From contig CM041778.1 in NCBI GenBank assembly GCA_023374045.1, positions 292,927,533 to 292,991,532 of the forward strand: a stretch of DNA of 64,000 bases, in the 5' to 3' direction. The position numbers were made by a program, and so were the translations under genes. The stretch comes from Limonium bicolor (Eukaryota; Streptophyta; Magnoliopsida; Caryophyllales; Plumbaginaceae). Positions 1-64,000 of this stretch are shown here, in pieces (within the stretch, counting starts at the first letter, position 1; every line of letters begins with the position of its first letter). The notes beneath the pieces were generated by a model. The model saw nothing but the letters and a program-made list of their open reading frames with translations, was not told the DNA's origin and searched no databases.

Positions 1-11
1 CACTTGTTCCC

Positions 12-1565
12 TTATAAGTGTCCAAATGAGCATGTTTTATAGGTGTATTTCATATATAATATTAGCACTTTTCTTGCTCATTTCTCCACTTCGGTTAGTT
101 TTCCTCTAGTTTGTGTTTTATTGTTATCTCACAAATTTATTGTTTAAAGGAAAACCAAAACGTAAAGTAGACGAAGAGACGAACGCATGGACGCAAACGG
201 CTCAGAAAACGGAGTCCAAACGAAGAATCTAGAGCCGGTCAAAGTTTGTAGAAGAAAATGAGTCACGCATAGACCACATGCGTCCGCATGGGGGCTGGGC
301 GGACAGCTAGGCGGACAGGACATGTGACCGGGGCGGACGTGAGGCGGACACACTGGCAACCGCCTGAAATGGGGCGGACGTGAGGCGGACACACTTGCAA
401 AAATGGGGCGGACGTGAGCGACGGCGACACACTTGCAACCGCACCGCTAGCTAGAGGCGGACGTGAGGCGGACGTGACTAAAAATCAACGCGCCCAGTTT
501 TCTTCTTCGCTCGTCGACTTCGCCCGTCGACTTGCTTCCGCCTACCTTATTCTTCACGCGTCATCAGCTCTGTCCCCTGCAATTAATGAGCAATCAATGC
601 TCTTCCACCTCTGTCTGCAATCGATCTTCTTCTTCCTCTCCTCTATAAAAAGCCACTGCTACTTCATCAAAACTACTCACGCTCATATACGTTCCACCCC
701 AAACTCAACACTCAAAATCTCTCATTCCATTTACAGAAATCCTACGTACTCGCTCCACTCTTCTTCCTCTTCATTTCTCCATACACCATTCACGCCTCCG
801 TATTTTATTACGTCCAACCTCTGTCTGACTTATTACCAGTTAATATGTCAGGCTAAGGAGGATTTGCTCCGGGTGAAGGTTTAGCTTTAGTCTGTTTAAT
901 TATGTAATCAATATTTCTACCGGTTAAAATAAATACAGTTTGTTACGTTTAAAGTTTATCACTCGCCATTTTAATAAATTACATGAATTTATTAAAATGC
1001 TTTCCAAGTCTATTTTGATCAGACCGGTGATAAATAGACAGGTTAATTAAGCCGTAAATCTGGAGAAAGCTTATTATGATTTAATAGGTTAGTATTTTCA
1101 GATGCAATTATAATTCCTCGAATTTAACGTCCGTTTACATAAGTATTGCTCGAACCTTGATTAGACCGAGCATTTTCTGGTAAACGAGTTCTTATGAGTC
1201 TATGACTTAGTCCTTAAGATAATAACAGGAATTTTGCCAAACTAATATATTAAACCGGTAGAGATAGCATAATTAATCAGATTATATAAATCTGAACCCG
1301 GAGTTCCATTTAATTCATCTGCACTCAGTTATCTTTTTGCTATTTAAATTCTCTAAAACAAGTCAATTAACTTCCCCCTTTTTGTGACAAGCTTAGGAAC
1401 TATTTTATCTCGCTATAAGTCCCACGGTTTGACCCCGGCCGCTTCTGTTTTACTATACTACTGCGACCGGGTTTTATTTGCAGCCCGACGGATATTTTGA
1501 GTTTTAATTTCTTTTCTTTTATTAATTACACCAGTTCTAACAACTCACGATATAACCATTCTGCA
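12..1565 (+). repeat. Element A 5' LTR
   Basis: This 1554-bp repeat matches 27962-32000 once the S2 insertion is removed from the latter. It ends in ATTCTGCA directly before the primer site. The first two bases read TT here and TG in the 3' copy, so the canonical TG start has mutated. Positions about 290-480 hold a cluster of GGCGGAC words mixed with ACACTTGCAA units whose copy number differs between the two LTRs. Differences from the 3' LTR are few and many are one-base length changes, suggesting a fairly recent insertion. Confidence 0.93.
644..650 (+). promoter_or_regulatory. Probable TATA box of element A LTR promoter
   Basis: TATAAAA lies in a pyrimidine-rich stretch of the 5' LTR (CTCCTCTATAAAAAGCC). 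The same box is conserved in the 3' LTR at 31078-31086. It is the best candidate core promoter for the A transcript, with U3 before it and R/U5 after. No transcription start can be read directly. Confidence 0.55.
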
Positions 1566-1568
1566 AAA

Positions 1569-1586
1569 TGGCGCCGTTGCCGGGGA
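1569..1586 (+). other. Element A primer binding site (tRNA-Asp)
   Basis: TGGCGCCGTTGCCGGGGA begins three bases after the LTR end. It is complementary to the 3' end of plant tRNA-Asp including CCA, the primer used by Athila-type elements. It fixes the 5' LTR boundary and the plus-strand orientation. Confidence 0.92.
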
Positions 1587-1954
1587 CTTGATTTATTCTA
1601 GTCCCTAAGCCCCGGTTAATTCACCTGTTATATTATAATAATCTGTTAATATTATTTGTTGTTAATCTAATTTTGGACATCTAACTTTGGACTACGGACT
1701 CTGACTTCTGACATCTAATTACTAACTCTTTATATTATTGTCATTTAATTTCCATTGTCCTTAACATTTAATTTCCATTGTCCTTCAATTTCCAGTATAC
1801 TACTTTAATTTCCAGTATACTACTACTAACTTTAATTTTCTGTCATTTCTTTCCATTGTCTCTAACTACTAACATTAATTTCTGTCAACTAATTCCTAAC
1901 ATTTTTATTTATTCTAACACATAACGAGTTTCTTTCCTCTGTTTTGAGTGGTGA
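1587..1954 (+). other. Element A untranslated leader
   Basis: AT-rich leader between primer site and gag. It contains several near-repeats of words like TTTAATTTCCATTGTCC and CTAACTTT (1680-1880). I see no reading frame or RNA gene here. A packaging or dimerisation role would be expected of the position but is not visible. Confidence 0.6.
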
Positions 1955-3634
1955 ATGCCTTTTACCAGGTCAAACAGCCTCCCAAAAAATATTAATAATC
2001 ACACGGTTGGTTACAATCCAGAGATCGAGAGAACCTTTCTGCGCACTCTAAGGCAGAGACGTACTCAACAAAACATTACCACCACAGTGATAAAATCTGA
2101 CCCGGAAGCTGACATGGCATCTACACCAGCGACAGTTCAAAATATTAACAGGCCGTCTAACCAAGGACAACAACCTGCTATCATCCTTCCTCACCTTAGC
2201 CCATCCGAATACGATGAGTGGCAGAAGCTGAAGCCATATCATCAGATCAGATGTGTAAAGGAGCTGGGTATGTTTGATGGTTCCAGTCCAGACGAAGCCC
2301 TGTTACATGTTACAAAGTTCTTGCAACATGCCAACAGTCTTACTACGACCGACGCAGTACTTCAGTACGCAAGATTGTCATTATTCCCTCACAGCCTGAC
2401 GGGAAATGCGAGCAAGTGGTATCATAGCCTAACACCAAGTACCATTGGTACCTGGGATGACATGGCCACCAAGTTCTACGATAAATTCCTACCCCCGAGC
2501 CGAACATTGGAGATGATTGCTAAAATCTATAATTTCAAGCAACCTGGGTCGGAAAATATTTGTGAAACTTGGGATCGTTTCAAAGGTCTACTACTTACTT
2601 GTCCTCACCATGGTCTGACGAAAGAACAAGTATCACAATTGTTCTACAAAGGCTTGATCGGTCCGTGCAGAACAATGGTACTGTCCTCGTTAGGGGCTGA
2701 TATTCTGAAAAAGCCAGGAGCACAATTCCTGAATAGCATGGAGTCTCTCTGTGAAGAAATCAGAGACTGGGCCTCCGGTGGATCAAGGAGCGGTACTCCA
2801 GGTTTATATCATGTTGGGGAAAGTGATAACAAGTTTGACCAGCTGATGAAAAGCCATGAGCAACTCATGGAAAGCAATGCTCAGCAGGCAACAAAAGTCA
2901 GTACTCTGCAAAAAGTGGTTGAGCAGATGGCTATGAACTCCTACCCCCAGCAAGCTAAGTCGATGATTTCCCGATCATCTACAACCCCTCCAGGCTATGC
3001 GCCTCTGTCCCAATCATCTCCTGTTATTTCTTGTACACAATGTGGTGGGCCTCATGACTACGAACAATGCCCCTAGCTACAAGAATTAAAAGCAGCAGAG
3101 GAGGCAAACTACATCACCAACAGTTCAGGATACAGACAACCTTGGCAACGTAACATGCAATCTAACCTTCGCTACTCAAACACAGAAAATATCCAAAACC
3201 CACATACCCTTCAACCATCTCAAAATTATAGACCTCAGTCCAATTTCCAAGGAGGTCAAAGGCAATATCAACAACAGCCTTATGGCAATGAAGCTTCATC
3301 GAGTCGACCGACTCAACCTCCTTCGAATCCTGAGTCTGATATGTCTCAAATGCAAGAGATGTTTAAGGTGATGATGGGTAAATCCCGAGATACGCAAGAA
3401 GAGGTCGCAGCTCTTCGCAAAGACCAAATAGCCTTGCAATCTCAGATTCAACAGTTACTCACTCAACAAAGGCCACCTGGTCAATCCCTTCACAGACTAA
3501 CCCCAATCCAAAGAACAAGCGAATTCAATCCTTATAGACGATGGCACATTCCAATCAACAAACTTGTGTGCAGTCTCCTTAAGGAGTGGAAGGGAACTTG
3601 CCACCAGAAAAGGAAAAGAAAAAGAAAATCATGA
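1955..3634 (+). pseudogene. gag: Element A gag (capsid/nucleocapsid), broken by a stop and a frameshift
   Basis: The first 373 codons (1955-3076) encode an Athila-type Gag. The retrotransposon gag core lies around residues 130-230 with the pattern LSLFP-SLTG-A-KWYHSL and TWDDMATKFYDKF. A CTQCGGPHDYEQCP segment near the C-terminus resembles a degenerate zinc knuckle (CX2C...H...C). Translation stops at TAG 3074-3076, directly before a continuation in the same frame, so a CAG to TAG change is likely. The 3155-3634 stretch continues a Gln-rich Gag tail, then a frameshift near 3560 moves into the protease frame. Gag would form the cytoplasmic virus-like particle that packages the element RNA. Confidence 0.85.
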
Positions 3635-4370
3635 AGAGGCCTACATCAATGATGAAGAAACTACCAATCCAGCTTCATCTCCCTCAGAAATCCAAGTTCC
3701 TACTCCTGCTACTCCACCTCCATCTCGAGTTACCATCGACATCCCAACTTCCACTCATAAAAATAGTGAACTCCCATTTCCAAACAGAATGAAAAAGAAA
3801 CACCTAGATGAGCAGTTCTCCAAATTCTTGAGTATTTTCAAGAAACTGACCCTCGACATACCTCTAATTGATGCTTTGCAAGAGATGCCTAACTATGCCA
3901 AGTTCCTAAAGGATCTCTTAACAAAGAAGAAGAAGAAACCTGGAAAAGAAACAGTGCACCTCATGGAGGAATGCTCAGCTGCCCTTCTTCGAGCACTTCC
4001 CCCCAAACAAACAGATCCGGGAAATCCCGTAATCCCGTGTTTTATTGGTGGGGTGGACTGTGGAAGCGGTCTTTGCGACCTAGGAGCCAGCATTAATATC
4101 ATGCCATACGCCACCTTCTTGAAAGTAAAAGGAGGAGAAATGCAACCGGTTCCTTTCAAACTCCAACTAGCAGACAGATCAGAGATCAAACCCATGGGCA
4201 TAGTCCAGGATCTGGTAGTTGGAGTGTCTCGCTTTATCTTTCCAGCTGACTTCGTCATTCTAGAAATGGATGACGATGTTGAGGTTCCCCTGATTCTAGG
4301 TCGACCGTTTCTGAAAACTGCCAAAGCCATCATAGACGTCCACGATGGGAAAATCACTCTGCGGTACTAG
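3564..4370 (+). CDS. Element A Gag tail and aspartic protease
   Basis: A 268-codon open frame begins in the Gag tail (LRSGREL, a landmark upstream of Athila protease) and runs through the conserved block PFPNRMKKKHLDEQF and IPLIDALQEMPNY into the retropepsin domain. The catalytic motif is DLGAS (about 4077-4091), the Athila variant of D-S/T-G, followed by NIMPYATF, LADRS and the C-terminal LILGRPFL. The frame closes at a TAG (4368-4370), after which RT starts in another frame. In an active element this would be one Gag-Pol polyprotein; the protease cuts the polyprotein inside the particle. Confidence 0.88.
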   Translation: MCAVSLRSGRELATRKGKEKENHEEAYINDEETTNPASSPSEIQVPTPATPPPSRVTIDIPTSTHKNSELPFPNRMKKKHLDEQFSKFLSIFKKLTLDIPLIDALQEMPNYAKFLKDLLTKKKKKPGKETVHLMEECSAALLRALPPKQTDPGNPVIPCFIGGVDCGSGLCDLGASINIMPYATFLKVKGGEMQPVPFKLQLADRSEIKPMGIVQDLVVGVSRFIFPADFVILEMDDDVEVPLILGRPFLKTAKAIIDVHDGKITLRY

Positions 4371-4391
4371 GACGAAACGATCGAATTCGAC

Positions 4392-5653
4392 ATGCAGAAA
4401 ATGATGAAGAAGAGTTCTAACTTGTCTCCTCATGCTAAGACAGTGGGATTAACAGATGATGAGGAGGAGGAAAGCGAATTTGCTACAGATGAGGACATGT
4501 ATTCCCCATCTTCCATCCTGGAAGCTGAAACTGAACCTCTAGAGCAAGTATTATTTACTTCTCTAGAAGAAAAGGTGGAGGATCCGGAAGTTAACGCCAT
4601 GCTGGCGTACGTGGAGAAAGGAAGGGCTGGTTATCAAGCTTACCGGCCACCAATCGAAGAACTCAACAGAAAACCTCAAAAATCAATTCCATCAATAGAA
4701 CAACCACCAGAGCTCGAGCTTAAAGAGCTACCTTCTAAACTCAAGTGTGCCTTCTTAGCTGAAGATGACCATTTGCATGTCATTATATCCTCTTCTCCGA
4801 ATTCCGGGGAGGAAACAAGGCTACTCGAGGTATTGAAGAAACACAGAACGGTGATCGGGTGGACTATTGCTGATATTAAAGGAATTGACCCCTCCTATTG
4901 CACGCACCACATCTATATGGAGGAAAACTACAAGTCTATCAGGCAACCCCAATGCCGGCTAAACCCTAACCTCAAAGAGGTAGTTAGAAAGGAGGTTCTG
5001 AAACTCCTAGATGCGAACATCATTTATCCAATTTCTGACAGTCCATGGGTCAGTCCTGTACAAGTTGTCCCGAAGAAGGGGGGCATCGAAGCTGTTATTA
5101 ATGATAAGGGAGAGGCTATCCCGCAAAGAAAGATCACAGGTTGGCGCATGTGTATCGACTATCGGCGCTTAAACTTGGCAACCAGGAAGGATCATTTCCC
5201 TCTCCCCTTTATCGATCAGATGTTGGAGCGACTAGCAGGGCAAGAGTACTACTGTTTTCTAGATGGGTTCTCAGGGTATTTCCAAATACCAATCGCACCA
5301 GAGGACCAGGACAAGACAACCTTCACTTGTCCATACGGTACCTTTGCATACAGAGGAATGCCTTTCGGCCTGTGTAATGCTCCTGCTACCTTCCAGAGAT
5401 GTATGCAAGCAATATTCGCTGATTTCATCGAACAGAGGCTCACTCTTTGTGTGATCTCGTTTTGTCCTCTTCTTATTATGCAATTCATTCCTATGTTACT
5501 GCAAGCATATCTTTTTTAACGAGTCTCATGTTTTCATGGTAGGCCAAGTTTCGATAAATGCTTGGCACAACTTGATTTGATCCTAGGACGGTGTGAGGAT
5601 ACAATCTCGTTTTAACTGGGAGAAATGTCATTTTATGGTCAAGGACTTTCCTT
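4392..5653 (+). pseudogene. Element A reverse transcriptase, first part, with damaged catalytic region
   Basis: A 375-codon frame (4392-5519) holds an acidic linker then RT fingers and palm: GWTIADIKGIDPSYCTHHI, PISDSPWVSPVQVVPKK, GWRMCIDYRRLN, FPLPFIDQMLERLAG, FLDGFSGYFQIPI and MPFGLCNAPATFQRCM. After FADFIEQ (about 5431) roughly 95 bp of unrelated sequence appears. Homology resumes with a fragment of the catalytic strand (TTCATGG) but the following Asp-Asp coding bases are missing. The SFDKCL...CHFMV part continues in broken frames to the S1 insertion at 5654. The copy cannot make a working polymerase. Confidence 0.87.
5649..5653 (+). other. Target site duplication of S1, left copy
   Basis: TCCTT here is repeated at 10502-10506. 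Removing S1 and one copy restores the RT reading into LGHKISAKG, which proves that S1 inserted into element A. Confidence 0.95.
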
Positions 5654-8600
5654 TGAAATACCCCAATCTAATTAATATTATTAAACCATTATTTAATGGA
5701 AAATAATCCTATTATAAATCATTTCACGTACGCATGCAAACCCATGCATGCGGACGTTGCGTAAAACAGTCGTTCTCCATAAACGCTAAAACGCCTTAGA
5801 AGCATATGGTCAAACATGACCTTGTATGACCCTCTAACATTCAAACCAAATGGGCATACAATTATTATATGAATATATAAACATATTTCCTAAGCTATAT
5901 TCAGTCAAAAACGCAAAACGCTCGGGAGTGCTCACGCACGCCCCTTAAAGCACGAAAAGTCCGGAGGAGTGCCGAGGTGGCACGAACTCCTATAAAATTA
6001 ATTCCTTGAGTTCCTAACATCAATATTAACCATAATAAAGAGAACCCACGAAGTGGTTTCTCAAAATTCAGCAAAAACAACAGGAGGATTTCTTAGCGCT
6101 CCTTTTTGCCCGGGTGTGTCCCGATGGCCCGTAAATTATGTCATGGGTTGATGTAACCCCATATAACTCAATGTAATATCTTAATATATGTTTATTTACT
6201 ATAAGTAAGTGTTACAAACTTGGAACTCATAAAGCAATTGGTTTCCCAAAATTTCCTTAGAGCACAAAAACACACCTTCGGGTGTCACGAAAAGCGTTTT
6301 ACGCAATTACCTTGTAGTTTTTGACATGCCAAGAATTGGTAATCTTAAATAGGGTTAAAATGACCTTCTAAATCAGTTGGTGTGACTAGTCAACAAGACT
6401 CTCTATAGGGGCCGATTTTGAGAGCAAAAACTAGTATAAAAATTGCATTAAAAGTTTATAAAAGGCATAGAACATGGTGACTCACCTTCCCATGTGTTAT
6501 ACTTAATGTCAAAGTATGTAGGTCTCATTTGACCATCAATCTGTCGAAATTAGGCCATGGAATAAGGCCATGTGAGCTAGAACAAAAACAAATGGGAAAA
6601 GGCAAAAAGTAGATCTAGAATTCACTTTTCTTGATTCCTCCTTTTCCATGTGACCTAACATGCTTGTCCTTGGCTCTTCAATGTCGATTAAGACACCCCA
6701 TTTGACCCTTGAATTCGTGAGTCTACAAGGGAGGAAGAAGACAAGCCTAACATAGAAAAATCAAAAGAACAAACTTACCTAAATTTCCTTGTCTTCTAGC
6801 TCACAATCATTTTCTTTCCAACTCTTGCCTTGTCACACACCACATGTCCGAAATTATGCAGAGAACATGGGCATTTATTGAGCCAATAAACCATGTAATA
6901 ACTAAGGAAAAGTAAAGTCATTTGACATTAAAAATTGACAAAGCAAAAATCAAATTCCAAATGCATTTTCTTACCTTATACAATTCGTGAGTCTCATTCT
7001 TCTCCTTGCCCTCTTCATCCACGAATTGGTAAGCTACCTAGCTCTCTCTTCTTGCTTCATCTTCTTCCTTTGAAGCTCTTAATTCCATTAATGGAGTTTT
7101 AACTTCTATCTTCATCTTTAAGGTAAGTTCCTAGCATTTCTTGTCAAACCTTGAAGCAAAACTCTTCCTAGCATAACAACAAGAGTTCGGCATCACTTAG
7201 TTCACCAAGGAGGTTGTTCAAACCAACATTAATCCAAGGAGCATCTCAAGGTTATCTTAAGGTAGTTTTAATGCTTGAAAATCCTTAAAGCACATTTTTA
7301 TGTGTAACCAAGTTCTACTCCTTCTAAGGTTCTTTTCTTCTTCATTTTGATGAAGGAAATTTGTTCTTCATCCACCTTAGGAGTGCCGAATTCATAAGGA
7401 GAAAAGTCTAAGGTAAATCCTTGTAAAACTACTTACAAATCTACTTAAGATCTTTATTCAAGATCTAACTCCTAAAACTCCTACACCACTTGCATATAAC
7501 CGAAGTGGAGCATCAAAATTTCCTTGGAGAAAGCTTGGAGATTCAAGAGGAGTTCAAGCACTTAACCACCTTTGTTAAGAAGTAAGTTTACTAAGTAAAT
7601 CTTTATGTTATAAGCTTTGTTAAGCTTCTAAAAATTATACAAAATTATGTACATCTCCTAGGTTTATTAAGACCGAAACTATATGGTATTATATGCCAAA
7701 AATACAATCTATAACTTATATAGAAAATATTTACCTTAAGACACATTTTTGTGTCACAAATTTAGTTATGTCACATATTAATTCAAGCCGAATTATCAAG
7801 GGCAAAAATGCTTATTTTTTGAGCTAAGAATTTATATAAGACATTACAATAATTTTTACATGAGTTATATAACTCCTATGAATTTATGTATAATTATTAT
7901 GACATATAAGTCCACTTTTATATACTATATGGTCACCAAATAAATATGGCCGAATGTACTAATTGATAAATAGGTATTAATGACCTACTTAGGTATATAA
8001 TTAACTTATATCACAAAGTTTGGTGAGACTAAAAAATTTCATTAGTGCTTAAATGGCTAATTAATTAAGTTAAGGGCTTAAATGTAATTTTTACAAAATT
8101 AGTGTATATATTGTGAAAGCCGAGAGCTAAAGGGGTATTTGGTGAAATTATAATATAATATAAGGTTAGGAATTAAGTTTATGAATTTTAGATAATTTAA
8201 ACAAGTGTTAAAATAACATTTTATTAAGTTTTGGCTATTATGTAATTTATAAAATTGTTATGAAAGTTTAGAACATAAAGAGGGCGAATTCATAATTAAG
8301 AGATTTATTAGGTTCACCTTTGAAATTTGAGGAATTATATATTTAGACTTAGTTTATAAGTTATTAAGAAACTATTATAAAGTTTTGGGATGAAAATGTA
8401 ATTGAGGAAGAATAAATGACAAAGCTGAATTTCTTTGGGGTTAGTTTGGTAATTTAAGAATTATATATATATTCGGCATTTATGGAGAATTAAATTAAAA
8501 CTATAGTTTATAAGGCATTATGTAAAGTTAATAAGATTTTGTGGTTAAATTGTAATTATAGGAAATAAATTATTATTGCCGAGAATTTAAGGGGCTAAGT

Positions 8601-10501
8601 TGTTATTTTTGAAAGTTATAGTACTTAAAAACTATATACCAAAATATTAGTGTGATTATGTAATTTAGCTAAATAAGAAGTTAAAACTCTATAATATAAT
8701 GAGATTAGAATTTAATATAAAGTTTATGAATTAATGTGGTTGTTTTGTAAATAACCGAAATATAAGGGTAAGAATTTAGATTAAATAAATATAAGTCCTA
8801 TATGGATATTTTGAGGAATTAGAAGAAAGAATTTTAATTAAGGAATTATGGAATTAGAACTATGGCTTATATAGTTATAAGGAAGTTAAAAAGAAACAAT
8901 AAGTATTATTTATGACTAAAAGGAGAATAATGAGATTATAAGAATATTATGTCATTGTAAGACATTTAAATATAGTTAAGAAAATTATAAGTTGTTATGT
9001 CACTTAGACAATTAAATAAACAACAAATAAGTACATGAATATATGAATACATATATGTACATTAAAGGATTTATAATAAATAAAAAGGAATAACAAATAA
9101 GTTATACATTAAATCATGAGGTAATTAAAAGAAATAAACCTCACATGAAATACCAAATACGAGATTTGTTGAAAGATCCAATAAGATTATTATATAAGGT
9201 AACATAAATTAACCCTCTCAGTTAATCCTATTCTAGGACTTTGTTTGACCAGACGTTGACCAGGGTATAATCAACTGCAACCTACGGTGAACGGTATGGG
9301 ATTCTTGCAACCTGTTTTCTACCGATTACACCGGCTTGTGTGCTATCTGTTGTTTGAATTAACGACCAAGATAATTAATGTAAAATGTTGTTTACTCTTG
9401 TGCGCTGTTGTATTATTTTTATGTGCGTGAATGTTGCTGACTACTACGCGTATGTCCCACGCATACAAACACTACTATACCAGTGGATTAAATACCTGCG
9501 CTTCAGAGGTCTTGTACTCAAGTCTCTCACTAACTTCACTTTATAACAAACGTCATTATCCTAAACGTGATAATTGACTATACACATTGTGTTCTTGTTT
9601 AACGTCTTTATATGACACTTAACCATTCTATACTACGAGAACGAGGAGCCCAGTTGGATCTGGCCATGATGCTGCTACAGGAGCTGTACCTGTCTCAGGT
9701 CGTCTCTATCTACGTCGCGACGGAACATTTCAGTTTGAGGAAGACTCTATTCCTCCGGGTTTTAAGGCCCATCAGTTCAGTTTGAGGAAGACTTCATTCC
9801 TCTAGTGGGATTCTATTTCCCACGCCTCTCAGTTCAGGGTTTACACTACGTTATCTCCTGGGGTTTTTAATACCCAACCTTTCAATCTTAACGAGGTCAC
9901 TATACCTCCACTATTTCAGATATTCAGTTATACCTGTCAGTCCCATTGTGTGGACCGACTATCATTAAAGAATTTCAGTTCAGCTAACTTGACCTTCTGC
10001 AGTCTTGTTCTATGTGACATTATTGTCCTTGTATGGATACTTGTTATTATCCTGCTATGCTTGTTTACAGCTTTATATAAAAATGAACTGCATGTATTCG
10101 ACAAAGTAGTTGGTGTGGCCCGGTAGACGATGGGCTGCACGTTTTCCATACCAGCATTGTTTGCTGAGCCCCTTTGGGGGCACCCCCATTTTCCAGGTAC
10201 CTGAAGTTGAGAAGATTACCACACCGAGTGTAGGTGGGGTAGATTCAAGCTATGGGAGTCTTCTTATAGTTACTTGTTTTTACTTAAGTATTTACATTAG
10301 AGTTTGATTCCTAGTATCTCGGATTGTATTCGTATTCAGACCGTGACTTTTGGAGATTGTATTGGATTTAGCCTTGTTGGTCACAAGGGTGGCCAACGGC
10401 ATTGTAATACCGCCCGTTGTTGTATTTATTTCCGCTGCAGTTGTATTTTATTTGGGAGTGATCGCCGTTCAGGTTATTGGATTTCGAGTTGGGGTGTTAC
10501 A
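5654..10501 (+). repeat. S1: very long solo LTR of a chromovirus-type (Tekay-like) element
   Basis: This 4848-bp block begins TGAAATACCCC and ends GGGGTGTTACA, the same termini as the LTRs of element B, and has perfect TCCTT duplications. It holds no gag, pol, PBS or internal domain, so it reads as a solo LTR left by LTR-LTR recombination. The body is AT-rich (about 7600-9200 especially). Near 9730-9840 there is a short imperfect duplication around CAGTTTGAGGAAGACT. Near the 3' end, TTTGCTGAGCCCC...GGGGGCACC (about 10160-10185) is followed by CAGGTACC and later TTTCCGCTGCAGTTG, features shared with S3 and B. No gene is supported in the 4.8 kb. Confidence 0.87.
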
Positions 10502-10506
10502 TCCTT

Positions 10507-11160
10507 GGACATAAAATATCAGCTAAAGGAATAGAGGTGGATAAAGCCAAGGTAGAGGTTATCGAGAAGTTACCGGCACCAACTACTGTTAGAGACATAC
10601 GAGCATTTCTTGGGCATGCAGGATTTTATCGGCGGTTTATACAAGACTTCTCAAAAATCAGCAAACCATTGACCGACCTGCTACAGAAAGATGCCCCGTT
10701 TCATTTTGATGAAAGGTGTTCAGCTGCTTTCAAAACTATAACACAAAAATTGGTATCAGCACCTGTTGTCATACCACCTGACTGGTCTCTTCCGTTTGAG
10801 ATCATGTGTGATGCAAGTGACTACGCCGTGGGGCAGCTCTATGCCAGAAAAAAAAGAGAAAATTTTGAGAGTGATTGCTTATGCCAGCAGGACACTAAAC
10901 GACGCCCAGAAAAAACTATACGACCACTGAAAAAGAACTTCTGGATATAGTATTCTCCCTAGATAAGTTCAGGTCGTACTTATGGGGAAGCAAAGTCATC
11001 GTGCACACAGACCACTCCGCTCTCAAATATCTATTTGCAAAACAAGAAGCCAAGCCTCGCTTATTGCGTTGGGTTCTTCTACTACAGGAGTTTGACATCG
11101 AAGTCAAAGATAAGAGCGGAAAATTGAATGTCGTCGCTGACCATCTCTCCAGATTGGTAA
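10507..11160 (+). pseudogene. Element A RT thumb and RNase H
   Basis: Homology resumes right after S1 with LGHKISAKGIEVDKAKV, then RDIRAFLGHAGFYRRFI (RT connection), then RNase H beginning FEIMCDASDYAVG (catalytic Asp in CDAS). A frameshift near 10835-10860 leaves the original frame. RNase H continues in other frames with a TTEKEL-like segment, then 11001-11160 with [20 protein letters not shown] and [10 protein letters not shown]. RNase H removes the RNA strand of the RNA:DNA hybrid. At least two frameshifts make this copy non-functional as assembled. Confidence 0.85.
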
Positions 11161-11404
11161 CTCCTACGGATAGTGTGCCTATCAACGAATTCTTCCCCGA
11201 CGGGACTGTCTTTTCAATCACCAAGGTACAGGAGCCATGGTATGCGGACCTGGCCAATTATTTAGTCTCTGGAAACAGTACCCTATGATCTATCTTACTC
11301 CCAGAAGAAGAAATTTCTTTCTGATTCAAGGCATTATTTCTGGGAGGATCCGTATTTGTTCCGAGTTAGTGCTGATGGGTTGATTCGACGATGTCTCCCG
11401 GAAG
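11161..11404 (+). pseudogene. Element A RNase H-integrase linker, frameshifted
   Basis: The open frame from 11001 ends at 11288 after [14 protein letters not shown]. Homology to the Athila linker ([24 protein letters not shown]) continues in another frame up to the integrase ORF, so one or more small indels separate RNase H from integrase. Confidence 0.7.
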
Positions 11405-12793
11405 ATGAGGTTTCAAGCGTCATACATTTTTTGTCACTCACGGGAAGCCGGAGGTCACCATGGACCCACAAGGACCGCTGCTAAGATCCTGGCCTCAGGA
11501 TTTTATTGGCCGACTCTTCACAAGGATGTTTACCAATTCTGCAAACAATGTGATAATTGTCAAAGAATGGGTAACACATCCAGGAGACATGAAATGCCAC
11601 AACAGGGAATACTAGAAGTGGAACTCTTTGATTGTTGGGGCATTGATTTTATGGGACCATTCCCTTCCTCACAGGGCCACCAATATGTTTTAGTGGCAGT
11701 GGATTACGTGTCGAAATGGGTAGAAGCCATACCCTGTCATCATGCTGATGCAAAGACAGTAACCAGATTCCTTAAGAAGCACATCTTTACGCGTTTTGGC
11801 GTGCCTAGAATTATTATCAGTGACGGAGGATCTCACTTCTGCAACCGTTCATTTGAAGCGCTTATGGGTAAGTACGGGGTACGTCACAAGGTAGCTTTAC
11901 CTTATCACCCCCAGACAAACGGCCAAGCAGAAGTTTCGAACCGTGAGTTAAAATGGATTCTCCAGAAGACGGTTAACTCATCACGAAAGGATTGGGCACT
12001 TAAAATGGATGATGCGCTTTGGGCTTACCGCACTGCATTCAAGACTCCCATCGGGATGTCTCCTTTTAAGCTTGTCTATGGGAAAGCATGCCACCTGCCT
12101 GTAGAGCTGGAGCATAAGGCATATTGGGCAATCAAGGCCTTAAACTTTGACGTGACTTCTCCAGGAGAGAAAAGGAAATTCCAACTTTCCGAGTTAGAAG
12201 AACTGAGAGATCAGGCTTACCAGAATGCTAAGATTTATAAGGAGCGCACCAAGAAGTTCCATGACCGGATGATCCTCAAGAGGGACTTCGAAATTGGTGA
12301 TTGGGTTCTCCTATATAACTCTAGATTAAGGATCTTCCCTGGGAAACTCAAGTCTCATTGGGCCGGCCCTTTCCAGATTGTTAGTGTGACTCCATACGGT
12401 GCCTTTGAACTCCAGAACAAACAAGGTGAAACTTTCAAGGTCAACGGGGCACGTCTTAAAAGGTATAATTCTCATTCTGATATTTCAACTGACCTATCTA
12501 CAATTAATCTTGTCCAAGAACAGCAGGACAACTCGCCCTCAAACTCTTCCAAACTAAAGCTTGGTCAAATACGTCTAGCTAGAGACGTTAAACCCGGCAG
12601 CTTGGTGGGAGGCAACCCACTATCTATCTTTTGTCTTTCCTTTAATTTAATGTTGTTTTCTTTTTGTATTATATTCCCTTTTATTTGTTATAAAATGCAG
12701 GTTTTACTGAGTTCTTCTGGCTGTGTAGATATTCTTACAGGTTCATTTCATGACATTCCACAGCTGCACTCAAGTGTGGGGGAGCTCTACTGA
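11405..12793 (+). CDS. Element A integrase, long open frame
   Basis: A 462-codon frame carrying almost complete integrase. The N-terminal zinc region has HHGPTRTAA and CKQCDNC (residues 46-52). The catalytic core shows Asp81 (GIDFMGPF), Asp140 ([10 protein letters not shown]) and Glu176 ([10 protein letters not shown]), with 35 residues between the second Asp and the Glu: the D,D35E triad is intact. A C-terminal DNA-binding region follows ([24 protein letters not shown]). The enzyme inserts cDNA into chromosomes. No chromodomain follows, as expected for Athila. The annotated start is simply the first Met after a frameshift. The last codons are non-conserved 3' region, and the stop TGA (12791-12793) is the first three bases of element B's LTR. 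Confidence 0.9.
12786..12790 (+). other. Target site duplication of element B, left copy
   Basis: TCTAC is repeated directly after element B at 27116-27120. A perfect 5-bp duplication shows B is a complete insertion into element A just downstream of its integrase. Confidence 0.96.
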
Positions 12794-15700
12794 AATACCC
12801 CGTAATTAAAAATAGTGATTAATTAGGCTAATAAGTAATTTAGAAGCTTAATTAAGTATAAATAATAGTAGGGAACAAATCCCGAAGAAAACGGATCCTT
12901 AAAATGGATTAAAATCACTAACGAATCTTAAAGCGCGTTTTTCGAGGTAACCAGGAAAACGTGTCTTTAAGCGGGTCAAATAGACTCGTAACAGTTTTGG
13001 TCAACTAAATAATCATTAATAAATATTAGTGAAGCTTTAGAACCAATAAAATCAATAAAACGAGATTAGTTGTCAAAAACGGGAAGTTGTGGGGTAGAAA
13101 CATAATTAACACAAACTTATGTGTCCACTTTTAAAATAAAAAGTAAAATTTGTGTGTGTGTGTGGGGTGCAGCCGATGGGCTCTATTTCCCCCTCTCTCT
13201 ACACACACTCTTTATTCCTCTCTTATTAATAAAGACAAAAACAATAAACTCACCTCACTTTATTACTCTCACACTCACTTTTGCAATTCTCTCTCCTACC
13301 CCTCACTCTCTTCTCACGTGAACACACCCCTCCTCACTCTCTCTTTTCTTCTTCCCCTACCTCATGCGATTTCCATGGTGGAAATAGAAACACCCACAAA
13401 CTTCTACTTCTCTCCTTTGTAACTCTCTCCAAACTCTTCCAAAAATTATAAAAATACTACCATTGTAATCCCCTCACCAAGAGCTACATTTTCATCTTTC
13501 CGAAATTCGAAACAACGATTTTCGTTTTCATGGGTATGTCCCATTTGGAGCTTCAACACCACCATTAGAAGGCCCTCCTTCTCCTTGTTCTTCTAAGGTA
13601 AAAACATTTCGAAAACTCCATCTTTTTCTAGCCTCAAAGGCAAAACGAAATTCATAAACTAAACCCTTGTTGTTCCTCTTGCTCTAGCTGATTTTGGCTT
13701 GTTGGTGAGTTGGAAATATTGTTCTTGAGCCACTCCAAGCTCCATTTGAACTCTTGGAAGGTAATAAATTTTCTAAACCCTAAAACCTAGATTGAAACTT
13801 GATTAATGGTTAGGGTTAGTTCTTAGTATTGAATGGTGTATATGAATGGTTGTAGTGTTAGAGGATTGGGATTTCAAAACCGGTAGAGAAGAAGAAGAAG
13901 AGAGAGGAGAAAGGAAATCTAGAAGAAAGCAAGGTAAGAATGCTCATTGTGTAGCCTTGTGTATATTGTATATGTAACAGATTTTAGAAGTAAAATATGT
14001 ATTGTAGAATGGTAATGCATTAGTAGTATAATGTGAGAGAGTGTAAGTATTTTGAAGCTTTAAAAGATATGTTAAAACTTGTTAAAACAGATTGGGAATT
14101 TAATGTTGAGTGCAGGAATTTTTGTGAGTGTTTTAGCATTATATTGGTATATGAGAGCTTGTATATGGTTGATGTTTATAAACAGGTGAGAATGAATGAA
14201 ATGTGATTAAACAATGTGGTGAGAGTATAAAATTATAGGGGAGGTTATGGCAAAATTTGCCTAGGATTAGAACACTTAGAGAATTAAAACTAGGTGACTA
14301 ATGTGAGTGTGTAACAGATTTTGTTTGAGATGGATAGGGGGTAAGTTGAGAGAGATAGTTAAGGTAGTTGTAATGCATTGGAGTGTTAGAAATGACATTA
14401 GGAGAGGGAGTTGTAGTGGGGAGAGTTAGAGAGAAATCTGTAGCATAATGTAATAAGGGGAGAAACTGTATAAGTGTTGGAGTGAAACTAGGAAAATTGT
14501 GTGTATAGTTAGTATAGATTGTGTGAATGAGGAAAGGATTAGCATGATTTAGAGTGTTTAAATTGTACAAAACATGTTAGGATTATGTAGGAAATTGGGG
14601 AAGCAATGGGTGAAATTGGGAAAGAAAAATAACATCTGTAGCAAGGTTCTGATTCCGTCCGACCCAGACGGTGAGTCGGACGTGGGTCGGACGGGGCTTA
14701 AGAAACGAAAACCAATCTTTCTGGAATGGTCCGACCCATAGCCGTGAGTCGGACGTGGGTCGGACATGGCTTAAATAACGAAATAAAACTTTCTGTAATG
14801 GTCCGACACAGCCGTGGATCGGACATGGTCGGACCGATGAAAATTTACAATGTCGAAGTTTCTGACTTCGTCCGACCCAGACGGTGAGTCGGACGTGGGT
14901 CGGACGGAGCTTAGACGACAGGACCAACCTTCTGGAATGGTCCGACCCAGAGAGTATGGGTCGGACGGAATAGTGCTGGGTCAGACAGGGTAATTTTCTG
15001 GGAACGAATCTTACTGGAATGGTCCGACCCAGGGCTTGGTCGGACGGTGGTCGGACGGTCCCTATACTACAAAAAAAAACAGTAAGCTTATAACTAGTAT
15101 ATATATGTATACCCACCTATACATATGTATATATAGTGTGTGTAAATTATGGACAAGTAATGGAAAGTAAGTAAAATGAAATATAAGTGTAAGGATGTAA
15201 GGCTTAGTGAATATGATTAGTAAAAACAAAAGTAGTTGAGTTAAGATTAATAATGGTAGATTAACCATTCATTGTATGCATATCATAGGATTTGATTTGT
15301 GACACCGGAAGGACGTTTGGAAACACGTACGACGGTGAACGGTATGGATTCCTCATGCCCCGTATGCTATCTTGGTTACTCTGATTTGTGTGTTGTGTGC
15401 TAATTGATCACCAAATAAGATAAATGCACGAATCGGAGTTAATATGCATACTTGTGAATATGTAGTGTTGTATGTTGTGATATTTTTTCTTAAATCTTAG
15501 TTTGTATAATTCATGAAATGTTTGGATGAATATGAATGTGTGTATGTATGGTGTATTGTACTGTGACCGAATGTGATGAGTTTGGACTTCTAACTTATTC
15601 CTAACAAGCTAACCATCCTAACTTAAAATGGTAATTAAATTGGAATGAGTAGAAGTCCGATATAGTTTCGGCCACGCGTGAGGATGCGGAGTCACGAGAG

Positions 15701-16670
15701 GTTGGCTCCAATTCCTGACTCTTAAACTGGTCCGCGGCCCAAATCCCTTAAGTGGGTAGCATCCCGGATTGGTGAGTCAAGTAAATCCCGGAGGTGGGAC
15801 GGTGTAGTCCCCAGGGCCGGAGGTCCCGACGACTTAACTTGAGTATAAGTAAGTAAGTAAGAATGAGTAAGTAAAGTAAATGAAAGTAAGTAATTGTAAG
15901 TAAGAAAAAGTAAGTAATGAGTAAAAGAGTAAAGCATTCCGATTAACCCGGATGCATAATTTGGCTAACCTTGTGAAGGTAAGTGAGATGTATGCTATGG
16001 TATTGTTGCCTTGATTGTGTAATGAAATGTATAGCATGTATGTTGTATGCAAAGCATGTATGTATGAAATAATGAACTGCATTTTAGTGGACGTCAAATA
16101 GTCGGCGTGCCCTAGCTAGCACGCGGTATATGCGGAGTCTATATGCAGCGTTTGCTGAGCCCCTTGGGGCACCATTTTTACTACACGCAGGTACCCGTGA
16201 AGGATGAAGACTAGGAGAGTTGAAGTTTAATTTCCTGCCTTTCTTTTGGTTTGTAAACAATGAATTTATGATGGGTGTACTAAGTAGTACATGGCTACAG
16301 TTTTGATAGCCGGTGTACCATGGGGTACACCTTTTTGGATTTTGGGAATAGAATGAGAATTGGTATAGATGAGTAGCCTTAGAAACTCATTCTTTTGGAA
16401 CTTGGAAATGATGTAATTTAATTACTTTAATACTCGGTGATCCAAGAATGTAAGTAGGTAATTTTGTATTCAGTATGCAATATATTAGTAGCTCGGTACG
16501 TTATGTTCATCAGACCGTGACTGTAAGTATTAGTAGCCTAGCTAGCCGTATGGGCGGTTAGCGGCATTGTTTCACCCGCCGTAGTAGGTATGTAATATTT
16601 CCGCTGCGAACTCGTAGGATTAACAGGACGATTAGACGGTAAGCATAGGATTAGCGGTTGGGGTGTTACA
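12791..16670 (+). repeat. Element B 5' LTR
   Basis: 3880 bp, matching 23219-27115 throughout. Begins TGAAATACCCC and ends GGGGTGTTACA next to the primer site. It holds a pyrimidine-rich stretch with (TG)n and TC-rich runs (13150-13430), an array of GTCGGAC words (14648-15058), a TAAG-rich stretch (15840-15930), and near the 3' end GCTGAGCCCCTTGGGGCACC (hairpin) followed by GCAGGTACC (about 16150-16195). Small reading frames across the array are an effect of the repeat and not genes. Confidence 0.95.
14648..15058 (+). repeat. GTCCGACCC / GTCGGAC inverted-word array in element B 5' LTR
   Basis: About six imperfect units of roughly 60-80 bp, each with TGGTCCGACCCAG, a GTCGGACGTGGGTCGGAC core and an AT-rich spacer such as TTTCTGGAATGG. 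Each unit holds GTCCGAC and its reverse complement GTCGGAC, so it can fold back or bind a symmetric factor. The same array is at 25088-25497. Confidence 0.8.
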
Positions 16671-16675
16671 AAAAG

Positions 16676-16687
16676 TGGTATCAGAGC
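16676..16687 (+). other. Element B primer binding site (initiator tRNA-Met)
   Basis: TGGTATCAGAGC lies five bases after the LTR end. It is complementary to the 3' end of plant initiator tRNA-Met, the usual chromovirus primer. The next bases (GTAGTTACGCTCTGATG) contain GCTCTGA, complementary to TCAGAGC, so a short hairpin over the PBS is possible. Confidence 0.9.
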
Positions 16688-17555
16688 GTAGTTACGCTCT
16701 GATGTCCATAGTACCGAGCATAGGGGATTACCGAGTTAGGATTTCAACCGTCTTAAGACGGATACTTAGAAACCTAACTAGGACTACCGTTGTTAACAAC
16801 GGATACCCTGACGTTCTTAGGAACGATACCTTGCTTTAAATTCAAGACCCTTAGGTCATATCTTGCAAAGCCTAATGTAACTGTTGAATATTCAGATGTC
16901 AGGAAGAGGTCCAGGTCGCCCTAGAGGAGGGGGCAATGACGGACCCGGCGCGCAGACGATAGCTGAGATCGTCGCCGCCACGGTAGCGCAGATGCTACCA
17001 CAGTAATCCAAGCTGTACAACAATCCAGCAAACCAACAAACTCAAGCGGGGCCAATCCCTCCCCCGCACCCAGAGAAGCGAACTGGGTAAAAGCTGTAGC
17101 GGAACTCCGCCCTCCCTGCTTTAGGGGCGAGAGTGATCCGGCTAAGCTCGAGGCCTACATCTCCGAGATGGAGACGGCTTTCGAAACACTCGAAGCTCCT
17201 GCTGGAGTTCGAGTCAGAGTAGCAGCCTACTACCTCAAAGATGCGCGATGGATTGGTGGAAGCTGGTCAAGCATGAGCACGTCAGCGACCCCACATTCGA
17301 CTGGGATTCCTTTGCATCACTCCTCCGTTCAAAATACTACCCTGAGCATGTGAAAACAAAGAAAAGGCTAGAGCTAGACGCCTTGAAGATGACAGACAAG
17401 ATGACTGTCGACGAGTACTACCGCACCTTTACCTCATACTCCGTCTCCTCCCTGATCTAGGATACACCGGCCAGGTGTTGGTCGATCGCTTCTATGGCGG
17501 TCTGAGCCATCGCCTTCGGTACGGTATGGGCTACACCAGATTTACCTCCCTTCAG

Positions 17556-17667
17556 GTAAATAACGGTTAACCCTTAGTATCATTTCAATTCCTTAAATTC
17601 CTTGAATTCTTTGAATCTTCTTTATTCCTCCTTAAATGAGAATCCCGGCTAATACCTGAGATTTCAG
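17556..17667 (+). other. Putative spliceosomal intron 1 in element B gag (112 bp)
   Basis: Donor CAG|GTAAAT, acceptor GATTTCAG|GAG, branch-like CTAAT at about 17649-17653, and a U-rich interior. It contains in-frame TAA stops. Removal is phase 0 and joins two conserved Gag segments (...FTSLQ and ECYHAAS...) without changing frame. Confidence 0.78.
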
Positions 17668-17944
17668 GAGTGTTATCACGCGGCTTCTCGCGTTGAGATC
17701 ACTTGCCAGTTAAGGGATGAAGAGACCGCGCTGAAGCGCAAAGCTAACAACAAAACACCAGCACTGAGGAGCAGAACCAGGGGAAGAGCTGGAAAAAGAA
17801 GAAAGGAATTTCTTTCAGCAATCCCAAAAGAAATCCCAGGGTGAGAGCAGTGCCCATGCTGAGCAGGGCAAACAGCTGAGCTTCTTCAGCTTGGTTATTC
17901 TGCACCGGTGGCAGCCAAGCCACTGAGATCACACCCACCTAAGG

Positions 17945-18027
17945 GTAAATTCCTAATCCAATTTGTATTCGTATAAGTATCATATCTAGTATATCCACGC
18001 ACACATGTGCTAACCCTCTAACCTCAG
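17945..18027 (+). other. Putative spliceosomal intron 2 in element B gag (83 bp)
   Basis: Donor AAGG|GTAAATTC, acceptor TAACCTCAG|GTT, branch-like GCTAACC at about 18009. Removal splits a glycine codon and restores PPKGSSSGVRQTFSDGRTY ahead of the zinc knuckles in one frame. Short but above the usual plant minimum of about 70 bp. Confidence 0.75.
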
Positions 18028-18365
18028 GTTCTAGCTCCGGTGTCCGCCAAACCTTCTCCGATGGCCGCACCTATGTGTGCAGAAAGTGCAACCAGGACCA
18101 TCCTGGTAAGGACTGTTAAGGAGAGAAATCAAATGCTATATTGCCATAAGCTTGGACACACAGCTAACAAGTGCCCAGAGAATGGGAAAGCCGAAGGGGA
18201 ACCTTCCAAAGCTACAAGCAGAGAGAGGGCAAGGAGGTGGCATCTGGCGATGCACCGGCCGCAGCACCACCAGGACAGGATCCCGGAGTCCTCGAGGGGC
18301 GCACCTCAAGGCAGCCTGTTCTTCATGTGATTGACCGTGATGGGTCCGGTTCTAAACCCGGCCCA

Positions 18366-18608
18366 GTAATATCTAAACCTTTAATCCTTGAAATAGCATG
18401 CCTAGTAGTAGAGTAACTGTATGAGTGAATGCATGAGTAAATAATTGAGTGTATATTAAGCATGAAATGAAGTAGTTGAAACTAGTACTCCGTAGATGAA
18501 ATTTGTAACCATAGGAAGCTTTAGTATCTTTACCCGATACCGGTAAACTTGAATCAAGAAGATCGACATCACCAACCCACTAACACTACAACCAACAAAT
18601 AGTGTCAG
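18366..18608 (+). other. Possible intron 3 joining element B Gag tail to the AlkB domain
   Basis: The Gag tail is open through ...GSGSKPGP and meets GTAATA at 18366. The AlkB homology starts exactly after TGTCAG ending at 18608. Phase-0 removal of these 243 bp would fuse KPGP to VIRPGMILL. The interior is AT-rich with many stops. The donor is weaker than those of introns 1 and 2, so this is a hypothesis. Confidence 0.5.
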
Positions 18609-19255
18609 GTCATCCGACCAGGTATGATCTTATTAAGGGATACCTGACACCCGAAGCGCAAATCTCAATCATTCGACGATGCAACGAGCTATGAACGGGT
18701 CAAGGTGGATTTTACACACCCGAATCCCCGGTGGAGCGAAGATGAAGCTGAAAATGATGTGCTTGGGAAAGGACTGGAATCCTTATACCAAGACATACCA
18801 GGAGACACGAACACAAGATGGAGCGACGCCACCGACAATACCACCATAGTTTCAGACACTCGTCACACAAGCAGTAGAACTTGCACAACAATGTGAACCT
18901 GAACCGATCCCCGCACTTGAAGCGGATCTCTGTATCGTCAACTTCTATGGAAAAGAAGGACGACTTGGGTTACCCAAGACAAGGACGAGACAGCGGAATC
19001 TCTTGAACAAGGAGTGCCCGTAGTGTCTTGGTCCATTGGTGATGACGCCGTATTCCTGTATAGCGAGCAGAAGCGTGTGGACCTCGCAGAAAAAATTGTA
19101 TTGAGATCAGGAGATGTCCTAATCATGGGTGGAAACTCTAGGATGCTGTATCACGGGATCAACAAGATCAAGTTGAATACGGCACCGCCGCCGCAATAAT
19201 CAATGCCACACACATGAAACCAGGACGCCTGAACCTTACCTTTAGAAAGTATTAA
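18609..19255 (+). pseudogene. AlkB-type 2-oxoglutarate/Fe(II) dioxygenase domain captured in element B
   Basis: About 215 codons in several frames match the AlkB-like oxygenase fold of plant AlkB homologues, in order: VIRPGMILL, GYLTPEAQISIIRRC, GQGGFYTP, KMKLKMMCLGKDWNPY, TRTQDGATPPTIPP, DLCIVNFYGKEGRLGL, QDKDE, VPVVSWSIGDDAVFLYSEQK, LRSGDVLIMGG, LYHGINKIKLNTAPP and the C-terminal signature RLNLTFR (AlkB RxNxTxR, 19226-19246) before KY and a TAA. Iron ligands: the HxD motif is at 18970-18980, where one missing base destroys the His; the Asp and the distal His (19152-19154) remain. Several one-base shifts and one TAG (about 18849) break it. Family members oxidatively remove methyl groups from DNA or RNA. 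It lies between the Gag knuckles and the protease. Confidence 0.85.
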
Positions 19256-19395
19256 ATTCCTAGTATCATGTAATCTGTTAGTAACGTGTATTAGAGACAC
19301 GGCATGTATGATGGTTGGTTTATCAATAAAGAGCAGTGTTGATTTATTCCACTTGTGTCCACCATCAATACTTATCCAATTGTGAATCCAATAGG

Positions 19396-19840
19396 TTTGG
19401 ACTCGGTACCGAAGGTAACCTGAGCATCCTCACCGAAGCACAAGCCGGCAAAGCGGCACCATCTAACGGGAACCTTCCCAGTAAATGGCATTGATGCCAA
19501 TGTGTTATTCGACTCCGGCGCCTCTCACACTTTTGTATCACCATCCTTCGAAGAGGTTGAAGCTAGATGCGGATGAGCTACCGAACTTCATGGTTACTCT
19601 CCCATCGAAGGAGCGAGTAAAGTGCACCAAATACTATCAATCAGCCACAATCCAAATCAAAGGCGAATCGTTTCCCATTCCTTTCATCGAATTCAATGGA
19701 TTGGGATTCGACGTAATCATTGGATGAATTGGTTGGAGCGGCACAAGGGTAGAATCCTCTGCGCCGAGCATCGTTTGCTGCTCAAGAGTCCTTCTGGGGT
19801 TACGTATCTTACCGCCAGAGACCGAGAGAGCCTTCGACCA
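19396..19840 (+). pseudogene. Element B aspartic protease
   Basis: The open stretch GTEGNLSILTEAQAGKAAP leads to a retropepsin domain with LFDSGASHTFVS (active-site DSGA, about 19507-19545) and FIEFNGLGFDVIIG (the usual LGMDWL block follows, here shifted). At least two frame shifts (near 19475 and 19545) break it. About 140 bp upstream (19256-19395) hold no recognisable coding sequence and follow the AlkB stop, so Pol may need its own splice or start signal. Confidence 0.82.
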
Positions 19841-21290
19841 CACTCATATCTGCCATGGCTATGTACCGGGAGCTCAGAAAGGGCCAAGAGGTGTATCTTT
19901 GTTTGTTACAAGACCTGGAGCGAGATCCAGAGTTCAGTGATGAAGTACCCATTGTATCCGAGTATCCCGATGTATTCCCTAAGGAGCTACCCGGCATGCC
20001 ACCACACCGAGAGCAGTGGAATTTCGAAATTGATCTATTGCCAGGTACCGGTCCCATTGCCAGGGCACCGTACCGCATGGCACCAGCAGAGATGACCGAA
20101 TTGAAAGAACAGTTAGAGACCTTCTAGACAAAGGGTTTATACGCCCGAGCGTATCACCCTGGGGAGCACCGGTCCTCTTCGTGAAGAAGAAGGACGGTAG
20201 TCTCCGACTATGCATTGACTACCGCGAGCTGAATGCGGTCACAGTCAAAATAAATACCCACTACCACGTATCGACGACCTATTCGACCAGTTGAAAGGAG
20301 CCTCAGTCTTCTCCAAGATCGACCTCCGTTCAGGGTATCATCAGATTGCAATCAAAGAACAAGACATTGAGAAACGGCATTCCGTACCAGATATGGCCAC
20401 TATGAATTCACAGTGATGCCATTCGGTTTGTCAAACGCACCGGCAAAATTCATGGACCTCATGAATCGACTATTCAGTGAGCAGTTGGACACTTCGGTTG
20501 TGGTCTTCATCGACGACATCCTTGTATATTCCAAATCACCAGAGGAACATGAAACCCACTTGAGGAAAGTGCTTGAGACACTGCGCGAGAACCAGCTATA
20601 TGCGAAGTTCTCCAAATGCGAGTTTTGGCTTGATCAGGTATCATTCCTTGGACATGTCATCTCGAGCGCAGGTATCTCGGGACCCTTCTAAGATAGAAGC
20701 TGTACGATCATGGCCTAGACCCAAGACTGTTACCGACATTAGGAGCTTTCTTGGTCTAGCCGGTTACTACCGGAGATTTGTAAGGGACTTCTCGAAAGTC
20801 GCTAAGCCCATGACTACACTGATGAAGAAAGATGCACCGTTTGTATGGACACACGAGTGCGAGCTATCATTTCAGAAACTGAAAGACTCATTGACCTCAG
20901 CGCCCGTCCTTACTCTTCCAGAGGGCACAGAGGGATTTGAGGTATACTGTGATGCATCAGGCAAAGGAATGGGATGCGTACTCATGCAGCATGGCAAGGT
21001 TGTGCTTATGCCTCCCGCCAGCTGAAAAAGCATGAGGAGAATTACCCGACTCACGACTTAGAGTTAGGAGCCATTGTCTTCGCCTTGAAGATATGGCGAC
21101 ACTATCTCTATGGGGTAAGCATCACCATCTACTCTACTCCGACCATAAGAGCTTACAGTATGTATTCACTCAGAAAGAACTCAACTTGAGACAGAGAGGT
21201 GGATGGAATTTCTTTCAGACTATGACATCAACTTGCAGTATAAGGAAGGGAAGGCAAACATTGTAGCCGACGCCCTGAGCCGTCGAGCAC
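19841..21290 (+). pseudogene. Element B reverse transcriptase and RNase H, frameshifted
   Basis: RT blocks in order: [47 protein letters not shown], then after a shift [51 protein letters not shown] and [13 protein letters not shown] (catalytic FIDD, about 20502-20520). The connection [13 protein letters not shown] follows, then RNase H with [40 protein letters not shown] and NLQYKEGKANIVADALSRR. At least five one-base shifts are needed to read through. All motifs expected of a chromovirus are present and otherwise well preserved. Confidence 0.88.
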
Positions 21291-22763
21291 ACTCGCTCCA
21301 TTCGCTACTCGCTTCTTCTAGCTTGGTTGACGAGGTGCGAGACGCTCAGTTGAGCGACCCTTACCTAACCGAAATCAGACACAAGATCGAGAATGGTACA
21401 TTTGAGAAGAAAAAGTATGATTTTAAGCTACATGAAGATGGTTTGATTCGGTTGAATGGCAGGCTATGCGTCCCCCGAAGCAATGCTGAGCTAAGGGATC
21501 GCATGCGAGAGTCACACTGTTCCACATTGTCAGTCCATCCGGGAGCCTCCAAGATGTACAAAGACATGAAGAGGTACTTCTGGTGGTCTGGAATGAAATC
21601 AGATGTGACAGAATTTGTATTGAGATGCTTGACATGCCAGAAGGTAAAATTTGAACACCGTAGACCGGGCGGAATGGTACAATCGATGCCAGTTCCGGAG
21701 TGGAAATTTCATGATATCTCCATGGATTTTGTTGTAGGACTCCCACCTGCTAGGGGAGGACTCAACATGATCTGGGTTGTAGTAGATCGCCTTACCAAGG
21801 TTGCCAGATTCATACCGATGAAGGAACCTGGAAGGTAGTAAAGCTAGCTGAGCTTTTCGATAAGGAGATTATCAGACACCACGGAGTCCCTAAGACTATA
21901 GTATCTGACCGCGACACCAGATTTCTTTCGAGATACTGGAGAGCTACAAGGGAAGCGTTGGGTACAGAATTGAAGTTGAGTACCGCCTTCCATCCTCAGA
22001 CCGACGGTCAGACAGAAAGGACCATCCAGACACTGGAGGACATGCTTCGGGCATGTGCCTTGGACTTTCAGGGGAGTTGGTTAGATAAGCTTCATCTTAT
22101 CGAGTTCTCGTATAATAATAGTTATCACGCCTCGATTAAGATGTCGCCTTTCCAAGCTCTATACGGTAGACCTTGCCGTACACCCTTGTGTTGGGATGAG
22201 TCAAGTGAAGCGGTCATAATAGGACCGGAGTATCTTGAGCAAGTACAAGCCGAAGTGCAACAATCCGAGCTAACATGAAGGCAGCCCAAGATAGACAGAA
22301 ATCCTATGCGGATGTGAGACGACGCGACCTTGAGTTCGCCGTGGGCGACCAAGTGTTCTTGCGAGTTTCACCTATGAAGGGTGTCTTCAGATTTGGTCAG
22401 AAGGGCAAGCTAAGCCCAAAGTTTGTAGGCCGTACACTATCACCGAAAGAGTTGGATCCGTAGCCTACAGGTTAGCACTACCTGAGGACTTGGGGCGTGT
22501 CCATGATGTATTTCATGTGTCACAACTCAAGAAGTATATTGCTGATCCTTCTCATGTGTTAGAGCCCGAGCACTTATCCATTGAGCCAAACATGCGATAT
22601 GTCGAAAACCCCAGTGAGAATCCTTGATAGGAAGACCAGAGACACTCGCCATAAGTCTATACGAATGGTGAAGGTCCTATGGTCAAACCATGATGTCGAA
22701 GAAGCGACATGGGAGTTGGAAGATGCCATGAAGGCTAAGTACCCACAACTGTTCATAGACTAG
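21291..22763 (+). pseudogene. Element B integrase with C-terminal chromodomain
   Basis: The zinc region has HPGASKMYKDMKRYFWW and CLTCQKVK. The catalytic core has Asp in SMDFVVGLP, Asp in VSDRDTRF and Glu in TDGQTERTIQTLE. The C-terminal part has DRQKSYADVRRRDLEF, GDQVFLRVSPMKGV and FHVSQLKKYIADPSHVLE. The protein ends with a chromodomain, VKVLWSNHDVEEATWELE then AMKAKYPQLF, stopping at 22761-22763. The chromodomain reads methylated histone H3 and guides insertion into heterochromatin. Frame breaks occur near 21835, 22275 and 22450-22620. Confidence 0.9.
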
Positions 22764-23218
22764 AGAGTCTAGTATTTAGTATACGGGTACGGGTCGTACC
22801 CCTTTTAAGGGGGGTAGAGCCCTTTTGCTTTTGCATTGCTTCGGGTAAGCATTGCTTAGTGTGTAGGTATTGTAACAGATTTTGTATGGCACATGTAGTG
22901 CAAGTGAATTAGTATGGATGTGTATGTATGTGTAATGTGTAATGAATGATGTGTATGTGCAAGTATGGTGTATTGGTGTAATGTGTATTGTGAATGGTAA
23001 TGGTGTATTGTGTATTGTGGTATGGTATGAATGGAAATGATGTATTGTGTATGTGAATTGTGTATGATGTTGAAATGTGTATGCTTGCAATGTGAAGAAG
23101 TAAACACCTCATAGGTGTAGTAAGACACATTATGCAATTGGTTTGCCTAATGAGTAAAGTTGCAATAAACTATTAACCTTGAGCAACTTTGAGGGCAAAG
23201 TTTCTTAAGGGGGTAGAT
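22764..23218 (+). other. Element B 3' untranslated region and polypurine tract
   Basis: Non-coding. It contains a palindromic CGGGTACGGGTCGTACCCC segment followed by TTTTAAGGGGGGTAGA (about 22785-22816), a long TGTRTA-rich low-complexity stretch (22860-23095), and the true polypurine tract AAGGGGGTAGAT (23207-23218) touching the 3' LTR. The earlier AAGGGGGGTAGA copy resembles a second polypurine tract. Confidence 0.8.
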
Positions 23219-26200
23219 TGAAATACCCCGTAATTAAAAATAGTGATTAATTAGGCTAATAAGTAATTTAGAGCTTAATTAAGTATAAATAATCATAGGG
23301 AACAAATCCCGAAGAAAACGGATCCTTAAAATGGATTAAAATCACTAACGAACCTTAAAGCGCGTTTTTCGAGGTAACCGGGAAAACGTGTCTTTAAGCG
23401 GGTCAAATAGACTCGTAACAGTTTTGGTCAACTAAATAATCATTAATAAATATTAGTGAAGCTTTAGAACCAATAAAATCAATAAAACGAGAGATTAGTA
23501 AAAACTGTCAAAAACGGGAAGTTGTGGGGTAGAAACATAAATAACACAAACTTATGTGTCCACTTTAAAATAAAAAGTAAATTTTGTGTGTGTGTGTGGT
23601 GTGCAGCCGATGGGCTCTATTTCCCCCTTCTCTCTCACACACTCTTTATTCCTCTCTTATTAATAAAAGACAAACAATAACACTCACCTCACTTTATTAC
23701 TCTCACTCTACACTCACTTTTGTAATTCTCTCTCCTACCCCTCACTCTCTTCTCACGTGAACACCCCCTCCTCACTCTCTCTTTTCTTTCTTCCCCTACC
23801 TCATGCGATTCCATGGTGGAAATAGAAACACCCACAACTTCTACTTCTCTCCTTTGTAACTCTCTCTAATCCAACTCTTCCAAAAATTATAAAATACTAC
23901 CATTGTAATCCCTCACCAAGAGCTACATTTTCATCTTTCCAAAATTCGAAAACAATGATTTTCGTTTTCATGGGTATGTCCCATTTGGAGCTTCAACACC
24001 ACCATTAGAAGGCCCTCCTTCTCCTTGTTCTTCTAAGGTAAAAACATTTCGAAACTCCATCTTTTTAGCTAGCCTCAAAGGCAAAACGAAATTCATAACT
24101 AACCCTTGTTGTTCCTCTTGTTCTAGCCGATTTTGGCTTGTTGGTGGAGTTGGAAATATTGTTCTTGAGCCACTCCAAGCTCCATTTGAACTCTTGGAAG
24201 GTAATAAATTTCTAAACCCTAAAACCTAGATTGAAACTTGATTAATGGTTAGGGTTAGTTCTTAGTATTGAATGGTGTATATGAATGGTTGTAGTGTTAG
24301 AGGATTGGGATTTCAAACCGGTAGAGAGAGAAGGAAGAAGGAAGAGGAAAGGAAATCTAGAAGGAAAGCAAGGTAAGAATGCTCATTGTGTAGCCTTGTG
24401 TATATTTGTATATGTAACAGATTTAGAAGTAAAAATATGTATTGTAGAATGGTAATGCATTAGTAGTATAATGTGTAGGAGAGTGTAAGTATTTGAAGCT
24501 TTAAAGATATGTTAAAACAGATTGGGAATTTAAGTTGAGTGTGCAGGAATTTTTGTGAGTGTTTTAGCATTGTATTGGTATGAGAGCTTGTATATGGTTG
24601 ATGTTATAAACAGGTGAGAATGAATGAAAATGTGATAAAACAATGTGGTGAGAGTATAAAATTATAGGGGAGGTTATGGCAAAATTTGCCTAGGATTAGA
24701 ACACTTAGAGAATTAAAACTAGGTGACTAATGTGAGTGTGTAACAGATTTTGTTTGAGATGGATAGGGGGTAAGTTGAGAGAGATAGTTAAGGTAGTTGT
24801 AATGCATTGGGAGTGTTAGAAATGACATTAGGAGAGGGAGTTGTAGTTGGGGAGAGTTAGAGGAGAATCTGTAGCATAATGTATAAGGGGAGAAAACTGT
24901 ATAAGTGTTGGAGTGAAACTAGGAAAATTGTGTGTATAAGTTAGTATAGGATTGTGTAATGAATTAGGAAGGAATTAGCATGATTTAGAGTGTTTAAATT
25001 GTACAAAAACATGTTAGGATGTATGTAGGGAATTGGGGAAGCAATGGGTGAATTGGGAAAAAAAATAAATCTGTAGCAAGGTTCTGATTCCGTCCGACCC
25101 AGACGGTGAGTCGGACGTGGGTCGGACGGGGCTTAAGAAACGAAAACCAATCTTTCTGGAATGGTCCGACCCAGAGCCGTGAGTCGGACGTGGGTCGGAC
25201 ATGGCTTAAATAACGAAATAAACTTTCTGTAATGGTCCGACCCACAGCCGTGGATCGGACATGGGTCGGACCGATGAAAATTACAATGTCGAAGTTTCTG
25301 ACTTCGTCCGACCCAGACGGTGAGTCGGACGTGGGTCGGACGGAGCTTAGACGACAGGACCAAACCTTCTGGAATGGTCCGACTCAGAGAGTATGGGTCG
25401 GACGGAATAGTGCTGGGTCAGACAGGTAATTTCTGGGAACGAATCTTACTGGAATGGTCCGACCCAGGGCTTGGGTCGGACGGTGGGTCGGACGGTCCTA
25501 TACTTACAAAAAAAAAACAGTAAGCTTATAACTAGTATATATATATATATATACCCACCTATACATATGTATATATATGTGTGTGTAAATTATGGACAAG
25601 TAATGGAAAGTAAGTAAATGAAATATAAGTGTAAGGAATGTAAAGGCTTAGTGAATATGGATTAGTAAAAAACAAAGTAGTTGAGTTAAGATTAATAATG
25701 GTAGATTAACCATTCAATTGTATGCATATCATAGGATTTGATTTGTGACACCGGAAGGACGTTTGGAACACGTACGACGGTGAACGGTATGGATTCCTCA
25801 TGCCCCGTATGCTATCTTGGTTACTCTGATTTGTGTGTTGTGTGCTAATTGATCACCAAATAAGATAAATGCACGAATCGGAGTTATATGCATACTTGTG
25901 AATATGTAGTGTTGTATGTTGTGAATATTTTTCTTAAATCTTAGTTTGTATAATTCATGAAATGTTTGGATGAATATGAATGTGTTATGTATGGTGTATT
26001 GTACTGTGACCGAATGTGATGTTTGGACTTCTAACTTATTCCTAACAAGCTAACCATCCTAACTTAAAATGGTAATTAAATTGGAATGAGTAGAAGTCCG
26101 ATATAGTTTCGGCCACGCGTGAGGATGCGGAGTCACGAGAGGTTGGCTCCAATTCCTGACTCTTAAACTGGTCCGCGGCCCAAATCCCTTAAGTGGGTAG

Positions 26201-27115
26201 CATCCCGGATTGGTGAGTCAAGTAAATCCCGGAGGTGGGACGGTGTAGTCCCCAGGGCCGGAGGTCCCGACGACTTAACTTGAGTATAAGTAAGTAAGTA
26301 AGAATGAGTAAGTAAAGTAAATGAAAGTAAGTAATTGTAAGTAAGAAAAGTAAGTAATGAGTAAAAGAGTAAAGCATTCCGATTAACCCGGATGCATAAT
26401 TTGGCTAACCTTGTGAAGGTAAGTGAGATGTATGCTATGGTATTGTTGCCTTGATTGTGTAATGAAATGTATCGCATGTATGTTGAATGCAAAGCATGTA
26501 TGTATGAAAATAATGAACTGCATGTTTAGTGGATGTCAAATAGTCGGCGTGCCCTAGCTAGCACGCGGTATATGCGGAGTCTATATGCAGCGTTTGCTGA
26601 GCCCCTTGGGGCACCATTTTTACTACACGCAGGTACCCGTGAAGGATGAAGACTAGGAGAGTTGAAGTTTAATTTCCTGTCTTTCTTTTCTTTTGGTTTG
26701 TAACAATGAATTATGATGGGTGTACTAAGTAGTACATGGCTACAGTTTGTGAATAGCCGGTGTACCATGGGGTACACCTTTTTGGATTTTGGGATAGAAT
26801 GAGAATTGGTATAGATGAGTAGCCTTAGAAACTCATTCTTTTGGAACTTGGAAATGATGTAATTTAATATACTTAATACTCGGTGATCCAAGAATGTAAG
26901 TAGGTAATTTTGTATTCAGTATGCAATATATTAGTAGCTCGGTACACTATGTTCATCAGACCGTGACTGTAAGTATTAGCAGCCTAGCTAGCCGTATGGG
27001 CGGTTAGCGGCATTGTTTCACCCGCCGTAGTAGGTAGTAATATTTCCGCTGCGAACTCGTAAGATTAACAGGACAATGAGACGGTAAGCATAGGATTAAC
27101 GGTTGGGGTGTTACA
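23219..27115 (+). repeat. Element B 3' LTR
   Basis: 3897 bp, same termini and internal layout as 12791-16670, including the GTCGGAC array (25088-25497), the TAAG-rich stretch (26280-26370) and the GCTGAGCCCC hairpin with GCAGGTACC (about 26595-26640). Differences from the 5' copy are scattered and many are one-base length changes in runs. Ends at GGGGTGTTACA followed by the TCTAC duplication. Confidence 0.95.
25088..25497 (+). repeat. GTCCGACCC / GTCGGAC array in element B 3' LTR
   Basis: Same array as 14648-15058, with slightly better preserved units. Each unit pairs TGGTCCGACCCAG with GTCGGACGTGGGTCGGAC. Confidence 0.8.
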
Positions 27116-27120
27116 TCTAC

Positions 27121-27961
27121 ACACTCTACGAAATTTGGGGAGTACACTCTTTCCTTTATTAATTGCATGCCCTGTTAATTTATTTAAATCTACGCAATGA
27201 GGGCATTGCTTAAGCTTAAGGTGTGGGGAAGAGCCTTTTCAGGGCATTTTGTGCTTAAAATGTTTAAATCTCTCTGCTTATCTTGCATTTGTTCAAAAAT
27301 TAAAATTATGTACCCTGCTAATGTAGGTTGTTCTCTTAAAAACAAATACTATTATGAATTGTGGGATAAATGGTACAAATTTTAAAATTTTGATTACTTT
27401 GAGGAGCATTTTATATGCGGTGTGACCAAATAATCTGCAAATGGTTGGATTTTATTGCTCAGGGTTTCTTTCTGTCTTCTCTCTTAGGGATTGCTAAGGG
27501 GTGCTTCTCTGTTTTAAAAAGAAAAAGAAAAATAAAAAAAACAAGGGACTTGCGAGACACCATTGGTAACCAACAAAAGAGAGTTGAGTGTTCTTAAATA
27601 CAAAGGCGTGATGCCTACATTTTCTCATCCCTTATGCAAAAGTGAAACAAATGTATGAATCTATTTTTCCTTTTGTTTTCTCCTCAATGTCCATTCTTGA
27701 GAGAAGTTGGCCATGGTAAAAGTTCTCAGAGTCACCTAAAAGAAACATTGAGGTACCTTGGATCATACCCCGAAACTCTATATTTTATTTTTACCCTGAG
27801 CTCACCGATGCCACCAGCAGTTGATTTTACACTCCTCAATAAGTTAAAAAGATCATGTTTATCCTACCCTTCATGATAATATTTGTTAGTATTGAGCATT
27901 CCCTACTTACTTGGGTACGTGGTTTTGCATGAGGACAAGCAAAAAGATAAGTGTGGGGGTG
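27121..27961 (+). other. Element A 3' untranslated region with polypurine tract
   Basis: Continuation of element A after B. No supported gene. It contains repeats of the motif AAGTGTGGGG or AAGGTGTGGGG (12770-12784 before B, 27218-27230 here) and the actual polypurine tract GTGTGGGGGTG (27951-27961) directly before the 3' LTR. Athila elements often keep an env-like ORF in this position. Here only short frames remain and none looks like a membrane glycoprotein. Confidence 0.75.
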
Positions 27962-28127
27962 TGATAAGTGTCCAAATGAGCATGTTTTATAGGTGTATTT
28001 CATATATAATATTAGCACTTTTCTTGCTCATTTCTCCACTTCGGTTAGTTTTCCTCTAGTTTATGTTTTATTGTTATCTCACAAATTTATTGTTTAAACA
28101 TGAGGAAAACCAAGCTGGGAGTAAAGT

Positions 28128-30576
28128 TGTTACGCCCCAGATTTTTTTTATTTATTTAATTTCGTTCTACTCGTATTTCGTTGGGTTCCGTAAAGGGAGA
28201 ATAATAATATTCTTCTTTTCATTCTAGCGGGATTATGTCATTTATGGCTGATTGTCTTAAGTTAGAGGGAAGGTCCTTTTTATTTTGCTACTCATTAAAT
28301 AAGTAGGAATTAAACTTCCTTTTTAATATATCTCACTCTTATTTTTCCTTCCCTCTTCATTTATTTCACGATCTTTCCCTCACGTCAATTTCTAACATTC
28401 CTCTCTCAACTCCCGCTCTGCGTGCACATTCCTTCTCCTTCCCTTTGCTCTCTTCTCCTCAAATCTTCTCCTCTCTGTAAATCGAATAATCTATGGTTCT
28501 AGTTTCTGCGTTGGTGGTTCGGGTCTGACAATTCCGAGTTTGGGGATTTCGTTCTTCACTCAAGATTCTGGCTCCTCCTATCGGTGTGGTTCCTCTTTGA
28601 TTTGTGCAAGCGTTTGTGATTTCGGGATGGGATTCGAGTAGAGATTGTTGTCAGGTCCGCAGAGATGGCTTTGCGTCGGATGTGAGGTAGGTGGTAGATG
28701 GATTCAGTTGTGTGTGTTCACCCACGGGGGTTTCGAGCAATGTTTCCGTATATGTTTATTCGACTCTCTGATTTGTGGTGATTTGGGTGATTTCTGATTT
28801 GCGTTTTTAATGTGTTAAGACCCCGTGGTAGTATTTTGATTCGTATATTTTGGTTATGTAAGTGTTGCTTTGACAATGGTGAATTTACATCTGTAAATCT
28901 CCTTCTGTTTTGTGAATTCTGGGTGCCGCTGATTTGGGATTTATAAGGATTGTTCATTGATTTATGTGTGAGATTTAATGCGTTGTGTTTGCGTTTTTGG
29001 ATGGCAAAAACCCCATGGTTCCTCTGTATTTATGTCTGATTTGGTGTGGGTAATACTTTGGTATAGATTGGTGAAGTTTTGGTAATGTCTCTGTTCTGTT
29101 CGAGGCTTCTGTTCTGCTGTTTTCGTGCTGTCCGAACTTCCGTCCTAACTTCGAAGTTCGGACAGCATGTTTTGAACTTCTGGTTTATCGAGTTTTGGGC
29201 GTGTCCGAACTTCAGTCCGAACTTTGAAGTTCGGACACCCCGTTTTTCTGAAATCACCGGCTTCGAAGCTCGGACTTCACCGCGTAACGTTTCCGAAAAA
29301 CTGTCCGAAATCAGTCCGAACATTCCGACTTCATGTTCGGACACTGTGTATTTCCCTTCTGTTTTCAAATCGACTTGTGTCCTAACTTCGAAGTTAGGAC
29401 ACAAGTTCGGACGTCTCACTGTTTTGACCATATCTCCTTCGTTTGAGCTCCGTTTTGAGTGCCGTTTGCGGCGTTGGATTTATTTTCTCGAGTACTATAT
29501 GTTCTGATATGTTTTGGCACATGTATATGTGTACTTTAATTTAAAAGCCTTAGATAAGCTTTGAACTCTGATTTGGCTCAGAAAGAGTGTTTGAGCTTCT
29601 ACGCTTCTGTTTGCTAGTCAGTGTATGACTTCCGTTTTGATAAAGGATTATGATCCGTTTGATGTGCTTTGGCCCTCTGTTCTGTGTTCTGTCTGTTAAA
29701 GGCTTCTGCTTCGTTTTGTAAAGCTTCTGCTTTTGGGACCTAGATGTTTAGCTTCTGAGCCTTGGATAGTCGGGTCGGGCTGTCTCGTAGCATGCTGCAC
29801 AGGAATTCCTTCTGTTTTTCCCTTGGGTTCCCTTCTGTTATATCTCTCAGGGTCCCTTGAATTTTTAGTGACCGACGGGTCCATAGCTGTCTCTACGGCT
29901 TCTGTTGTGGGATCTTCGGATCCATAGGACGTTATGTGAGTCCTTCTTGTGTCAACTGGTGTCTAGTGTCCCACCTCTGTTTTGATTGAGCTTCTGTTAT
30001 GAACTTCTGAGTTTGTGGTTGCTTTGTTCTGATTTAAGACTTTTGTTCGGTTTGCTCAGTTCCTGCTTCTTTGCTCTGATTTGACAAACTTCTATTTCGG
30101 TTCTGGCTTGTCACTCCTCTGATTTGAGAAAGCTTCATTCTCTATCTGATTTATGTTACAACTTCCAGTCTGATTTGCTAAGCTTATGTATTAGTATATG
30201 ATTATGTTCAGTATATGTTTTGAGCATGCTCAGCTGATGAAGTTTATCACCTGCTGAGCTATAGTTTGGCTCACCCCTATTTCCGTCTGATTTGCAGGTT
30301 TAAGTTTCCTTTGAAGACTCCGCTCTACTTTCTCTGCTTCGTTGTTCACTTTGTAATTGTAGTTGTGGCTTAAGGCCCTTTGTAATTTGATTCTGTTATG
30401 TAATGAAGTTGGGCTTTCGCATGTAATGTCAGATAGACCTTGTAATCTGTTTCTAGTTAATAAAAGTGTACTTTGTTTCAGTTTTGGGTTTCGTTTGTTA
30501 GAGCCTTGCGTTATTAGGTAATAGATACGCGGCGTGTAACGTCCCTAACTCCTAGGGTGGTTTTGGGGTCGTTACA
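28128..30576 (+). repeat. S2: solo LTR related to element D
   Basis: 2449 bp starting TGTTACGCCCC and ending GGGGTCGTTACA, flanked by perfect AAAGT duplications (28123-28127 and 30577-30581). No internal domain. Long stretches (about 29740-29940) match the LTR of element D read on its own strand, for example GATAGTCGGGTCGGGCTGTC and GTGACCGACGGGTCC, so it comes from the same chromovirus family group. It carries GTCCGAACTTC/GAAGTTCGGAC palindromes (29130-29410) and the module GCTGAG...CTCACCCC...TTTGCAGGT (about 30255-30300). Confidence 0.92.
29130..29410 (+). repeat. Palindrome array in S2
   Basis: At least four imperfect palindromes of the form GTCCGAACTTC-GAAGTTCGGAC spaced 60-100 bp apart. 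Reading frames across them on both strands are a consequence of the repeat. Confidence 0.75.
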
Positions 30577-32000
30577 AAAGTAGACGAAGAGACGAACGCA
30601 TGGACGCAAACGGCTCAGAAAACGGAGTCCAAACGAAGAATCTAGAGCCGGTCAAAGTTTGTAGAAGAAAATGAGTCACGCATAGACCACATGAGTCCGC
30701 ATGGGGGCTGGCCGGACAGCTAGGCGGACAGGACATGTGACCGGGCGGACGTGAGGCGGACGTGAGGCGGACACACTTGCAACCACCTGAAATGGGGCGG
30801 ACGTGAGGTGGACACACTTGCAAAAATGGGGCGTACGTGAGGCGGACGTGAGGCGGACGTGAGGCGGACACACTTGCAACCGCCTAGCTAGAGGCGGACG
30901 TGACTAAAAATCAACGCGCGCCAGTTTTCTCTTCTTCGCTCGTCGACTTCGCCGCCCGTCGACTTGCTTCCGCCTACCTTATTTTCCTCACGCGTCATCA
31001 GCTCTGTCCCCTGCAATTAATGAGCAATCAATGCTCTTCCACCTCTGTCTGCAATCGATCTTCTTCTTCCTCTCCTCTATAAAAAAGCCACTGCTACTTC
31101 ATCAAAAACTACTCACGCTCATATACGTTCCACCCCAAACTCAACACTCAAAATCTCTCATTCCATTTACAGAAATCCTACGTACTCGCTCCACTCTTCT
31201 TCCTCTTCATTTCTCCATACACCATTCACGCCTCCGTATTTTTATTACGTCCAACCTCTGTCTGACTATTACCAGTTAATATGTCAGGCTAAGGAGGATT
31301 TGCTCCGGGTGAAGGTTTAGCTTTAGTCTGTTTAATTATGTAATCAATATTTCTACCGGTTAAAATAAATACAGTTTGTTACGTTTAAAGTTTATCACTC
31401 ACCATTTTAATAAATTACATGATTTATTAAAATGCTTTCCAAGTCTATTTTGATCAGACCGGTGATAAATAGACAGGTTAATTAAGCCGTAAATCTGGAG
31501 AAAGCTTATTATGATTTATAGGTTAGTATTTTCAGATGCAATTATAATTCCTCGAATTTAACGTCCGTTTACATAAGTATTGCTCGAACCTTGATTAGAC
31601 CGAGCATTTTCTGGTAAACGAGTTCTTATGAGTCTATGACTTAGTCCTTAAGATAATAACAGGAATTTTGCCAAACTAATATATTAAACCGGTAGAGATA
31701 GCATAATTAATCAGATTATATAAATCTGAACCGGAGTTCCATTTAATTCATCTGCACTCAGTTATCTTTTCTGCTATTTAAATTCTCTAAAACAAGTCAA
31801 TTAACTTCCCCCCTTTTTGTGACAAGCTTAGGAACTATTTTATCTCGCTATAAGTCCCACGGTTTGACCCCGGCCGCTTCTGTTTTACTATACTACTGCG
31901 ACCGGGTTTTATTTGCAGCCCGACAGATATTTTGAGTTTTAATTTCTTTTCTTTTATTAATTACACCAGTTCTAACAACTCACGATATAACCATTCTGCA

Positions 32001-34597
32001 TTCCTCATGTCTTACTCTTGAACCACTATTTACATCATGTCAAATGGTTCAATTAATATTAAGGCGTTACGGTAGGTACATAATTGCTACTCCTGTACTT
32101 ACCCTGTTATCCCGTTATTTCGGTCTAACTTAATGTTCTTAAACTCACAACTTTTTTAATCACTTCTCAAACTTGTTTACACTTCTTAGGACCTTTAAAG
32201 GTCACCAAAAAAACTCTTAAACATCATATAAAACCAATACCAATCAATCCCTCACCTTTTAGCCCCTTAAAAACACATACGGGTGCATTTCAGGCATGGT
32301 CCGGGACATGGTCCAGGTCCCTAGTCCCGAACCAATGCATTAACGTACTCTCGGCTCATTTTCTTACCGGGTCCGGGACTTTGTCCCAGACATAAGTCCT
32401 GGACCAATTCCTACATTCACTCTCGGGCCTTTTTTTGATGCGTTCGGGACCTTATACAAGGGCTATGTCCCGGACCCTGCTAAAAACTGCTATTAAGGTC
32501 ATTTTTCAACCCCAAATCAACCAACTTAATCCACCCTTAATCATTCCATAAACTTTCCATAAGTTTCCTACATAATTAAACACCTCAAAACACTCCTTAA
32601 ACCACCTCAGATCCTTGGTTAAATCCTCACTCCAATTCTTGTTCAAATTCAATAAACTTTCATTCTCACATTTGTGTTTTGCACACTTGTGCATTTCTAA
32701 ATTCCTTTTGGTAGTTTACACTCTTCTACCAATCTTACCAAATCACTTAATGACCCTTATTATCATTCCTATACATTTTCACCTCCAAACCACCCAAGTC
32801 TCTCTATCTTCTAAGTCTTGCACAACACTATCTCTTTTCTAGGTTTGACAATGCCTTTCAACCACCCATTTGCTACAGATTTTTACCCCTTTCAAAGCCA
32901 TCCTCCATTCACCATTCCAAGGTCACTAAACATCTATACTCAACCCAATAACACCTAAGCTTCTCCCATTGCCAAAGTCACCTAAAAACTTATTTTCTAC
33001 CGAAATTCGCCATAACTTCCCCATAAATCTAACATGTCCCAAACCATCAACTCATCAATTTTCATTTGTAATCTAGCCACAACCATAAGGTCCTCCCCAG
33101 CACACACATTTCCTCAAAATCCCATCAACAACATATAGCACTAAACATAAAGTGCATGGCTCTAAGGCCCTTAATTCAAACCAACAATTCACAAGCTCTC
33201 TCAAAATAACTAAGCACATTATTTTTTATATTTTGGGTTCATTATTCAATTTAACCCATCCCAAATTCTTAAACAAATCAAATAACCTTAGGGTAACTAA
33301 TTACCTTATTCCTCTATTTTTTTATTTCCAAGCTTCTCATCTCCTCTTCTTGGTCAAAATCGGTCAAGTTGACCAACCATTTTCCAACCTCACATTTAAC
33401 ACCCAAATGGGGAATTAGGCACTAATTAATACACCCATGCTTATTAACTAAGCTAGGAAGCAAGAGGAAGTGCTTAGAGCACAAAAATGAGAATTTACCT
33501 TAAACCCTAAGGTGGGTTTTTGGGTCATGAATCAAGAGGGCTCTCAACCACCATTTATGACTTGAAAAGAATATCAAACAAGGAAAGGAACAAGGCATAA
33601 GAGGGAAAAAATCGGCCATACAAGGAATGGGAAGAAAAGTGAGTTTTTCCTTGAAATTTTTACCTTAGGAGAGAGAGGAGACTCCACCTAAACATTGATG
33701 CCATTATCTCTTCAAATGGGGAAAACCCATGGAGATGAACTTCATTATTTCGGATTTTGAAAAGAGGGAAGTGTGGAGCTGGGTGAGAGGAACACAAATA
33801 TGTGTTTTTGTTTTTATTTGAGCATTTTTGTGGCTTGAGCAAGAGGATGAAGAGGGGCTGCCATGGGAGCTCTTGAGGGAGTTCAAAATCACCAGGAATG
33901 GGGAAGGTGGGGAGTGCTCACGTGGGAGAAAGGGAAAAGGGAAGGAGAGAGAGGAGGGAAATGAGAGGAGAGAGGGTAATTTTTACCTTTTGTACTTTTT
34001 CTCTCACTTTTTGACTTTTCAACTCTTTTCATTAACTAGCTACTCATGTGTGAGAGGGAGGCTGTTTTAACTAATAAAAACCAGCCCCAACAAGTACATA
34101 TGAGCTGGGGCGTTTTTCGTCTTTTACAGAAACGCTCGTTAATTTACCCGGTTTTAGCATTATTCACTAAACGGGCCCGTTTTCCGGAATTTTCTCATTT
34201 CTTAATCTTAATGGTTGTTAAGCTTCCACTAATGTTTATTTATAGTTATTTAATGAACTATTATTTTTACGGGTTCATTTGACCACTTACAATCACGTTT
34301 TCGGGTTTTCTCGAAAAACGTGCGCTAAAGCTTTATTAGTGTTTTTAATACATTATTTGGATCCGTTTTCTTTCGGGAATTGTTCCCATATATTATTTAG
34401 GCCTTATTAAGCCTTTAAAATCCATTAAATACCCTTTTTAAGGTTGTATTTCTCCTAGGGTCACTTAACGCTCAATTTAGCGTTTTTCTTGTTTCCTTTG
34501 GATTTATTCTTCTTACCAAAATTCATTAGGCACTAATAGGCCCTCAATATCATATTAGAGTAATTTTAATCACCCTAATTAAGTTCGGGATATTTCA
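32001..34597 (-). repeat. T1: part of a chromovirus-type LTR hosting element A
   Basis: Read on the minus strand it begins TGAAATATCCCG at 34597, the terminus type of S1, S3 and B LTRs. Sequence order matches S3 from about 39560 to 42545, including a cluster of GGTCCGGGAC/GTCCCGGACC words (32290-32480). Element A interrupts it at 32000, so the remaining LTR end should lie left of the window. No gene is supported. Purine-rich and AT-rich stretches only. Confidence 0.75.
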
Positions 34598-36385
34598 ACC
34601 TTAAAGGCGCATCTTGGAGAGACATTTTTCCTTTTGTAATCCTGAACAATTCCCTGACATAATAAGACATTAAGTGCAAGGCTTCTTCCATGGGTGAAAG
34701 CACCCTGACAATCGTTGATAATATCAGGTTGGACAGTCCTTATCCTAGTTGTAATGACTTTCGATATTACTTTATAAAGTACATTGCAGCAAGCTATAGG
34801 TCTCAAGTCCTTAACTGAGTCGGGTTCACAAGTGTAGTGTTCACTTGTTTTAGGAGTTTACTTCTCTAAAAAATCCTTAATGGCCATGGTAACATATTGT
34901 CCCACAATAGACCAAGCAGACTTGAAAAACAATGAGTTAAATCCATCTGGGCCAGGCGCTTTTGTGTTCTTAATGGTCTTCAGAGCTTCCAAAATTTCCT
35001 TGTCAATAACCATACAAGTAAGCTTTTCATTGTTACCATCAAACACTTTCATCCCTCTTAGAAAGACATTATGCTCACATTTGCATCTATCTTGCATTTT
35101 CTTACCAAGAAGGTTGGTAAAGAATTGCACTATAGAGCACCAATCTCCTCATCATTCGTTATTCTCTCCACCCTGGTCACCAATCATCATATTAATCTTG
35201 GAATAATTCCTCCTGGAATTCATCATTCTATGAAAATATGCATTGGATTCATCCCCCATCTGAATCCAATCAATTTTCACTTGCTGCACCACATGAGTAT
35301 TTAAGAGATTGGTAGCTTGGTTGTATTGTTGAATCTGATTATTTTCCAACTCGATCAAGGCTCTGTTAAAAGGGTCAGACATCAGATTTTTCTGTGTGTT
35401 ATGCAGGTTGTCTTTACACATCTCCACCTTATCCCTTAGATGAGAAAATTTAGCCATATTCAAACTTTTCAGGTTAGTCGTGACGACCTTAAGTCTTTGG
35501 ACAACATTAAACATAGGGCATCCCACCACCCTAATAGACTAACGTGCTCTGACTACGTCCAAATAATTTCCAGCAATAACCCATATATTACGGAATCTGA
35601 ATATAGTAGGTAGTCTTGGAATTTCATTATCAAATCTAACCAAGATAGGCGAATGATCTGATATGTCTGGGGGGCAAAACTCTACACTTGACTCTAGAAC
35701 TTATTCAGCCAGGTATTATTCATCAACGCTCTATCCAGTTTGCAACAGATTCTGGAAGAGGGATCAGTGACATGTTTATTCGTCCACGAATACAGAGCAC
35801 CAGAAAATTTTAGTCATGCACATCAATGTTATCAATACATTCTACAAACTGAGAGTCTATTTCATCAGCAACTAGACTACCTACAGAATTTTCACTTTGT
35901 TTTAGTATGCAGTTAAAATCCCCCATCACAATCCGGGATCCTGAATATCCTGACCCAGTTTCCTCAGATCATCCCACAGCTTCATTCTATCATTCAGGCT
36001 GTTTGCAGCATAAACTGCTGTGAACCAGAACAAGTTCTCTCCATTCCTAGAAATAACTTTGCAGTTAATTAACTGATTACTATATCAACACATTGTACCT
36101 CCCACAAATTCGCATCCCAGATTAACAAAATTCTGCAATCTTGTCCAAATTCACATTCGAAATGCCATCCCATTTTCTCTTCCACCAAGCATATATCCCA
36201 TCAAACTTATTATCCCGAATTCGAGTTTCTAATATGGAAAACAAACACACCTTATTAACCGCAGCAAAGCTCTCAATTGCTGCTCTTTTATTCGGGGCAT
36301 TCAGCCCTCTAATGTTCTGGGATGCAATATGAAACCTACCCATTAGGTAGATTAACATTCGATCCCCCTTGAGGATTTCCTCCAC
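34598..36385 (-). pseudogene. LINE ORF2: endonuclease and start of reverse transcriptase
   Basis: The endonuclease begins with IASQNIRGLN then KRAAIESF and ILETRI (about 36340-36200). Its middle is decayed. A linker (35529-35152) includes KIDWIQMGDESNAYFH. RT starts with IKNTKAPGPDGFNSLFFKSAW (about 34950), then RPIACCNVLYKVISKV and DCQGAFTHGRS. The coding sequence ends at CAFKV, immediately before where motif A (the first catalytic Asp) is expected; T1 inserted exactly there. ORF2 would nick target DNA and copy the LINE RNA. Dead: several frameshifts plus the insertion. Confidence 0.85.
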
Positions 36386-36479
36386 GCCCCTTTCTCGCCT
36401 GATCGAAACTCTTATTCAGACTTCTCTTTGTTATCGCTGTTGTCCAATCTTTAAGATTAGACTCACTCTCTTTGTTAGG

Positions 36480-37566
36480 GTTCGCAATATTATCTTACTA
36501 CCAGGGCCCTCCTTCACTTCCTGAGTCCTTTGAATAACTTCCTTATTACTCTCCAACATAATTTACCGGCTTCAGGTTGATCTTTCTCCTGCATAATGTT
36601 CCCTTCCTTATTCCTCACCTTTTGACACCACGAGGTTGTATGACCAAAGCATTTACAAACCTCACAGTACCAGGTCTCCATTCGTACACAATTTGTTGAA
36701 AGAATTTGTTTCCTTCTCCATCCTCTAGAATAATTTCCTCCTTAGGTTTAATCTTAGCATCCAGCTCACAAGGATCCTTGTGAAGCCTATCTTCTCTTTC
36801 AGGGTAGTCAGTTTGTCCGCAAGGATTGCTCTTCCAATTTCGCTAGCAATCCTGCCCAGCATTCTAGGAGACCAAAAATGTAGATCCAGATTTGGTAACT
36901 TAACCCAGACTGGGGTCGAGGCTAAGTTAGCCAGAGCTAATTTGCATCCAGGTGACCAAATTCGCAAAATAAGAGGTAAGTTACCTCGTAAGAACCAAGG
37001 TTCATTCTCTATAATTTGCAACATTTCCTCCTTCATCTCGAATCGAAAAATGAAGACACCCGTGTCATTCTAATAGATCGAAGGTGATGCAATCTTACCC
37101 CATTTTGACTGAACAAATCTCTCCATTGTCAAGACGGAGCACTGGAGTCCCATAACAGCCCCAACAAGCGAAAATTACCAAAACTCTACCTCAGATTTGA
37201 CTTCCTCTTTTCCAAATCGACATCGGAGAATCATCTTCTTGAAACATTTGTAGACTAAGGTAGTTATCTCTATCATGATTATTTGCAACCACTTTGCTCT
37301 AAGTCTTCTTGACTTGAGGAACCTTCGTAATATCCACAGCTGATTTATTACTAGATCCCCGTAACAAATCCTTCAATCCATCTCCTTCCTCTTCTCATCT
37401 TCCAGATCTTCAATATCAATCTTCGCCTTCTCCTTATCTTGACTTACAGCCATAGGATTCTTCTTCCGAGCACCCGAAGCAACTAACGGAATACTTTGGT
37501 TGATCGGTGTCGATGCACCACCCTATGCAATGGAACAGTGACTTTCAATTTGCGTCCCCTGCCCAT
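36480..37566 (-). pseudogene. LINE ORF1: DUF4283-like RNA-binding protein with zinc knuckle
   Basis: The start ATG at 37566 gives MGRGRKLKV, common for this plant LINE ORF1 type. A Lys/Glu-rich stretch follows, then the DUF4283-like block (37036-36725) with ENEPWFLRGNLPLILRIW, TPVWVKLPNLDLHFW and LGRIASEIG. A CCHC zinc knuckle CEVCKCFGHTTSWC follows near 36670-36620. It binds LINE RNA in the ribonucleoprotein. Several frameshifts. Confidence 0.82.
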
Positions 37567-37610
37567 GGAAGATGCACAATATGAGAGCTTCTCTCTCTAA
37601 ACCATTGCCT

Positions 37611-37937
37611 GGAAAACTTCATATTATATTAGATTTAGGAATAGTTAATATGTGGTTAAGAGGGTAAAAGTAGTTGGGGTGATTAAGCTAAATTTGATAT
37701 TATTTGTGGTATAAGTTGTGAGGTTATGATTTTATAAGTGGTGTTAACATGGGTAAATAAAAAAATAAATTTAATTACTTAAGTTAGCACATTGGATTCA
37801 ATCGTTAAAAAAGAGTGCTAGTAAGTTAATTATGTTAGGATAAAATTTCTTAAAAGAAGTGGGAAGGAAAAGAAATTTCCAAATGGTAAATTAATTGTAG
37901 CTTTTATGGTGCTAATTATAGTTTTTATGGTGCTAGT
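37611..37937 (+). repeat. LTR3 segment between LINE and S3
   Basis: AT-rich non-coding sequence. Its last bases GCTAGT rejoin AGGCACACAAC at 42551 when S3 is removed, so this is one piece with 42551-45034. No gene seen. Confidence 0.5.
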
Positions 37938-40900
37938 TGTAACACCCCAACTAACAACAACACACTTAACAACAAACTGCAGCGGAAAACTTAACTCATC
38001 ACATTACTTAACTCTCATTGGTGTTACACGCCGTTAACCATCCACGTGGCTAACAAGGCTAATACATATACATTGTATCGGTCTGATGGACTAGATTCCC
38101 GAGCAACTATACATTACTATCCCTTTCCATTAACAACAACCAACATACGTAAACATTCCAACTGTACCGAGTATTTACAAATTGATGCAGATAACAATTT
38201 CGGTCTTACTACACCTACAATACATACACAATTTAAATGGCTACCCATGTACAAACGACTACCCCGTCCTACTCTCGAACGCTTCCAGCTCCTTGTACCT
38301 GAAATAGGAAAGAGAAGAAAGGGTGGCCCCCCAGGGGGCTCAGCACCTTTGCTGGTATGGTAATCCCGCAGCCCGCATGCTACCGGGCCACGCACAACTA
38401 ATTGTTGTCTAAGCATGTGGTTGATTTTATTTGAATCATGCATGTTAACTGTAAACACAAACCATTACATACCCACAACAATGGGGCTCAACGAAACAGT
38501 CAACACTTCTTTACTCATTAGAACACTCATTGTGTTCTTTAACCCTAGAGGGTTTCTCCTCTATTGGAGCTATTTCCTTAATAGATGACACTTACCCACT
38601 AGTCGGGTTATTCTCCAAGACGTCTTATAATAAACTGGGATTCATATCCATGATCCACATACTTCACACAACAACCTATACCACATATTGACATCCGTCT
38701 TACATAAAACCGCAATAAGAATTGCATCACATCATTAACACATAACATAACGGGAACGGTTCCCTTTAGGAACCGACCCAAACATAATTAGTTCACTTGG
38801 AGAGCCTAGAGGATGTTGCCAAACTCATGCTAAGCTCGTTACATAACTCATTACCGTCCTGTTAAATGAACGAATAACTTAATCCCAAGGTGCATCGGAT
38901 ATAGTGATCCAAGCACACCGAACAAACATAGTATGCCCCTATGGCCCGACGTGAGTCAGTAAAATAGCCTTGGTTAAGCTAAAGGGAAGGTTGAAAACCA
39001 AAAGAGAAGACAACCATAACATACACAGAGAATCGAACCGGTTATGACATCGACTCCCATACTCACACGCATGGCCGGAACAGACCGGACTCCTCACTTC
39101 CCATTAGCACTTGTTAGAAAACCCATCATTGGAAACTTAATAAGACAATTCACAAACAAGTGTTTAGGTCTAGTTAGACACACAGGGTAATGAACATACT
39201 AACACGCACAAACAAACACATAACTAACTCACAACATAGCCGTGGTTAGAACGTTCCTTAGGTTGGAAACGTTATTACCAGATACCGTTCTCTTACGTTT
39301 ACCTAATAATGGTTAACTAGCCTTTCATACGCATTCGAGGTTACCGGTATCGATACACAAACACACAACAACAACAACGACTGTAAACTCGTTTCATGAT
39401 TTATCTTATAACGTGGCAAACATACAGAAAAACACATTGGCATACAAGCCGGTGTAATCCGGTAGGACACAGGTTGCAAGAAAACCATACCTGTCACCAC
39501 AGTCCACTATATTGTGTCCTCCTAGGTTCCTCGAACAAATCTCGTACAACTGGTAACATCACAATTACTTTCATTAACATTGGGGTAACACGATTGCTTA
39601 ACGTCTAGTGCGCCCATAGTTAACCCCGTCATCCCATTATACGTAGTTTTACTCTTGTGATCTTAAGTTCACAACTCTCACATCAAACCTAACACTTGTT
39701 TTCACATTTTAAGGTCTTTACATGTCACCAAACAAGGCCTAAACATCACCTAAAACCATTACCATTCAATCCCCCATGATTAGAAGACTTTAAAACACAT
39801 TTTACAACATTTTTTGCCCTGGTCCGACTTGGTCCGGACCCAAGGTCCTGGACCATCACTAATTTGTACTCTCGGCCTTATTTTGCTTGTGGTCCAGGAC
39901 TTGGTCCTGGACCTAGGTCCCGGACCAATGTCAACTTCTACTCTCGGCATGTTTTTAAGGGTGGTCCTGGTACCTATACAAGGGCTAGGTCCCGGACCAT
40001 GTTAATAAGTTGTTAAAACATCATTTTGCAACCCCAAATCAAGCCTTAAACCTGACCTAATCATTCCATAATCTTTCCACATGTTTCTACATGTTTAAAC
40101 ACCTTAAATCATGCACTAAACCTTCCTAAATCATCACTAACTTGTTACCCAATTCTTACAACAATTCCTAACACTTATAACATTTTTCCTTAGATTTCTA
40201 AGTGGTATAATATGCCTTCCATCACAACTAACAAAGTGTTGTCTCTCAAACATTACCACTACTCCCAAAAGCATTATTTCTCACAAGCACCTCCATTACA
40301 CAACTCCTTATATTTCCACAAGTTTACACTTAGACCTTCACAAGGCATTATTTTTCCTTTGTTTACCACAACTTGAACAAGACTTACCACTTCACACAAC
40401 ATGTCTTTGGTGTGTATAAAACACCCATTTGATATCTAAATCCTCCAAGTCTATGCCCAAGGCATCTTAACACTTAAGAACACCTTAATTCACATTCTTT
40501 CACCATCTTAACACTTAACAATTTCCTAGTACCTTCTAGGTCATAAAATCTCATTACAACACATAAACCCCTTTGTTTATCAACTAAATTTTGCCATAGC
40601 TTCTCTTGTATATTCTCACACCCAAACACTTAGGTTTTCACCTTTTTGACAACCAAGAACACTTAATCACTTAATACACATTCCTTATACACAAACATAT
40701 TGTTTTTCATCCTTTAACCATCCAAGACATTCTTTTTCACAAAGAATGTTCCTTACACACATCTAAACCTTTAAACTACACTACATCACAATATAGTGCA
40801 TAAACTTAAATTGCTTGGCACTTATGCCCTTAAATAGAATGGCTCTTAGGCCCTTAAATTGCATAAACCTTAAACACTGAATTTCCCACATTATATTTGC

Positions 40901-42545
40901 CTTTGACCTGCGAATACATACAACATAAGTGCCTTTTAATAGCCACCTTGTGGATAGTTTCTACTTCATTTCCCATTGGCTCTTTAGGTTGTTTTACAAG
41001 GCAATAAACTCATTTTCTTAAGGCATAAAACTGCATTAAGAGAGGTCATTTACCTCTTTGTTTCCCAAGCTTTCTCACTTGTTTTCTCTTGTTTTTCTTG
41101 ATTGAAAATCGGCAAGGAGCTTTTATCACTTGTCAATCTTCTAACCAATACACATATAAGGGTAATGAGCATTAAGTTTAATACTTAAACACATAATTAA
41201 ACCCTAGATTTACATAAGTGTCTTAGAACACTAAAATTGATGATTACCTTTGGAGTTTGAAAGAGAGCTTGGTTAAGTAGCAAGATAGGACTCCTCCTAG
41301 TCCCTTGAAGATTTAATTAAGCTAAGAAGAGAGCAAAACAAGGCACCATTGTAAGGTGAATTTTCGGCTATACACAAAAATGATGGGAACTTGGATTTTC
41401 TTTTGATTTTCCTTACCTTGAAGCAAAGGAGAATGACAAGGCATGAAAATATGAGCTCAAGCTCCTTCAATGGTGAATCTTCATGGCACCAAAATGGAGT
41501 TCTTGAATATTTGAAAAGATAGGAATGAAGAGCTTGCTCCAACTAACACAAATATGGTCTTAGATTTTGATTTGAAGCATGGAGTGGGATTTGGCAAGAG
41601 TTTGAAGTTGGAGAAGTGTTCTTGCTGTCGCTTGAATGGTTTGGAGCAGGAGGAAGAAGAGGGATACGGTGGAGGAAGAAGGGAAATGAAGAAAGTGAGG
41701 TGAGAGAATGAAAAAGGTAAGATATTTACTTATAAAGCAAATAGTCTTTTTACTTTATTTCTTTTTCTTTTCTTTAGTTGGCTGGCCATGTGTGATGACT
41801 CACACCATTAAAACCGTGCCCCCTTACATATTAGGGATATTTATGGTCTTTGTTGACCAAATAATTGACTTATGTTGACTTAAGTCAAAACTAGCACTAT
41901 TTGAGCACTATTCACAAACTAAGGCACATATTTGTGAAATTTTTTATTTCCCATTGATTTAGACTTCCTAATGTGATACTAAGTAGTACACATGTTGATT
42001 AAAGAGTAATGATGGACATTTAGCCACTCAAAACTCATTTATAAGACAATTTTTCAAAAAATGTGCTTTAAGACGCCTTAAAGCACATTTTGTGTTTTAA
42101 CTTGTTTTCAAGCTTGGTTTTCATTAGTAATTGATTTGAAATTTTCATTAACATATAAATAAGGTCTTGGTAAGCTTATTAGGTCTTAACCAAACTTATC
42201 CCAAGCTTAGAGCACATTTTCGCCCATATTGGCTTTAAGGTATTTATTTGTGTTTTGTTTAGTTTAATTGTCTACCAAAGTCTCCTAAGGACTTAATTAG
42301 CCTTATTACATCATAATTGAATGTTATAAAGTCTTGGTAGGCTCTTTGGGTCCTAACCAAGTTCACTCCAAGCTTAGAGCATGTTTTTGCTCAAACTGTG
42401 TCTTAGTGTTTTATTGTGTTTTTACTATGGTTTAAATTGTACACTGATGTTTCTAAGCACTTATAGCCTTTAAATACCGCACTTATTAGCCTTTAATACC
42501 ATAGTTTAACATTTTAAACAACATATCAAGTTTTGGGGTATTTCA
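37938..42545 (-). repeat. S3: 4.6-kb solo LTR, minus strand, chromovirus type
   Basis: Begins TGTAACACCCC and ends GGGGTATTTCA on the plus strand, i.e. TGAAATACCCC...GGGGTGTTACA on its own strand. Perfect CTAGT duplications at 37933-37937 and 42546-42550. 4608 bp with no internal domain. Read on its own strand it shares with S1 the blocks TAGCCTTGTT, a CAACGGC-like motif and TTTCCGCTGCAGT near the 3' end, plus GCTGAGCCCCCTGGGGGGCC followed by TTTCAGGTAC (38300-38345). Carries a GGTCC(G/T)GGACC word cluster at 39815-39995. No gene supported in this stretch. Confidence 0.92.
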
Positions 42546-42550
42546 CTAGT

Positions 42551-45034
42551 AGGCACACAACAATAATTGGTGCTAATAGAGAATTTTGGTACTTGTTACC
42601 AAAGGGTGGAAACAAAATAATAATAATAAAAAGAAATCGTTTTACAAAGAAATAATGATGCATCAATAAGTGGTTAATTATGAAGTATAAATCAAATAAG
42701 TTCATAAGGGGTGAGTGGATAATAAAGGGAATATTTAAAAAGGGGGTTCAAATACTTAGTGATTTTAGGTTTTAATATACGTAGAGCATATGAAAAAAAT
42801 TATAATTAGGTTTAATGAAATAAAGCAAATAGAACATATATATATATATAGAATAGTAACCAGGGAGTTGAGGTATTAGCGGCTAAAACGATAGATAATC
42901 TAATTTCAATGATTTAGGAAAGTTTGGTAAGTGAATAATGGATCAATAAGTCCCTAAGTTTAAGCGATTGTAAAACGTGGAGGGAATATATGATAAAGAG
43001 TAGATAATTAATTATTAAGTAGCGAAGAAAATTGATATTTTTAGATTTTAAAATAAATATAACAAAGCTAAGAAAATATGATGAAGTGAATAACAAACTA
43101 GTAACATGAGGATAAAGAATTTAGTTGTTAAGTTGATGAATTGAAATTTAATTGGTTATAAATGAGCTTAGGAAACTTGTTTAGTTATATGCTAAGTTGG
43201 TATTATTAGACTCCAACCTGAGTATTTTATAAAGGGCTAGGGAAAACAAAAATGATATAATATTGGGTTGTGATATTTGGCTATGAAGTTTTAACAAAAG
43301 CTTTAGTCCAATGGTATATATGGGAAGTAAGGGTTAAAATGATAGATAATACAATAGCAGTGCCTTGGGTCAAATGAGCTAGAATCAGTCAGCTTATATG
43401 TACTACAAAATTGTTAGGCTTGTTACAATGTATATATATGTATGTATATATATCTTATAAGACACGAATAACATAGAATGAGCTTTGGGGTTTTAATCAC
43501 ATATTTATAGGATTTTAATTATATAAGACTTAAATTATGAGTTAAGGGTTCTAACTAACCTACAAATGAAGTAGCTAGCTTGTGGGCATTTCTTTAAAAA
43601 TAAAAGTATTGGATTCATAAATCCAATTAAGTGGGAGAGACATTTAACAGTGGATATTATTTCTTGAATAAGGGCAAAATAGGAAATTAATTACTAATAT
43701 CTTTCCTTCCAGTCTAGGATCTTTGTAGTCGTACACACACACACGATAGGACATCATTTAAAGTTGTATATTCCAGGTATGTTATTATATTATCCGAATA
43801 CCCCTGAGGATCACCTTGGGTTCGGATGTATGAAAATTTCTTGATAAGAAGATATGTGTGCTTACAATTTTTTTTATTTAATCTTGCATGTTGAATGATA
43901 TGATGTGGAGTGTTATTTCTGCTTGAATTTTTCTAATGTGTGTAAGTTCAAATTAGACAAGTACCAAATAAATGATAAGAATATATCAATTATAAGCAAT
44001 GAAAAGAAGTATGTATTTGAGGAAGGATGATAAATATTGGATATGATATCCATAATATATGAGCAACCTAAGAATGTTTCTTAGGTAATGTGGAAGAAAA
44101 TTATTATCACATGATGAGTGAAAACATGGATATGAGAATACTATCATATGACGGGGTATTAATTAATGATGGGAAATCCAAGAGGTTCTTGATCACGCGT
44201 TGTGATCACGAGTGGATGACTAAGATCATGTCTGCTCAAGGTATTTTGGGAAGTCCAGTGAGTCGATTGATCGTTGGCCGGGTCACCCCTTCTAGTGCGG
44301 TCATTGCCGTAGGTGTCCCGCCTTATAATAGGGGAATTGTGTCACCTTCTAACACGCTGGCACAGCAGGGTTATGGGATAAAGTAATTGAGAACTAAACC
44401 ATACTCATAATGCTATTGCATACTTAACAGTTATTAAAGATACTAAGAACCTTGATAAGATTGAAGGGTTGGAAATGTATGTGCTCAAACTATTTATGAA
44501 TTATTTGTTGTGTGGTTATCTTTCGCTTGAGGTTAATTTTGTGATTTATTCTATTGTATTCATAATATGGTTGTTGTCTTCTGGATGATTTGGATGTTTA
44601 TATTTATGTATATATGTGTTTTATTGAATTGTTGGAAATTGGATTATAATAAAATGGACTGCATGTTAACTTCGACCAAATAACTCAAGTGTGGTATGAA
44701 GGTGTATGAGGATTATATAATAACATACTCAGAGTTGGGCTAACCCCTCCAACAATGTTTTTACAAGTATGTTTATGAAGATGCTCAGCCGGAGTGTGGG
44801 AATGGGTAGCTTTGGGATAGATGCTAATAGTATGTTATAGGTAAATATGTTAACACAGTCATGCACATCGTTCCTGTTAGGTTGTTGGTAGCCTTGTTTT
44901 GCATTTAGGTGTACAACGGTGGTAACATCCCGTAGAGGTTAGAGATTTCTTCTGCTGCTGCTAAGAGAATAACTAATTTATGTAGTAAGGATTAATGGTA
45001 TTGTTATTAATGGATTAGGAATATGGGATGTTAC
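42551..45034 (+). repeat. LTR3: 3' part of an old chromovirus-like LTR
   Basis: Non-coding and AT-rich. Ends ATATGGGATGTTAC, the near-canonical chromovirus LTR end without its final A. Upstream features mirror S1 and B LTRs: GGACTGCATG (about 44655), CAGAGTTGGGCTAACCCC (about 44730) in the place of GCTGAGCCCC, and TTCTGCTGCTGC (44950). A GTGTCCCGCCTTATAATAGG stretch (44310) parallels the CCC-rich block of B. The 98-codon frame at 44090-44386 resembles no protein I know. The 5' part is expected left of the window. Confidence 0.6.
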
Positions 45035-47254
45035 TGTATCAATCCAGAGAACTAAATGAACTAGTCTACCCCTAGCGAAAGCTGTAGTTGAGGAAAATTG
45101 TCGATTAATAAAACAAAGAACAAGAGAAAGTGACTGATAATAAGATAAGGAAAGCGGAACTCCGGGTTCAGGTAGTCTATCCTAGTTAATCCTATCCTGC
45201 GGTTTTTATTACCAGTTGATTAGGGAAAAGGGTTTGGCCAATTCTAACAATTTCTAAATGACTAAATCCTAGCCAATTAGAACTCTACTGCGTAGAAGGT
45301 GACAAATTAAATCATGAACCCATCATCATATAAGAAGAAGATTAAGCTCAAGAATTTTAATGGCATCTGAAGGTAGAAATGATCAATTAAATAAAGCTCT
45401 TCCACAAACTAATAGATTATTTCGGCCTACTTGTCGATTACCGATCAGTTCTTGACAAATTCCGCCAGGTTATAAATAAATTAGCAATTTTTACTACTAA
45501 CTCAAATACAATTCATCATCGGAAACAAACCCAGATAAATCTCAAATCAACTGATAATAATCTTGTAAAATCTTAACTATTTACAACTACCATCCCTCAG
45601 AGTATAATTCCTTAGCCTAGCATATCCAGATAAAATAATAAGAGAGAAAGGTTTAGAAATCATCTCCAAATTGATCCAAAGATTTGCTAGAAGTCAGGTT
45701 GAACGGACTGGTGAAAACTAGCAGAAATTCTCCCCCGGATGTAGTGCATGTCGCGGTGGTGATAGTAGAATGAAAATGAAGAGAGAGGCATATGTCTGTC
45801 TGTCCGAAAGTGAATTCAAAAATGTGTATCCCGAAAATCTATCTGTTCCAAATTAAATAGCAAATCAAATCTGTAATTGTCTCTCTCTCCCCTCCTCCCT
45901 GTATGTCTGTCTTTTTTTACAATTTTCTTTTTTTTATATATATTATTTTTTCACACTGCGTCTGCGCCTCTGTGTCTTCTATTTCTTTCTTATTTTCCCT
46001 GTGCAACTCTAAGGGCCCGTTCATTTGCAAGAGGTAAAAAACTGGACCCATTAATGTGACATTAAGTTACACTTTTCCAGCCCACATTAAGCCCTGATTT
46101 TATTGAGTCGTTCATTTGTGAGCTGGTTTTTTCTTTCAGCAAAAACATTCAATTGACATAATTGCCCCCAGACAAGACGTTTCCTTTCTTTTTCCCAACC
46201 GCACATGTTTTTCATGACATTTACAAAAACTCACAACCTCACCAGCTTCTCCATTTTCCTGTCGAAGAAGCTTCAACAATTTTGGACTCCATTAGCTTCA
46301 ACGTTAGTATCCCAATGTCTACTCTACTCTACTGTTGGTGAGAATATCCTCATTTGTAACCCCGTGGCAGTTGACTTCAATGAAGGAGGCATATTTTCTT
46401 CAGTAATGGCTACTAATCTTTCCCAATTGTGAAAAATCTGGTAGATAATGGAGTAATATCTATGGGCTACGGCGACTAAGGTTTGGTGCAGTCGCTTCAA
46501 CCCCTTCAATGGAGCTGGTGGCTTTGAATGCCCACGTACAGAACCGAAAGTAATGTGTCAAAGTGAGGGGATAATGTGTAATGTGTGGATCTTCAATCTC
46601 CACAATTCGCGCTGATGTTTGCAAATGAAGGTAAATGAAGTTTTTTCATAAAGCTCACATGCTTGCAATTCGCAGAACTTTTCCGTCCACAAAATGCACC
46701 CATGTCAACTCCTACGATTGCGAATAGGACAAATCATGCATTAATTTTTTGAGCGAACGTTACCTAAGTTTCTGTCCCTTCTCTTTCTTTCTTTTTATTT
46801 TTTATTTTTTGCGCAACTCTCTCGCGTCTGTCCCTCTGTCTTTCTCTTTTTCATTTTTTTCCTGCGTTGCGCCAATCTGCATGCGCAGACTTCTTTTTTC
46901 TTTTTTTTATTATTTTCCCAGCCTCCAACTTTCATGTAATAGTGCACGTGACCATATCTTTTTATTTTCTGGCAATCGTGCCCAAAATCAAATATTAAAA
47001 CAGAAGCAATTTTGATAGAGCCTAGATTCTTCATTCAAGTTCCGATTTGTTCCCCATCTGCGGTGTTGGAAAGCTCATGAGAAGAACTATGCATTTCCAT
47101 CATCATTTTCTACTTTTAACATATAAATTGGCATCAGTTCTTATCTAGAGTAGGAGCCAAAGAAAAACATATAATAAGTGTGAGAAAACGACTAAACAAT
47201 TGCGCAAAATGGGAATAAAACACCTATTAAACCATATCAATTTCACACTTATCA
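45035..47254 (-). repeat. LTR4: Athila-like LTR, minus strand, truncated at its U5 end
   Basis: Read on its own strand it starts TGATAAGTGTG, as does element A's LTR, and ends ...CTGGATTGATACA at 45035. Its last 700 bp match the 3' LTR of element C (about 52900-53600) in reverse, for example TCACTTTCTCTTGTTCTTTG and ACAGCTTTCGCTAGG. Relative to C it lacks about 120 bp of U5. There is no target duplication: GTTAC on the left, GCCTC on the right. It interrupts the gag of C. No gene seen. Confidence 0.75.
46012..46740. mobile_element. Possible small DNA transposon (MITE-like) within LTR4
   Basis: GGGCCCGTTCATTTGCAAG near 46012 and an inverted GTTTGCAAATGAAG at 46617-46630 (also ATTGCGAATAGGAC at about 46724-46737) look like decayed terminal inverted repeats, and TAA precedes the left one. 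The segment has no match in element C's LTR. The right end and target duplication are not clear, so this is tentative. Confidence 0.25.
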
Positions 47255-48540
47255 GCCTCACTGGTGAAGCAATGAAGTGGTTCTAGCATCTTCCATCTGG
47301 CATTATCACTACATGGACGGAGATGACCACCAGGTTCTATGATAACTATTATCTTATCTCTAGAACTATGGACCTGGTTGTCGCTTTACTTGCTTTCAAG
47401 CAGAGAGGTGATGAGACAATTTATGAGGCATGAGATCGTTTTAAAGTGATACTCTCCGTCAGTTTTCTCACCAGGGCAAGACTTCACGTGTATTGCCATG
47501 GCGTTTTTTCATGGGTTGCATCACATATAACAGAAGTTAGATCTGCTTTGGGTGGAGACATCCTCAACCAATCTGGCACTGATTTTGTGGCAACTATGAA
47601 GACCTATATTGAGGAGGTTCGTCAGTGGGCATTGAGGGTAGTAGGACTATGACTATGGGTACTAACGGTGCTAGGAATTTGGATCCTTGGATGGAGCACA
47701 TGGCAGAGTCTCAAGCTCAGCAATTGACCTTGGTGAGCTCCTTGGTTAATAGGTTTGATGACTTCATGCTTAATGGTCAAACTACTCAGTAGGTAAAGGG
47801 GATAGCTTCTTCCTCTTCATCTTAGCCTCTTTGTTCTCATTATGGTGGTGACCACCCATTTGAAGTATGCCCTCATCGGAGGAAATGCGGGGTTCTGAAA
47901 AAGCAAAATTTATGGGACAAGGGAATTACCAACAATCATGGAATCGGAATCAAAACCATAATCTCAGGTATGGTAATCCTAATGATGCTTTTAATTCTAA
48001 CCTTTTACAAGGAAATGTGCAGGGTCCCTAGGTTTCTCAAGGCAGCCATCGACCAGGCCCATCCTCAAGGATATATGCAGCAGGGCCAAAGCTCATACCA
48101 GCCACCCGTTAAATCAGCTTCGGATGCAAAGATGGACCAGCTTCAAGATTTGATAGCTTCTATGGCTACTATACAGAAAGCACACCTGCAAGAGTACTAG
48201 GCTCTTAATCAATCCTTGATCACTGGTCAGAGGAATTTAGAGCAACAGATGAACTAGATACTTACTAATCAGTAGTAGCAAAGGTAGCCTGGCTCGTTTC
48301 CATCTCAACCTCAGCAGAATCTGAGGGAGACAGCGAAGGCCTTAAAGATCTACAAATGTGGTGTATCTTCTGAGGTTCAGGCTGAGGGTGAGTTTGGTGC
48401 AGCGGTGTAGTTAAGGAGTGGGAAGCAGTTGGGTGATAATCATCAAGAACAAGTGGTTGTATACCAAACTGGTGAAGAGGCTGACCCTTCTCTTGTTGGC
48501 ATACCATTAGGGTCTACACACCCACCTGTTGTAGTTTCTT
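47255..48540 (+). pseudogene. gag: Element C gag remnant
   Basis: Starts mid-domain with TGEAMKWF then a TAG where a Gln is plausible, HLPSGIITTWTEMTTRFYDNY, MDLVVALLAFKQRGDETIYEA and a TGA for Trp. The tail has SHYGGDHPFEVCP (degenerate zinc knuckle), MDQLQDLIASMATIQKAHLQEY, several TAG codons (48198, about 48255, 48272-48290) and LRSGKQLGDN preceded by TAG. The pattern is the Athila Gag of element A with heavy decay. Non-functional. Confidence 0.8.
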
Positions 48541-48603
48541 GAGGAGATACATGCTCCTAGTCTTCCACCTTCTTCTCCCTCCCCATCTATTATTCATGTT
48601 GAT

Positions 48604-49323
48604 GTGCCTTCTCCCATTCCTAAGCAAGTAGAATTTCCATTTCCAAATAGGATGAAGAAGAAGCACTTAGATGGGCAGTTTGCTAAATTATTAAGTATTT
48701 TTAAGAAACTGACTCTTGATATACCTCTTATTGATGCTTTGCAGGAGAAGCCTAATTATGTGAAATTTCTAAAGGATATCCTGACTCAGAAGAAGAAAAA
48801 GAAGGACAAGGAGACAGTCCACCTTATAGAGGAGTGTTGTGCTGCTTTACTTCGAGCACTACCTCCTAAGCAGAAGGATCCGGGCAATCCTATTGTTCCT
48901 TGCTTTATTGGAGATGTAAACAGTGGTAGTGGCCTGTGTGACCTGGGTGCGAGTATGAACATTATGCCCTATGCCACCCTCTTAAAGGTGAGAGAAGGAG
49001 AGTTGTGCCCGGTACCTTTCAAGCTCCAGCTAGCCGACAGATCTGAGATTAAACCGATAGGGATTGTGAGAGATCTCGTAGTGGGGGTTGACAACTTCAT
49101 CTTTCCTGTGGACTTTGTAGTTCTAGATATGGATGATGATGTGGAGATCCTACTCATTTTTTGCCATCCTTTTCTGAGTACTGCCAAGGCTGTCATTGAC
49201 GTTCATGACGGTAAAATCGTCTTGCGGTACGAGGACGAAAATATTGAATTTGATATGAAGAAGATTATGAAGTCTAGCTCTACCTCAGCTCATTTGGTTA
49301 TGTCGGTAAGTCTCATTGATTAG
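48604..49323 (+). pseudogene. Element C aspartic protease
   Basis: A 239-codon open frame with the Athila landmark FPFPNRMKKKHLDGQF, IPLIDALQEKPNYVKF, the catalytic DLGASMNIMPYAT, LADRSEIKPIGI and a degenerate C-terminal ILLIFCHPFLSTAKA where element A has LILGRPFLKTAKA (the conserved GR is lost). The frame closes at TAG (49321) in a region where element A's frame also ends. Confidence 0.83.
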
Positions 49324-50318
49324 GATGAAGAGGTAGGTGAACTTTCTGCTGACGATGAGGTTTATTCTCTACTCTCTGCTCCTTTTACTGATTTTGAGCC
49401 TTTAGAGCATGTTCTTGTCTCTCCTGTTGAAGATAAGACTTCTGGCTTTGAGGCTAATGCAGCTCTAGCTCATGTTGAGAGAGGGAAGGCAGGTTTTCAC
49501 GCCTATCGCCCTCCATTAGAGAGGCTTGATAGAGATATCCAGTGACTTATTCCTTCTATAGAGCAGCCTCCAATACTTGAGCTTAGGATCTCCCATCTAA
49601 TCTCAAATATGTTTATCTTGCTAATAATGATTCTTTGCCTGTCATTGTCTCTTCTACTTTTTCTTCTAGGAAGAAAACTATAATGATTGAGGTTTTGAAG
49701 AGGCATAAGAGAGCCATTGGGTGGACCCTGGCTGACATCAAAGGGATTGATCCAGCCTTCTGCACTCATCACATTTACATGGAGGAGGACTACAAGCCTA
49801 TCCGACAGCCCCAGCGTCGCCTCAACCCAAACATGAAGGAAGTCGTAAATAAGGGGGTGTTGAAGCTTCTAGACGTTGGGATCATCTCTCCCATTTCTGA
49901 CAGCACTTGGGTAAGTCCTGTACAAGTTGTGCCTAAGAATGGTGGGTTTGAGGCTTGTATCAATGACCAAGATGAGTCTATTCCTCAGAGGAAAATTACT
50001 GGTTGGTGTATGTGAATTGATTACAGACGTTTGAATTCTTCCACCAGGAAAGATCATTTCCCTCTCCTCTCCCTTTTATTGATCAAATGCTAGAAAGGTT
50101 GGCTGGGCAGGAATATTACTGTTTTCTAGATGGATTTTCAGGGAACTTCTAGATTCCTATCGCACTTGAGGACCAGGACAAGACTACTTTCACTTGTCCC
50201 TCTGGAACCTTTGCATATAGATGGATGCCTTTTAAGTTATGCAATGCCCCAACCACCTTTCAGCTCTGCATGCAAGCTATCTTTGCAGACTTCATTGAGT
50301 AGAGCATAGAGGTACAGC
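49324..50318 (+). pseudogene. Element C reverse transcriptase, N-terminal half only
   Basis: An acidic linker then GWTLADIKGIDPAFCTHHIYM, PIRQPQRRLNPNMKEV, SDSTWVSPVQVVPKNGG and ITGWCM, then a TGA where Cys is expected, IDYRRLN, and after a shift FLDGFSG, TAG for Gln in NF-IPIA, KTTFTCPSGTFAY and ADFIE, TAG, SIEV. Homology stops at about 50310, directly before the catalytic Asp-Asp strand. It then jumps to CAGCAGGAC, which in element A lies after the integrase (12522). The catalytic RT motif, RNase H and all of integrase are deleted. Confidence 0.85.
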
Positions 50319-52271
50319 AGGACTCTTCTACCCTTGTTTCAGAACTAACGCCACCAAAGAAAAAGTCCATCCCATGGTGCCTAAAGTATAAATTCAGGAA
50401 GCTACGCAACTTGGCTCTAGGATGCTGTGGGACCCTTCCCTTCTCTTCTCCTCTCCTCTCTCTGAATCTGATAGATAAGTCTAGCTGGAGACTTTAAAGC
50501 ATAGCAGCTTGGTGGGAGGCAACCCACCCTTTTATCGTTTTCATTTACTTTCCTTTCAGTTACTTATTCTTTTCTTGTTTATTTCTTTTCTTTTTGATCT
50601 TATGGTTGAGTTTTGAGTACATTTGAGTTCTCCTGGCTATGTAGAATAAACCTTGCATGAACATTCTCTTCATTTGACAGCTGAACTCAAGTGTGGGGGT
50701 GTTTCGAAGACTTGCACGTACAAGTTAGGGGAGCATTCCTTTATCTTTTTATTAATCATTTGAATGTAGTTTGTGTAGGTGTTTGGTAGTTGTTTTCTTT
50801 TGGTTTTTATAGCTTCAATAATTTAATTAATTAAAAAAAGGATTTTGTATGCGTCCGGATGAGCGTCCGGATGAACTCACCTGGAGCGTTGTGTTTGTCT
50901 AGTCGTGTCCGGTTTATTGGTATGGACGCCCCGCAAGGATAGGTAAGCAGCGTCCGACCCAGTTACCCGGAAAGCCAGCTGGACAGGTGTCTTTCTTCTT
51001 CTAAATAATGCAGGTGTCGCGACAGTTTTCTTTTCTCTCCTTCCGTCTTCTTCCTCCGACTCCAACTCACACTTCCTTGCCACAAACACGACCCTAGCAC
51101 CAAATCTCATCCAGACTCCGCCCAACACCGTCATCCATCGTCACTCCAGCCTCCTCCGCACTGCTTTTCTTCTACTAGTTTTTCTATTCCTTCCTGACGA
51201 ATCGTCAGTGTGGGAGACTTCTCTCAACTGTGCGCACGCTTCTGCTGTATGGAACCTTGAGGAGTATTTTATTCATCATATGCTTCTATAATATTGATGC
51301 TCCTATTTGTTTTGCTTTTCTTATTTGTCCCTTTGGATTTCATGCACTTATTGAATTAATTCTTTCGACGCAATGATGGCTGCTTTGGTTTAAGTGTGGG
51401 GGATGTTTGACTTCGTTGTGACTTGTTCTTGAGTTTGTATTTCTTGCACTTGTTTAAGTCTTGTTAATGGTGGAAACTGAAAGGGCGACACGAAAGAAGC
51501 TAAGCAAGTTGACAGGTTTGGGGGTGTAAATTTTTTTTGAATTATTATGGTTTTATTGTTGAAATTGAAGTCTCTTTCTACTATGATTGAGAATTTTTAC
51601 CATCTGAACTTTGTTTTTAACTTTGAGCCTTGGAATGAATTGAATGAAAGGTGAAAAAGAACAAATACAAGGTACTCTTCTGATCCTTTAAGACATTTTT
51701 CTGATCCTAAAATAGGCCTCTGTCACTCGGTTATTAAGTCCTTTGGAGTGTCTTATCACCTAGCTACCTAAGGTTTTCTGAATCTGGGATAGTTGACCTA
51801 AATCTGCTACATGTGTGGAGAGAAAAGTCTGAGGTGAAAGAAACAAATGCACTTCAACTGAAGTATCTATACACCTTTTGAGCTGAATGTTTTCAATAAC
51901 TTCTATCTATGGGATCATGAGAGTGTGGCATTGAAAGGTAAAATGGAATAAGATCTTACTTCATATCCCTTGTCGTTCGAAAAAAGAATGTGAAGGAAAT
52001 GGTTGTTTGGCTCATGGTTAAAGGCTCAGTTCTTATGGTTCTTCTTCCTTCTCTCAAGCTTTGTATGAATTCTTGCATTTCTTGTTTTATTTTCAAAATT
52101 CTTTTTGTTTAGAGTTAGAAAATCTAATTCGCCGGGCTGAAAGACTTGCAAAATATTCTTTTATGCTCTCTCTCTCTCTCTCTCTCTCTCTTTTGTTGTT
52201 CTATTGGCTTGCTTAAACTATTGTTTGAGGGGTTTGCTTGAGGACAAGCAAAAGATAAGTGTGAGGGAATT
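50319..52271 (+). other. Element C 3' untranslated region
   Basis: Non-coding. Begins with the post-integrase tail shared with A (GCAGCTTGGTGGGAGGCAAC at 50505). Several AAGTGTGGGGG-like motifs (50690, 51393) and the polypurine tract AAGTGTGAGGGAATT (52257-52271). 50840-50960 has GTCCGGATGAGCGTCCGGAT words like those in LTRs. A (CT)n microsatellite lies at 52165-52190. The minus-strand frame at 50877-51134 has no recognisable product. Confidence 0.7.
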
Positions 52272-53720
52272 TGATGCACCGATAATTGATATACTTTTTA
52301 GTGCTTAACCCCCTTATCTTTCCTGTTTTTGTCCTAGTTTTATGATTTAATGACGTTCATATCTTTGTTGAAGTAAAAATGCCATACACTAGCTTGTTTT
52401 GGTGTTTTAATGACTTAGGACGCGAACTAGGAGGAATTCGGCACAAAAGCGCAAAACTTGGCCACATCTGGACCTACATCCGACCCATTGCCCCGGACGC
52501 GTTGTACCTGTCTGCCCCTGTGACCCGGACGGATGGCCGGACGGGCCTGAACTCTGACCCTATGGTCTAGACGCTTTGGGAAGGATGACTATATTTACGA
52601 CCACGAGTGCAGCGCCGAGAATTCTCAACATGTATCAGTCTAGCCCGGAAGTTCGGCTCGTTGACCCGGACAGGTGGTCTGGACGCCTCACAAGTCTGAA
52701 ATCTCGCCTGACAGCTCTGAGTCTTATCCAGCTCTCCTACCCTGACAGGTTAGCCGAACGTTTGTATTTTGTGTGTGAGAATTCTGTTTAAACACAGCGT
52801 CGCGAGCAGAAAAATTTATCACAACTCAGACTCGACGAGAACTCCGCGCTCTCTATTCTTTCTCCTGTGCAACCGTGAAACCCTGGATAGCATGAAGGAG
52901 AATTTCTGCTCCGTTTTCACACCAGTCCGTTCAACCTGACTTCTAGTAAATCTTTAGATTAATATGAAGATGATTTCTAAACCTTTCTCTCTTGTTATTT
53001 CTTCTCTGGATATACTAGGTTAAGGGATTATACTCCGGGGGATGGTAATTGTAAATAGTTAAGATTTTACAAGATTATTATCAGTTGATTTGACATTTAT
53101 TCTGGGTTTGATTCAGATTATGAATTTTATTTGAGTTATTAGTCAAAATTGCTAATTTTTTATAACCTTATGGAATTTGTCAAGAACTAATCGGTAATTG
53201 ACAAATAGGCTGAAATAATATGTTAGTCTGTGGAAAAGCTTTATTTGATTGATAAGTTCTACCTTTAGATGCCATTAAAATTCTTGAGCTTAATCCTTCT
53301 GCCAGTGTGATGATGGGTTCATGATTTAATTTGTCACGTTCAATGTAGTAGAGTTCTAACTGTCTAGGATATAGTCATTTAGAAATTGTTACAGTTGGCC
53401 AAACCTTTTTCCCTAATCAACTGGTAATAAAACTACAGGATTTAATTAGGATAGACTACCTGAACCTGAAGTTCCACTTTCATTATCTTATTATCAGTCA
53501 CTTTTCTCTTGTTCTTTATTTTATTAATCAACAATTTCCCCCTTACAACTACAACTTTCGCTAGGATTAGACCTGTTCATTTAGTTCCCTGGATTAATAC
53601 CTGGTGCTTATATTACTCTACTACTATGACCGTGATTTATTTTACAGCCCGTAGGCTTTTGATTAATTAATTTCTAGGTTTATTTCCTTAGTTTTTAGTT
53701 TATCAAAAATCATGTTTGCA
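52272..53720 (+). repeat. Element C 3' LTR
   Basis: Starts TGATGCACCGATAATTG after the polypurine tract. The end is placed at ...CATGTTTGCA (53720) by alignment with the U5 of element A (ACTACTATGACCGTG...TTACAGCCCGTAGG against ACTACTGCGACCGGG...TTGCAGCCCGACGG). A cluster of CCCGGACG/GTCTGGACG words lies at 52470-52700. No 5' partner is in the window, and the end is an estimate. Confidence 0.75.
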
Positions 53721-54534
53721 GATATTACAAGCTCCACAAAAGAAGCCAGCCCGTGATGAATAATTGACCCGGTGACCAAAGGAAGCTAGGAGCCTGATTC
53801 TTAGATGACGTTTTCATTAGTTCGAAAGAAGCAATGCCGTTACCAGCATGATGAAGTGATCCGTAAATGGTCCCAACACAGGATCCAAAGAGCTCACATC
53901 AAAACAGCTCTCAAAGCTCAAAATCAAGAAGACACAAGAACCCTGAAGGCGAAGTTAAGAAAGGATAAAAAAAAGCAACCCCGAAATGCCTCAAAGAAAT
54001 GCGAATGACAGAAGAAGAGAAATGGTGTATTGGACGACTTCAAAAGTTCAAGTCCAAAGCTCGGAAACACATCAATACAAAACAACCAGACAACTTCAAG
54101 ACAAAAAAGGAAGGAAAATCCGAGGGAAGACGCAAGTTGTAGCTTTGTTCACCCCTTTAAGCTCCACATACCTCAAATATCCCTCCATGGTCCCATTGTC
54201 TTTCATCACACCCCATGGCCTCGTTATAAGCTTTAAAGACTTCCGACTTGATAGTTATGTGTCTAATCACGTGAAAGTAATAGATCGAATACGTAAACCC
54301 AACTAATGTCAAATTCAATGGTCTAGAATTTTGACAAAGAGAAAGAAATGAGTGCAAATATCAAACACGCTGAGTGTAGATTAGGAAGCACCACATTAAA
54401 CACAATCCTTAACCCCTTGAGAACAAAATTTTTCCGCATGTATAATCAAAGAAAATACTGGGGGCAATCGATCGTTGTGATCGATTACCATGAACACTAG
54501 CTTTGATAGCCTCAAGGAAAATACTGGGGGCAAT
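53721..54534 (+). other. Element E internal 3' portion with two polypurine tracts
   Basis: Basic, Lys/Gln-rich short frames (53805-54008 and 53986-54306) that I do not recognise. At the end are two identical 17-bp purine-rich words, AAAATACTGGGGGCAAT, at 54452-54468 and 54518-54534. The second touches TGTTGGAAC, an LTR start. This ending resembles Tat-lineage Ty3/gypsy elements. Element C inserted at the left edge of this piece. Confidence 0.5.
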
Positions 54535-55905
54535 TGTTGGAACAACAATTCCATGACAACACCAACTAAAACTTGGAGCTTAGGCACTATAACCACACAG
54601 ACACTACTTCACCCAAGCCCGTTATAGGCCCTGACCTCCACACAAACATTTCTAGGCCCGTCATAGGCCCTAACCTCCACACAAACATTACAAGCTCATC
54701 ATAATCCCTTACCACCACTCAAAAAGCCTTACAACAAACACCACACACTCCCACCAGTGGCATGTTCATCTTCTGAGAAACAAATTATAGATATGAAATT
54801 CTTAGTCAGGAAATGATAATTTCATTTTCCTTTTTCAGTAGATAGAATTTTTCTCAATCATTACCATGTTTGGCACATTTTTAACAATTTCCTGCTTTGG
54901 ACAATTTTTGATCCTTACTAGCACTTTGATTTCATTTTACACTTTCTACATACACCACATAGTCACGTTTGGCATTTTCACAATCGGTTTTCATCACAAT
55001 CATTTGCATCAGACCATTATCATTGCATAATCCAAGTTAGAATGGATCTCACTCCCAAACCTCAGGTACCCATAAGTCCTGCCTTACATTCATTCACCTC
55101 AGGCACCCATAAGTCCTACCTTACATTCACTCACCTTAGGCACACATAAGTCCTAACACCACAAAAACATGTCAAACACGTATAAGCCCTACCCTGCACC
55201 TATCTTACCTTTCATTCATTCCACCTTACATTCATTCACCTTAGGCACACATAAGCCCTACCACACACATTGCATTGATATACAAATACACCGCATCAAT
55301 CTCATTACATATCACACCTCCTTTCATTCACTTTTAGGTTCCCGACACCTAAGATGCTCGGCGTATTTCTTTTAGGTTCCCGACACCTTAGATGCTCTGA
55401 GGAGTTGGCGGGGCAGTGGCAATAAGTCCCCTATCTTTGTGTCATCTCATTAGGGAGCAACAACTAGTAGGTAGTGGTAATAAGTCCCCTTGGTAGTCTA
55501 GAAGTTATCCCTGCACCCAGTTGGTGGGCAGTGGCAATAAGTCCCCATAGTATACCAACCAGGAGCAATAGGTTCCCGACATCTCCATGCTCAGCGTAGT
55601 TTATCCATTTTAGGTTCCCGACACCTCCATGCTCGGCGTAGCTTATCCACTTTAGATTCCCGACACCTCTATGCTCGGCGTAGTTTATCCACTTTAGGTT
55701 CCCGACACCTCATGCTCGGTGTATTTTATCCATTTTAGGTTCCCAACACCTCTATGCTCGGCATAGTTTATCCACTTTAGGTTTCCGACACCTTCATGCT
55801 CGGCGTAGTTTATCCACTTTATATTACCGACACCTCCATGCTTGGCGTAGTTTATCCACTTTAGGTTCCCGACACCTCCACGTTCGGCGTAGTTTATTCG
55901 TTTTA
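54535..55905 (+). repeat. Element E 3' LTR, first part, rich in tandem repeats
   Basis: Begins TGTTGGAACAACAATTCC after a polypurine tract. Contains three kinds of tandem repeat: units with CCATAAGTCCTACCTTACATT (55060-55260), three units with AGTGGCAATAAGTCCCC (55415-55550), and eight 42-bp units (55570-55905). The rest is non-coding. Element D inserted at 55905/55906, so the remainder lies right of the window. Confidence 0.55.
55570..55905 (+). repeat. 42-bp tandem repeat, eight copies
   Basis: Units start at about 55570, 55612, 55654, 55696, 55737, 55779, 55821 and 55863, each AGGTTCCCGACACCTCC then ATGCTCGGCGTAGTTTATCC and a short T-rich end. Two more diverged copies are at about 55336 and 55373. 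Copies differ by one or two bases and one is 41 bp. Confidence 0.9.
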
Positions 55906-57785
55906 TGTAACGACCCCAAAACCGACCTAGGAGTTAGGGCCGTTACACGCCGCGAGTCTACTACCTAACGTCGCAAGGCTCTAACAACGCATGCTCAAAA
56001 CCAAAAATGTAACAATAAAATTAACGTGAAAGAGTTTACAATATCCAAACCATGTGTGAAATCCAAATGCAGAGTAAAGGCCCATAGGCTACATAATCCA
56101 TAGCGTCAAATGCGCAAAAACATAACATAGTCTAAATATAAGCTAGTCCAGAATCAAATCCCAAGCATGAGAGAATCCACAAGCTTAATCTACATAATGT
56201 AAGACAGGGATGAGCTCAACAGCCCAATAAGCAGAAGACTTCCTCAAGGAAGCCCACTCAAATCAGAAGCAGATGTTTATAGAAAATAGAGGGAAGCACA
56301 TGCCGCTTGTAAATAGACAGAACAAAAACAAAACGGATCAGAAAGCAGAGCAGAATATCACATCAAAATCTCAGTGGGACCTTCAGAATCAGAAACATAA
56401 GAAACCCGCTAACACAACAAAGGACTCACATAATGTCCTATGGATCCGAAGATCCCATATCAGAAGCCGTAGAGACAGCTAACGGACCCGTCGGTCACTA
56501 ATGTCGTAAGAGATACCCTAAGGGACTTATATAGAAGGAATTCCTGCACAGCAAGCTACGGGACAGCCCGACCCGACTATCCATGGCTCAGAAGCTAAGT
56601 AACTAGGTCCTAAAACGGTTTAGCCAAAATGTCATATCAAAAGTGCTTAAAAAGCATAAATCATGCATTAACATTTTATTCACACTTAGGGGATTCATAC
56701 CCCACAAACTGAAGTCAAAACGGAGCTCAGACGAGCAAAATAGGCAAAACAGAAGCTATGTTCGGACATGCGTCCGACCTTGCATGTCCGGACACGGTGA
56801 GAAGCCAAAACATCAACTTGTCAGGACATGTGTCCGGACTTACATTTACGGACACATGTCAAATTCAAAATTGAAAGAAGTCCGGACTTGTGTCCGAACT
56901 TACAAAGCTCGGACACAAGTCGAAGCAAAAACAAAATGTCCTTGCACGCTGTCCGGACTTACATATCCGGACACATGTCCGGACGCTCAAAAATTCAGAA
57001 AACAAAACAGCACCAGACGACACGTCCAGACTTACAAGTCCGGACGCATGTCCGGACGTCGCAAAAATGCTAGTTTCCAGAACAAAACTGAAGCGCAGAA
57101 AACATCCAAAATCATCAAGAGTTCATCCAAATTCCAGAATCAAGTAAATCAGTCCCCTCGGGAGTTTAACACCTTTGAAATAGATATAACTCACACATAA
57201 ATTCACACCATGCAATGCAATTCAACACCTAAATCATAATCGAAATCAGCAATCCCGAGGGTGAATGAACAACCCCGATTCCATCCCCCACTTACTTAAA
57301 TTAGCAGAGCAGATTCTGTCCAACGTTACCAACAACCAGACGAACGGAACGCAGTAGAGAGCACAATGCACCACTGAATTGCACAGAACAGTCCCCCAAA
57401 ATCAGAATGCAAAATCAGAAAACTACTCTTCCCAAACCACAAGAAACTACCACCGAAACCATATAACAAACCTGAAACACCGCAAAAGACTTTCCGAGCA
57501 GCTGCAAAATCAGAGGCACGGCAGAGAGGAAGGAAAGAGTCTCAAGCACTCAAACTATCGAAAATAAAAACAATGTTTGAAACTGACTTTGAAACTGATG
57601 TGAATACCAATTAGAGGAATCAGCCTAAGTAAATAAAACACTTACCAATAATAAGAGGGGAAAAGACCTCCTTAACCCTCTCTTTCAATTAAAAGCCCCG
57701 GCGTCCTATACTGCTAAGAAGTTCATAATATAAGATGACAAACAAAAGACGTTAGAAAATTCTGAAATTAAACCGGGTTATTACA
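55906..57785 (-). repeat. Element D 3' LTR
   Basis: 1880 bp. On its own strand it starts TGTAATAACCCGG at 57785 and ends GGGGTCGTTACA at 55906. A cluster of GTCCGGAC palindromes lies at 56755-57065. About 56450-56600 matches S2. The 5' LTR is not in the window. The 185-codon plus-strand frame at 56643-57200 runs through the palindromes and is not a gene. Confidence 0.87.
56755..57065 (-). repeat. GTCCGGAC palindrome array in element D LTR
   Basis: Five to six imperfect palindromes of the type GTCCGGACTTAC-ATGTCCGGACAC at 40-70-bp spacing, equivalent in position to the GTCCGAAC array of S2 but with a different core. Confidence 0.78.
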
Positions 57786-57799
57786 TCACTCCCCTCTTA
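57786..57799 (-). other. Element D polypurine tract
   Basis: On the minus strand AAGAGGGGAGTGA directly precedes the LTR start TGTAATAACC. It fixes the LTR boundary and orientation. Confidence 0.85.
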
Positions 57800-57831
57800 A
57801 AAGTAATTTCATCCTCAAAATTCGACATACC

Positions 57832-59448
57832 TCACTGCTCGAAGAGGGAGAGGAACTTGGCGCGCAATTCCTCCTCGAGTTCCCAAGTCGCCTCACGCTC
57901 GGACTGATCCGTCCTGAGCCTTCACCATAGGCAGTGTCTTGATGTGAAGCCGACGAACATCACGAGCCAAAATGTGAATTGGAGCTGCCTCATATAAGTG
58001 AAGTCATCTCGGAGCCGAAGCTGTCCATAGTCAATCACATGCGAGGGATCATGAAGATACTTCCTGAGTATTGACACATGAAACACATCGTGAACTCCTG
58101 CTAAGGCTGGTGGCAACGCCAACTTTATAAGCCACTGAGACGACCCTTTCTAGCACCTCAAAAGGACCCACAAAGCGAGGACCGGCTTGCCTCTCTTACC
58201 AAACGGACAAAGCCACGGACAGGAGAAATCTTCAGATACACGTGATCCCCATCCTGAAATTAAGCGGACGACGCCTCTGAACTGTATAGCTCTTCTGTCG
58301 ACTCTGAGCAACCAACATACGCTCCTGATAGTCCTAACCTTATCCACAGCTCCCTGCAATAACTCCGAACTCACAATAGCCCTCTCCTTCAAATCATCCC
58401 AACAATTGGGAGATCTACAACGTCTACCATATAGTGCCTCAAATGGAGCCATCCCAATACTCAATGAAAGCTATTATTATAAGCGAATTCAGTCAGAGTA
58501 ACATGTTGATCCCAGCTCCCACCAAAATCTAGCACACACGCCCTCAACATATCCTCCAAAATCTGATTCGTCCTCTCTGTCAGTCTTAGGATGATACGCT
58601 GAACTGAATACCAAATTCGTCCCCATAGCCTTAAGCAAGCTACGCCCAAAGCGGGATACAAATCTTGGATCTCTGTCCAATGCAACCTCACTATCTCATC
58701 CATATGGAGCCGAGCCAGGCGCTCGAGGCTAAAAGTCTTCCTCACAGGTAGGAAATAGTTGACTTCGTCAAACGGTCCACATTCACCCAAAGCGCATCAA
58801 ATCCCGAAGATGTTTTAGGAAGCCCCACAATGAAATCCATCCCTACGCTCTCCCACTTCCACTCAGGAACGGGAAGGGGCTGCAGAAGACCCGCTGGCCG
58901 CTGATGCTCAGCCTTCACCTGTTGACAAGTCTGGCAACGAGTTACAAATCTGAGATCTCCCTCTTCATGTTCGCCCACCAAAAGGATTCTCTGAGGTCCC
59001 GATACATCTTCATACCCCCAGGGTGTACCGAATAAGGAGCTTCATGAGCCTCCTGTGTAATCTCACGCCTCAAATCTCCACCACTGGGTACACATACCCT
59101 ACCTCTATATCGCAGGCAGCCGTCACTGGTCACTAAAAACTCTTGACTCTGATCATCTAATAGTCTCTTTCGGATCCTGCACAACTCAGCATCTGCTAAC
59201 TGACCATCCCTGATCCGGTCTATCAGAGTAGACTGAACCTGAAGCGCAGCAATCATCCCCACACTATCGGACCGAACAACCCAGACACCCATGCGCTGAA
59301 GCTCATATGCAGACCTCTGAATCCCAGACAATCAACAAGCAAGCCCTGGAGCACCCCTATGAATCAACGCATCTGCCCCCACATTCGCCCTACCAGGATG
59401 GTAAAGGATCTCTAAATCATAGTCATGCAGAAGCTCCAGCCAACGCCG
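57832..59448 (-). pseudogene. Element D integrase with chromodomain end
   Basis: The zinc region has [20 protein letters not shown] and [11 protein letters not shown]. The catalytic core has Asp in GMDFIVGLP and Asp in DRDPRF; the Glu region (normally TDGQTERTNQ) is garbled by small shifts. FAYNNSFH, FEALYGRRCRSPNCWDD, then FHVSILRKYLHDPSHVIDY follow. The protein ends REATWELEEELRAKFLSLFEQ at 57832, the last helix of the chromodomain. Interruptions include a TGA near 59330 and frameshifts at about 58740, 58560, 58400 and 57930. Confidence 0.87.
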
Positions 59449-59695
59449 CTATCTCAAGTTCAATTCCTTCTGCGTGAATAGATACTTGAGACTCATGTGA
59501 TCTGTGTAGACCTTACACGTCACTCCATACAAATAATGACGCCAGATCTTCAAGGCGAAGACCACAACAGCCAACTCCAAATCGTGGGTACGGTAATTCT
59601 TCTCGTACGGCTTCAGCTGACGTGAGCCATACGCCACCACCTTACCCTCCTACATCGGAACACACCCCATACCTCTATGAGAAATGTCACAGAAT
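59449..59695 (-). pseudogene. Element D RNase H, downstream part
   Basis: Continues from S4 with CDISHRGMGCVPM, TAG (59652-59650), [38 protein letters not shown] (overlapping blocks of one RNase H), [19 protein letters not shown] and TAG (59451-59449). Both stops stand where Gln is expected. The other half of the domain is on the far side of S4, ending GSEGFEV at 61248. Confidence 0.85.
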
Positions 59696-59699
59696 ACTC

Positions 59700-61247
59700 T
59701 GTATGGTATGAAACGTATATTGCAGCAAGTGTACTGGTCTGTCGTAGCAAGTTTTCCTAGGTAGTATTCTCTAGGTTATCGAACCAAAGGAGGTTGTGTC
59801 TGGTTTAATCTCTACCCTAATCTAGCAAATAAATTATAGAAAAATAACAATAATAAATTGGGGGTTTGAAAGCAGAAATTAAATGATTAAGCAAACTGAA
59901 AACAAATAAAAGTGATTATCTAATAAATCTAAAAAGTGAATCCTGGTTTACTACTTATTCCTAGTTTATCAATTCCCTTCCTGAGTGTTTTCTAAATTCT
60001 AGATTGCAACCTCAAATCTAAATTAATCTAAAACCGGTCTCCCACAAGATAGATTCTTACTAGCAACTCCCAAATCCTAACTCTCGTTACGAATTTACAA
60101 ATTAACTAGTAGCATTAACGGTTCATCTGGTTTCTAGTCAGCTAATCCCCAGGAATTGTCATTTGTAGTTTCACTGGTAATATTCCTAAGGTCTAATGAA
60201 CGCCGCAGTTCTCACTTGTAAGCAATTCATACCAAATAAACTCAAGTAATAATTAATCATAAGTGAATTTAATAAATAGCAAGGAATAAAACTACAATCT
60301 GAATAGAATTTATATTTAACAACTCAGGAAGCAAAATAATAAACTAGTTGTCCATAGTAAACCAGAATTCTAACAACTACTCGGACATCGGAGACAAAAA
60401 ATAATAACAATGTTAAAGAGATTAGAAAACATCATCTAATTAAAGAACGATGATGAATCCGGTCTCTGTCTTCTGCTCTGGTCTGTCAAAACTGACTAAT
60501 AGTTTCCCTCTGTTGGACTTGGTGTGCTGCACGGCTCTCGAACGACGGCTAGGGTTGAAAATTGTTTTGTATCGTACTGTCATGTCTCTGTTGCGAGAAT
60601 ATCCATATGCTTTTAAAAGAAACTCCTTACGTATATCTCTACATGGCTATTTTCTTTTCATTTATTGCAGTCCTCTGTACGAATTCAAAAGCCCACCTCT
60701 CTCCATATGTCAAATCGAAGACTTCCAAATGTGCATGGCTATATTGTATCATGTGTATGTTGTTGCTCCAGCCCATGTGCTGCCATGCATCTCCAACTTC
60801 ACGTGTGAATAAGTAATTAAAGCAGCCCACCAACATGATGTCACGACCCAAAAGAAATATAGATTAATGATGATGATATGTAACATCATGTACCGCTTGA
60901 ACATTTAGAAACAATTCTTCATGTCGGCCTAGAACTAAACAATGCAGCCCGCGAGTTGAATAGTCTGGTCCGAGTTTGCAAACCAATACATAAATCTGGA
61001 CTATGTTGTAAATTAAGCAGAATGTCAGTTTTTCTTCTGTTTGGTCCCATTTTGATCGTGAAGCTTTTGATATATGTTTTTAGACATTTTCTTCAGCGTT
61101 TTTAACCTGTTTTAGCATAAAACCACATGTGAGGAGTAATTTTAACATTTAACATAATTAAGCACTTAAGTGGGGAAATATATAATATTATAGCTTAAAA
61201 TAATAAACAATAAAGTATATAAATATAGATAAATTCCCCACTTATCA
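59700..61247 (-). repeat. S4: solo Athila-like LTR inside element D RNase H
   Basis: 1548 bp; on its own strand it starts TGATAAGTGGGG and ends ACCATACA. The right flank is ACCTC (61248-61252); the left is ACTC (59696-59699), the same 5 bp with one base lost. Removing it rejoins the RNase H strand GFEV to FCD. The TGATAAGTG start groups it with LTRs of A and LTR4. No gene is supported inside: the 120-codon plus frame at 60450-60812 has no recognisable domain. Confidence 0.88.
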
Positions 61248-62782
61248 ACCTCAAAACCCTCTGACCCTGAGGGCAACGCTAGAATCAGAGCAGAAGTTAA
61301 CCTCTTCTTCAACTCCTGGAAGCTCCCCTCACACGCCTCACTCCATTCAAACTTGACATCCTTCCTAAGAAGGCGAGTCAAGGGAGACATGATCTTGGAG
61401 AACCCCTCCTCAAACTTCCTATAACAGCCAGCAAGACCCAAGAAGCTGCGCACCTCAGACACACTAGTGGGCTTCGCCCACTCCATAATCGCCCTGATCT
61501 TCTCCGGATCCACAGCAATGCCATCCTTCGAAACCACGTGACCAAGGAATACAACTCTATCAAGCCAGAACTCACATTTCTTCAGCTTAGCGTACAACTC
61601 CTTCTCCTTTAAAATCTTCAGCACCATCCTCAGGTGCTCCTCATGCACCGCATAACTCTTAGAATACACCAATATGTCATCAATGAACACGACCACGAAA
61701 GAATCAAGAAAGGGTTTGAAGACTCTGTTCATCATATCCATGAAGAACGAAGGGGCATTTGTCAAAGCAAAAGGTGTGACCAAGAACTCATAGTGCCCAT
61801 ATCGGGTCTTGAAAGTAGACTTAGGCACATCCTTGGCCTTAATCTTCAGCTGATGGTAACTAGAACGTAAATCGATCTTCGAGAACACCGTCACTCCTGC
61901 TAACTGGTCGAAAAGATCATCAATGCGGGGAAGAGGACACCGATTCTTGATGGTAACCTTATTCAACTCCCAGTAGTTAATGCACAATCTGAAAGAGCCG
62001 TCCTTATTCTTAAATAGGACTGGTGCTCCCCATGGAGACAAGCTAGGGCAAATGAAGCCCTTATCTAGAAGATCCTGCAGCTGAACCTTCAATTCCTTCA
62101 ACTCCGTCGGACTCATGCGATAGGGAGCCTTCGAAATAGGCTGAGTCTCTAGCTCTAACTCAATCAAAAACTCCACCTCACGATCAGGTGGTTGCCCTGG
62201 CACGTCGTCCTGGAATACCTCTAGGAACTCACACACAATGGGGATATCCTCCAGATGGGATCCCTCTCGAATCTCAGGTACAAAGCAAAGAAACCCCTGG
62301 CATCCCTTCCTCGGGAAGCGGACTGCCTGCATAGCAGACACTAACATTGGTGCACAAGGGATGGAGTTTCCCACAAAAGCAAAACGGGTCTCACCCGGTC
62401 TATCAAACACGACTCTCCTAGCTGCACAATCTATATAAGCATGGTGCTCTGCTAGCCAGTCCATGCCCAAGATCACATCAAAGCTAGACATACGCATAGG
62501 GATCAAATCAGCAGGCAAAATCATATCCATGACCACTACAGGAGAAGACTTGCACACAGAATCAAGTACACAAGCAGGCACACCACTCAACGGACTAGAA
62601 ATGCACAGATCAACATCACAAGGCACAACAGTCAACCCGAGACTACCCACTAAATCAGCAGACACAAAGAAGTGGGTAGCTCCTGAATTGAACAAACAGA
62701 AAACTGGCTGAGAAGAGATCTGAAGAATACCTGACACAATTCGATATGAGCCACGATCACGCTCACCAGCCAATGCATACAC
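61248..62782 (-). CDS. Element D protease, RT and start of RNase H
   Basis: Most of a 538-codon frame. Protease: [13 protein letters not shown] (residues 29-41), where the catalytic Asp of DSGA is changed to Asn, and [58 protein letters not shown] (usually IDYRELN), [13 protein letters not shown] and [13 protein letters not shown] with FIDD at residues 366-369. Connection: [12 protein letters not shown]. RNase H begins SEGFEV and is cut by S4; the last codons of the frame (to 61166) belong to S4. The protease would be inactive as read (G to A change), while RT is otherwise whole. Confidence 0.9.
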
Positions 62783-63773
62783 CCGTGCCTGAGTCTAGGG
62801 CTTCTTCTGATCGGTCCTCTGCCCGGACCCTGAACTGGCACCTCGGCCCTTTGAACCGCCACTGCTGCTGCCACCTCTAGCCTGTGGAGACTAGGCGATA
62901 CGGTGATCAAGCGAGCCACAATTGAAGCAAGCTCCGGACTTCCTATAACACTCCCGTCCCGGATGGAATCGGTCACACTCAGCACACTTCGCTGCAGCAG
63001 GTGAAGCAGAAGACGAAGCTCCACGGTCTCCTTTGAACTTCTTCTGAGAATAAGAAGACTGGTCACGCCTCTCAGGCTCCTCCACTCGACCCAACCTCTT
63101 CTAATCCTTGCCCTTATCGGGCCTCTAGTCCTTCTTCTCGAAGCGCTGCCTAGCCTGCAGCTCAGCCTCCACAACCAGAGCCACATCTGCCACATCTCTA
63201 AATCTCTTGTGGCGAAAGGGCGCCACTGCAGCTCTAATGTCACCCCTCAGACCAGTCTCAAACTTCCTCGCCTTCTGGTTATCATCCGGCTCAGGCACAA
63301 ACTTAGAAAGGGAGATAAACTTACGCACATAATCATCAACAGACATCTCTCTCGTCTGACGAAGCCTCTCATACTCAACTATCTTCTGGTCCCTGAAGAC
63401 ATAGGGATAGGGATAGAACTGCTGATTAAAGCAGCCCCTAAACTGGTCCCATGTCCAAGGGTGGGGGTATTTCCCCTCAACCAACTTCCACCACTCCTTC
63501 GCCTCTGACTGGAACATAAAGGTGGCAAACCCCACCTTATGGTCCTCCTCACATCCCATGACCCTCAGAAGGTCCTCAATCGCAGTAATCCAGTGGCTCG
63601 CCTCCTGTGGGTCACCACTGGCATCGAAGGAAGGCGGCTTCAGCTTCAAGAACTCCTGAAGCACCTTCACATTACTGCCCCCCAAACTACCAGCTCCAGC
63701 CGCTGGGCCAGCAGAGGTCCCTACCACCTGCAGCACCTGGGACACCACCTGTACCCTATATCGGAAATGTCTC
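62783..63773 (-). pseudogene. gag: Element D gag, C-terminal two thirds
   Basis: Gag core: LKLKPPSFDASGDPQEASHW, MGCEEDHKVGFATFMFQSEA, EWWKLVEGKYPHPWTWDQF, FNQQFYPYPYVFRDQK, TREMSVDDYVRKFISLSKF and KARKFETGLRGDIR. Then a basic linker and the zinc knuckle CFNCGSLDHRIA preceded by CAECDRFHPGREC. Four in-frame stops (63127-63125, 63103-63101, 62893-62891, 62797-62795) are all TAG at likely Gln positions. The N-terminus is cut by the LTR of F at 63774. Confidence 0.87.
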
Positions 63774-63960
63774 TGTAATACCCTTGAGGTTACCTCCACA
63801 TCGATTGGAGGGGAGAACGAAGTGTGCCTTATAGGTGCATGAATACCTCTTCCTTGTGTGACGAGTTTTGGGGCTAGGAAACCCCAAGAAAAATATGTGC
63901 GGCCTGCGTGCCAAAGCAGACAATATCACACATGTGGGCTGATAGGGCTGGGCTGTCACA
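63774..63960 (+). repeat. Element F 5' LTR, 187 bp, TRIM-like
   Basis: Starts TGTAATACCC and ends GGGCTGTCACA, directly followed by a primer-site-like sequence on the plus strand, and interrupts the gag of element D. The LTR is too short for a usual gypsy element, so a terminal-repeat-in-miniature element or a small-LTR copia element is possible. The rest lies beyond the window. Confidence 0.6.
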
Positions 63961-63962
63961 GA

Positions 63963-63974
63963 TAGTATCAGAGC
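63963..63974 (+). other. Element F primer binding site (tRNA-Met-like, one mismatch)
   Basis: TAGTATCAGAGC differs from the initiator-Met primer site TGGTATCAGAGC by one base and lies three bases after the LTR end. Confidence 0.65.
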
Positions 63975-64000
63975 CAGACCCAGGTCGGTGTGCCAGTGTG

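Follow-up and report, generated by a model that had tools for sequence, protein, structure and literature searches.

A broken ALKBH1-type dioxygenase domain between Gag and protease in a chromodomain LTR retrotransposon

RESULTS

A complete LTR retrotransposon with a chromodomain

The window, the whole 64,000-nt stretch of Limonium bicolor DNA analyzed here, contains a complete LTR retrotransposon of 14.3 kb (12791 to 27115), with the target-site duplication TCTAC on both sides (12786 to 12790 and 27116 to 27120). All of its parts lie on the forward strand. The 5′ LTR (12791 to 16670, 3880 nt) was compared with the 3′ LTR (23219 to 27115, 3897 nt). Paired LTRs and target duplication are accompanied by a primer binding site, TGGTATCAGAGC (16676 to 16687), and a polypurine-tract-like stretch (23207 to 23218), both read from the sequence by eye, as is typical of an LTR retrotransposon. 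We take the primer binding site to be of the initiator-tRNA-Met type. An ARAGORN scan found no tRNA; a scan for bacterial promoters and terminators has no bearing on a plant element.

Pfam families follow one another in the order gag, AlkB, protease, reverse transcriptase (RT), RNase H, integrase zinc domain, integrase SH3, and chromodomain. The broken RT and RNase H region (20243 to 21194) was recognized by PF00078 (81.7 bits for 20371 to 20688) and RNase H families. The integrase region (21497 to 22751) has an H2C2 domain (PF17921), a partial core (PF00665, below the cut-off), an SH3 domain (PF24626), and a chromodomain at its end, which places the element among the chromoviruses. The chromodomain scored 27.4 bits against a PF00385 cut-off of 25.1 when its piece was scanned alone and 18.6 bits, below the cut-off, inside a 6-kb raw frame. 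The element presumably resembles plant chromoviruses of the Tekay/Del type, with which it shares the PR-RT-RH-INT-chromodomain order, the TGGTATCAGAGC primer site, and long LTRs. Its pol is 61% identical to that of P0007, an unbroken polyprotein of 1506 aa, and 62% identical to that of P0006.

A near-whole ALKBH1-type domain in three reading frames

AlkB enzymes strip methyl groups off nucleic acids. The first-pass annotation had placed an AlkB domain of plant type inside a chromovirus, between Gag and protease, and our sequence comparisons confirm a near-whole AlkB/ALKBH1 domain at 18609 to 19255 (forward strand), spread over three reading frames and running to its own stop codon. The blocks, each searched in its own frame, fall inside the AlkB family. 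A 92-aa piece (18921 to 19196) matched PF13532 with 62.6 bits against a curated cut-off of 31.2 (E = 7.6e-17), and a single raw frame (18655 to 18972) also exceeded the cut-off with 35.7 bits; four shorter pieces scanned singly gave 16.4 bits or no match.

Among solved structures, the best match was the 231-aa chain 5XEG (rice ALKBH1 in PMC8118384), which is collinear with the locus over residues 15 to 230. Residues 138 to 210 (E = 8.9e-22) and 48 to 155 (E = 2.1e-19) matched most strongly; residues 15 to 46 and 216 to 230 were also matched (sequence E = 6.2e-6), the latter stretch of 15 residues being weak alone (5.5 bits). The four matches are in order and require three frame changes. A frame-tolerant alignment to the rice ALKBH1 residues covers 18629 to 19249 of the catalytic domain and shows identity at 108 of 199 aligned residues, three frame breaks, and two in-frame stops. 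Its score of 511 compares with −34 to −76 for eight shuffles of the same DNA, which rules out a chance match. Unlike the rice host gene, this sequence is disrupted and lies within a retrotransposon. The alignment retains NFY, the Asp of HxD, the distal His, and RLNLTFR, so that within the Fe(II)/2-oxoglutarate set, the Asp, the distal His, the Asn, and both Arg of RxNxxxR are present, and the first His is hit by a frame break. The Asp and the distal His, RLNLTFR, and the break at the His of HxD had been picked out by the first-pass annotation.

The matches listed point to the ALKBH1 subfamily. When an AlkB piece was searched against structures, rice ALKBH1 scored 79.9 bits, chains named AlkB ∼40 to 42 bits, and chains named ALKBH1 ∼30 to 31 bits; the 23 listed sequences (E of up to 1) included no chain named ALKBH2, ALKBH3, ALKBH5, ALKBH8, or FTO, and the remaining entries were two aldose reductases at E of about 1. 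The assignment to ALKBH1 over these other subfamilies thus follows the listed matches rather than a tree. Protein searches with the AlkB piece returned two bacterial-looking matches, P0001 and P0002, among 48 candidates and no match among 113 candidates in a second search; such searches depend on exact word matches, and their listed entries included no plant AlkB at all, so they have no bearing on absence. In a collection of viral contigs, two contigs matched AlkB at 40% over 52 residues, and RT and INT pieces found no relatives there. At 58 positions, the rice enzyme and P0001 agree; the AlkB pieces share the common residue at 47 of these and agree with rice at 51 of 110 other positions. On this comparison, the 47/58 agreement appears lower than expected of a well-kept enzyme. 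A second AlkB copy elsewhere in the window was sought by tblastn of the pieces and rejected, the best other match having E = 0.18.

AlkB lies in an extra segment of the knuckle-protease linker

P0007 aligns collinearly with the element and lacks three stretches found here, two gaps in gag and the AlkB segment. A broken gag exon 1 (16896 to 17555) holds the capsid (PF03732, 31.5 bits at ∼17245 to 17445), and residues 20 to 191 of P0007 match 17036 to 17555 in three pieces. The match stops at 17555, where residue 191 lies directly 5′ of a GT, and gap 1 (17556 to 17667) runs from this GT to an AG. Gag exon 2 follows (17668 to 17944), weakly matched, with identity to P0007 at 18 of 63 aligned codons. 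Gap 2 (17945 to 18027) is again bounded by GT and AG, and the match resumes at 18024, with residue 259 beside the AG at 18027. Gag exon 3 (18028 to 18365) carries the zinc knuckles and linker, and residues 259 to 306 match 18024 to 18174. Apart from a 12-residue match, the gag matches to P0007 are weak (30 to 44% identity), so the gap ends are good to a few bases. On this alignment, gag appears to have two intron-like gaps.

Residues 306 and 357 of P0007 fall at 18174 and 19403, leaving 50 residues between the points that in the element flank an extra 1029-nt segment with GT...AG ends (18366 to 19394). The comparison with P0007 shows AlkB sitting in ∼1 kb of apparently extra DNA in the linker between knuckles and protease. 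An AATAAA (19325 to 19330), 70 nt 3′ of the AlkB stop, is a possible poly(A) signal; by a rough estimate, a stretch of such makeup would contain one by chance in ∼1 of 10 cases. The broken protease region (19395 to 19813) matches P0007 over 19403 to 19813 and RVP_2 at ∼19460 to 19549 (30.9 bits) and ∼19554 to 19724 (17.5 bits, below the cut-off). The extra segment does not have the look of a later retrocopy insertion: no exact direct repeat of ≥8 nt is common to its two flanks, and the sequence after it has no A-run longer than 3 nt. Splicing from a putative donor at 18366 to an acceptor at 18608 would join Gag to AlkB in phase, in the frame that is open just 5′ of the donor (chance, 1 in 3). 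Splicing from that donor to the protease acceptor at 19394 would not keep the frame in the present copy, a mismatch that decay may explain.

A search with the integrase piece, restricted to proteins of ∼1100 to 3500 aa, found 359 related polyproteins, of which 120 were listed. Among these 120, all entries named by organism are from plants, PF13532 is absent, and two AlkB motif patterns do not occur.

Decay of AlkB compared with pol and gag

The two LTRs differ by 128 substitutions in 3836 aligned columns and by 62 counted indels, 43 of them 1 nt long and one an edge effect of the flank. Transitions and transversions number 69 and 59, a low transition bias that, with the high share of one-base indels, reflects either odd decay or assembly noise. 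As a yardstick for AlkB decay, the LTR indel rate predicts ∼5 frame-shifting indels in AlkB and ∼27 in pol, compared with 14 to 15 in pol. Because this arithmetic overpredicts the breaks in pol, we rejected it and used pol as the yardstick.

Against P0007, pol has 14 breaks and 1 stop in 1105 aligned codons; against P0006, it has 15 breaks and 0 stops in 1101. The 199 codons of AlkB contain 3 breaks, compared with 2.5 expected at the pol rate (P = 0.46), and 2 stops, compared with 0.18 expected (Poisson P = 0.014; Fisher P = 0.06). Together, the 5 disablements compare with 2.7 expected (Poisson P = 0.14; Fisher P = 0.21); stretches of pol of equal length (621 nt) always contain fewer than 5. 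Three gag pieces, in weaker alignments, carry 5 breaks and 1 stop in 279 codons, near the AlkB density, with half of these disablements in the 46-codon third piece. The first-pass description of the decay as mostly one-base shifts thus misses the two in-frame stops that accompany the three frame breaks.

A path based on codon usage recovered 3 breaks and 1 stop in AlkB and 12 breaks and 1 stop in pol. Its score is slightly negative for AlkB (−6.9), positive for the gag exons and pol, and clearly not coding-like just upstream of AlkB, at 18340 to 18600. The negative AlkB codon usage fits a host-derived or relaxed sequence, and the stop excess and the density of disablements in AlkB hint at prior relaxation. 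On these data, AlkB may have been intact at the last transposition or already relaxed.

DISCUSSION

A recruited AlkB, a passenger, or a later arrival

The reading that we favor, at about even odds, is that this is a decayed copy of a plant chromodomain Ty3/gypsy element in whose lineage an ALKBH1-type dioxygenase of plant origin was taken up, came to lie between the Gag nucleocapsid and protease, and was probably expressed by splice choice. The ALKBH1-type sequence would have been captured from a spliced host mRNA, a route that we prefer because the rice alignment has no intron-sized gap; host ALKBH1-type genes have introns. Transcripts from which the 1-kb segment is spliced out would then give Gag-Pol, and transcripts in which AlkB serves as an alternative last exon would give Gag-AlkB, ending at the stop codon of AlkB itself. 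Tethered to Gag, AlkB would be placed on the RNA or cDNA of the element, and the predicted enzyme may remove N6-methyl marks that would otherwise hinder translation, packaging, or reverse transcription. The sequence itself shows the domain, its position, the LTRs, and the target duplication; that AlkB came from an mRNA, that splicing selects the product, and that the enzyme is active and of benefit are steps that we infer.

Several observations favor a recruited AlkB: the identity of the domain within a complete element with its target duplication; an extra segment that maps to the knuckle-protease linker of an unbroken relative, and intron-like gaps with ends that agree with that alignment; a donor and an acceptor that would join Gag to AlkB in phase; the lack of the usual marks of a later retrocopy; AlkB frame breaks that match pol, with a disablement total (5/199) that resembles gag (6/279); and the demethylase activity reported for plant ALKBH1-type enzymes. 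It is weakened by the single copy in view, the stop excess, the 47/58 agreement, the negative AlkB codon usage, the non-coding-like 18340 to 18600, the phase mismatch between 18366 and 19394, and the lack of PF13532 in all 120 listed relatives of 359.

The excess of two stops, the single copy in view, and the listed relatives without PF13532 (0 of 120, from 359) would also suit a passenger, that is, a fragment of a host ALKBH1 transcript taken up by one or a few copies through template switching and carried without function. Host genes captured by LTR elements are reported to be numerous, above all in sorghum (PMC7264820). We consider such a passenger a real possibility, somewhat short of an even chance: the AlkB frame breaks are no denser than those of pol, AlkB reaches its natural stop on the same strand and lies in a linker rather than inside a domain, and the catalytic residues are kept except for the broken His. 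The absence of the domain from the 120 listed relatives (of 359), and of the segment from P0007, could also mean that a retrocopy or fragment of an ALKBH1 gene arrived only after the element had inserted and died. This is quite improbable, however, given the placement between coding exons with splice-like ends and flanks with neither an exact repeat of ≥8 nt nor a poly(A) run.

Some plant RNA viruses carry AlkB domains (PMC9289625), and a viral rather than host source for the block is conceivable; the match of the rice host enzyme along the whole domain (108/199) makes it the least credible of the origins considered. A further explanation, compatible with any of the others, is that some frame breaks stem from errors in the assembly, so that the real element is less damaged than the sequence suggests. 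The LTR pair, in which 62 indels were counted (43 of them single-base) against 128 substitutions, with a 69:59 ratio of transitions to transversions, would agree with this, and such an indel share is higher than we would expect of plant LTR decay. We nevertheless think assembly error unlikely, since a uniform error rate of that size would presumably break the long open frames elsewhere in the window, such as the 541-aa frame with protease and RT at 61166 to 62791.

Relation to known AlkB-bearing and spliced retrotransposons

The first-pass annotation left open whether this lineage had been described. AlkB-bearing Gypsy elements as such have been: those of Phalaenopsis carry an AlkB open reading frame (ORF) and are described as the sister group of Ogre in the Tat lineage; they have a dual RNase H, a primer site for tRNA-Arg, and an ALKBH5-type domain in a separate ORF2, whose product (paALKBH5-like) was an active m6A demethylase in vitro (PMC9289625). 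One of them, Gypsy_Pa_2799, is 25.5 kb long with 6.4-kb LTRs and a 565-aa ORF, and the family makes up 8.6% of the P. aphrodite assembly (PMC9289625). It resembles our element in being a plant Ty3/gypsy LTR element with an added AlkB-type 2-oxoglutarate dioxygenase domain. In contrast, our element has a chromodomain, a length of 14.3 kb, LTRs of 3.9 kb, a different primer site, and an ALKBH1-type match between Gag and protease, in one broken copy, and so does not belong with the orchid elements. By these sequence features, it is distinct from the orchid precedent in lineage, AlkB subfamily, and position, and looks like a capture independent of that one.

As reported in PMC9289625, a screen of 121 angiosperm genomes for AlkB domains within 5 kb of RT found them only in Phalaenopsis, and this result held without the filter on consensus number; each consensus needed at least 5 sequences. 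The AlkB block here is <2 kb from RT, so an abundant family would be expected to show in that screen if the host was included. A literature search covering titles and the openings of abstracts, with few subscription papers and no preprints, returned no AlkB-bearing plant retrotransposon beyond PMC9289625 and a review that cites it (PMC12786077). Splice choice that sets a product ratio is reported for Ogre (PMC6317226), where, unlike here, a partly spliced intron in the polyprotein region separates GAG-PROT from RT-RH-INT and was shown by experiment; the putative introns of our element lie in gag and before the protease.

Methylation erasers and plant retroelements

Plant ALKBH1-type demethylase activity has been reported on 6mA of unpaired DNA, and 6mA rises in R-loops of a rice mutant (PMC10469495); Nicotiana ALKBH1L is a reported m6A demethylase (PMC12736721). 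In plants, LTR-element RNA marked with m6A reportedly stays in stress granules, and the host eraser ALKBH9B frees ONSEN RNA from them (PMC12786077). We think it possible, if rather doubtful, that an ALKBH1-type eraser became fixed as an alternative last exon in a chromovirus lineage, with splicing or intronic polyadenylation setting the ratio of Gag-Pol to Gag-AlkB and the eraser entering the particle. If so, plant retrotransposons would have recruited an AlkB eraser at least twice, independently, here from a subfamily with reported activity on both DNA and RNA.

Should the ORF prove to be kept in other copies, AlkB erasers of two different subfamilies would have been recruited by unrelated lineages of plant retrotransposons. 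Such convergence would argue more strongly than one case can for a restraint of plant retroelements by adenine methylation, and it would make it possible to test whether the relevant mark lies on RNA, as in the ONSEN work that PMC12786077 cites, or on cDNA.

Repeats within and around the element

Both LTRs contain ∼4 copies of a 70-bp tandem repeat beginning GTCCGACCCAG (14657 to 14951 and 25092 to 25389). Outside the element, repeats at 14 to 1565 match 27964 to 28098 and 30577 to 32000 at 96 to 99%. A gag at 1955 to 3073 and an integrase at 11384 to 12790 also flank it, and the integrase frame ends at the insertion point. The flanking repeats and this interrupted frame suggest that the AlkB element is nested in an older Gypsy element (1 to 32000). 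Farther along the window, a 42-bp unit forms a tandem array of ∼8 copies (55569 to 55905), and another Gypsy element lies on the reverse strand (61166 to 63922), with a long open frame for protease and RT and a gag upstream.
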